From: a virus | Length of the DNA stretch: 38,264 bases | IMG/VR virus record: IMGVR_UViG_3300039307_000398 | Location: 1-38,264 of that record | Reading direction: 5' to 3' (one strand) | Part shown: positions 1 through 38,264 of the stretch, in pieces | Layout: each line of letters opens with the position of its first letter | How positions within the stretch are numbered: the stretch's first letter is position 1 | Translations under genes and position numbers: made by a program | The notes under the pieces: model-generated | Databases searched by the model: none | Told to the model about the DNA's origin: nothing | The model's input: the letters and a program-made list of their open reading frames with translations, nothing else

Positions 1-1248
1 TTATTTGACCACTGGAGAATAAGATTCGGAGTTCACACCCGGGAATCTGGCGGCCTCTTCACGCCGCTTTGCATCCTTCGCCGCCAGTTTCGTTACGTGC
101 GCTTCAACCTTCTCGACGGCGTCGATCAGGTCTTCGTCGGATGTGATATTGTATCGATCAAAAACCGAACGCGACCGATGCCCGGTGATCAGCATTGCTA
201 CCTTCTCGCTGACGCCGGCACGCACCAGATTCCGCGCTGCAGTCCGCCTGAAATCGTGAAAGATTTTGTCGGGAACTTTCGCGTCCTCGCAGGCGCGCTT
301 CCATGTTTTTCTGAACTCTCCGATCTTGTACCACGCGCCTGGAATGCCACGACCGTGCTTCCGGTAAAAGACGTACGGTACAAGGAATGTTTCTCCGCTC
401 GGCATCTGGAGCTTGCGCTGCTGCCACCGCCGTTTGATGATTTCCCACAGTTCACCCTGCAACGGAATCTTCCTTGGCTTGCCGTTCTTTGAAAAGAGTC
501 CCGGCAGTTTCAATAACCTCGCATCGTAGTCGATCATCGTCCACTGAAGATTGCTGACCTCGCCTTTGCGCCAGCCGCATAAGTAGTCGAAGTGCGTGTA
601 GTCTCTGAGATCCTCAGGTAAGAACTGGAGCACATCGAGGAACTCGCCGTACTCGAAGAAACCCTGCCGTGCGTTTTCCACCTTCAGCTTGGTGATCTTC
701 GGCACCTCTCCGATCTTTCTGAGACCATGCGTCAGTGCCTGGCCGAGAAGCTGCGTGTAGTGGTTGATCGTGGCGGGCGCGAGTCTCTTGCACATCTCAT
801 TGCACTGATGAAGCGGCCTCTCCCCTTCAGGGATGTGATTGAGCCGGTTGCACGTATTCTTCAGCCGCTCAATCCACTTGTCGATTTCCCGTTCTGTGAG
901 GCTCTTTGCCTGGAGCTTTCCTATGCTGGCACGGATTATCTTGAAACGAGACTCTACCTGCGGTCTGAACTTTTCCCGGATTCGGTAGTTTGCCTCCAGG
1001 TCGTCGAGCAACTCGTTAACCGTAACCTTCTCGGCAGAAGGCCCGACGAACTTCCTGGCGCCGATCTCGTCGGCGTGCACCTGCTTGAGCCGGTCGCGCA
1101 GATACTTCTTCGCCTTGTTCTCCTCCATCTCATGCGTCGACTCGCGCTGCTGTTCGCCGTGCAGCATATAGGCACACCACCAAAACCGCGTTCCAGGCCG
1201 CTGGTATACGATGCCGTCGCCTCGCTCACCGACTTTGATTACCTTCAC
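1..1248 (-). CDS. int: Phage tyrosine recombinase (integrase)
   Basis: Site-specific recombinase that would integrate and excise the element. About 415 aa, a normal length. An N-terminal DNA-binding region (about 1-170) precedes the catalytic domain. The catalytic set is visible: R227 in GWRKGEV, a lysine in the SKNGKPRK turn, H331-x-x-R334 in HDFRR, H357 in TGHRS and the nucleophile Y366 in FDRYN. A GTG start at 1248 is preferred because GGAGGG lies 8 nt upstream; the longer reading frame to 1299 would overlap the xis-like gene. It is the last gene of the leftward early operon, 2 nt after the xis-like stop. The stop codon is at the first base of the window, so the attachment site, usually next to int, should lie just outside. 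Function is firm; the specific att site is unknown. Confidence 0.95.
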   Translation of the reverse strand: MKVIKVGERGDGIVYQRPGTRFWWCAYMLHGEQQRESTHEMEENKAKKYLRDRLKQVHADEIGARKFVGPSAEKVTVNELLDDLEANYRIREKFRPQVESRFKIIRASIGKLQAKSLTEREIDKWIERLKNTCNRLNHIPEGERPLHQCNEMCKRLAPATINHYTQLLGQALTHGLRKIGEVPKITKLKVENARQGFFEYGEFLDVLQFLPEDLRDYTHFDYLCGWRKGEVSNLQWTMIDYDARLLKLPGLFSKNGKPRKIPLQGELWEIIKRRWQQRKLQMPSGETFLVPYVFYRKHGRGIPGAWYKIGEFRKTWKRACEDAKVPDKIFHDFRRTAARNLVRAGVSEKVAMLITGHRSRSVFDRYNITSDEDLIDAVEKVEAHVTKLAAKDAKRREEAARFPGVNSESYSPVVK

Positions 1249-1250
1249 GG

Positions 1251-1562
1251 TTACTGCCCTCCGGCAATTTGCGTTTTGATGTACTTCTCGATCCCGCATC
1301 GCGAGTAGCGGAGCTTGCGTCCCAGCCTGACGATGAAAGGAAGTGATCGAGTTCTGCTGTAGATCCAGTCCTTCTTCACGCCAAGCATCCGCGACGCCTC
1401 CTCAAGGTCCAACAACTTGTCTTCGGGTTCCGCTTTCTGCTCAGAGCTGAGGAGTCTGGCAGCCAGCGTTGACTGCGCGGCTGCCATCTGAGCCATGAGT
1501 GCCGGAACCGTTTCCAGTGGAAGTTTGAGCAATCGTTCGAGATCCAATGCATTTACTACCAT
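1251..1562 (-). CDS. Excisionase-like helix-turn-helix protein
   Basis: Small 103 aa protein. Its C-terminal half (about 50-100) has the MerR/HTH_17 excisionase pattern: LLDLEEASRMLGV, a helix with KKDWIYSRT, then a basic wing (VRLGRKLRYSR) and a terminal helix. Such proteins bend DNA at att sites and favour excision, or act as small regulators. The N-terminal half is a short leucine-rich helical region. The start at 1562 is chosen because GGGAG precedes it by 4 nt; an upstream in-frame codon at 1598 would overlap the previous gene. It lies immediately upstream of the integrase, the usual place for xis. An alternative is a DNA-binding regulator of the early operon. Confidence 0.75.
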   Translation of the reverse strand: MVVNALDLERLLKLPLETVPALMAQMAAAQSTLAARLLSSEQKAEPEDKLLDLEEASRMLGVKKDWIYSRTRSLPFIVRLGRKLRYSRCGIEKYIKTQIAGGQ

Positions 1563-1576
1563 GCGTCTCCCTTCGG

Positions 1577-2086
1577 TTAGATTTGGTATTCCATCCATGT
1601 ACGTGGTTTTGCGCTGTACGGCAGATACAGCGGGTGAGACGGCTCGCCGCCTTTCGCCAGCCTCAAAACGTGCAGTGGCTTGCCAACGCCCCGAAGCATT
1701 GTGGCCACAAAACTTGACCTGCCGGTCTGTGAGCCATGATTGCCCCAGGCACAGATGATCAGATCCGCATCAAGCGCAGACCTGACCAGGAACTCATCAT
1801 TTCGCGGTCCAACAGGATCATCGACAGTCCTGAGGGCGCGCGGATCAGTTGATCTCAGCGCAAAGAGATTTGTGACGATCAGGCGATCAAAGCCCCACAC
1901 GGCCGTACGCCTCTGGCAGCGCTCAACGGTCGGATCGTTTGCAAATTCATCCGCGGTGCTTGGATTCAGCATCACGAAATTCACGGTCCGACCCGTCTCG
2001 CCCCACTGCCGCGTGAGCGTATATCGGTAGATCCTGTCCTTGCTGAAATCTGCTGTTGACCTGCAAAACAGCGTAAAGGGCTTCAT
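1577..2086 (-). CDS. DUF1643 family protein
   Basis: 169 aa protein with the DUF1643 signature: VMLNPSTADEFANDPT near the N-terminus, then GFDRLIVTNLFALRSTDP and a late ICAWGNHG segment. The family is common in phages and mobile elements; its biochemical role is not established to my knowledge. The ATG at 2086 overlaps the upstream stop (ATGA, 2083-2086), indicating translational coupling; the longer reading frame to 2368 is rejected because it would run across the 79-codon gene. It ends 15 nt before the excisionase-like start. Family assignment is confident, function is not. Confidence 0.8.
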   Translation of the reverse strand: MKPFTLFCRSTADFSKDRIYRYTLTRQWGETGRTVNFVMLNPSTADEFANDPTVERCQRRTAVWGFDRLIVTNLFALRSTDPRALRTVDDPVGPRNDEFLVRSALDADLIICAWGNHGSQTGRSSFVATMLRGVGKPLHVLRLAKGGEPSHPLYLPYSAKPRTWMEYQI

Positions 2087-2322
2087 CTGCCACTCTTCCT
2101 TGGGAACCGAATTACTTCTGCGGGGGTCGAAATCTTGCGTCGGTGCTGATCCATCATTTCGCACGTGAGTTCGAAAATGTACTCGGCGAGCGAGGATGCG
2201 CCGAGCAAGTTCGCACTGCCTCCGCCGTTCATTGCAAGCACGACCGCGTTTCGGGCTTCCGCAAAGTACTTGTCCCAACGCTCCGGGTTTTCCGCTATAT
2301 ACCGCTTCAACTCTTCGTCCAT
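2083..2322 (-). CDS. Small early phage protein, unknown
   Basis: 79 aa, acidic N-terminal helix (MDEELKRYIAENPERW), a glycine-rich turn (MNGGGSANLLG) and a basic tail ending RFPRKSGR. I do not recognise the family. It sits 8 nt after the Gp3-like gene and overlaps the DUF1643 gene by 4 nt, with AAGGA upstream, so it is very probably translated as part of the early operon. Confidence 0.6.
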   Translation of the reverse strand: MDEELKRYIAENPERWDKYFAEARNAVVLAMNGGGSANLLGASSLAEYIFELTCEMMDQHRRKISTPAEVIRFPRKSGR

Positions 2323-2330
2323 GTGCGTCC

Positions 2331-3524
2331 TTATTGGTCAAACCCTGGACGGGGTGCCGGGCCTGCATGCACCACTGAGTCCGCTTTCGGAGCTTCGCCG
2401 TTGCGCCGTGGCATCATCAGTGGAGCATCCTGCGGCACATCGTGTGATTCAAAGTCTTCGTCGTCGATCACCACTAAATCTGACCTACCACTAAACTCAG
2501 CGTCCATTGCAGCCGCGATCACGGGTGGCAGCTCGATGTCGTCCGCATGTGGATCGATCACTTCAATTGGTGGCGGCAGTTCCCTTGGCGCGGGTCTGAC
2601 CGGCAGCTCGCCGCGGAAGTTCCGAACATGCTCCAACAGGTTCTTGCGGAGTGAGGCAGCATCCTTATCCGGGAATTCAAGGTGAACGCCGTACTGGGTG
2701 GCCGGCTTGCCGTTGTGCGACGTCCGGTACGGCCTGACGATCATCTTGAGCGGGATTCCGGCGATGTGGCCGTCAGTCAGCCCCCGGAACATTTCGAGGT
2801 TCGAGTGAAGCTGGGAAACCGACCTGAAGCCCGTCGTATCGAAATACGCGCTGCCGCCGAAGCTCACCCTGGAAAGCAGTTGGAACAACAGGCGGCCATG
2901 CGGCTTGCACGGCGGCGCCTCGTCACCGTTAGTCTGTGCATATGGACAACCCATCACACGGCACCGATTGATGATCGGGAAGTGCCGCTCGCCAGCCTTC
3001 TTCGCATCTTCCGCCAGCCGCTTCTCTTCGTCCGTCCGGGCCATCGAGAGAACCCGCATGCCGTTCATGCCGTCGCCATAGCACTTGCGTTCGCCTGCCG
3101 TCCACATTTCATAGGCGTATTCAAACGGCTCTTCCCGGAAGAAGACGATGTCGATTTCCGTCGGCGTTGGCCCGTGCGCTTCGATCGCGTCGAAGTCGGG
3201 CTCGAACATCCCTTGCGGGCTGACCTTGGTAAAAATGAAGTATGGAAGCTTTTGCGGATACCGGCGCTCGGGCGCCTTGTCCTTGGCAGTCTTGTAGAAC
3301 GCCCTGGCTTCTTCCTTGGTGGCAAAGCGTGCGATCTTGTCCTTCTCGTGCTGGACGCACCAGTTGCCCTTGGCGTCGATCCAGACAAGAACGCTTCTAC
3401 CTTTCGGGACTCCAATGCCGACTTTGATGACTCGTGGCTCACGGATGATGGGCGTACCGTCAAGCTCGTGGGTCAGCCCATACATCCGGTTTCTGGCGGG
3501 TCTTGCTGAGAGATTGGTTGCCAT
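2331..3524 (-). CDS. phiC31 Gp3-like (recombination directionality factor-like) protein
   Basis: 397 aa. The central part shows the Gp3-like pattern: a PTEIDIVFF strand, EMWTAGERKCYGDG, a cysteine cluster (NRCRVMGCPY ... PPCKPHGRLLFQL), YFDTTGFRSVSQL, and GIPLKMIVRPYRTSHNGK followed by a GVHLEF strand. In phiC31, Gp3 switches the serine integrase toward excision. Homologues are widespread in phages with other integrases, and for most the role is unproven. The C-terminal 100 residues are proline-rich and acidic, probably disordered. The ATG at 3524 has AGGAG 5 nt upstream. Here it stands in an early operon with a tyrosine integrase and a nuclease, so a role in DNA recombination or replication is plausible. 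The family call is from recalled motifs, not a search. Confidence 0.55.
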   Translation of the reverse strand: MATNLSARPARNRMYGLTHELDGTPIIREPRVIKVGIGVPKGRSVLVWIDAKGNWCVQHEKDKIARFATKEEARAFYKTAKDKAPERRYPQKLPYFIFTKVSPQGMFEPDFDAIEAHGPTPTEIDIVFFREEPFEYAYEMWTAGERKCYGDGMNGMRVLSMARTDEEKRLAEDAKKAGERHFPIINRCRVMGCPYAQTNGDEAPPCKPHGRLLFQLLSRVSFGGSAYFDTTGFRSVSQLHSNLEMFRGLTDGHIAGIPLKMIVRPYRTSHNGKPATQYGVHLEFPDKDAASLRKNLLEHVRNFRGELPVRPAPRELPPPIEVIDPHADDIELPPVIAAAMDAEFSGRSDLVVIDDEDFESHDVPQDAPLMMPRRNGEAPKADSVVHAGPAPRPGFDQ

Positions 3525-3558
3525 CGTTCTCCTCGCTGATCAATGGTTGTGAGCGGGA

Positions 3559-4296
3559 TTACTGAGCCTTTTTGAACCCGATACTGGTTTCCCTGACGGC
3601 CTTCACTCCGGGTACGTTGAATGCAGACTTCGATTGCGTGGCCAGCTTGTTCAGGAGCGTCATATTCGCCTGAACCAGTTCTGCCATGACTTGACCGTCC
3701 GCCACAGCTCGGCAAAGAGCGCGAAGGTCAGTCACCTCCGCCTTCCAGCGGCCGGATGACGTGACGCCCTCGACCTTCGGTGCTGCCGGAAGCACAGGCG
3801 CCGGCACGTTCAGTTCCATGTTGAGCGTCGCCTCGACCTCTTCCACTGACGCGCCAGCCTGTTCCGCCTGAATGGCCAACACGAGCTTGGCTTCCTCAGT
3901 TGCTTTTCTCGCAGCTTCCTCGGCTTGGCGCTGACGTTCGGCTGCAATCCGATCCTGCTCGTCTTTCCAGGTGCGAGCCGCCTTGCGCAGGTAGTCGAGA
4001 CCGCGCTGCACCGGCTCCAGGAAACTCTTTTCCATGTCGCATAGTTTCTTGTGCAGCGCGTAAGCATCCGTTTTCAGCGGACCGAACGTCTTTTTGATCC
4101 GGTCCTCGATCGTTACCCCCGCCTGCCCGAGTTCGACCGCCCTCTGATAACTCTCGTGATCTACAATCACGAGGGTGGTCGCGCGGCCCGACCAATCCGC
4201 CGCTTCCCTTTTCACCAACTCTTTCACGTCTTCCCGCTTGACTGAGTCCTGCGCCCCCTCTGCGCCGGGCGCAGGGAACTGAACAATGTTGCTCAT
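3559..4296 (-). CDS. Coiled-coil early phage protein, unknown function
   Basis: 245 aa. After a short disordered N-terminus (MSNIVQFPAPG) comes a helical protein with a long charged coiled coil around residues 95-155, rich in Arg, Glu, Gln and Ala. The C-terminus is a compact domain with GRWKAEVTDLRALCRAVADG. Layout and position next to a PD-(D/E)XK nuclease resemble accessory proteins of phage recombination modules (DUF1351-type), but I cannot name the family. The ATG at 4296 overlaps the nuclease stop (ATGA), so translation is coupled. A longer reading frame to 4605 exists but would lie inside the nuclease gene and is rejected. Confidence 0.6.
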   Translation of the reverse strand: MSNIVQFPAPGAEGAQDSVKREDVKELVKREAADWSGRATTLVIVDHESYQRAVELGQAGVTIEDRIKKTFGPLKTDAYALHKKLCDMEKSFLEPVQRGLDYLRKAARTWKDEQDRIAAERQRQAEEAARKATEEAKLVLAIQAEQAGASVEEVEATLNMELNVPAPVLPAAPKVEGVTSSGRWKAEVTDLRALCRAVADGQVMAELVQANMTLLNKLATQSKSAFNVPGVKAVRETSIGFKKAQ

Positions 4297-4886
4297 GCTG
4301 CCCTCCCGTGTTTGGCCTTCCATCGCAACACGTTCATTAAGCTCACGAACGTGCTCCAGTCTTCCGCCGCCTCCTTTGGCGGCAACTCCCGGAGGTCGTA
4401 CTTGCCGTCTTTCTTCAACCGCAGGACTGCCCGGCGATAGCACTCCGGCTGATCCAACAGGTGCGCGTACGCCGCAAGCTGTATGCCCCAACACGCTTCC
4501 GGCACTCCGCTTTTCAGATCGAGCACTACCGGGACCAGGTCGCCGTCTAGATGCATCAATCCCCATCGGTCTATCGTCCCCGCATACCGGAACGCCCGAT
4601 GCCACCGCCTGTCCTCGACGCCTTCCCAGGCAAACTCGGCTTCCGCCTTGAAGCGCCTGTAGGCTTCCACGTAAGGCATGATGCGCGGATCAACGCTCGA
4701 TTCATCCAGGCACCCCTGGTCGTCGTACTCGCAGGCCATGTGAACGGCCTGCCCTCGCAAGCGGTGAAACTCGGTGAAGTACGACGTGTCCACGAGCCCG
4801 GACCGCTCGATCACCTGAGTCACCGAGATCAGCACTTCCCCGGTCGGCAGCGAGTACTCGTGTTTTTCTGGGTTGAAGTTGAGCAC
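4293..4886 (-). CDS. PD-(D/E)XK nuclease (phage exonuclease / RecB-Cas4 type)
   Basis: 197 aa. Core motifs of the RecB/Cas4-like PD-(D/E)XK fold are visible: G45-x-x-VH49, YAGTIDRWG with D106, VVLDLKSG with D123-x-K125, and the following helix WGIQLAAYAHL with Q136 and Y140. Such phage proteins process DNA ends for recombination or replication. The third acidic position is Asp instead of Glu, which is allowed in this fold. The GTG start at 4886 is chosen because GGGAGG lies 6 nt upstream and the early promoter is just behind it. The reading frame open to 5048 would begin upstream of that promoter. It is the first gene of the leftward early operon. Confidence 0.8.
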   Translation of the reverse strand: MLNFNPEKHEYSLPTGEVLISVTQVIERSGLVDTSYFTEFHRLRGQAVHMACEYDDQGCLDESSVDPRIMPYVEAYRRFKAEAEFAWEGVEDRRWHRAFRYAGTIDRWGLMHLDGDLVPVVLDLKSGVPEACWGIQLAAYAHLLDQPECYRRAVLRLKKDGKYDLRELPPKEAAEDWSTFVSLMNVLRWKAKHGRAA

Positions 4887-4911
4887 CGTGGACCTCCCAA
4901 TACGGGCACAT

Positions 4912-4939
4912 TCTATATTAAATAGCAATGCATTGTCAA
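4912..4939 (-). promoter_or_regulatory. Early leftward promoter with palindrome in the spacer
   Basis: On the minus strand a perfect -35 TTGACA (4934-4939) is followed after 16 nt by TATAGA (4912-4917). Transcription would start about 15-20 nt upstream of the nuclease Shine-Dalgarno. The 10-bp palindrome CAATGCATTG (4926-4935) overlaps the -35 end and the spacer, a typical place for a repressor operator. It probably drives the whole early/integration operon and is probably controlled by the divergent HTH repressor. Confidence 0.7.
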
Positions 4940-5028
4940 TCGATAATCCACACAACTCCGATAAAAAGACGCACACGGCGCGTCCTCGAACGCCATGCCA
5001 GTCATTTGTTGATCGCGCACATAATAAG

Positions 5029-5038
5029 TATTTAAATA
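5029..5038. promoter_or_regulatory. AT-rich palindrome in the immunity intergenic region
   Basis: TATTTAAATA is a perfect 10-bp palindrome inside an AT-rich stretch (5021-5048) that may also hold the -10 of the repressor promoter; a poor -35 (TTGTTG, 5007-5012) lies 16 nt upstream. Which element is used cannot be decided from sequence alone. Confidence 0.3.
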
Positions 5039-5098
5039 TTAATGTCAAGGGATAAATGAAAAAACTGTAAGAATTCTAAAGAAATCTTCCCATCCGTC

Positions 5099-5116
5099 CA
5101 ATCTTGGATTAGATTG
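5099..5116. promoter_or_regulatory. Candidate repressor operator (inverted repeat)
   Basis: CAATCT, a 6-nt spacer, AGATTG: perfect 6-bp arms ending 6 nt before the repressor ATG. The half-site begins CAAT like the palindrome in the early promoter, so both could be read by the same HTH protein. Autoregulation of the repressor is an inference. Confidence 0.4.
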
Positions 5117-5122
5117 CAGCAT

Positions 5123-5620
5123 ATGAAGACCTTAGCTGAATTCCTAGACGAGAAAATTCTGGCAGACGGGTGGGGCTCCCAGGTAGCCTTGTCGGAAAAA
5201 CTGCGCCTTTCATCGTCGGCAATCAGCGGCTGGAAGCGCGGCAAGAAGCCCGGCTTTGGAGATTGCCTTCGCATTGCACGGGCTTTTGAAAACGACCCCC
5301 TGATTCAGGGTGACCCGCTGGTGGTATTCGCAATGACCGACCAGCCGGAAGCTGCAGACCTTTACCGCAGTTTCTTTCCGCCATCCGGGCACACGAAGAC
5401 CGTTCGGAATACAGAATGCGTGTGCACGAAGAACAGCAAGCGCCACGTTCTGCATGCCAAGTTGGAAGCGATTCTGGACGGCCGGCTTGGCTATGCCATC
5501 GCAGCCAATGTAGAGGCCCTCTACAAATTACATTCCATGCCGCCGGCCAGTGAAGAGCCTATAGGCCACGGACCCTATTTTCCGGGAACCCGGGTGCTAA
5601 GACGGAAAAGGCGGTCTTAA
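5123..5620 (+). CDS. HTH (XRE-like) phage repressor
   Basis: 165 aa, the only plus-strand gene of the phage control region and divergent from the early operon, as a CI-type immunity repressor would be. The N-terminal HTH is about residues 18-55: SQVALSEKLRLSSSAISGWK followed by RGKKPGFGDCLRIARAF. The C-terminal part has no recognisable peptidase (LexA/CI) motif, so control may not be by self-cleavage. ATG 5123 is preferred; an in-frame TTG at 5114 is possible. No good Shine-Dalgarno is visible before either, so leader-poor translation, as for lambda cI from PRM, is possible. Confidence 0.75.
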   Translation: MKTLAEFLDEKILADGWGSQVALSEKLRLSSSAISGWKRGKKPGFGDCLRIARAFENDPLIQGDPLVVFAMTDQPEAADLYRSFFPPSGHTKTVRNTECVCTKNSKRHVLHAKLEAILDGRLGYAIAANVEALYKLHSMPPASEEPIGHGPYFPGTRVLRRKRRS

Positions 5621-6031
5621 CCCCTATGTGGCATCCATTGTGCTCGGGTTCTCCGTTCTGCGGGGCCCCCGCTTACCGGGTCGCTTCTCCTCTTGAAGAC
5701 GTATGATGGCGCCACACCAACAGCAGACATAAAGGCGTGGCGCCAGTTTATGAGGACAGTGCTTTGTGCATCCATTAACCGGAGGAAGACGATCCATTCT
5801 ATGAAATTCCTTTCAATTCCCTGCTCGTTCATAATTACAGACCTCTCATACATGTAACAAGAACGCCAAACAGAGGGAATCGCCTACTGGAAATTTCACA
5901 AACAACAATGCTAGTCGTTGCAAGACTGAGCGAGATGATCCAGGAACAGCTCTATTTATTTGGCCTGCCAGCAGTTATGCTTGTGGCACACCCAGCGTGA
6001 ATTCGGAAATGTGGGCCGCCTCTAGAATTTC
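5621..6031. other. Non-coding stretch after the repressor
   Basis: About 410 bp without a convincing gene. The only structured element is the TGGCGCCA repeat pair at 5707-5745. A minus-strand frame at 5617-5853 has no Shine-Dalgarno or recognisable domain. The change in base composition suggests this marks the junction between phage control genes and inserted cargo. Confidence 0.4.
5707..5745. repeat. Inverted repeat with 9-bp arms (TGGCGCCAC ... GTGGCGCCA)
   Basis: Perfect 9-bp arms at 5707-5715 and 5737-5745 separated by 21 bp. Each arm contains the palindrome TGGCGCCA, so it is also a direct repeat with a period of about 30 bp. That fits a binding site for a dimeric regulator on one face of the helix, or a cargo boundary element. 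Confidence 0.4.
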
Positions 6032-6060
6032 TGGATAATTATGCGATGCAATCGTATAAT
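6032..6060 (+). promoter_or_regulatory. Promoter for a leaderless mRNA
   Basis: TATAAT at 6055-6060 with TGGATA (6032-6037) 17 nt upstream. The expected start point, 7 nt after the -10, is exactly the A of ATG at 6067, and there is no Shine-Dalgarno before this ATG. This suggests a leaderless transcript for the AAA_14 gene. Confidence 0.55.
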
Positions 6061-6066
6061 GTGCTC

Positions 6067-7227
6067 ATGTGGATTCTCAGATACGTAGAAGCACATTTGC
6101 GCCGCTCAGCGCGTACACGCCCGGTCCTGGTCCTCACCGGCGCGCGCCAGACCGGAAAGACCTCGACGCTGAGGCGGCTTTTTCCGGATTACAGCTTCAT
6201 TTCTCTCGATCTGCCGACCGAAGCCGAACAAGCCGAAAAGGAGCCTGAGGCTTTCCTGCAGCGGCACCCCACGCCCGCAATCATAGACGAAGTGCAGTAC
6301 GCGCCCGCTCTATTCCGTCACCTTAAGGTGGCGGTGGAGGGCAAGCGGAACCGCCACGGACAGTACCTTCTTACGGGATCCCAAAAGTTCACGCTTATGA
6401 AAGGCGTGTCGGAATCGCTCGCCGGGCGCGCGGACGTTGTCGAACTGGAGACATTGTCTTTGGCTGAAATCCTGGCGGCTGCGCCAGGGACGAGACTTGA
6501 AACCGCCATTGTACGCGGCGGATTCCCGGAATTGCATGCCAACCCAGAAATCGATGCGGCAGCCTTTTACAATTCCTATCTGGCAACCTATCTGGAGCGC
6601 GACGTGCGCTCACTCGCGAACGTAGGCAGTCTGCGCGATTTCGAACGCTTTTTGCGCGCCTGTGCCTTGCGCTCAGCCAACTTGCTTAACAAAGCCGACT
6701 TGGCGCGTGACCTTGGCATTGCTCCCTCCACCGCCAACCAGTGGCTGTCGATGCTGGAGGCGTCCGGACAGGTAGTGTTGCTGGAGCCGTGGTTCTCGAA
6801 CCGCACCAAATCGCTTGTGAAGAGCCCCAAACTCTACCTGGCGGACACTGGCCTTCTCTGTGCTTTGCTGAACATCCGCTCCGAAAGAGCCCTGGCCGAT
6901 TCGCCATGGGCCGGCGCGGTATGGGAAACGTTTGTCTTTGCCCAGTTACGGCATCGCGAACGCCGCGCCGGGCGTGCCGGCAGCCTGTTCTTCTGGCGCG
7001 ATCGTACGCGTGAGGTCGACTTTGTTGTTGACGCCGCCGGCCATCTGGAACTGTTTGAAGCAAAATGGACCGAACTGCCCGCACAATCCGACACCGTCAA
7101 CCTTTCCTTCGTGCGTGATATCGTGGGCAAGTCGCGTGTGTCAACGAGTGCCATAATCTGCCGTGCGCCGAACAGTTATCCTATATCCAACGGCTTCCGG
7201 GCAGTGCCCGTTGCGGAGCTCACATAG
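6067..7227 (+). CDS. AAA_14 / DUF4143 ATPase
   Basis: 386 aa. Walker A is GARQTGKTS (25-33) and Walker B is AIIDEVQYAP (about 79-88), followed by a sensor LLTGSQKF. The middle has SLAGRADVVELETLSLAEI and a winged-helix segment. The C-terminal DUF4143 domain has SLVKSPKLYLADTGLLCALL and a nuclease-like stretch EVDFVVDAAGHLELFEAKW. This family is abundant in bacteria; its function is poorly defined, and members are common in genomic islands. The D...E-x-K arrangement at the C-terminus (VDFVVD, FEAKW) resembles a PD-(D/E)XK fold. ATG 6067 is preferred over 6046 because of the -10 position. It is a single plus-strand gene in the cargo block, not obviously linked to phage growth. Confidence 0.9.
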   Translation: MWILRYVEAHLRRSARTRPVLVLTGARQTGKTSTLRRLFPDYSFISLDLPTEAEQAEKEPEAFLQRHPTPAIIDEVQYAPALFRHLKVAVEGKRNRHGQYLLTGSQKFTLMKGVSESLAGRADVVELETLSLAEILAAAPGTRLETAIVRGGFPELHANPEIDAAAFYNSYLATYLERDVRSLANVGSLRDFERFLRACALRSANLLNKADLARDLGIAPSTANQWLSMLEASGQVVLLEPWFSNRTKSLVKSPKLYLADTGLLCALLNIRSERALADSPWAGAVWETFVFAQLRHRERRAGRAGSLFFWRDRTREVDFVVDAAGHLELFEAKWTELPAQSDTVNLSFVRDIVGKSRVSTSAIICRAPNSYPISNGFRAVPVAELT

Positions 7228-7546
7228 CACATCCCAAACCCGCGTCCGATAGCGCGAGAACCGCAGCACAGCACACTGATGGTCGTTTCTGGGCAGTGAC
7301 CCACTTTCCCGGTATGCCGACCACACATCAAAGTGACCGAGAGTATTGGTGGCAGGGCTCACCTAAAACGGCGATTCAGAATGAGCACACTCTGTGTCAC
7401 ACCCAGAGGCTTCCTCGGACGGGATCGGAGGGTGAGGTTTTCAGGCTCCCGCTTGCGAGTTTCGCGGCAAGTGAAGCCAGCAGAGAGGGAGGGATGACGC
7501 CTAGCGCGCAAGCGACCGACGCTTTCGCGGCTATCACTTGTCGCGT
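7228..7546. other. Intergenic stretch between two converging genes
   Basis: About 320 bp between the AAA_14 gene and the stop of the minus-strand nuclease gene. No convincing ORF. The part at 7295-7345 has a GTGACCCACTTT / AAAGTGACC arrangement that might be an insertion-sequence remnant, but no transposase fragment can be read. Confidence 0.3.
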
Positions 7547-8974
7547 TTAATTCCTTTTTTGGGGCTCTTCCGGGATCAGTAACGCAAAAAATGTCTCAGC
7601 AAGCAACTTTTCATATTGCCACATGAATTGCTCGACCTTCTCTTCAAGTGAGAGCCCCTCCTCGTTGAAAAGGCCGTACCAGTTGACTGCGTATTCAACG
7701 TGCATGGCTCCGTCCCGATCTACGAACCCTTTCGACGTTTCGCGATCCGGAAGGTGCGAGTCCTCGCTCAGAATCCGTGGTTCCTGCGCGCGCTCATAGG
7801 TACTACTTCGAACGACTGCCTTGTCCTGGAGCGAGAGACAAACGGAATATCCGAGCCACCAGTTACGATCCTTCCTGGAATGTTTTTCCCAGAAGAGCAT
7901 AAGCGCTGGCCGGATCTGCTCATGCATGTCCTCCATGAGAGTGACATAGAGATCTGATTGCCCGAGACGATCGAGAAGCTCCCGACGCTCCTTATACTGC
8001 TGAAGTCCACTTGCGAGGTCAGCGTTATTGATGATGTCAGAAACGTCGACCCCCATTTTTCCGTAGGAGTTTGTGTGATACTTGACATCGTGGCATAACC
8101 CGAGTATTTCGTTAGGGTTCGTTTCCTCCAGAATGCGCCTCAAAGGCTCGATTTCCCCATCAATCTCCATCAGGGCTTTCTGAACGCTCTTCTTGAGCGC
8201 GAATACCGAAGCCTTGATGGCTTCGTGGTCAGTGTTCAGATATGGGACCGTGAAGGCTGGATCAATCTCCTCGACGCTGATTTGTCGGTATCCAACATCG
8301 ACCATGTATCGAGCGAAGTCTCGGTAGCTCATCAACTCGACATCCAACTCGTCAGCAGCCAGTCTGTTCAGCACGGTCCCCCGGACAGCGGGATCGGGGA
8401 CTAGAACTTTGAGCAACTTGGCGATGTTGTTAAGGAGTGTGTTTCGCTGCCTAACAAGTGAAGCTGTCTCGTTTCCGATTGCTTTCCAGTATTCCGGGAA
8501 GTTTCTGTCCAGAAGATCAACGAGGCGGCTGACATCGATCGGTTCGCGTATGGCTTTGTCGAGTCTTTCGGCTTTCAGCGTGGCGTACACGCTTTCCAAG
8601 GCTGTGGGAAGGAAGTCACCACTTGCCACGACAATCACTTGATCGATATGCACCTCGCGCAGTTCATAGATGTGCTTATATGGTTCGTTGATTGCCTGCT
8701 TGATCTGATTAAGCACCGTGAAATAGCCGCTCGAACCGGATGCCGAACCCGTGATGTTGCCTTTCTTAACTACGACCGCAAGATACCTCGTCCTGCCGAA
8801 CTTCTCATCGAGCTCCTTGCAGACGATGTCTTTCCCTTTCTCCCCTGCGTGGTGATGGAGAATAGGGTCGTGAAACCCCAGCTTTGTCAGGAGAGGGATG
8901 AGGACTTCGCGGCGGAGAGCGTCTTCACTAAGGTCAAGCAGATGCTCGCGCTTCTCTCTGGCGGTCATGAGCAT
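7547..8974 (-). CDS. Mrr-like restriction endonuclease-domain protein
   Basis: 475 aa. The N-terminal 150 residues look like an Mrr-type restriction endonuclease domain: ALRREVLIPLLTKLGF, HHHAGEKGKDIVCKEL (candidate metal Asp), FGRTRYLAVVVKKGNITG and LNQIKQAINEPYKHIY, then a VIVVASGDF strand. In relatives I recall, the last catalytic motif is Q/E-x-K (for example QVKKG); here the first position is Val (V-V-K), so catalysis may be altered. The remaining 320 residues are mostly helical and unrecognised. Start 8974 or the Met two codons later; neither Shine-Dalgarno is strong. A palindrome (9008-9031) just upstream may regulate it. It follows the SMC-like ATPase gene on the same strand after 300 bp, so they may form one defence module. 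Confidence 0.65.
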   Translation of the reverse strand: MLMTAREKREHLLDLSEDALRREVLIPLLTKLGFHDPILHHHAGEKGKDIVCKELDEKFGRTRYLAVVVKKGNITGSASGSSGYFTVLNQIKQAINEPYKHIYELREVHIDQVIVVASGDFLPTALESVYATLKAERLDKAIREPIDVSRLVDLLDRNFPEYWKAIGNETASLVRQRNTLLNNIAKLLKVLVPDPAVRGTVLNRLAADELDVELMSYRDFARYMVDVGYRQISVEEIDPAFTVPYLNTDHEAIKASVFALKKSVQKALMEIDGEIEPLRRILEETNPNEILGLCHDVKYHTNSYGKMGVDVSDIINNADLASGLQQYKERRELLDRLGQSDLYVTLMEDMHEQIRPALMLFWEKHSRKDRNWWLGYSVCLSLQDKAVVRSSTYERAQEPRILSEDSHLPDRETSKGFVDRDGAMHVEYAVNWYGLFNEEGLSLEEKVEQFMWQYEKLLAETFFALLIPEEPQKRN

Positions 8975-9274
8975 AGCCTATTGTCCCCACTTAAAGGTTC
9001 TAGATAACTGGATAGGCCTGGGCTTATCCAGGTATACAGCGACAGACCAGTCTCTCGGAAGTGGCCGTTGCGCGCACCACGCTGGCCCCCGCTGAAGGTC
9101 AAAGGCAAACCGCAACCCCAAGCCATCATAAGGATCGCGAAGACCGCGCATGACAAAGGCTCACTCCGAAGGTGCCGCCTCGAACTCAGCACGCACGCAG
9201 CGGCGGATGCGAGCCTCAAATCCTACTTTGACCGCTTCGGCGCCTTGCCGACGTGGGTTGGCAAAGCTGACCGC
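8975..9274. other. Spacer between SMC-like and nuclease genes
   Basis: About 300 bp without a supported ORF. It holds the palindrome at 9008-9031 near the nuclease start. The spacing suggests the nuclease has its own promoter, though none with good consensus is seen. Confidence 0.35.
9008..9031. promoter_or_regulatory. 24-bp palindrome upstream of the nuclease gene
   Basis: CTGGATAGGCC and GGCTTATCCAG pair over 11 positions (one G-T) around a 2-nt centre. It lies about 34 nt before the nuclease start and has no following T-run on either strand, so an operator is more likely than a terminator. Confidence 0.45.
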
Positions 9275-11719
9275 TCAGAATCCGAGGACCGGCTTGTATT
9301 TGGTGAGGATTTCGCTCATCGCGATGTAGTGCGAATTTAGCTGGGCGCTGTTTGCCACGCTACGCGGCATCCTCTCGTCCGGGTGCAGGTGCTTGCTCGT
9401 AAAGTTGCACGTGTCCTCAAGCTTCGCCTCGTCGTTGATATCGAAGCTCTTGCAGGACTTCAGCAGCGACCTGATCTCGCCCCAGCTCTTGCCCTCGTAT
9501 TTCCTTGAGATGGGGTTGCCCGTATCGGCCTTGTACAGCTCCTTGACGAATTGCTCCACAAACATCCGCAGGTTCAGTGTTGCGGTCTTCCGGTATTCCT
9601 CGTTCGTCGCGTCCTTGTGTGTCCTGACCATCTCGAGCAGACGACCGAGGCCTGGCCCCTTCCACTCGATTGCCGGCCCAGAACGCGAGTACTGGCTCAT
9701 CTTATAGAGGGCAGCCCCGCGCCTCCGATAGAGCGCCTCGACATCGCCTGCAAGCAGCTGCATGTGCGTGAGTAGGATGATGTGGAAGCCGTCGTCAAGA
9801 AGCTTCTCGATCACCTGTTTCTTGAACGCCTCAGTGTGTTCGTCATCCATTGACTGCACTGGGTCATCAATCAGCAGCGTATTGAACGGTGTCCCCTTCC
9901 TCGTTGCGCATGCGAGGTAGATGGCCAGCCCCACACAGTTGAGCTGGCTCATGCTTAAATTCGGTGCCGCGAACATTGTCTTCGCGTACGTCCTTGCGCG
10001 CAGTTCCAGGTTATCCGTGCCAGGCACCATGCCATCATAGGCGACATCCGAGATCGGATTGAGCATCGCATACCAATTCTTGATTTCCTTGTCACGTGTT
10101 GCAAGAACCTGCTTCTGCTTTCTTTCGGTGAAGGTACGAATGTCGCCGACAAGATCTGTGAAGCTCCGCTCCACATCGCGGCACACCTGCGCGATCCGGA
10201 CATCCTTCCACTGCTCAAGTGCCGCGATGGTGCGCTCGACCTTCTTGACGTCAGCGGATGATGCGAGACCCGCCTTTATCGCGGGGTCAAGAACGCTGTA
10301 GTTTGCCGCGTATCCGTTGATGAATGCGGGCAGTACGCTGATTTCCGCCTTGTATCGTCCGACCACCTGCGCCAAGTCGTCCGAGCTCTTGGGCAATTCT
10401 CCCGATGACAGCACTCCCTCGATCGCCGTCTGCAAGTTTTTCAGGACCTCGATTGATTCGCCGCATATTACCAGCTGGTCCCCGAGCGCCTTGTTCGATT
10501 CAAGGAACGCCTCAGCAGCTCCGGCCGCAATGTCGCGAATCTTCCGCACCTCGGCATCGTCCGGCTGGTTCGGCACAACTTTCTTCTGCTCGGCGACCTG
10601 CGCCACAAGATCGGTCGTCAGGCCGCGTACTTCTGCAAGTGCCTTTTGGATGGCTGCGAGGCCTTCAGGAGTCTCTGCAAGCGCCTCTCTGAGCGCCGCG
10701 ATTCGCTGCGGAGTCAGGCTGTCAGCCGCACAGAACGGGCAGTGTTCCGGATGTACACTGTCAAGAAGGCGAAGCCCGAGGTGGTAGAACTGTCTGCGTT
10801 GCGGCTCGTGCTCGCGCTGAGAGCCTTGCTGCTCCGCCGCTGCGGCGGCAAGATGTTCGCGGATTTTCGAAACGCGCGCATCGAGGCGGGAAAGCAGCTT
10901 CACCACAGGCGCTTCAGCGGGCGAGCTGATCACCGCTGCGGAAAGCCGGCCCCAGTCAAGTTGCGCCCGCTCCTTCGAGGATTTGACGGTTTTGAGCGCC
11001 TGCAGCAGGTCGGCATAGCCTGGCGAGACGAGCCCCTGCGCAACCTGCCCAAGGTGCTGCTTGGCTGCCGCCAGCCTTCCTGATTCAATGAGAGTGACAA
11101 CAGGAACGAGCACAGGCTCCTGGCGCATGTCTGCTACAAGGAGTGTGCGCCGGCTCTGCGCCTGGACGGCACGCTGAGGCAGCCGCTTGGAGAACTCGGT
11201 CTTCGCTGCCTCCACGGCAGTACGCAACGCAATCAGCGGCTCTAGCCCCATCATAGCTGAGAGCACTTCATACCGCGCCTTGGGCTTCATGAAGATGAAG
11301 TCCTGCAGCGTGTGCTGGAGAATCAACGGCCTATCGTGGAGGTGGTCAATGCCGAACTCTTTCAAGTCTTGAACTACCGATCCGTCAACCTTGAGCACCG
11401 AGGTTTCGTCCGTCTTGAGCTCGCGCAGGATCTTGCGCGCCTTCCCGGCTCGATCGTCGAGCTCCGCCTCGACGTAAGGGGGCGCGGAGCCGATGTAGTG
11501 CGCGTTCTTGTAGCAACCGCTGTATTCGCGCTTGCTCAGGTCGTCACCTTTGGTCCTCTTGAGCGTCCGTCCGTACAGCAACCACTCCACTGCCTCCCCG
11601 ATCGAGGTTTTGCCGCTCCCGTTAGGACCCTCGAAGATGACCATTGTGTCGGAAAGGTCGAGGGTCTGCGCGTCGTTGAAGCCGCGGAAGCCGCAAATAC
11701 TAAGACTTTTCAATCGCAT
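9275..11719 (-). CDS. Rad50/SMC-like ABC ATPase
   Basis: 814 aa. Walker A GPNGSGKTS (31-39), long alpha-helical arms, a zinc-hook-like CPFC (327-330), a signature-like segment NLSMSQLNCVGLAIYLA, Walker B LLIDDPVQSMDD (about 615-626) and an H-loop LLTH (about 648-651). This is the full set of an SMC/RecN/Rad50-type ATPase that senses or processes DNA. About 160 residues follow the H-loop as an extra helical domain (LRMFVEQFVKELYK ... FTSKHLHP), as in several anti-phage ATPases; its activity is unknown. The ATG at 11719 overlaps the 54-aa ORF by 20 nt. A defence role (Lamassu, ABC-3C or RloC-type logic) is inferred from architecture and context only. Confidence 0.85.
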   Translation of the reverse strand: MRLKSLSICGFRGFNDAQTLDLSDTMVIFEGPNGSGKTSIGEAVEWLLYGRTLKRTKGDDLSKREYSGCYKNAHYIGSAPPYVEAELDDRAGKARKILRELKTDETSVLKVDGSVVQDLKEFGIDHLHDRPLILQHTLQDFIFMKPKARYEVLSAMMGLEPLIALRTAVEAAKTEFSKRLPQRAVQAQSRRTLLVADMRQEPVLVPVVTLIESGRLAAAKQHLGQVAQGLVSPGYADLLQALKTVKSSKERAQLDWGRLSAAVISSPAEAPVVKLLSRLDARVSKIREHLAAAAAEQQGSQREHEPQRRQFYHLGLRLLDSVHPEHCPFCAADSLTPQRIAALREALAETPEGLAAIQKALAEVRGLTTDLVAQVAEQKKVVPNQPDDAEVRKIRDIAAGAAEAFLESNKALGDQLVICGESIEVLKNLQTAIEGVLSSGELPKSSDDLAQVVGRYKAEISVLPAFINGYAANYSVLDPAIKAGLASSADVKKVERTIAALEQWKDVRIAQVCRDVERSFTDLVGDIRTFTERKQKQVLATRDKEIKNWYAMLNPISDVAYDGMVPGTDNLELRARTYAKTMFAAPNLSMSQLNCVGLAIYLACATRKGTPFNTLLIDDPVQSMDDEHTEAFKKQVIEKLLDDGFHIILLTHMQLLAGDVEALYRRRGAALYKMSQYSRSGPAIEWKGPGLGRLLEMVRTHKDATNEEYRKTATLNLRMFVEQFVKELYKADTGNPISRKYEGKSWGEIRSLLKSCKSFDINDEAKLEDTCNFTSKHLHPDERMPRSVANSAQLNSHYIAMSEILTKYKPVLGF

Positions 11720-11864
11720 CGGTCTCTTCCGATAGGATTTCGAGTGCCTTCGTAGCGATTGCCTCTGCTGTTGGGACTTTCATGTAGGCGTCCGTGAGCG
11801 CTCCGCGCCACTTGTCTTCCACCTCGCCGCGCATCTCGTGGATCAGGTCTTCTTCTGCATTCAT
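11700..11864 (-). CDS. Small partner protein upstream of SMC-like ATPase
   Basis: 54 aa, highly charged and helical (MNAEEDLIHEMRGEVEDKW ... EILSEETDAIEKS). It overlaps the ATPase start by 20 nt, so translation is probably coupled and the product may be a small subunit. A TTG-started extension to 11933 is possible, but ATG 11864 is preferred. I do not recognise a family. Multi-gene SMC-type defence systems often carry a small extra component, which makes this worth annotating. Confidence 0.55.
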   Translation of the reverse strand: MNAEEDLIHEMRGEVEDKWRGALTDAYMKVPTAEAIATKALEILSEETDAIEKS

Positions 11865-12271
11865 GGCTCGACCATCACCCCTATTGACGCGGGTAGGAAG
11901 GACAGGCACATTCCCCAGCAACGTCCGCGTCAAGGCGCCGCTCGTCTGCCCTCCTCCCGTTGCGAACAGGTTCGTAAAAGAGGGATCGTGTTAGCCCTCC
12001 GGCTTCTCTATATCCCAGCTGTGAATTGCTGTGGCCGGATTTTACACCAGGGAAGGGATGCCGGTGAAAACAAATCCCCATCCCGACAGGTTCATCCCGG
12101 CCCCTTGCCCATCTCTGTAACGACGGCAGGCAATTTCTCCCGTTCGTTTAAACACCTTCCGGTTTCGCGTCCAATTGACAGCGTTCCACTTGGCTGCATA
12201 ATCGGCAGATCGGAGATGCGAGGGGGGGGAGCACGCAGTAGTCCATTCGGCGAGCCACGCACCCTTGACGT
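11865..12271. other. Intergenic stretch between cyclase and SMC module
   Basis: About 400 bp with no ORF supported by a Shine-Dalgarno or domain. A weak promoter for the SMC module may be present near TTGACG (minus strand, 11928-11933), without a convincing -10. A run of seven or eight G lies near 12223-12230. Confidence 0.3.
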
Positions 12272-13180
12272 TTATCTGCGCCGACGCGGTAGAGTCCGAC
12301 GGCGCAAATCTGCCAAAGGAGCTTCTCCCTGAGCCGTCCGCATTCGATTTATGGCTTCTGCAGTAGCCTGATAGTGTTCCCTGGCGGAATCTGGTGCAAC
12401 TGCCCACATGTCCTGCAGCGCGTGCCAGGCGGCGCGTTCCTTTGTGGTTGCCAAATCCCAGTAATCGAGCTCGTACCGTACACCGGCTTTGTTAGCGAGC
12501 TCTGAGTTCGAGCACTCAAGCGTTCTAATAGGACAGATGCCGATTGGCGGAGAGGCGGGATTGTGGGTGCCGTCAGCAACTAGCGACTCAACTGAGGGAT
12601 GAACGAGAATCCGCATGCCCTTGATGCCACATTTTTCTGCCTGGTAGGCCCGCACTACGGCGGCACCTAAGAACTGCGACGCGTGGACGTCGCTGTCAGC
12701 CGAGACATCAGAACGAAACCTGAGCGCGGCGAATGATCCAAAGGCGATACCCATGCGCACTGGAACGTTCTGAGAAAGCAAGGACTGGGCTAGGTCGACG
12801 GCAAAGCTTGTTGCTTCAAAAAGATACGTGGTTGCGAAGAATACCGAATCGGAGAAAGTGACGGCCGTCAATGGGTGCCTACTATTTGCACTCGCAATTG
12901 CCCACTCGATGGAAAGGTGAAAGCTCGAAAAAGCCTTGGTCAAAGGGTTCTTGGATATGCGTACAATGTCGTCAATCTTTAGCGGGAGCCCCCGACCGCG
13001 GGCATGCAGCATCCGAAGGTCAATCGGGTTTGCCTCCGTCAACGCCGCAAAACCAAGCATGTCGGCAAATACAACGACGCGGTTTGAGCTCAGGGGGCTA
13101 GTCTTTGGCTGATTGCGCTGGGGTATCGTTGTCTGCTGACACCGTGACGACACGTTTCGTAACGGGTCTGGCGATTCCAT
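12272..13180 (-). CDS. Class III-type nucleotide cyclase domain protein (Pycsar PycC-like)
   Basis: 302 aa. The cyclase homology domain begins RVVVFADMLGFAALTEA (metal Asp about 40) and continues with VTFSDSVFFAT (second metal Asp about 111) and PVRMGIAFGSFAALRF. This is the beta-alpha-beta core of class III cyclases, and the FSDS form is shared, as I recall, with Pycsar pyrimidine cyclases. The spacing between the two Asp is longer than in housekeeping cyclases. No transmembrane or sensor domain is attached. A Pycsar cyclase normally sits beside an effector (TM or TIR protein); none is visible within 1 kb, so it may be orphan or serve the adjacent SMC module. ATG 13180 is chosen, with CGGAG 10 nt upstream. 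Confidence 0.65.
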   Translation of the reverse strand: MESPDPLRNVSSRCQQTTIPQRNQPKTSPLSSNRVVVFADMLGFAALTEANPIDLRMLHARGRGLPLKIDDIVRISKNPLTKAFSSFHLSIEWAIASANSRHPLTAVTFSDSVFFATTYLFEATSFAVDLAQSLLSQNVPVRMGIAFGSFAALRFRSDVSADSDVHASQFLGAAVVRAYQAEKCGIKGMRILVHPSVESLVADGTHNPASPPIGICPIRTLECSNSELANKAGVRYELDYWDLATTKERAAWHALQDMWAVAPDSAREHYQATAEAINRMRTAQGEAPLADLRRRTLPRRRR

Positions 13181-13386
13181 GATGATCAAACTCCGACAAT
13201 ACGACCGAGTGCAAACATTTGATGGTTAAGAATTCATACGACTCGAAATTCGAACGATCGGATATCGCGAGAGAATACCAAAGATTGGATTACCGCGAAA
13301 CCACTAGTCTTCTCATGAAGTAAATACGCGCTATTCGCGTGAAATCCCCGACATGCCCTCGAAGTTGCGCTCTGCGAGGTGAATTG

Positions 13387-13414
13387 AGGGCCACCAGCTG
13401 GAACTGGCGGCCCT
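13387..13414 (-). terminator. Hairpin at the end of the late operon
   Basis: AGGGCC-x-CCAG / CTGG-x-GGCCCT, 10 paired positions with one mismatch, 8 nt after the stop of the last late gene. Only a weak T-rich tail follows. Probable late-operon terminator protecting the cyclase region. Confidence 0.55.
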
Positions 13415-13421
13415 TGCCGTT

Positions 13422-13745
13422 CTAAGGACTGATCTTCACCTTGACCTTTCCGGGTGGGCTCAGGGTCGAGACCGTAACCGGCACCTGCGATCCATCCAGG
13501 GCCGCGCCTACCACGTTAGACACGCCGCTTACCGGAGCGTTCACGGTGGCGAATCTCCCCTGGAAGATGGCTTGATTCAGGCCGAAGATGATGACCCGAA
13601 TCTTTCCGTTGACCGGCGCCTGCGCGATCTGTTTCTGAACGCTGTCAACCAACGTGACGGCACCTGTAGTGTCCAGATCGAATTGCAGGCTTGCCACCGG
13701 CTTGTCGACATACAGGAATACCATCATAAGAAACACCGCCTTCAC
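13422..13745 (-). CDS. Cohesin-like domain protein
   Basis: 107 aa beta-strand-rich protein. It carries the core of a cohesin/carbohydrate-binding-type fold: VASLQFDLDTTGAVTLVDSV, then GKIRVIIFGLNQAIFQG, and VSNVVGAALDGSQVPVTVS near the end. These are the conserved strands I recall from secreted bacterial cohesin domains. The first strand is shortened and there is no clear signal peptide. The GTG at 13745 overlaps the preceding stop (GTGA), so it is coupled to the FN3 gene. Its neighbour two genes upstream carries a dockerin, the natural partner of cohesin. It is the last gene of the late operon. Cohesin assignment is from motifs; a structural model would decide it. Confidence 0.55.
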   Translation of the reverse strand: MKAVFLMMVFLYVDKPVASLQFDLDTTGAVTLVDSVQKQIAQAPVNGKIRVIIFGLNQAIFQGRFATVNAPVSGVSNVVGAALDGSQVPVTVSTLSPPGKVKVKISP

Positions 13746-14014
13746 TGGGCCACCGATACATTGACTACGATGGAAATGGACAAGCCACCCACCTTGGAGC
13801 ACGGCGCCGGCGTTTTCACCGGATCGGACTGCGGACCCTCTCCCCACACATTCACGGCCGACACCGCGAAGGCATGAGCGTCCGGCGAGATTTCTAGCTC
13901 GAATTTGGGCTCCTGCGTGTTTCCCACCTGCGCCCCGTCCATGTAGACATTGTATCCCGTGACCTGCTCCTCCGGTGGGTTCACCGGCCAGTTGAGTTGC
14001 GCTTTTGTAGCCAT
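13742..14014 (-). CDS. Fibronectin type III domain protein
   Basis: 90 aa, essentially a single FN3-like domain: LNWPVNPPEEQVTGYNVYMDG, FELEISPDAHAFAVSAVNVWGEGPQSDPV, then a short hydrophobic tail. FN3 domains are common on phage tail and surface proteins, where they bind glycans or other proteins. AAAGGAG lies 4 nt before ATG 14014; a GTG one codon earlier is possible. No signal peptide. It sits between the dockerin gene and the cohesin-like gene and is coupled to the latter. Confidence 0.65.
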   Translation of the reverse strand: MATKAQLNWPVNPPEEQVTGYNVYMDGAQVGNTQEPKFELEISPDAHAFAVSAVNVWGEGPQSDPVKTPAPCSKVGGLSISIVVNVSVAQ

Positions 14015-14035
14015 CACACTCCTTTGTTGTTATTG

Positions 14036-14536
14036 TTACTTACACCCCGTGACCCCGAGGATCACGGAAACCAGGGCCTGCACGTCGAGCACGTTTACCG
14101 CTCCATCACCATTGATGTCGCCACTTACCCCTGTGGGCAGTGACTTCATGCCTAGGATTGCGCTAATGAGTGCCTGCAGGTCCATTATGTTCACAGCGCC
14201 GTCAAGGTTCAGATCGCACCTCGACGGAGCCATGACAGTCGTAGAAACCTCATTCGAGAAGCCGCTCTCCAGGCCGGCGGTGTTATAGGCGGTCACCGCA
14301 AAGTAGTAAGTGCCTGGCGCCAGGCCGGTCGCGATATACGTGGTCTGTTTTCCGAGAACAATCGGCGCACCGTAGACTCCTGATTCTCTGCCGTAGTAAA
14401 CCTTGTAGCCGGCCAGATCTGATTCGCTATTTGGATCCCAGACCAGAGTCACATCGGCCGCCAATAACGGCGAGGTTGTCAGCAACGCCAGTAGGACCAA
14501 TGATGCCGTCCTGCGCACGACTCCTTCAGTTGGCAT
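14036..14536 (-). CDS. Secreted FN3-dockerin protein
   Basis: 166 aa. A signal peptide is evident: RR then TASLVLLALLTTSPLLA, cleavage expected near residue 26-27. Residues 28-105 form an FN3 domain (VTLVWDPNSESDLAGYKVYYG ... TYYFAVTAYNTAGLESGFSNE). Residues 107-166 are a type I dockerin with two intact calcium loops: D108-N110-D112-G113-D119 and D140-N142-D144-G145-D151, each followed by a QAL(I/V)S helix; C107 and C165 could clasp the ends. Dockerins bind cohesins tightly and need calcium, so this protein should fold outside the cytoplasm. It starts 11 nt inside the metallophosphoesterase gene. Highly unusual cargo for a phage late operon. Confidence 0.85.
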   Translation of the reverse strand: MPTEGVVRRTASLVLLALLTTSPLLAADVTLVWDPNSESDLAGYKVYYGRESGVYGAPIVLGKQTTYIATGLAPGTYYFAVTAYNTAGLESGFSNEVSTTVMAPSRCDLNLDGAVNIMDLQALISAILGMKSLPTGVSGDINGDGAVNVLDVQALVSVILGVTGCK

Positions 14537-15320
14537 AGAAAGTCCCGTTGAAGAACGCCTTCAATGTGGCTTGGCCGCCTTTGACGATCTCGACAATCGG
14601 GTGTTGTTCGACCGAAAAGCAGTCGCTTTTCTTATCCTTGTAGACAATCGAGAACCCAAGCTGCCAGTTCGGGTGGTCGACGTAGGCGGGATTCCGGTCG
14701 CAGAGGCAGAAATTCTCGTAGGCCACTACGTCCCGGTCCCACAACCGCTTGAAACTTGAGCCGCCCCGGTGCGTGTGGTTCTGGATCAAGCTGATGCCCT
14801 TACTGTCCAGCAGGTTCTTTGCCGTGTACCCGCTGTGCTTTGACACGGCGTCAAAGTGTCCGATCAACAGCTTGCCCCATTGCCAGCTCGTCTCTTTGTT
14901 GCCGGAGTAAACGCACTCGATCCTGTTCTCCTCGAGCTCCAGCTGTTCTTGCAGCGTCATTCCCTTCAGCCCGTGCAGCTCGCGCGCGTTGTTGGCGATA
15001 AACACCGCCCACCTGTGCTCGTGGTTCCCGAACACATAAACGATGCGCGCCCTTTGAAACCGCTTGCGCAGGCGCACCAGGAAATCCCGTGTGAGTTTCA
15101 ACTCGGAGACGAGTTTGCCCTTTTCCCGGAACGCCGGGTTTTTGTCAAACTTGGATGCTTCCCAGCAATCGCTAGCATCACCATTAATCACGATCAGGTT
15201 TGGGGCCAGTTCATCTGCGATCCCCAGCGCGACCTCAATGGCCCGGTCGTTCTGCCAAGGGAAGTGAAGATCTCCAAGAATGAAGGCGGTCTCGTAATCG
15301 GCAGACGTATGGCGTCTAAT
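14526..15320 (-). CDS. Calcineurin-like metallophosphoesterase, probable ATT start
   Basis: The fold is a two-metal phosphoesterase: GDLH (D17, H19), INGDASD (D48), GNHEHR (N99-H102), LLIGHFD and IQNHTHRG. The first motif lies upstream of the first conventional start (GTG at 15191), so that start would remove an essential metal ligand. The frame stays open upstream but has no ATG, GTG or TTG; the best candidate is ATT at 15318-15320, preceded by AAAGGGGG at a 6-nt spacing. This gives 264 aa with all motifs. A start lost through sequencing error is the alternative. Role in the phage is unknown; nucleic acid or nucleotide phosphate cleavage is possible. The end overlaps the dockerin gene. Confidence 0.7.
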   Translation of the reverse strand: MRRHTSADYETAFILGDLHFPWQNDRAIEVALGIADELAPNLIVINGDASDCWEASKFDKNPAFREKGKLVSELKLTRDFLVRLRKRFQRARIVYVFGNHEHRWAVFIANNARELHGLKGMTLQEQLELEENRIECVYSGNKETSWQWGKLLIGHFDAVSKHSGYTAKNLLDSKGISLIQNHTHRGGSSFKRLWDRDVVAYENFCLCDRNPAYVDHPNWQLGFSIVYKDKKSDCFSVEQHPIVEIVKGGQATLKAFFNGTFYAN

Positions 15321-15351
15321 GAGGCACCCCCTTTGACGTGTTGGAAGGCTT

Positions 15352-15380
15352 GGCGAGGGCAGTGGGGAAGTGCCCTCGCC
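15352..15380 (-). terminator. Intercistronic hairpin, 10-bp perfect stem
   Basis: GGCGAGGGCA / TGCCCTCGCC with a 9-nt loop, in the gap between the membrane protein gene and the metallophosphoesterase. No T-run follows, so it may be an RNA-stability or attenuation hairpin instead of a strict terminator. Confidence 0.5.
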
Positions 15381-15409
15381 GTTTCTAATGGAGGACCACG
15401 CTGCCGGCC

Positions 15410-15856
15410 TTAACGTTTGATTGGGAACTGGTACGAAAACGCTAGTCCCTGGCCCTTCAAGACGGACGCTGGTGTGGCAGGCTCGCCATGATTGAACGTG
15501 TTGGCGTAAGCCCGACCGGCGAAATACGCCGTTGCAATCGCGAGCACGATGTTGATCGGTTTGGCCGTGTTCGGGAAGTAATGGCGGATCGTAAAGGCAA
15601 CGAAAATCGATCCGCCGGCAATGCCAAGTCGCTCGGCAGGCGTGATCGTGTAGTCCTTGCCTGCTACCGTGAAGTGCCAGTCGGTCTTCGCATCGGCCAC
15701 GTTACTGAGTAAGAATGCTGCCGGGGCGATGTTGTTCGGATCGCTGATGACATCCCACACTCCGCCGGTTTGCCCGGAAGGCTGAGTCTGGCTCTGCGCC
15801 ATCAACGGAAGCGTGAACAGCATGCAAACGACAAGCATCAAAACGAATCTCTTCAT
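15410..15856 (-). CDS. Exported small membrane/envelope protein
   Basis: 148 aa. The N-terminus is a clear signal peptide (MKRFVLMLVVCMLFTLPLMA, cleavage near 20). The middle has two hydrophobic stretches (LGIAGGSIFVAFTIRHYF and NIVLAIATAYFAGRAYA), so the mature protein is probably membrane-associated. No known family. Its place beside holin-like and endolysin genes suggests a lysis-related or envelope-modifying role, but that is only context. Confidence 0.6.
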   Translation of the reverse strand: MKRFVLMLVVCMLFTLPLMAQSQTQPSGQTGGVWDVISDPNNIAPAAFLLSNVADAKTDWHFTVAGKDYTITPAERLGIAGGSIFVAFTIRHYFPNTAKPINIVLAIATAYFAGRAYANTFNHGEPATPASVLKGQGLAFSYQFPIKR

Positions 15857-15870
15857 GAAAATCTCCTCGA

Positions 15871-16116
15871 TTACTTTGTTTTGAGTGGTTCAATCACGGC
15901 GCCATAGTCTCCCCGGTCGCTGCTCTTCCCTGTTACCAGGGCGATGAGGGCGCCAAGGACCGCCGAGAACGCATCTTCGAAACGAATGACAAGGTCTTGA
16001 GGCGCATTCCCGCGCACCAGCGTTACGACCACAACCCCGGTGACCAGGAAAAGGAACGCCAGAAGCAACTTGTCGAAATTCAGGTAGAGAAGGGCACGCA
16101 GGTTGTAAGGCTGCAT
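15871..16116 (-). CDS. Small two-TM protein, holin-like
   Basis: 81 aa with two transmembrane segments (LLLAFLFLVTGVVVVTLV and AFSAVLGALIALVTG) separated by a short charged loop (RGNAPQDLVIRFED) and a charged tail. Size and topology match class II holins, and the endolysin gene lies upstream in the same operon. GGAGG precedes the ATG by 5 nt. The holin call is by topology and position only. Confidence 0.55.
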   Translation of the reverse strand: MQPYNLRALLYLNFDKLLLAFLFLVTGVVVVTLVRGNAPQDLVIRFEDAFSAVLGALIALVTGKSSDRGDYGAVIEPLKTK

Positions 16117-16197
16117 TTTTCCTCCGGTTTGAGCGAGAAAAAATCGTGTAAAACGGCTTGAGAGCCTTCATCGTTAGGTGGGGAAGGGTAGGGGGTG

Positions 16198-16932
16198 TTA
16201 GAACGCCTTGGCGATCGTAGCAAGCAGCTCGGCGAGAAGCAGCAGCTTCTGGTACTTCGAGCTGGTTTTTGCGATCTTCTCGACTGATTCGGCAATCGCG
16301 GGCGCCTGGCGGGACGCTACCTCAAGGTTTCCGGCGATCGCGTCCACGTGGGCGGTCGTCGCGGCAATGCTCGCCAGGGCAGCTTTCCACTCGGGATCTA
16401 CGAGCAGCTCATGGATCTCGTCGACCGACATCGTGCTCTTGGCCGCGATCTCCTGAATCGAGCCCGTAATCGCCTGGATTGACACTCCCAGTGCCCGGGC
16501 AGTTTCCGCCAGGTTCGGCAGTAGCTGCTCATTGAGGCTTCGGTCCGTGTTCATCACCAGTCCGGTTATGGCTTGGGCACCCTTGTTGAAACTGCCCACG
16601 GCGCCGTTGAGGCTATCCAAGGTATCCCGTAGCCGCGGCATCAGGACCTTGTTGATATCTTTCGCGGTTCCGTTGAGCACGGCTGCCGTTTGCCAGCCGG
16701 CTTCGAGGGCTTTCTGGTTCTTCGGGCTCTCCAGGATCACCTTCTGCTTTTCCGCGTAATCAGCAACCAGCTTCGCAGTGCGCTCAACCTGGGTCACGGC
16801 CCCGTCGACCTTCGTGGCCGCACTGTCAGCCTTCAAGAGAAGGCAATGCGCATCCCTGGTTAAGATCAAGGCGCACACCGCCAAGGTGAGCGCCAGAATG
16901 ACAATAGCAATGCTTCTGACGGTGTTAAGCAT
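16198..16932 (-). CDS. Membrane-anchored helical protein in the lysis region
   Basis: 244 aa: one N-terminal transmembrane anchor (IAIVILALTLAVCALIL), then a long helical region with heptad-like repeats (VTQVERTAKLVADYAEKQ, AGNLEVASRQAPAIAESVEK) and a hydrophobic C-terminus (LLLLAELLATIAKAF). Resembles envelope-spanning proteins with repeated helical bundles (MCE/tail-fibre-like), but no family is clear. ATG 16932 is used; it overlaps the endolysin stop by 8 nt. It may act as a spanin-like or regulatory lysis protein; this is inference. Confidence 0.55.
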   Translation of the reverse strand: MLNTVRSIAIVILALTLAVCALILTRDAHCLLLKADSAATKVDGAVTQVERTAKLVADYAEKQKVILESPKNQKALEAGWQTAAVLNGTAKDINKVLMPRLRDTLDSLNGAVGSFNKGAQAITGLVMNTDRSLNEQLLPNLAETARALGVSIQAITGSIQEIAAKSTMSVDEIHELLVDPEWKAALASIAATTAHVDAIAGNLEVASRQAPAIAESVEKIAKTSSKYQKLLLLAELLATIAKAF

Positions 16933-17488
16933 TGGCCAGCTCCCGGTAGATGCGAGCGTACCTGAGCACTTCACGGCTGTAGTCTCTGCCGGCGGTGTAG
17001 TGGTCAATGAAGTCAGGGCCGCATGCGAGGGGATCCACTTTCATCTGCACCAGGGCCTTGAGCACGTTGCCCTCGCCACCGTTGTAAGCCGCGACGGCTG
17101 CGCGCTCCAGGTCCGGAATCTCCAGACCCTTCTTCGGCGCCAGCCTTTGCAACGTCTGGCGCTTCAATGCGAGCTGTTCTGCCGCGAACAAGGCATTCTC
17201 ACGAGGGTCTTTCCACTTCTCGCCGGCGCAGAACTCAGGGAACGATCGATCGTCAATCTGAAACAACCCGTGCCCGTGGCCTCCGTCTCCGACATCGTCA
17301 GCCGGATTGTCCGGTGTGCCGAAGATGTCCTTAAGTAACGGGGACTTTCCACCCTGGGTTTCCCGCATGAGGATGCCGGCCATGATCTCCTCACGATGCT
17401 GGTACAGCTCGGCTGCCTCAATGAGGATCGCGCGGTAGGTCGCCAGGATGTGTTTGAGTAGTGCAACTTCCGTTTCTTTGTCTATCAT
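16925..17488 (-). CDS. Endolysin, lytic transglycosylase / goose-lysozyme type
   Basis: 187 aa. Glycosidase features: MRETQGG with the catalytic Glu (E43), GHGHGLFQIDDRSF (68-82), and ERAAVAAYNGGEGNVLKAL (about 128-146), the SLT/GEWL triad of motifs. No signal peptide, so it should need a holin for access to peptidoglycan. The start at 17488 overlaps the upstream gene's stop (ATGA). It is the lysis enzyme of the phage, cutting glycan strands of the host cell wall. Confidence 0.85.
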   Translation of the reverse strand: MIDKETEVALLKHILATYRAILIEAAELYQHREEIMAGILMRETQGGKSPLLKDIFGTPDNPADDVGDGGHGHGLFQIDDRSFPEFCAGEKWKDPRENALFAAEQLALKRQTLQRLAPKKGLEIPDLERAAVAAYNGGEGNVLKALVQMKVDPLACGPDFIDHYTAGRDYSREVLRYARIYRELANA

Positions 17489-17736
17489 GCAGTCCCTCTC
17501 AATAGGGTTTTGACGTCCTGCTTCACTTCGTCCAGGGCCTTGGTGATGTTTTCGAGCTGCGGCTGAAGCACGTCCTTACGGACGAATAGCTCCGGGCACT
17601 GCTGCTGGCATCTTTCTACGTCTTCCAGCCGGCGGCTGAGTCTCCCGTAGCCCATTGCCAAGACTGTCGCGTTAAGTAGAATGGCCCCGAAAAACGTGAT
17701 CGCTGCCTCGACGTGATCGGTGATCCAACTAAACAT
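17485..17736 (-). CDS. Small one-TM protein with coiled coil (lysis cassette)
   Basis: 83 aa. One transmembrane segment (AAITFFGAILLNATVLAMGY), then a cytoplasmic or periplasmic coiled-coil tail with two close cysteines (VERCQQQCPELF) and heptads (ITKALDEVKQDVKTLL). Position directly before the endolysin and the topology fit a holin/antiholin or i-spanin-like role. No family recognised. Confidence 0.55.
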   Translation of the reverse strand: MFSWITDHVEAAITFFGAILLNATVLAMGYGRLSRRLEDVERCQQQCPELFVRKDVLQPQLENITKALDEVKQDVKTLLRGTA

Positions 17737-17853
17737 TGCCTTCCCCCTTCCCCCATGCAGACAGAAGGATCCCCCTTCAGGTCTTCATCGTTTCCTCCAG
17801 TTGTGATTGGATAAATGCGTCGGCGCGCCACGCCGGCGCTCTGTGATCAGATC

Positions 17854-18252
17854 TCAGTTCCGTTCATCGGCCAGCATGCGAAGGATGACCGGAAGGAAGA
17901 TTCCGCTCCTCTTCGACCCTGGAGCCGAATAGGGAATCGCATAGGGCGCAAAGCACTCCACGCGGCTCTCGAAGGAGCTGAATATGGCAAACACCACCTT
18001 CGCGGGCGATGCCGAGTACTGGAACTGGTGGTTCGGATTCTTGGTCTGGAGCGACAGGAGCATGTTTGTAAGGAACGCTGCTTCCGGCGGTGACCATGAA
18101 TCGGATTGAAAGACGAAACACGCCTCGGTCTTGTCCTGAAGGTTGAAGGCTGCAAAGACGACCTTCGCGGGCGACGCGATGTACTGGCTCGCGTTCATCC
18201 CGATCTGGTTCTGCTCCGCGAGCAGGGACTGGTAGTTCAGAGGCAGAGCCAT
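17854..18252 (-). CDS. Late phage protein with internal duplication
   Basis: 132 aa containing two copies of a short unit: QYIASPAKVVFAAF near residues 23-36 and QYSASPAKVVFAIF near residues 78-91, each followed by a Cys-Phe pair (ACF, ECF). Unknown family. It starts within the stop of the upstream receptor-like gene (ATGA overlap at 18252), so both are translated together. It may be a small virion or tail accessory protein. Confidence 0.55.
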   Translation of the reverse strand: MALPLNYQSLLAEQNQIGMNASQYIASPAKVVFAAFNLQDKTEACFVFQSDSWSPPEAAFLTNMLLSLQTKNPNHQFQYSASPAKVVFAIFSSFESRVECFAPYAIPYSAPGSKRSGIFLPVILRMLADERN

Positions 18253-19055
18253 CAGGATTTCCTCATAGCCAAAAGCCTGCTGATGTAGGCGTAAGGTACC
18301 GGGCCGCCGCAAGCTTTGAAGACCCCCGTGACGCCGACATCGACCGGGACCGTGATCTCATCTCCCTGACTGAGCATGGTCGAGGGGACCATCAGGCAGT
18401 TGTATTGCCGGCCCGCGAGATAGTATGCGCTGCCTCCTCCAGTCGGGATGCACCACAGTTCTGACGGCCGGTAGATTCTAGCTCCATTCGGCGTCGTGAA
18501 ACCTTGACCTGATCCCTGGTAGCTCTGCCATCCGGATCGGCGCCGGGCATAGGTAGCTGTCGCGTTGTCGAACATATACACGTTTGAAATATCGGCGTTC
18601 GATGAGCTACCGGCAAAAGCGGTGGCGTTCGCGTAAAGAAAATGCGTGTGCGCGTTCTGCGCCTCGGGACTGAGATCGAGAACTCCGGCACAAAAATAAA
18701 CTGGCGTCGTGGAGCCGAGGTCAATGTCGATGTGAATGTAGAACTGCCCGCAGAAGAGGCGCACTGCTCCCGACCAGGGATTCGGGCACGTCAGCGTGGC
18801 GGGTCCGAGCTGCACGGCCTGACTGGCTCCCTGGCACACGAGAATCGTCATCGTGTAGGCGTTCGTCCTGGTCATCGTGATGTTGAACTGCCGCCCCGAA
18901 TCTGCCGGAGAATAGTAAACACCGGACAAGAGCGTCCAAGCCGGAGACTGGCTGGTCAGGAGAGCGCCCAGGTTCGTAATGATCGTCGAGACATCGGAGA
19001 CGCCTACTGTCTCCTGGTAGTAGGGCGTAACGCTCAGAAACGCCGGTACGGACAT
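18252..19055 (-). CDS. Putative tail/receptor protein, paralogue 2
   Basis: 267 aa, rich in Thr, Ser, Tyr and Gly as in beta-structured tail proteins. It is homologous to the gene immediately upstream: shared M-x-VP-x-FL start, CAGVLDLSPEA, AGRQYNCLMVPS and EITVPVDVGVTGVFKACG. Its location after the tail-tip gene suggests a receptor-binding or distal tail protein. Not assigned to a known family. Confidence 0.6.
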   Translation of the reverse strand: MSVPAFLSVTPYYQETVGVSDVSTIITNLGALLTSQSPAWTLLSGVYYSPADSGRQFNITMTRTNAYTMTILVCQGASQAVQLGPATLTCPNPWSGAVRLFCGQFYIHIDIDLGSTTPVYFCAGVLDLSPEAQNAHTHFLYANATAFAGSSSNADISNVYMFDNATATYARRRSGWQSYQGSGQGFTTPNGARIYRPSELWCIPTGGGSAYYLAGRQYNCLMVPSTMLSQGDEITVPVDVGVTGVFKACGGPVPYAYISRLLAMRKS

Positions 19056-19065
19056 CGATTCTCCC

Positions 19066-19908
19066 TTAGGACACTCTCGCCGCGATCCTGAAAGAATTGT
19101 ATGTGCTGGTTGCGCAACCTAGGACTCGGAAAACGGCCGTCACTCCGGTGTCAATGGGCACCGTGATCTGCGCGCCGAGAGATTGGGCGGCATCCACCAT
19201 GATGCATTGGAATATCCTCCCGTACAGATAGGACGCAGGAGCCATTCCCCCTTGGATGTCGAAGGGTACGATCAGTAGCGATCCGCCCAAAGTGGACCTG
19301 CTGAGAGTGAGCCCCTGAGTCGGTCCGTAAGAGCAGTAATTGTAATAACTGGCTGCATAAGTCGTGGACCCGAGCGGAAGGGTCGTCATGTTGTCGGCGC
19401 CGTTCTGCGAGAGTGCGTTTGCGGCGCTTCGCGGACCGCTCGTCGCCCAATAGAATGCCCTCGGGACATTTATCGCCTCGGGCGTCGCATCGAGAACGCC
19501 GCAGCCGAAACACTCGGCCACTCCCGATGGCAGCGTTTCGAGGAAGAACCCGAACTTGTTAGAGTAGTATCTAGCCTCCGAGCCTCCTCCCGTGGCCACG
19601 ATATTCTGCTGCGGCTGGTTCGCGACGGGCGTGACGGACCCGCTCCATTGATCCGTCACCGCATATTTCAAAACCGTGGCACTGACCTGCGTCGCTACCA
19701 CTTTGAACGAGACGCCATCCGTGCGCGTCGGCGAAATGTAGGTGCCGACCGCAGTCGGACTGGCCCCAGTGACTGTGCAGGTCCAGCCGAGCGCGGTCAA
19801 CTGCGTATTCAGGTCGTTCAGGATCGTGATCGTGTCGGTGATTCCCACGTGCGAGAGATAGTTGAAGTCGACGTTGATCGTGCCTGCGAGAAAATTCGGG
19901 ACTGCCAT
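19066..19908 (-). CDS. Putative tail/receptor protein, paralogue 1
   Basis: 280 aa, beta-rich, with the same skeleton as its downstream neighbour: MAVPNFLAG start, FGCGVLDATPEAIN, YGRIFQCIMVDAAQSLG and ITVPIDTGVTAVFRVLGC. The central half differs strongly between the two, as in receptor-binding proteins that diversify after duplication. It lies 13 nt after the tail-tip gene. Function inferred from position. Confidence 0.6.
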   Translation of the reverse strand: MAVPNFLAGTINVDFNYLSHVGITDTITILNDLNTQLTALGWTCTVTGASPTAVGTYISPTRTDGVSFKVVATQVSATVLKYAVTDQWSGSVTPVANQPQQNIVATGGGSEARYYSNKFGFFLETLPSGVAECFGCGVLDATPEAINVPRAFYWATSGPRSAANALSQNGADNMTTLPLGSTTYAASYYNYCSYGPTQGLTLSRSTLGGSLLIVPFDIQGGMAPASYLYGRIFQCIMVDAAQSLGAQITVPIDTGVTAVFRVLGCATSTYNSFRIAARVS

Positions 19909-19920
19909 GAGTCGGTTCTC

Positions 19921-22872
19921 CTAGGTTGCTGAATAGCCGCGCACGAAAGCCACGATCCAGGTGTTCCCGCTGGGCGCATCGTACATGAGCCCGAACAGGT
20001 CCGTGGCGCCCGCGTCGGTCGAGAGCGGAGTCGTGGGAATGTCGGTCCCCATCACATAGCTTTCGTCGAGCGTCAACGTGTGGTTGCCGCCGGAGCCCTG
20101 TTTCACTACCAGAATCACCGGACGCAGATACTTCGCATTCACTAGCGGCTGGAGCGTTGCATTTCCTGTTAACTCAACGAAGAAGATATTGCCGAGATTA
20201 CAGTCTATCGTCAGTGTTGCCGCATAGGGCAGAACCACTGTACCCGGCTCCGCCGGCTGGCCAACATCGACAGGAATGGGCGAGTAGGTGGCGGCGTCGG
20301 AGAAACTGTAAGAATTCCCGAACCAGACCCGCCCCTCAAGATGCGTGAACGGGACTGTGCTGTCGTACGGAATATCGACGCTTTCAAAGGTCTGCGTCTC
20401 CGTGTCGCCTCCATCGCGCCAACATTCGCGCATGAACATCCCGCCGCCAACCTGCGCACCCTGGTAGCCCTCCGCCATCCACATCCAAGGCGGCGTGATG
20501 ATCTTGATGCGAACATCCTGATACAGTCCGTTGCCGTCAGGTGTTCCCGAAATCGGCGTCACACCGACACCCAGGAGTTTGTTGCCGCTGACCTGCGCCG
20601 CGGAGAAACCGTTCCAGATCACGTGGTCCTTGTCGAACGCACCGCAGCGCACGTCCATCAGGAGCAGACCACCATTGGCGGCCACGGCCGCACCGAAATC
20701 CGCCGCCCCGCCCGCGCCGATCGTGATCGTGTTGTTGACGGGATCATAGATATGCGCCTGCGCGCTCCCGTCATAAAGCACCGCCGCCGACCCCGCGACG
20801 CCCGAGTTGGCGTCGATATTGCGCCACAAGCCTGTGGTCGAGTCCTTGACCTGGAAGAACACGAACAGGATCTTGTTGCCGTTAGTCGACGGGCGCGAAG
20901 CCCGGACGCGGCATGTCCCCGCCGCGATTCCGGGAATGACCTGCACGGCCCAGGCTGCGGGCGGACCCGCATCGGCGAAGGTCGCGCCCTCCGTATCGAC
21001 ATGATCGATAACGGCACTCGGTGTATCGTTCCCGTCAGTCCACACGCTCCAACCCGCGGCATTGTGCAACCGAAAGGCGAAGTAGAGTCTGCCCTGTGAG
21101 CCGGCGATGATCTGGTATATGGCCCCGAATTTACTGGCGGAAAGCCCGGTGACGATCCACTGCGTCGTGCCGTTGTGTGTCAACGCGCCGCCTTCGACGG
21201 CAGTGCGCAGGTCAACTGATTGCGCCGAAAAGCCTGTGTCGAAGAGCCGCGCCCTGAACTCGGCCTGATCAACGTCACTGTTCCACTTATCCGCGATCGC
21301 CCCAATACGCAGGCGTAGCCCCGACGAGATCGCGTTCGTCCACAGATCATCGGGAACGTGCGGGGATCCCTCTCCCCCTGTCGTGGGCGGCGGGATCACC
21401 TTCGGCGTGTACGGGTAGCTGCTGCTCGGCCAGTCATGCAGTGACTTTTCCGAACACATGATCGTGACCAGATGAGTGCCGGCCACGGCGTCGATGTCAT
21501 GCTGCACGGATTCAACGAAGCAATCCTCGTCGAGGAATAGCCCGACGTTTTCATCGGCCTCGACGTGGATCAGATCGCTGACTTCAATCCTCTGCGCTTC
21601 CGTGAGCGAGTCGGCATCGCGGTGCGCCCGCAACGAAAGAGTGATTATCGAATGCGGGTCTTTATAGATCGCAAGCAGGTGGTCGCAGAAGTCCTGCGCC
21701 TCCTGGTCGTTTGTCAGGTACTTTCCGGGGAACGGGTAGGTCCGGTCGATCTTCGCGGTCGCGATCGCCTTGACCGTCGCCGCATCGCTTTCGACTACCA
21801 TCGTCCCGTGCGCACGCAACAGGGTGACATAGGCCGTTACGCCACTGCCGTTCGTGATCTCAAGGTCAAGCGTTGCGCCCGTCTTGTCCGGCTGTGCGAT
21901 GGAAATGTGTTCAGTTAATTCCGTCCCGCTCCCGTCACTGTTTGCATACGCCTGGTAGTCAATCATCCCCCATTCGTTGACGGCGATGTTCTGACCCGAA
22001 GGCGTGAACTGCGCTGTGATCTTCTTTGTCTCACCCGGCGCGAGTTGAACCGGATCTCCGCCGTTATTGCCCGCAAGGTCAACGTAGCTCCAAACGATCT
22101 GCGTCTCGGAGATGTTAAACGTGTGGATCGTTGCCTCGATGATGTTATAGACATCTCGGGCGCAGTCCTCCATTGCGATCTGCGAGTAGCGAATCGCGCC
22201 GCCGGTGAGCTTATTCGTCCAGGTCTTCGCGACGGTGTGGCCGGCGCGGTGCGCCCGGTCCTCGAAGACAATCTTCCCATCCTTCGATTCATGAACAAAG
22301 CCGGCCTCATTCTCTTCGAGGTCACGGACTGCCTGGAATGCGGTGATCTTGTCCTGGGTCCACCAGCGCGAGAGCGTGGACTGGCCCGCGTCAAGCGTCC
22401 GGTCGCCGGCGGGGAAGTTCGCCTTGTCCAGCACCTCGGCGATGGCAGCCCCTGTTTTGATGCCCTGGTGCATCGGCATCGTCACGAGACATTCAGAAAT
22501 GCGCGAAAGAACACCGGAACCTCTGAGGGTCGCCGATGCCCCGTTGATGTGATCGCCCGGATCGGGCGTGATGGACTGAAGATCGCCCTGCCAGAGCGTT
22601 TCGTACGCCCCGCCGCTCGCGCTCAACTGAATCTTCATGAGCATGCCGGGAAGGGTCTTCCCGTAGAGCGGGCTCGCCGGATTGTACTTACTGAAATAGG
22701 ACGTGCGATTGCGGACGTATAGAGTGCAAGTGCCCGCCGTGGACCGGCCCGTCAACTGGGAGCTGGTATCGCGACCGCGCCAACACGAAGCCCGGTAGAC
22801 ATACTGCGTGATGTCAACGAGGTCCCCGTCGCCGTTGATGTCGAGCAGGTACTTGTAGCTCGCAGCTCCCAT
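19921..22872 (-). CDS. Large tail-tip / tail protein
   Basis: 983 aa. The N-terminal half looks like a siphovirus central tail (baseplate hub-like) protein: YKYLLDINGDGDLVDITQYV, STAGTCTLYVRNRTSYF, LWQGDLQSITPDPGD, and a domain around 130-210 with an FQAVRDLEENEAGFVHESKDGKI segment. The C-terminal half is beta-rich (FAFRLHNAAGWSVWTDGND is FN3-like) and likely contacts the host. It is encoded between the tape measure gene and the receptor-like pair, as a tail-tip protein should be. Confidence 0.75.
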   Translation of the reverse strand: MGAASYKYLLDINGDGDLVDITQYVYRASCWRGRDTSSQLTGRSTAGTCTLYVRNRTSYFSKYNPASPLYGKTLPGMLMKIQLSASGGAYETLWQGDLQSITPDPGDHINGASATLRGSGVLSRISECLVTMPMHQGIKTGAAIAEVLDKANFPAGDRTLDAGQSTLSRWWTQDKITAFQAVRDLEENEAGFVHESKDGKIVFEDRAHRAGHTVAKTWTNKLTGGAIRYSQIAMEDCARDVYNIIEATIHTFNISETQIVWSYVDLAGNNGGDPVQLAPGETKKITAQFTPSGQNIAVNEWGMIDYQAYANSDGSGTELTEHISIAQPDKTGATLDLEITNGSGVTAYVTLLRAHGTMVVESDAATVKAIATAKIDRTYPFPGKYLTNDQEAQDFCDHLLAIYKDPHSIITLSLRAHRDADSLTEAQRIEVSDLIHVEADENVGLFLDEDCFVESVQHDIDAVAGTHLVTIMCSEKSLHDWPSSSYPYTPKVIPPPTTGGEGSPHVPDDLWTNAISSGLRLRIGAIADKWNSDVDQAEFRARLFDTGFSAQSVDLRTAVEGGALTHNGTTQWIVTGLSASKFGAIYQIIAGSQGRLYFAFRLHNAAGWSVWTDGNDTPSAVIDHVDTEGATFADAGPPAAWAVQVIPGIAAGTCRVRASRPSTNGNKILFVFFQVKDSTTGLWRNIDANSGVAGSAAVLYDGSAQAHIYDPVNNTITIGAGGAADFGAAVAANGGLLLMDVRCGAFDKDHVIWNGFSAAQVSGNKLLGVGVTPISGTPDGNGLYQDVRIKIITPPWMWMAEGYQGAQVGGGMFMRECWRDGGDTETQTFESVDIPYDSTVPFTHLEGRVWFGNSYSFSDAATYSPIPVDVGQPAEPGTVVLPYAATLTIDCNLGNIFFVELTGNATLQPLVNAKYLRPVILVVKQGSGGNHTLTLDESYVMGTDIPTTPLSTDAGATDLFGLMYDAPSGNTWIVAFVRGYSAT

Positions 22873-22892
22873 TCACCACTCCAGATAGCGAA

Positions 22893-22915
22893 AGGCCCGG
22901 ATCATCTCCGGGCCT
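22893..22915 (-). terminator. Intercistronic hairpin after the tape measure gene
   Basis: AGGCCCGGA / TCCGGGCCT perfect 9-bp stem, 5-nt loop, followed on the minus strand by TTT. It lies between the tape measure stop and the tail-tip start, so it may lower downstream expression. Confidence 0.55.
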
Positions 22916-22946
22916 CTCGTGTCACTGATTCGCCACAGGCGGCGAG

Positions 22947-25900
22947 CTATTGGATGTAGGCGAACCCGCCGTTGCGCCAGACGGTCGTAAAGGCTTGCGC
23001 AACCTTTTGGTTGAAGTCGTCAGCCCCGTAAACATCGCCGTTGATCGTGACGTTTACAGTCGGCATCTTCGGCTGGGAGCCGGTGTCGCCATTGTCCCCG
23101 GTGTCACCCGCGCCGCCCGTTCCGACAACCGGCACTCCGGTATTGCCCGAAGCGTCCGCGCCGGTATTGGCGGTCTTCAGGTTTTGGAGCATGACGTCGA
23201 TCTCCGCGACTACCGCTGTGGCCGCCGCCGAAATCGCATCGGAAATCTTATTGCCCACGGTGTCAAACGCGCCCATCATCGAATCCGTCAACGTTTGGAT
23301 CTGCGATGTGGTTTTGTCCTGTGCTGTAGCAAGATCGCCCAGGAGTTCCTTCACTTTGTCCTGGTAGGCTTGATCCATCGCGGCCTTCGTGTCCGCGAGG
23401 AGCCCACTGGAGATCGTGTTAAATCCCTGGTCGTAACGGCTCACGGCGGTCTGCCCTGCCGTGCCGCCGTACTGAATCAGAGCTTGCCGCATCGCATCGG
23501 TGAGCACGCCAGAACTCTGGAAGTCAGACACCGCCTGATCCCAGCCGTTCATGTTCGTGCCGATTCCGGCAATCCCCTTGAACTTATCAGGGTCGAGCCC
23601 GGCGTTAGTGAATGCATCAACCACGTCCTGGTCCCAGGTGCCGTTGAGCAGCTTCTGGACCGGGTCCATAGTCGGAGCTAGCTTCTCAAGCTCGCCCTGC
23701 AACTCGGTGATGAAATTGAGTGACGAGTGAAGCCCAGGCAGAGCGGCTGCCTCATTGAGCTTTTCCATGTCGCCGCCCCACTTCTCGTACAGAGTAATGA
23801 GGTCGGGAAGGATCTCGCCGGTGTCCTTGAAGTGCTGGACCAGATCCGTCCAGGTCTTGTCCTCCTTGGTCAGGTCTGCGAAGTCTTTGAACTTCTCGAG
23901 GTTGCCGCCCAGCTCCTGAATCTTCGCCGCAAGCTCGTCGGTTACCGTGCCTGTCTTCACGAAGTCGTCATAGAGCGAATTCGTGGTTGGAATCAGGCTC
24001 TTGACCGCCTGCTGTAAATTCTGCAGGTCCGTCACCGCCTTGCTGGGCGCCATGAGAACGTCGGCCCAGTTCGGAAGGTTCTGCTGCAGTGCCGCCGAGT
24101 TCTTGAACGCCTCGGCGAATTGCTTGTTCAGTTCGGTCCAGTCGCCGGTTGCCTGCCCCAACTCGAAGGCACTACGAAAATTGAACGTGCCCCACGAGGT
24201 CTTGACCTGCTCCAACGACTGCAGGAACTCATTCACCTTCCCCTGCGCTTGCGCGAGAGGATACAAGGTGTTGACGAGAAATGTCGGCGACGACGAGATG
24301 TCTTTGCGGATGTCGTATGCCGAGGAATCCGTCAAGCCGAGGCTTTCGTAAAACGACTTGAACTGGTCGGTGCTTATATTGATGCCGCCGAAGTCCCGCG
24401 CCACTTCCATCGAGCCGGCTTGTTCGGAAGTCTTGCCCTGAATCGCACTGACGAGACTCTGGACACCCTTCGTGAACGCCCCGACCGCAGCGCCGATTGC
24501 GGCCCCGATGGGTCCTGCGATCGCCAGGCCGGCCAGCGCGCCGCCACCGATTCCTTCGACCCAGCCCGCGGCGCCGTCCCGGTTGATCGAGTCCATGTAG
24601 GCCATGATGCCGCCGGTCGTCATGAGCCCGCCAGCGATCCCACCAACGCCTTTCCCGTTGATGCCTCCTGCCGGCAATCCGAATAGCCCGGTACTGCTTG
24701 GACCGCTGGACTCCTCGCCGCTGTCAGACTTACCTGCGCCGGTGATCCAGTCGGATAGACTCTTGCCGAGCTTCTTCATTTCGTCCTTGAGCGGACTCAG
24801 AAGCTCGTCCAGGAACGTGCGCAGCAGGCCCTTGACCGAATCCTTCGCCACTTGCGATATGGTCTGCCAGAAGCCTTTCCATTCAACGATGGCGTCAGAG
24901 ATCCCCTTGATCCAGTCGTTGAAAATGGTCGAGATTTCCTGGCTGACTTCGTCCTTGGTTTCCTTGGCGGCGCCAACGAATACGTCGTTGAACGCCTTCC
25001 AGTCCTTGTCCATCTCCGCTTTGGACGGCAGTTGAAAAGCGTCCTTGAGCGGGTCCCTCGATTTCATCTTGTCGATGTCTTCGACGGTCTGATTGAGCAG
25101 TTCCTGGACGGCAGACACCGTGTCCGCCGGCTCTTCCTGCTTGATATGTTTGAGAGATTCGGTCCAGGACTTCATGGCATCGTCCGCCCGCTTCCAGGCC
25201 AGGGCGGAGTTATACAACTCTTCATCCAGCGCACTGAGAGGCTGCCCGAATTCCTTCTGCGCTTCGGTCGCCTTGACGATGTCCTTCCAATGCGCTTGCG
25301 CGTACTGATCGACAGTTGCGCCCACAGCGGCGAGTTTCTTGTACTCGTCCGTGATGGCGCTCATCGGTTGGATCTCTTTAAGCCACTGCTCCTGTAGTTT
25401 CTTCTCCTCCTCAGTGAGTCGGTGTACGGAGTCAGCGGCAGCCGCATGGGCCTGAACCTGCCGGTTCGCAAGTTTCTGTACCTGGTCATACGCATCGAGC
25501 ATCGGTTTGATGCGGTCGATGTACTTCTGTGGGTCTTCCCAGCCCGACCTGTGTAGGATGTCAATCCCGTACTGTGCCTGGTCCGCGCCAATGTTCAGGC
25601 TGCGCGCGCGTTTCTCAAGTGCCTCCGCCTCTTTGCGAAGCGCCTCTTGAGACATCTGCTGCATCTCTTTGACGCGGCCCTGAAACAAGCCCAGCTTGTC
25701 CCACAACTTGGTCAGTGCCTCGTCGGCCCCGGTGAGATCGGCAATCCAGCGTCCTATGTTCCAGCCCAAAATCGCAGCACCGGCAACCGATGCCGCCTTC
25801 CCGAAGCCTCCCATGTTGTTCCCGGCAGTGGCGATGACCTTGCCGAAGTTGTCCCACTCTCCGATCATGCTCGTGATCTTAAATCCAGCCCAAACTGTAA

Positions 25901-27098
25901 GGAAGGCGATCGCGGCGCTCTTCAGGGTGTCAAAGTTGCCGGCGGTAAACACTATGACCTTGCCAAGCGAGTCAACCGCGGAGGTGAGGCCGTCGACAAT
26001 GCCGGTGTTGTGAACAATCGAGCGCTCCAGATTGCTCATCATCTTGTCCCACTTTTCGCCTAGGGTCTCCTCCATGCGCCCGTGGGCATCGAGCATGTGG
26101 TTGCCGGATTCGGTCATTTGATCGAAGGCCAGAGCCGCTTTCTGCGCTCCCGCTCCAGCCAGGGCGAGAAAGGCGTTCACCTGCCGACCCTGCAGCCCAA
26201 GCTCGTTCGCCAGGGCCGTATCCCCCTGGATCACGGTCCCGAGCTTGGAAAGGACGTTGATGATGCCGCCGTTTTTGAACGTGTCGGCATTCAGGTCCAC
26301 ACCCATTTCCCGGAGTTGCTGGTTGAGCTTCGAACCTTCCGTGCTCATCTTCGTAAACAGGGTCGTGAGCAGAGTCGCACCCTGGGTGACCGGAATCTGG
26401 TACTGCTTCAGGGTCGAAAGAACGGCCCCGAGGTCGGCCAGTGGAATGTTCAGGCCTGCAGCCACGCTGGCGAGTCTGCCAAGACCCTTTGCCAGTTCGT
26501 TCGCGTCCATGCCGCCGCCCTGGCGGAGGATGCGGAACAACGTCTCGGCCGTTTGCGATACCTCTGCGGTGCTCTTGCCGTAAGCGTTTTGCGAGACCTT
26601 TAGCAAATCAACGGCGCTTGCCGTATCAACGAACGCGGTTTTGGAGAGAAGCGCGGCCTGCTTCACATAGTCGATAGCATCAGCCGAGCTGACACCGGAT
26701 TGAATAGTCGCGTAGAGGGTCTTTGCCAGTTGCGTATTGGAGCCAAACTCGCCCCCAAGAGAAAGCAATTGTTCCCGGAGCGCTCCGTAGACTTCAGGGC
26801 TGCCCTCAAACAGAGTTGTGACTTTGGCGAACTCGGTCTGGAAGTCAATCAGTTTCCCGGTCCAGTGCTCAATCTGCTGCGCGAGCTGGAGGCCGCCGAA
26901 CGTGACAGCGAGCCCGGCCACGATACCCTTGACGCTCTCAAGAGCGGAGCCGAACCCCTGGCTGGACGATGCAGCTCTCTTCTGAGAGTTTTCAGCCTGG
27001 TCGCCTACGTCGCTCAGGGCGAGCCGCATCTTTTCGAGTGCGGCCACGCCCTGGGAGGTGTCAGCCCGCAGCGTGAACTGGATTGTCGAACCCGGCAT
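22947..27098 (-). CDS. Tape measure protein
   Basis: 1383 aa, the largest gene of the late operon, as expected for the protein that sets siphovirus tail length. The N-terminal third has the TP901-type tape measure domain (QTEFAKVTTLFEGSPEVYGALREQ, SLGGEFGSNTQLAKTLYATIQSG, LLKVSQNAYGKS, LGRLASVAAGLNIPLADLGA). The rest is helical, with a hydrophobic glycine-rich region near 850-920 (GGALAGLAIAGPIGAAIGAA) typical of segments inserted in the host membrane on DNA ejection. The tail-assembly chaperones precede it, as in lambda. At roughly 0.15 nm per residue the tail would be near 200 nm; that conversion is general knowledge, not measured. Confidence 0.95.
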   Translation of the reverse strand: MPGSTIQFTLRADTSQGVAALEKMRLALSDVGDQAENSQKRAASSSQGFGSALESVKGIVAGLAVTFGGLQLAQQIEHWTGKLIDFQTEFAKVTTLFEGSPEVYGALREQLLSLGGEFGSNTQLAKTLYATIQSGVSSADAIDYVKQAALLSKTAFVDTASAVDLLKVSQNAYGKSTAEVSQTAETLFRILRQGGGMDANELAKGLGRLASVAAGLNIPLADLGAVLSTLKQYQIPVTQGATLLTTLFTKMSTEGSKLNQQLREMGVDLNADTFKNGGIINVLSKLGTVIQGDTALANELGLQGRQVNAFLALAGAGAQKAALAFDQMTESGNHMLDAHGRMEETLGEKWDKMMSNLERSIVHNTGIVDGLTSAVDSLGKVIVFTAGNFDTLKSAAIAFLTVWAGFKITSMIGEWDNFGKVIATAGNNMGGFGKAASVAGAAILGWNIGRWIADLTGADEALTKLWDKLGLFQGRVKEMQQMSQEALRKEAEALEKRARSLNIGADQAQYGIDILHRSGWEDPQKYIDRIKPMLDAYDQVQKLANRQVQAHAAAADSVHRLTEEEKKLQEQWLKEIQPMSAITDEYKKLAAVGATVDQYAQAHWKDIVKATEAQKEFGQPLSALDEELYNSALAWKRADDAMKSWTESLKHIKQEEPADTVSAVQELLNQTVEDIDKMKSRDPLKDAFQLPSKAEMDKDWKAFNDVFVGAAKETKDEVSQEISTIFNDWIKGISDAIVEWKGFWQTISQVAKDSVKGLLRTFLDELLSPLKDEMKKLGKSLSDWITGAGKSDSGEESSGPSSTGLFGLPAGGINGKGVGGIAGGLMTTGGIMAYMDSINRDGAAGWVEGIGGGALAGLAIAGPIGAAIGAAVGAFTKGVQSLVSAIQGKTSEQAGSMEVARDFGGINISTDQFKSFYESLGLTDSSAYDIRKDISSSPTFLVNTLYPLAQAQGKVNEFLQSLEQVKTSWGTFNFRSAFELGQATGDWTELNKQFAEAFKNSAALQQNLPNWADVLMAPSKAVTDLQNLQQAVKSLIPTTNSLYDDFVKTGTVTDELAAKIQELGGNLEKFKDFADLTKEDKTWTDLVQHFKDTGEILPDLITLYEKWGGDMEKLNEAAALPGLHSSLNFITELQGELEKLAPTMDPVQKLLNGTWDQDVVDAFTNAGLDPDKFKGIAGIGTNMNGWDQAVSDFQSSGVLTDAMRQALIQYGGTAGQTAVSRYDQGFNTISSGLLADTKAAMDQAYQDKVKELLGDLATAQDKTTSQIQTLTDSMMGAFDTVGNKISDAISAAATAVVAEIDVMLQNLKTANTGADASGNTGVPVVGTGGAGDTGDNGDTGSQPKMPTVNVTINGDVYGADDFNQKVAQAFTTVWRNGGFAYIQ

Positions 27099-27106
27099 GG
27101 GATTGC

Positions 27107-27568
27107 CTATCTTGCGAAAATCGTCGCGAGTCGCGCAGCGATAATGTTGGCTTGAAGTTCGGCAACGTGGATCTGCCGTTCGTATTGAGCGGATTCGAGT
27201 GCCGTTATTTGATCGGGCGAGAGGTCGAGGAGATCCTCTTTTCGCAAGAGGCCGATCTCCCAGGACGCAAACAGATCAAGGGCATCGCGCACCAGGTCGA
27301 TATTCCTGGCTGCTTCAAGCGCCAACTCGGCGTCGTGCCCGCGGTAGGGGTTCTCTTTCAGGCTGCAAACAAGGCAGCAGGAAGGGTCTTTCTTTAGCAG
27401 TCCGCAATGCCGGAGATCTGGCGTCGCCCGTCTCACTTCATCTTGGGCTTCTTTGTCGCCTAAGGACAGGAAGAGGTCCGCGAAACACTCTTCCCGCCCG
27501 CACTTGGCATCTTCACGCAATAGCCGGTATCCGCGAAGGCCCCGGCTGAGAGCCTTCGCAACTAGCCG
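27107..27568 (-). CDS. Frameshift extension of the tail assembly chaperone (GT-type)
   Basis: About 153 aa in the -1 frame relative to the gene before it. It has no credible start of its own: the only Met lies 81 nt inside the upstream gene and no Shine-Dalgarno is close. The expected product is a 408 aa fusion made when ribosomes slip at 27568-27574. The extension is basic then acidic, with two cysteine groups (AKCGREEC and KKDPSCCLVC) and a helical end (RKEDLLDLSPDQITALESAQ). The place between chaperone and tape measure gene is that of lambda gpGT. Confidence 0.75.
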   Translation of the reverse strand, partial: RLVAKALSRGLRGYRLLREDAKCGREECFADLFLSLGDKEAQDEVRRATPDLRHCGLLKKDPSCCLVCSLKENPYRGHDAELALEAARNIDLVRDALDLFASWEIGLLRKEDLLDLSPDQITALESAQYERQIHVAELQANIIAARLATIFAR

Positions 27569-28332
27569 TTTTTTACCGTGATCCGGCTCATCACGCGATT
27601 GACAAAAAACAGCTTGTCGCTCAACTGCAGCTTCGGGAGCCACTGGTTCTTATTGGCTTCCGTGCATTCCTGCCCATTGATCACGAATCCGCCGAGGCCC
27701 GTAAGCATCGAATCGGCAAGCTGCTCGATCGTGTCCCAGTTGATGCGTACGATCGTCCGGCGGCCCTTTTGGACCTGCTTGCCTGCGCGCTTGTGCCGGA
27801 TGCGGTCTTCCTCTGTGATGCGGCGGTGCCTGAAGGTCAGATTCAGGACAGCCACCGACTCGAGCGCGGGCACGTAAAGCGGGCGCTTGGCTTTCACTTC
27901 CTGCTCCGCTCCGCCCAGGACAAGCTTGAGCTTGCCTGTGCCCTCCTCGGATGCTGCGATGAGGTTACTGTACCCTTCCGTGTAAATGCGCGTCTTAATC
28001 TGAGGATTCGCGTCGAGCCACGCCAGCATTTGCTCTCGTGTGGCCTCGCCCTCGATCCCCTGAATGCTGCGGAAGTGCTTGGTGACGAAGGCGCGCACGT
28101 TCGCATCGTCGCCGGCTTCCGTTTCGGTTTCATCCGCAAGGTCCGAGGCCTTGGTTTTCGGCATCAGGTCGTCGAGAAACGATTTTGTCTCGTGCGATCC
28201 GGTAGCAGCATCCATGGCGAAGTAGGCCATCACGTCCTGACCGCCCTGATCGAACTGCAGGGGGAAGATGATCTCGTCCCCAGTCAACTCGTAATGCAAT
28301 CCATCCGGCTCTATCACTGCAACATTGCCCAT
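27562..28332 (-). CDS. Tail assembly chaperone (G-type)
   Basis: 256 aa. Mixed alpha/beta protein with an acidic middle (DLADETETEAGDDANV) and basic C-terminal part (RHKRAGKQVQKGRRTI). No strong family match recognised, but it ends in a slippery heptamer and is directly followed by the frameshift ORF and the tape measure gene, the conserved order of G, GT and tape measure genes in siphoviruses. It ends ITVKNG at a TAG three bases after the slippery site. The leader holds a tRNA and a terminator. Confidence 0.65.
   Translation of the reverse strand: MGNVAVIEPDGLHYELTGDEIIFPLQFDQGGQDVMAYFAMDAATGSHETKSFLDDLMPKTKASDLADETETEAGDDANVRAFVTKHFRSIQGIEGEATREQMLAWLDANPQIKTRIYTEGYSNLIAASEEGTGKLKLVLGGAEQEVKAKRPLYVPALESVAVLNLTFRHRRITEEDRIRHKRAGKQVQKGRRTIVRINWDTIEQLADSMLTGLGGFVINGQECTEANKNQWLPKLQLSDKLFFVNRVMSRITVKNG
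27568..27574 (-). other. Programmed -1 ribosomal frameshift site (A AAA AAC)
   Basis: The zero frame reads GTA AAA AAC GGC TAG. The heptamer A AAA AAC has the X XXY YYZ form in the correct phase, and a one-base backward slip gives AAA AAA CGG CTA GTT, entering the downstream open frame (K-K-R-L-V). The zero-frame stop follows after one codon. These are the usual features of a tail-chaperone frameshift. Confidence 0.8.
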
Positions 28333-28350
28333 GCGACTCGTCTCCTAAAG

Positions 28351-28378
28351 AAAAAAGGGGCGAGATCGTTCCCGCCCC
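28351..28378 (-). terminator. Rho-independent terminator after the tRNA
   Basis: Minus strand: GGGGCG, a 10-nt loop, CGCCCC, then TTTTTT. It follows the tRNA 3' end by 6 nt and precedes the tail chaperone gene by 18 nt. It may end a head/tail transcript or reduce expression of the tail assembly genes. Confidence 0.75.
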
Positions 28379-28384
28379 GGATTT

Positions 28385-28458
28385 TGGTTGGGGGTGCGCG
28401 AATCGAACGCGCCTTTACGGGGCATGAGCCCGCTGGGTAACCACTACAGTAACCCCCT
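28385..28458 (-). tRNA. tRNA-Met (CAT), initiator-like
   Basis: 74 nt with encoded CCA. Acceptor: A1 opposite A72 unpaired, then GGGGGT with ACCCCC. Anticodon arm: GCGGG, loop CTCATGC (anticodon CAT), CCCGT. T arm: GCGCG, TTCGATT, CGCGC. The unpaired 1-72 position and the three stacked G-C pairs at 29-31/39-41 are the hallmarks of bacterial initiator tRNA. The D arm is weak: only positions 12-14 pair with 21-23, and 10-25 and 11-24 are mismatched. It is transcribed with the late genes. Elongator Met or Ile2 (lysidine) identity cannot be excluded. Confidence 0.75.
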
Positions 28459-28519
28459 TCAAACTGCATCAAGTGGCCATTTCACGCTCTTTCGCCCTGA
28501 TGCCCCACCGTCACTCGCG

Positions 28520-28933
28520 TTAACTCGTCGAACGGGTGATCGGCGTATTGATGCCGATATTGACCGTGCATTCCTCGACCGTGCCGACTGCCCCCGAAAT
28601 CAGCGGAATCTGGCCCATGAATCCCTGGAAAGAAAACTCCGGATTGTCAGTGGCCTTCGCCGCGCGTTTGCGCCGCATCTTGAACGAAACGAGCTGCCCG
28701 CGGTTGTCCCACAGCACCTCATCCACGCTGCCGGCGCCGTAGTTCTTGAACATCTTCGCGCTCGCCGTGGGCTTCTCCAGGCCTGGCACGTAGACATGGC
28801 AGCCGTCGCCGGACGCGGTCGTCTCCACTTCGTCGATCGCGAAATTGAGCTGGATCTCCGAGGTCTGGTCCGACAGGTCCACACTGTTGACCTCGAAGTA
28901 CGGATCTTTGATGACTTCAACCACTGCCGTCAT
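28520..28933 (-). CDS. Second tail tube-like protein (short paralogue)
   Basis: 137 aa. It aligns with the N-terminal part of the 240 aa protein encoded before it: MTAVVEVIKD, SVDLSDQTSEI, HVYVPGLEK and SVDEVLWDNRG match MTAIANIIKD, GVDLSGDENEV, HVTAPGLAK and LVDETLVARLG. So it is a duplicated tail tube fold without the C-terminal extension. ATG 28933 is used; the gene behind is separated by a terminator. It may be a minor tube protein or a tail-tube variant. Confidence 0.6.
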   Translation of the reverse strand: MTAVVEVIKDPYFEVNSVDLSDQTSEIQLNFAIDEVETTASGDGCHVYVPGLEKPTASAKMFKNYGAGSVDEVLWDNRGQLVSFKMRRKRAAKATDNPEFSFQGFMGQIPLISGAVGTVEECTVNIGINTPITRSTS

Positions 28934-28951
28934 TGGTAACCTCCCCAAATG

Positions 28952-28977
28952 AAAAAAGCCCGGATTGCTCCGAGCCT
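28952..28977 (-). terminator. Rho-independent terminator between the tail tube paralogues
   Basis: Minus strand: GGCTCGGA, loop GCAA, TCCGGGC, then TTTTTT (one G-U pair). It would let the first tube gene be made in excess over the second. Confidence 0.75.
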
Positions 28978-29004
28978 CGTCAATTCCCTGCCCTCTTCCC
29001 CAAG

Positions 29005-29727
29005 CTACACGATGCCGACGACCACAAAGATGGTCGCCGTCCCGACAACCGTTACTTTGACGCGCCACCACGAGTCGGTAATCGGCCCCGCTGCCGACTT
29101 GAACTCGGAACCGGTGTCGGTATGTTGCGCGAAGGTGATCTTGTCAGTCGGAGAGGCCATCCCCTCTGCGTCATCGCACTGAACCACCACGTCAACCGAG
29201 CCACTGGCCACGTCAAAGACGTGCAACGCAGCAAACAACTTCTTCCCTTCCGGCACAGCCCCAACATGGAAGGCAGTTCCCAGATGCTCTCCGGCTGCGA
29301 GCATGGTCTTTGCGATCAGGATGGTCCCGCGAATGACTTCGCCGGCATCCTGGCTCATTGAAAAATCGAAGCTCGGCAGCTCGCCCACTTTCATACTCGG
29401 GGCGTAACTCGAGCCCCATGCTTTCGTAAAATAGGCGATCTCGCCACTCACGCCGCCTTTCTGCGTGACAGAAACGGGGACACCCGCTGTCCCGAGGCGC
29501 GCCACGAGGGTTTCGTCGACCAGCCCTTCGCCGAAGGTGACAAAGCCTTTCTGGTCGAGAGTGATCTTCGCTAGGCCCGGCGCCGTCACGTGCGAGCTGT
29601 CCGGAAAGGTCGTACATTCCTTCTGGTCGAACTCAATCGCTAGGCTCACTTCGTTCTCGTCGCCGCTCAGGTCGACACCGCCGAGATACACCTTCCGATC
29701 CTTGATAATGTTGGCAATTGCAGTCAC
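29005..29727 (-). CDS. Major tail tube protein
   Basis: 240 aa, beta-rich, in the position of the major tail protein: after the tail terminator gene and before the chaperones. Segments include VDLSGDENEVSLAIEFDQ, LVARLGTAGVPVSVTQ and a C-terminal domain (HVFDVASGSVDVVVQCDD ... WWRVKVTVVGTATIFVVV) absent from its paralogue, perhaps an exposed Ig-like domain. The terminator behind it fits a highly expressed gene. Confidence 0.65.
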   Translation of the reverse strand: MTAIANIIKDRKVYLGGVDLSGDENEVSLAIEFDQKECTTFPDSSHVTAPGLAKITLDQKGFVTFGEGLVDETLVARLGTAGVPVSVTQKGGVSGEIAYFTKAWGSSYAPSMKVGELPSFDFSMSQDAGEVIRGTILIAKTMLAAGEHLGTAFHVGAVPEGKKLFAALHVFDVASGSVDVVVQCDDAEGMASPTDKITFAQHTDTGSEFKSAAGPITDSWWRVKVTVVGTATIFVVVGIV

Positions 29728-29761
29728 GCCGTCCTCCTATAGGCCACAATGGAAGCGCCCC

Positions 29762-30154
29762 TCATAACTGGGTGCGTTCTTTTAAAACTTCAAAGTTGCA
29801 GGCAAAGACCGTGCGGCCCTGCTCGTCCCGCCGCAACACGAACGGCTCATCGAGCGCGGCAATCCACACGTATCGCGTGTCATTCAGTGCCTGGTCCGCC
29901 AGGCCGTCTAGCAGTTGCTTGATCCCCTCGATCTTCAGACGGCCGTCTTCGTAGTCCGAATCCCGGACCTCGATCTGGAATCGGGGCTGCTCGGCCGCTA
30001 CTCCCCCTGACGTTCTGATCGGCGCCTGACCGCGATATTCAAAGACCGCAACCGCTCCATCAGGCGTGTCTGGAAGGTCTGATTTGAAGAGGTCTTCTCC
30101 CTCAGTGCCGTACTCGTTTTCGGCCAGATACCCGCAGATGTCGTCAAGGAGCAT
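29762..30154 (-). CDS. Tail terminator-like protein (minor capsid Gp12 family)
   Basis: 130 aa with the pattern of small tail terminator proteins: N-terminal helix MLLDDICGYLAENEYGTEG, a strand AVAVFEYRGQAPIRT, RFQIEVRDSDYEDGRLKIEGI, then a C-terminal beta region (YVWIAALDEPFVLRRDEQGR). These proteins cap the tail tube and join it to the head. Order after the gp10-like gene agrees. Confidence 0.65.
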   Translation of the reverse strand: MLLDDICGYLAENEYGTEGEDLFKSDLPDTPDGAVAVFEYRGQAPIRTSGGVAAEQPRFQIEVRDSDYEDGRLKIEGIKQLLDGLADQALNDTRYVWIAALDEPFVLRRDEQGRTVFACNFEVLKERTQL

Positions 30155-30166
30155 CGGATGTCTCCA

Positions 30167-30592
30167 TTACTTCGGCAAGGCGTTCTCGGCCTCGATTTCG
30201 ATCTCTTCCGCTATCACCGCGTCGAGCTTCGGCCATGCCTCGTTGATCGGGTCTTCGAGAAACTTCGCTTTTCCAACCTTATGATGGGCTGCGAGGTTCT
30301 CGTGGACTTCCGCAGCGTATCCGACTTCTTTGCCCGCATTCTTGCCTTGCGCAGGACCGCCGTAGCCGCCCACTACGGTGACGACTCCTCCTTCGATCAC
30401 CGGCTTCTCGACGTGCCCGGTCGACTTCAAGGCGCCCGTATCAACCGGGCATTCCTTTTTCGACTCCGTCATTACCTCTTCATACCAGCCGTAGGCGCCG
30501 CGAGCCACTGCCTCGGCCTGTCCACGTTCGAGCTTTGCGAGGCCAGTGATGGCTTGCGTCAGACCGACAAACTCGCCTTTAAACTCAATCAC
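30167..30592 (-). CDS. HK97 gp10-like tail completion protein
   Basis: 141 aa. Contains the HK97 gp10-like signature: an N-terminal helix, CPVDTGALKSTGHVEKP, then beta strands VTVVGGYGG and YAAEVHENLAAHHKVGKAKFLEDP and a C-terminal helix. The GTG start at 30592 has GGAGAG upstream and overlaps the previous stop by 8 nt. Functions in head-tail joining. Confidence 0.8.
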   Translation of the reverse strand: MIEFKGEFVGLTQAITGLAKLERGQAEAVARGAYGWYEEVMTESKKECPVDTGALKSTGHVEKPVIEGGVVTVVGGYGGPAQGKNAGKEVGYAAEVHENLAAHHKVGKAKFLEDPINEAWPKLDAVIAEEIEIEAENALPK

Positions 30593-30947
30593 GTCTCTCT
30601 CCGAACCAGACCTCGACCGCATACGGTTGCCCGTCACTGTCGAGCGTCGCCTGAACGTCAACGATGGGAAGCAGTGAGCCGTCCGGCATCGTGAACACAT
30701 CCGTTGGTCTTACGGCCACGTTTTCAAGGATGATGATCTGGGTACGGCTGACAAGCTCGGTGCCATCCGCCAGTCTCCGGCGGCGCTCACGATTGATAAT
30801 CAATGCCTTCCTGACCACGGGATCGTTGTACTCGGGCTTTCCGTAGGCGGATCTTCCCGTCATGGTCTGATGCTGCACGGTGGCGAGCAATCCCTGGACG
30901 GTCCGGTTTGCCACGGCCACGAGGTCGTGAATGAGTTTCGAGTTCAT
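30585..30947 (-). CDS. Head closure / head-tail connector protein
   Basis: 120 aa. Small basic beta-barrel-like protein: after an N-terminal helix (KLIHDLVAVANRTVQGLLAT) comes an SH3-like strand set (VSRTQIIILENVAVRPTD, LLPIVDVQATLDSDG, YAVEVWFGE). This matches head-closure proteins found between the connector and gp10-like genes. The start at 30947 is 3 nt after the upstream stop. Confidence 0.6.
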   Translation of the reverse strand: MNSKLIHDLVAVANRTVQGLLATVQHQTMTGRSAYGKPEYNDPVVRKALIINRERRRRLADGTELVSRTQIIILENVAVRPTDVFTMPDGSLLPIVDVQATLDSDGQPYAVEVWFGERRD

Positions 30948-30949
30948 CG

Positions 30950-31501
30950 TTACGCTCGCACCAGATTGATCATGCCGCTCGAACCGTGCTTGCGGTCTCC
31001 CCAAAGCGAGATCATCTCGTACACTGCCTCGGGAATGACACGCCGCTTAGGCGAATTACCTTGGTTAAAGCCGACCTTGACCGGGCCCACGGCGATGTCG
31101 CCCAAGCCCTCGGTCGATAGCTCGGCAGTTCGATCGTTGGCAATCAGATACATCGCAAGCTCCGCCTGCGCTTCCTTCAGCGCCTGCGGAATCTCGCTGT
31201 CGGCAAGAATGCGGCCTACTCCATCGTAAAGACCGCTATCGATCGGATCGCCGTCGTACATGCCGATGCGCGGCCACTGAAGCGCCTGATGGTCCACGTC
31301 GGTCGGGTATCCGTCCCATGCGATCTGACTGTCGAGCAGCCTGGCGGCCCACAGTAAGGCCTTGGTCTTCGTCGGATCCGTTGCGGTGTCCCAATCGCTC
31401 GTATGTAACCGAGTCTCGTGATAAGCGTTTGCTTCTTCCAACGTGCAGTATGAGTTTGAATCCGAGCTGCCAGAGGTCGCATTGATTTCCGGGATCGCCA
31501 T
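30950..31501 (-). CDS. Head-tail adaptor (DnaT-like / gp6-like)
   Basis: 183 aa. Features of the family often annotated as DnaT-like ssDNA-binding protein, really a head-tail connector: SNSYCTLEEANAYHETRL, KALLWAARLLDSQIAWDGY, LQWPRIGMYD, IPQALKEAQAELAMYLI and a C-terminal FNQGNSPKRRVIPEAVYEMI. It would sit under the portal ring. Called by motif and gene order. Confidence 0.75.
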   Translation of the reverse strand: MAIPEINATSGSSDSNSYCTLEEANAYHETRLHTSDWDTATDPTKTKALLWAARLLDSQIAWDGYPTDVDHQALQWPRIGMYDGDPIDSGLYDGVGRILADSEIPQALKEAQAELAMYLIANDRTAELSTEGLGDIAVGPVKVGFNQGNSPKRRVIPEAVYEMISLWGDRKHGSSGMINLVRA

Positions 31502-31602
31502 GTCTCACCTCATCTCAGTAGGTGCTCATCACCTTGCGGCCACGCTCCATGCGGCGCTTGTCTTGCCGCGTCGGATTCGGTTCGACCTCGATACCACCCA
31601 CC

Positions 31603-31998
31603 TTATAGGCCAGACGGATCAAGAGACGCGCCAGCTGCATCCGGATTCTCGTCGTGCGGGAGAGCTTCACCGCCATGTTCATTCTCGGGTTTGATGTCGG
31701 TCTGATCACTTTCACTTGGATTTGCGCCTTTCTGTTTTTTCGCTGCCTTCGCCGCTGCCTTGGCCGTCTTTCTGGCGATTGACTCCACCGCCCCCTCAAG
31801 CCCCGGAATCGGCGGAGTCTCCGGCTTCTTGCCGTCCTTGGCCGGCTCTCCTTCGGCCTGCTCTGGTTCCTTGGCAGTCCCAGGATTCTTGTCGCGGTCC
31901 TCCCAACGCACATAGCGCGGGTCCTTCCCTATATCCCTCTCGTCCAGCCACAGGAATGCGTCAGGCTTCTTCCAGTTCACAATCTTTATCAGGGCCAT
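31603..31998 (-). CDS. Small hypothetical virion-region protein
   Basis: 131 aa. N-terminus has a short folded motif (KIVNWKKPDAFLWLDERD) and the rest is low-complexity: Pro/Glu-rich then Lys/Ala-rich (IARKTAKAAAKAAKKQKG). AGGAGG lies 3 nt before ATG 31998, a close but strong site. It follows the coat protein gene, where decoration or head-fibre proteins are often encoded. Unknown family. Confidence 0.5.
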   Translation of the reverse strand: MALIKIVNWKKPDAFLWLDERDIGKDPRYVRWEDRDKNPGTAKEPEQAEGEPAKDGKKPETPPIPGLEGAVESIARKTAKAAAKAAKKQKGANPSESDQTDIKPENEHGGEALPHDENPDAAGASLDPSGL

Positions 31999-32014
31999 AT
32001 GCCTCCTAGATGAA

Positions 32015-32041
32015 AGTGGGGCCGCACGCAGCAGCCCCACT
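32015..32041 (-). terminator. Hairpin after the coat protein gene
   Basis: AGTGGGGC / GCCCCACT perfect 8-bp stem, followed by TTC on the minus strand. It may stabilise the coat mRNA and reduce read-through. Confidence 0.6.
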
Positions 32042-32057
32042 ATCAACAAATGGAAAA

Positions 32058-33194
32058 CTACGCGGCGTCGCGCAGACGAACGCCCATGTTTCGATCAAGC
32101 ACCTTCATCCCGTACAAGACGTCGAGCGCGACCTTGATCGTGCTGTCGTCGCCTTCGTACCAGATGCGGGAACGGAGCGCCAACCCGGTAACCGGATCGG
32201 TAATCGTGCTGATGCGGGCACCCAGGTTGTTCCCAGCCTCGGTCAACGGAGCCATCGCCAGTGCGATCGAATTGCGGTGGAACCCAAGGCTCTCGCTGAA
32301 GTTGCCCACGATGACCTTCACCACCTGTGCGTCGGTCACGGCCAACTGCAAGCCCGGCTCAATCTTTAGCGTAATCGCGCCGGCAACTGCGGTCGCGTCC
32401 TCAGTGATCACATACTTCTGGGTGTGGCCCGTGATCTCCAGGACATCGCCGGCCTTGACCGTGCCGGCGGCGGTCAGACCGTCTATGTTGATGGTCTTCG
32501 TGCCTGCGGCATATCCAGCGGCGTTATTGATCGCGCCGTCAGGATCGGCGCAAGCGCCGCCAGTGTGGCTCTTGACGTTCTGGTTCGCAAAAAGCTCGAA
32601 CCCAAACTTCGGGCCAAGCGTTCCACGCATCTGGGTCTGAACTCCGGCATCGCCCGCGCCCTGGCTCTGCGAAAACGCGGCCAGATTGAGGAACTCCGCC
32701 TGCAGGGTCCCGTTGATCATCATGTGCAGGTCATCCATCGGAACGCTGTTGTTGAAGAGTACCGCCTGGGATGCGGTAAGGTCCGCGACAGCAGCGGGAC
32801 TCGTGGCGACCACATAGAACGGGAACTCCTTGTAGAGCGCGGCCAGCTTCTGGTCGATGTCGTCCGCCAGGGCGTAAGCCGCGGGCCGGATGTGATCGTT
32901 GATGATCTTCTCGGTCGTGAAGGTCAACTCCTTGTCGGTAAGAGCAAACTTCACCTCGCGCCAGAAGTTCAAAGCGATCTGCACCTCGCCCGCCTTGATG
33001 TCCTGTGCGGTGGACGGAGCGTCCTGAGCGGTGAACGTGCTCGGGACGGAAATGGAAATGACCGAACCCTTCTGCTGAGGGTTCTTGTCATAACCGCGAT
33101 AGACGCGGCCGGCCATCCCCAAAGCCTTTTCCAGGGCGATCAAGCCTTCCTGGGCGTAAAACAGGGGATCGTATACGGAAAGAACATTACCCAT
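32058..33194 (-). CDS. Major capsid protein, P22 coat-like
   Basis: 378 aa. HK97 fold of the P22 coat family by my reading: early LFYAQEGLIALEKALGMAG, QIALNFWREVKFALTDKELT, PAAYALADDIDQKLAALYKE, and a C-terminal half with inserted beta domain (TVKAGDVLEITGHTQKYVI) and SRIWYEGDDSTIKVALDVLYG at the end. Strong position: scaffold gene before, connector genes after, hairpin directly behind the stop. It builds the icosahedral head. Confidence 0.85.
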   Translation of the reverse strand: MGNVLSVYDPLFYAQEGLIALEKALGMAGRVYRGYDKNPQQKGSVISISVPSTFTAQDAPSTAQDIKAGEVQIALNFWREVKFALTDKELTFTTEKIINDHIRPAAYALADDIDQKLAALYKEFPFYVVATSPAAVADLTASQAVLFNNSVPMDDLHMMINGTLQAEFLNLAAFSQSQGAGDAGVQTQMRGTLGPKFGFELFANQNVKSHTGGACADPDGAINNAAGYAAGTKTINIDGLTAAGTVKAGDVLEITGHTQKYVITEDATAVAGAITLKIEPGLQLAVTDAQVVKVIVGNFSESLGFHRNSIALAMAPLTEAGNNLGARISTITDPVTGLALRSRIWYEGDDSTIKVALDVLYGMKVLDRNMGVRLRDAA

Positions 33195-33323
33195 CGTTAC
33201 TTGCTCCTTGCTGTGATGTGCTTCCCTTCGCGGCGCACCGATCCCCGGTGCTTCGTCACCTGGACCATCCCGGTCCTCGGCTTAAGAAGCGCGGCCGTTT
33301 CTGTGAAGCAGTTCAAACGATGA

Positions 33324-33344
33324 AGGCCCGCACACTGCGGGCCT
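33324..33344 (-). terminator. Hairpin between scaffold and coat genes
   Basis: AGGCCCGCA / TGCGGGCCT perfect 9-bp stem with a 3-nt loop and weak T tail. Lies in the 187-nt gap before the coat gene and may separate scaffold and coat expression. Confidence 0.55.
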
Positions 33345-33381
33345 CCGTTGTCAGTCGATTGTCAACTCTCTGCTTGAAAAA

Positions 33382-34179
33382 CTACTCCGCGATCTCGAGC
33401 GGCAGGCCGGACTTTTCGGCCTGCGCCTTCGCACTGCGGTACTTCTGCGGGTCTTTCGCTTCCTCGCGACTCAGTCGAACCACTTTCGCGTTGCTCGTGC
33501 TGCCCGAACTCGGCGGCGTTCCCGCTCCGGCCGATGGCTTGAAGAGGTGCGGCGCCTCCTGCTGCAACCCACTCACCCACTCGTCGATGGAGATGGGCTT
33601 ATTCGGGTCCTTGCCGTAGATCACCTGATCGCCCTTCATCGCCGTCGGCGTCTTGTCCTTCAGGGTCCAGGTCTTCTGGCCGCGGAGTACGACATCCTCA
33701 ACAGCATTCTCGAGAACGCCGGCCCTTATGGCAGCGGCGCGGATGGAGTTGTCGATTAATACCTCGGCCATCGACAGGCTTACGGTCTTCAGCTCCTTTT
33801 TCAGGTCGGCGATCGTCTTATTGAAGGCGCTGATCTGATTCTCGTAGTCGGCCTTCATCCGCTCGGTTCGGACTTTGAGCAGCTCCTCCACCTTCCCGGC
33901 GTCGAGCAACTGTTTGTCCTCAAGCTCCACGAGCTTCTGCTGTGCAGCCTTTGCCTTCTCGGGGTCGATGTCCTTAAACTTGTCAATCGTCTCCTGCAGT
34001 TGCTTCTTGGCCTGTTTCGCCTCCTCGCGAACTGCCGCCAGGGCGCTCTTCAGCCCGGTGACATCTTCAACCCCTTCCGCGTCGAGCATGAACTTACCGT
34101 CCTTCTCGACGTAGTACTGGCGCATAGCCTCCGGCAATGCACCATGTTCTTCCTTTGTCAGTACAGCCTTAAGCGGCAT
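33382..34179 (-). CDS. Capsid scaffolding protein
   Basis: 265 aa. Central coiled coil (about residues 45-130; AAVREEAKQAKKQLQETIDK, QLLDAGKVEELLKVRTERM, NKTIADLKKELKTV) and a proline/serine-rich C-terminus (KPSAGAGTPPSSGSTSN) with a charged end. This is the usual build of phage GP20-type scaffolds, encoded just upstream of the coat gene. ATG 34179 has GGAGAG 7 nt upstream. Confidence 0.75.
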   Translation of the reverse strand: MPLKAVLTKEEHGALPEAMRQYYVEKDGKFMLDAEGVEDVTGLKSALAAVREEAKQAKKQLQETIDKFKDIDPEKAKAAQQKLVELEDKQLLDAGKVEELLKVRTERMKADYENQISAFNKTIADLKKELKTVSLSMAEVLIDNSIRAAAIRAGVLENAVEDVVLRGQKTWTLKDKTPTAMKGDQVIYGKDPNKPISIDEWVSGLQQEAPHLFKPSAGAGTPPSSGSTSNAKVVRLSREEAKDPQKYRSAKAQAEKSGLPLEIAE

Positions 34180-34201
34180 CCCGCCACTCTCCTTTAAAAA
34201 T

Positions 34202-34245
34202 GGAAACGCCCGAAATCTGGCACCCGGCCAGATCTCGGGCATTTC
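34202..34245 (-). terminator. Long hairpin after the minor head gene
   Basis: GCCCGA-x-ATCTGGC / GCCAGAT-x-TCGGGC, 13 of 14 positions paired, flanked by GAAA / TTTC. The tail is only mildly T-rich. Confidence 0.5.
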
Positions 34246-34258
34246 TGTTCCTCATGTG

Positions 34259-34285
34259 CCCCAACCGGAACCCCTCCGGGTGGGG
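34259..34285 (-). terminator. Second hairpin after the minor head gene
   Basis: CCCCA-x-CCGGA / TCCGG-x-TGGGG, 10 of 11 positions paired, loop of 5. In tandem with the hairpin at 34202-34245; both precede the scaffold gene. Confidence 0.45.
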
Positions 34286-34322
34286 CCTTCGCAGTTTCAA
34301 TCAAAAATCACTGTGCATCGAA

Positions 34323-35291
34323 CTACGCTACCTTCATCATCTTGGGTAGCCTGAGCTCCCGCGCCTTTCTGACCAGTCCTTCGCTGCAACGGCAGTTCGG
34401 ATGTAACGTCGGACGTGCCACCCCGTTTGGATAGATGCCGTTGATGTCACGACGCATATGCTCCATCGCCCGGCAGCGCGGACACAGGCGGTCGTCGTTC
34501 GCGACGATCCAGCAAACCTCCCATTCCTGGGGCCGGAGCAGGCCATCGCTCACAGCCTGCGTCCAGAGCGCCCCCTGGCCGGCATTCGAAGCGTCGATTG
34601 TGAGCGTCCTGGCAATGCCCTCAGCTCGCTCCCGAATCAGCCGATCGGTGTAGTTTGCAACCAGCTTGTCGATCCGGTCCTGCGTCAATCCCTGCCGAGC
34701 AATAACACCCGCGGATTGCGCCATGCGGCCGCGCTTGAGCTTGTAGAGCGCCTCCTTGCCCATGTCGGTGGCACCGCGCTGGGCGAGATCCTCGAAGTAT
34801 TGCCGGTAGCGGTCCACTGTCTCCCACTGGTTTGCCGTCAGCCCGACAATGTCCCGGATCTGCCGGGCCATGTCGTACGGATGGACGCCTTCGGAAAACG
34901 CCTTAAACAGCGCATCCCGAATCGCATTCTCGCTTTCGGCCCGAATCTTCAGGATCGGATTCAGCGTGGCGTTGCGGATGAAGTCGAAGACTTCCGGATT
35001 CGTTACGTTCAATGATGCCGTGATCCCGCCGGGCAGCGCCGCAACCTTAGCTCCCTTCTCCGCCACTTCGCGAATCGTCCGCGCAATATCGGCTTGAAAC
35101 TGCTTCTCGAACTCCTGGAGCGGGATTGCATTCAGCACCGCCGCCACATCCAGCCGACGTATTGCGGCCTCTATCCTCGAGATCGCCGTTGCATCTTTGA
35201 TCTGCTGAATTGTCCGTAGGAAAGCCTTGGCAATGTCGGGCTCCATCTGCTTCGCTATGCGCTGGATGCCCTGGATGTTTTGGATTGGCAT
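34323..35291 (-). CDS. Phage minor head protein (Mu F / SPP1 gp7 type)
   Basis: 322 aa. Helical N-terminal region, then the head morphogenesis domain: DIVGLTANQWETVDRYRQYF and a C-terminal zinc-like cluster WIVANDDRLCPRCRAMEHM ... RPTLHPNCRCSEG. Such proteins bind the portal and enter the procapsid. In related phages the portal gene lies directly upstream; here upstream sequence is occupied by plus-strand genes and a broken second copy of this gene's start (35871-35975). Confidence 0.85.
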   Translation of the reverse strand: MPIQNIQGIQRIAKQMEPDIAKAFLRTIQQIKDATAISRIEAAIRRLDVAAVLNAIPLQEFEKQFQADIARTIREVAEKGAKVAALPGGITASLNVTNPEVFDFIRNATLNPILKIRAESENAIRDALFKAFSEGVHPYDMARQIRDIVGLTANQWETVDRYRQYFEDLAQRGATDMGKEALYKLKRGRMAQSAGVIARQGLTQDRIDKLVANYTDRLIRERAEGIARTLTIDASNAGQGALWTQAVSDGLLRPQEWEVCWIVANDDRLCPRCRAMEHMRRDINGIYPNGVARPTLHPNCRCSEGLVRKARELRLPKMMKVA

Positions 35292-35332
35292 TTGACCTTT
35301 GATCCCGTTGGTACTGGTGCTAAAAAAAGACC

Positions 35333-35344
35333 GATATTAGGCTA
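35333..35344. repeat. 12-bp direct repeat, left copy (GATATTAGGCTA)
   Basis: Identical to 36392-36403. The two copies enclose the unknown plus-strand gene and the broken head-gene junction, so they may mark an insertion or deletion event; chance identity is possible. Confidence 0.35.
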
Positions 35345-35380
35345 CGAACACTTCTTTTGCATGCGCCGGAGGCAGAACCT

Positions 35381-35857
35381 ATGGCAGCGAAACACAAGGC
35401 AACGCGCAGATGTAGCAACGAAGATTGTACTTATGTAGTCGAGGTGACAGATTGGGAATTGACGTATTTGTTTATGTTGAATGAGACTCAGAAATTTTCA
35501 TCCGGTCCGTACATGGAGTTTTTGCATCTCGAAATCAAAGGCCTTATCCGCCAACCTGAAAAGTTTGCAGCCAAGGAAATAGGTGCGACTTTTCTAGGGG
35601 ATCGTGAGATCCTGCCGCAAGAGAATGCTCGACCAGTCTCCGACGCAAAGCCCCTATGTGTTGGTTCAATCACCCTGCGAGGCGAACGACGGGAATTCCT
35701 CGGGGCGCTTCCTTTCGATTCCCTCCCGATTATTGAGTCTCTCCTTGAGACAAAACGGATCCAGTACTTTGATTTGAACGGCGTTACTCCATATCGCGGA
35801 CGTGCGGAAATAAGGTCTGTTCATTTCTTTAAGAAATATGACCCTGACGAATACTGA
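35381..35857 (+). CDS. Unknown cargo (moron-like) gene
   Basis: 158 aa, opposite in orientation to the late operon and more AT-rich than it. N-terminus is basic with a Cys pair (KATRRCSNEDCTYVV), then WELTYLFMLNE, FLHLEIKGLIRQ, and a C-terminal ESLLETKRIQYFDLNG. No family recognised. GGAGG 9 nt before ATG 35381 supports translation. A single plus-strand gene between head genes fits the moron concept. Its 3' end overlaps the region of the broken minor-head copy. Confidence 0.6.
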   Translation: MAAKHKATRRCSNEDCTYVVEVTDWELTYLFMLNETQKFSSGPYMEFLHLEIKGLIRQPEKFAAKEIGATFLGDREILPQENARPVSDAKPLCVGSITLRGERREFLGALPFDSLPIIESLLETKRIQYFDLNGVTPYRGRAEIRSVHFFKKYDPDEY

Positions 35858-35870
35858 TCGCGAGAAACCT

Positions 35871-35975
35871 CGTCGTATCCTTGACCTGCTGAATTGTCCC
35901 TAAAGTCGCCTTCGTAATATCTGGCTCCATTCGCTTCGCTATGCGCTGGATGCCTTGGATGTTTTGGATAGGCAT
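35871..35975 (-). pseudogene. Second, diverged 5' fragment of the minor head gene
   Basis: ATG at 35975 begins MPIQNIQGIQRIAKRMEPDI and continues to KDTT, matching the first 35 codons of the intact gene that starts at 35291. By hand, 18 of 105 bases and 6 of 35 residues differ; about half of the base changes are silent. After codon 35 the similarity stops and the frame ends at 35829. The silent changes imply that the two copies diverged under selection in separate genomes instead of by recent duplication, so this is probably a recombination scar with a related phage. Confidence 0.75.
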
Positions 35976-36250
35976 TGAGAACCTGTGTAGTAGCCGCAAT
36001 GTCCTGAAGTGGCAAGCCTTGGGGTGATGGTTTGATGTTCTTGTTCCCGAAGATTAGCTGGAATCCTGTCAGTTTCAAGCAAGCCCATTTTACGCTCATT
36101 TGGCTCCGCAATATCCATAAACGCCATTCCTGGACTGCATTCCAGTTCCAGGTTGCCGACATATAGCCCACCGTGTTGGTCTACCCTTGCGCGTGCACCG
36201 ATTGCCGTAGCGGTATTCGATCGCGATAAAGCCAGGGTGGTCGAAGCCAA
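35976..36250 (-). pseudogene. Remnant of the gene upstream of the minor head gene
   Basis: Minus strand, protein-like sequence in more than one frame. One frame reads ARARVDQHGGLYVGNLELE then a GMAFMDIAEPNERKMGLLET stretch; another gives SPQGLPLQDIAATTQVLNA just before the ATG at 35975. The frame switch suggests a frameshifted 3' end of a gene that preceded the minor head gene. Portal would be expected in this place, but I cannot identify it from sequence. Confidence 0.4.
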
Positions 36251-36361
36251 GGTCGAACGTTTGCAACAGAATGTCGCTCCGCTGCAAAAACGCCACAGAG
36301 TGGCACATCATCCAGCGGTTCTAGCTTTTTATTTCCCTGCAACCTGTCCTAGCAAATATTG

Positions 36362-36390
36362 TTGTAATCCGTACTGATCATGTCTATAAT
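36362..36390 (+). promoter_or_regulatory. Promoter of the QueC-like/LOG-like operon
   Basis: TTGTAA (36362-36367), 17 nt, TATAAT (36385-36390). The start point would be near 36397, leaving about 115 nt of untranslated leader. This gives the inserted genes their own expression independent of the phage. Confidence 0.65.
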
Positions 36391-36391
36391 T

Positions 36392-36403
36392 GATATTAGG
36401 CTA
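36392..36403. repeat. 12-bp direct repeat, right copy (GATATTAGGCTA)
   Basis: Second copy of the repeat at 35333-35344, at the expected transcription start of the QueC-like operon. The spacing between the copies is about 1.06 kb. Confidence 0.35.
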
Positions 36404-36511
36404 ATCCATGCGACCGCTTGGCCCTTTTGCGAGCGATTGATACGCTGGTCGGCACAATTTCAAGCTAAGCCACAACCAACTTCGCATTTGCAACATAAAG
36501 GGAGACATAAA

Positions 36512-37195
36512 ATGAGTGCATCATCTCTAGTTGTTCTGTCAGGTGGATTGGATTCAGCTGTGTTGTTGCACAAGCTCGCCAAGAGCAAAGTGTCGTTAAA
36601 GGCGATCTATTTTGATATCGGATACCTGCCGTCGATTCCTGAGAAGAATTCGGCGAAGATGTTTTGTCACAGTCTTAATGTTCCGCTCGAAATCGTCGAT
36701 GTGCGTGGCATCTTCTCAATGGTAATGGGGTTTGTTCCGATTGAGGTTCTTGGTGCGGGAGAGTTGGATAAGGGGCAACCCGTGCCAATTCCAAAAACCG
36801 ATCGGTCACAAGACAAAGACTACGTGAGCGGCTTTCACGTACTACTTGGGCTAGCTTCTTATTACGCAATGCTGGCCAAGATTAAGATAGTAAATGTAGG
36901 AATTATCAGGGAGCAAGTTAAATACAACAAAGGGCTTAAAGGTTTTCTAACATCTTGGGCCGCTCAAATAGAAAAGCTCAATCCAACCCATCCATTTGAT
37001 CTTGAAGCTCCATTCTCGTCACTTTCAAAAACAGCGGTAATCAAGCTCGGCCTTGAATTAGGAGTTAGTTTGGAGCGTACCTGGAGTTGCTATAAACCAG
37101 GCCCGTTACACTGCGGCACTTGCAACGGATGTCTCTCACGAAAGCACGGGTTCAAGTACGGACGAATTCCTGATCGAACTATGTACGTGGTCTGA
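36512..37195 (+). CDS. QueC-like PP-loop ATPase (7-cyano-7-deazaguanine synthase family)
   Basis: 227 aa, the usual QueC length. PP-loop SGGLDSA (10-16) at the N-terminus; C-terminal zinc site C193-x7-C201-x2-C204-x2-C207 (WSCYKPGPLHCGTCNGCLSR), both as in QueC, which turns carboxydeazaguanine into preQ0 with ATP and ammonia. The middle diverges: the canonical VPGRN-like substrate segment is replaced by DYVSGFHVLLGLASYYAML. Divergent QueC proteins occur in defence systems (Qat QatC, type IV CBASS), where they modify other targets. AAAGGGAG precedes ATG 36512. First gene of a two-gene plus-strand operon with a LOG-family partner; no other queuosine genes are seen. Confidence 0.8.
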   Translation: MSASSLVVLSGGLDSAVLLHKLAKSKVSLKAIYFDIGYLPSIPEKNSAKMFCHSLNVPLEIVDVRGIFSMVMGFVPIEVLGAGELDKGQPVPIPKTDRSQDKDYVSGFHVLLGLASYYAMLAKIKIVNVGIIREQVKYNKGLKGFLTSWAAQIEKLNPTHPFDLEAPFSSLSKTAVIKLGLELGVSLERTWSCYKPGPLHCGTCNGCLSRKHGFKYGRIPDRTMYVV

Positions 37196-37313
37196 CATGG
37201 CGCTCGAGCCGACCTTTGTGAAAAACGCGCGGGCGGCTGAGCTTCAGAGTTAAGTGTTCTCTTTTCCTCTCTACTGCCTTCACTTAGCGCAAAACGCGAA
37301 AGAAGGAGCGACA

Positions 37314-38264
37314 ATGCCAGGATTCAATCTTCCCTACCAACCGATCCGTCAGCAGTTGTATAAGCCGGCTGAGCTGTTTCAGGGCTTCCAGTCCAGCGAA
37401 CCAGCTTCCTGGGGAGAGACCTTGGACTTTGCAATTTATCGGCATTTCGTCTTGGAAGGTCGGAGCACCCCAACAAACCCGTACTCGGGAATGATGCAAG
37501 CGCTACATGACAATTCCATCACGCAGTCCACAGCCGCATTCATTGATGGTCGCAGAGTCGCCGCCATCATGGGTGACCACAAGATGGCGCGTGATTCTGC
37601 GGCTTACAGGAACGTAGCGACTCTCGCTCGTCGCCTTACCCGAACTGGCATCCTAATGTGCACTGGTGGCGGGCCTGGGGCTATGGAAGCAAGTCACTTG
37701 GGCGCCTCACTCGCGGGAGGGCCCGATTCAGACCTCGACAACGCACTAGCCCTGATGAAAACTCAGCCTGTGGTCCCAGCACTCGGAGACATCGTCAATC
37801 CCAAGGGCGTGGTTGACTCAGCGTTGGTGGCTCAGGCGCACACTTGGTTCAAACCGGCATACGAGATCGCTGCATCGATCAGTACTCCAAGCGAGAGCCT
37901 GGCGGTTCCGACGTGGCAGTACGGTTATGAGCCAACTACTCCACTTGCTACCCACATCGCCAAATACTTTCAGAACAGCATTCGAGAAGACGGCCTCTTG
38001 GCGCTCGCGAAACAAGGCATCGTATACTCTCAAGGCAAAGCTGGAACAATCCAAGAAATCTTCCAGGACGGAGCACAGAACTATTACAAAACCTTCGGCT
38101 TTTTCAGTCCGATGGTGTTGTTCGGGGTCCAGTATTGGACCACTGCCTATCCAGTTGTCGGCGTTCTTCAGAAGCTATTCACACCTGCTGACTTCGCGAA
38201 GTATGTGTTAGTGACGGACGACGTCGGCGCTGCCGCGCGATTCATAGAGCAGTTCGTCCCGTAA
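37314..38264 (+). CDS. LOG-family (SLOG/Rossmann) nucleotide-binding protein
   Basis: 316 aa, longer than the classic 190-220 aa LOG proteins. The Rossmann core shows AAIMGDHKMARDS (about 83-95), LMCTGGGPGAMEASHLGA (114-131) and GKAGTIQEIFQDGAQNYYK (about 240-258). The PGGxGTxxE motif of phosphoribohydrolases is present as QGKAGTIQE: GT and the catalytic-type Glu remain, the first PGG does not. LOG enzymes cut nucleoside 5'-monophosphates to base and ribose phosphate; SLOG relatives act in nucleotide signalling and conflict systems. GAAGGAG precedes ATG 37314 by 6 nt. It follows the QueC-like gene after 118 nt and ends complete at the window edge. Confidence 0.8.
   Translation: MPGFNLPYQPIRQQLYKPAELFQGFQSSEPASWGETLDFAIYRHFVLEGRSTPTNPYSGMMQALHDNSITQSTAAFIDGRRVAAIMGDHKMARDSAAYRNVATLARRLTRTGILMCTGGGPGAMEASHLGASLAGGPDSDLDNALALMKTQPVVPALGDIVNPKGVVDSALVAQAHTWFKPAYEIAASISTPSESLAVPTWQYGYEPTTPLATHIAKYFQNSIREDGLLALAKQGIVYSQGKAGTIQEIFQDGAQNYYKTFGFFSPMVLFGVQYWTTAYPVVGVLQKLFTPADFAKYVLVTDDVGAAARFIEQFVP

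Follow-up and report, generated by a model that had tools for sequence, protein, structure and literature searches.

What are a dockerin and a cohesin-like protein doing side by side at the end of a phage's late operon? Cohesin–dockerin pairs are among the tightest protein couplings known, and they have been studied in cellulosomes and in other cell-surface scaffolds. The locus that raises this question lies in the virus record IMGVR_UViG_3300039307_000398, which was analysed over its complete length of 38,264 bases (hereafter the window); the record is entire, and the virus itself is possibly a fragment. A preliminary description of this DNA had suggested that three neighboring genes might furnish the phage with a matching adhesive pair, and it knew of no earlier report of such a pair in a phage. 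We likewise found no phage cohesin–dockerin pair in the open-licence literature of PubMed Central, a collection outside which most subscription journals fall, so that novelty can be claimed only within these bounds.

A three-gene module at the end of the late operon

The virus is a temperate siphophage, a bacterial virus of soil type, and the integrase gene at 1-1299 marks it as temperate. Its late genes form a run on the minus strand that includes the head genes (32-35 kb), the major tail protein and, in the tail part of the operon, the tape measure protein (22947-27098; PHROG 1272, E 3.1e-24), and that continues to position 13422. Further along the same strand come an SLT-type endolysin (16925-17488; Pfam SLT 6.5e-4, PHROG lysis 0.014), several small protein genes and a phage-type metallophosphoesterase (14526-15191; PHROG 221, E 7.3e-18). 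The reading frame of the latter and its GDLH motif extend upstream of the GTG at 15191 (14526-15411); its start codon is either unusual or, more probably, located further upstream. Directly after the metallophosphoesterase, at the operon's end, stand the three genes considered here, referred to below as the trio. They encode a protein with a signal peptide, a fibronectin type III (FN3) domain and a dockerin (SP-FN3-dockerin; 14036-14536), an FN3 protein (13742-14014) and a 107-aa protein (13422-13745). The collinearity of the trio with lysis and tail genes, as originally reported, is borne out by the metallophosphoesterase, endolysin, tail proteins and tape measure that lie upstream of it. A tRNA-Met gene (CAT) is present at 28385-28458, between tail genes of the late operon.

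The SP-FN3-dockerin protein

The first gene of the trio (minus strand) encodes 166 aa when read from its ATG; its homologues begin at a GTG that corresponds to codon 7 in the alignment, and the true start may be at 14518. The product opens with a hydrophobic segment that resembles a signal peptide and ends in ...LLAA. An FN3 domain follows (residues 26-99, 14240-14461, minus strand; Pfam fn3 E 1.3e-7) and then a dockerin (14069-14215, minus strand), which was matched by PF00404 in a six-frame search (E 1.5e-9, 33.9 bits) and, in the called protein, by the Dockerin_1 model (E 1.1e-8; 35.5 bits, where the cut-off is 22.9). Type I dockerins (PF00404) are recognized by two tandem 12-residue calcium loops of the form D-x-N-x-D-G-x5-D, each followed by a helix. 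Both loops, DLNLDGAVNIMD and DINGDGAVNVLD, are complete in the window and are kept in all four phages that carry the trio (see below), and all the calcium ligands are retained. The architecture first proposed for this protein, a signal peptide with FN3 and a complete two-loop type I dockerin, is confirmed by the hydrophobic N-terminal segment, the Pfam matches and the intact loops.

The trio in other phages

Relatives of the trio are few. Pattern scans of viral and genome collections with a single protein or with a three-sequence alignment returned none, and a profile of the 107-aa protein found no virus in the IMG/VR collection beyond those described here and no match among annotated phages. 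Two prophages surfaced through a whole-genome search of the Acidobacteriota: one genome of this phylum (G210, 7.5 Mb) encodes two proteins related to the 107-aa product, one 85% and the other 79% identical to it. Both prophages carry the complete trio in unchanged order at 76-89% identity, and both align collinearly with the window (70-86% DNA identity). In one of them an additional 2.5 kb or so (contig C21, about 28600-31122) separates the metallophosphoesterase gene from the dockerin gene. Among these three copies the dN/dS ratio is 0.14-0.23 for the 107-aa gene, 0.02-0.05 for the FN3 gene and 0.20-0.26 for the dockerin gene, and over its first 28 codons the 107-aa gene varies almost exclusively by silent changes, the start codon being among the exceptions. 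Hence the three open reading frames are real genes.

A more distant copy came from a search of IMG/VR with the SP-FN3-dockerin family alignment, which then had five members. This virus (IMGVR_UViG_3300027896_000024, 82.9 kb; hereafter L184) has a complete trio, whose identity to that of the window is 68% for the SP-FN3-dockerin protein, 41% for the FN3 protein and 57-59% for the 107-aa protein. Here the trio follows directly on a glucosaminidase endolysin and on small genes reminiscent of a holin and a pair of spanins; further upstream, two tail-fibre-like genes have relatives in the window (36%). This endolysin and the SLT-type enzyme of the window belong to different families, yet the trio is intact, which indicates that the three genes stay together while their neighbors change. 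The trio is thus conserved beside lysis genes in two or more kinds of phage, and the preliminary description's call to look for it next to tail or lysis genes elsewhere has been answered by the two prophages and L184. No trio was present at the dockerin/FN3 loci opened from a set of 70, and one candidate, L002, was set aside because it has the metallophosphoesterase alone in common with the window. In a related prophage of another genome (G362), whose major capsid protein is 52-55% identical, no trio was detected within the 40 kb examined, which suggests that the trio is dispensable for such phages.

A dockerin–cohesin operon in the host lineage

Apart from its prophages, the G210 genome has on contig C7 an SP-FN3-dockerin gene whose product shares 59-64% identity with that of the phage; the alignment with the window's protein (59% over 166 aligned columns, E 3e-67) places the two in one family. 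Two cohesin proteins with FN3-like repeats, one of 1893 aa and one of 917 aa, are encoded within the 14 kb after this gene. The arrangement is tighter still in other Acidobacteriota. In two genomes of the same order (G289 and G044) the stop codon of the SP-FN3-dockerin gene overlaps the start of a cohesin gene, and in G163 a gap of about 100 nt separates the two genes. The SP-FN3-dockerin/cohesin pair is a recurrent host operon, of which we found no description. The chromosomal loci in which a cohesin gene directly follows the SP-FN3-dockerin gene are L146:8860-12068, L179:2243-4242 and L178:1294-3824, with overlapping stop and start codons in two of them. In other Acidobacteriota genomes (loci L180, L181, L182 and L183), genes for small cohesin-like lipoproteins have as neighbors FN3 proteins and/or genes for an NtrC-type regulator or a sensor kinase.

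Pfam cohesins occur in 226 of the 396 Acidobacteriota genomes sampled, and strong full-length members of the SP-FN3-dockerin family were found in these 396 in the two prophages, G210 C7 and G289 only, all of which were themselves part of the query alignment. The idea that G210 was the sole genome with cohesins among 15 of its order was dropped, as Pfam misses the cohesins of G289 and G044.

The phage and host dockerins are alike where partner choice is decided. In dockerins, positions 10/11 and 17/18 contact the cohesin and set specificity. The window's dockerin has IM/VL at positions 10/11 and IS/VS at 17/18; that of G210 C7 has AL/VL and IN/GN, and the other host dockerins VL and IN/VN. The type of residue at these positions is common to phage and host, and this likeness, together with that of the calcium loops, points to the same class of partner for the phage dockerin. 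Unlike contact residues of the Clostridium type, those of the phage dockerin are hydrophobic and N/S.

To judge from these homologies, the trio has the appearance of a host dockerin–cohesin operon copied into a phage in shortened form, the simplest reading being that a phage took up the host module and then reduced it. The FN3-dockerin tree is poorly resolved, and the donor, the number of captures and the order of events are not separable in it.

The FN3 protein and the shortened cohesin homologue

Between the two putative partners lies the FN3 gene (13742-14014, minus strand), preceded by an AAAGGAG ribosome-binding site. The preliminary description had placed an FN3 protein here, and a weak Pfam fn3 match (E 0.066) to the 90-aa product agrees with this. 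The protein is conserved in all four phages and the PHROG matches of the FN3 part are to tail proteins; its last ~18 residues (PCSKVGGLSISIVVNVSVAQ) resemble an extra strand and include one conserved Cys. Its stop codon overlaps the start of the 107-aa gene (13422-13745, minus strand) in every copy, as GTGA in the window, ATGA in both prophages and TAATG in L184. A programmed frameshift between the two was considered and rejected; since the sequence shows no evident slippery site and the form of the overlap varies from phage to phage, coupling by reinitiation is the likelier mechanism.

The 107-aa protein had been described as a GTG-coupled protein with cohesin-type strands. The overlap of its GTG with the FN3 TGA is confirmed, and comparison with host proteins identifies it as a shortened homologue of cohesin; the Pfam cohesin model (PF00963), however, matches neither the window's protein nor its L184 counterpart. 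The cohesin domains of G289 and G044 likewise escape this model, which is evidently insensitive here. When a profile of the three closest phage sequences was run against the whole G210 genome, its best non-self match (E 0.025) was a host cohesin domain that itself passes Pfam at 1.1e-8; the next match (E 0.0375) contains in-frame stop codons. For the reverse comparison, cohesins of the host order were chosen by their position beside dockerin genes and not by similarity to the phage. Aligned by hhalign with three such cohesins, the phage protein gave a probability of 90.5% (E 1.3e-6), and with four, of which two pass Pfam at about 1e-8, 96.4% (E 1.3e-9); controls remained at or below 3.8% for column-shuffled profiles, 0.2% for the reversed one and 0.1% for the FN3 protein. 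In hmmsearch the four-cohesin HMM scored the phage proteins at 21-23 bits; of 20,000 shuffles, the best reached 11.7. The L184 copy, which was outside the training set, matched the host-cohesin profile at E 6.6e-8, and it is 37% identical to one of the host cohesins that pass Pfam. An HMM built from a diverse set of acidobacterial cohesins could not tell the phage protein from shuffles, so that recognition of the kinship depends on close cohesins of the host order; a PDB profile search with the phage protein gave matches at chance level.

A full cohesin (PF00963) is a nine-strand jelly roll of about 130-150 residues, and the host cohesins measure about 133 aa against 107 for this mini-cohesin. 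The phage proteins align from the second cohesin strand onward, with ~13 N-terminal and ~18 internal residues absent; the core in common reads VASLQFDL...QKQIAQAPVNGKIRVIIFGLNQ against VSTLQFDL...QKSASANVVSGGVRVLVFGLNA. Lacking the first strand and these internal residues, the mini-cohesin may fail to bind a dockerin. AlphaFold run in single-sequence mode, that is, on the protein with no alignment, returned a pLDDT of 37 for it and 30 for the other protein modelled. No clear signal peptide was recognized in either the FN3 protein or the mini-cohesin; the hydrophobic start of the latter aligns with a cohesin strand, yet it could be a signal. The three products might therefore come together only once the cell lyses.

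What the trio may do

Its position among the lysis genes suggests that the trio would be made late, alongside the lysis proteins. The FN3-dockerin protein would then be exported by Sec and would bind cohesins with calcium, its likeliest partners being the large secreted cohesin-FN3 proteins of the host and/or the phage's own mini-cohesin. The most plausible role for it would be to occupy or cap extracellular cohesin–dockerin sites around the time of lysis, with the result that progeny would not be trapped on the host surface or debris, or that the matrix would be loosened. We see an even chance that the trio is such a cut-down host module, serving as a late-made adaptor or decoy on the host's extracellular cohesin–dockerin system; its homology to chromosomal dockerin–cohesin genes of the host lineage favors a scaffold of the host as the target. 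More tentatively, the captured operon, with its cohesin cut to a minimal domain to which the FN3 protein perhaps adds its strand-like tail as the missing part, could still supply a working pair that jams or re-wires the host's cohesin–dockerin network at lysis.

The partners might instead be self-contained, the FN3-dockerin protein binding a mini-cohesin borne on the virion with the FN3 protein, so that progeny stick to surfaces or to each other. FN3- and Ig-like decoration domains are common on phage virions, and the joint encoding of dockerin and mini-cohesin in all four phages, the tail-protein matches of the FN3 part and the coupled translation of two proteins devoid of a clear signal peptide would all suit such an arrangement. 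We nonetheless think it unlikely, as the dockerin protein is of host type and has a signal peptide, host cohesins would make equally good partners, no virion-binding domain was recognized and the shortened cohesin may not bind. Another proposal is that only the FN3-dockerin protein matters, the 107-aa protein being a relic of a cohesin or a beta protein that has some other partner. The missing first strand, reduced length, lack of a Pfam match and low-confidence single-sequence model speak for this proposal; purifying selection on the gene, the identity kept in a distant virus and the strict linkage to the dockerin gene make it rather improbable.

Expression from the lysogen is a further candidate, in which surface FN3-dockerin would alter adhesion or phage resistance. 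The phage is temperate, with an integrase and two prophage copies in G210, and the module resembles host surface genes, but the trio is collinear and overlapping with the late genes rather than forming a separately oriented accessory block, and we regard lysogenic conversion as quite unlikely. It is very improbable that the resemblances arose by chance or are an artefact of annotation among unrelated, beta-rich small phage proteins: FN3-like sequences are indeed common in phages and the early tests with the diverse-cohesin HMM failed to exceed shuffles, but the host-specific profiles surpassed their controls, shuffled as well as reversed, and L184 supplies an independent homologue from a virus.

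Relation to known systems

The decoy or adaptor role preferred here has a functional analogue in the lytic conversion lipoprotein of T5, which reportedly covers the phage receptor and protects the progeny. The analogy is that of an exported, phage-made protein covering a site on the host surface, and the two have no sequence relation.

With the type I dockerin–cohesin couples of cellulosomes the trio has in common a two-loop dockerin with its calcium ligands and a cohesin homologue; no enzymes, carbohydrate-binding modules or multi-cohesin scaffoldin domains were matched in it, and it is no cellulosome. PMC9012536 discusses noncellulosomal cohesins and dockerins, among them archaeal ones whose binding has been verified, and cites Peer et al. 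(2009) on such modules in bacteria and archaea. These occur in organisms that have no cellulosome; the trio differs in being phage-encoded. Much closer are the acidobacterial pairs (G210 C7, G289 C225, G044 C44 and G163 C1). Their dockerin genes have the same SP-FN3-dockerin architecture, the two closest being 60-64% identical to the phage over the FN3-dockerin part, and lie near or adjoining a cohesin gene, with a stop/start overlap in two. The host cohesin proteins, where complete, are of 607-1893 aa and combine a signal peptide and a cohesin with many FN3-like or Ig-like repeats; the phage, in contrast, has a lone mini-cohesin, a separate FN3 gene in between and a location in a late operon. 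Among phages, gene 40 of Vibrio phage VvAW1 has reported homology to dockerin (PMC3558961) and in this resembles the trio, but no cohesin partner was reported for it, and it was discussed as a possible integration region and not beside lysis genes.

If the virus does plug into, or block, the surface scaffold of its acidobacterial host, a phage-carried pair homologous to host genes would mark such scaffolds as targets of phage–host interaction. The trio would also offer a handle on the function of the noncellulosomal cohesins and dockerins that are widespread in soil Acidobacteriota, and the mini-cohesin would add a minimal cohesin to the toolbox of protein engineering.

Other cargo of the window

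Beyond the trio, the segment 7228-13384 is an accessory region in which neither G210 prophage matches the window. It includes an SMC-like ATPase (9275-11719) matched by Lamassu LmuB models (E 8.8e-29), with unknown genes nearby at 7547-8974 and 12272-13189, and could represent defence cargo. At the right end (35293-38264) no portal or terminase was recognized; this end has a 116-nt partial repeat of the start of a head gene (35872-35987) and two plus-strand genes, one QueC-like (36380-37195) and one of the SLOG family (37254-38264), and may be different cargo, a degraded prophage or an assembly join. An AAA_14/DUF4143 ATPase on the opposite strand (6046-7227) matches PADLOC PDC-S01 at E 1.1e-98 and falls within the stretch that the window shares with both G210 prophages.
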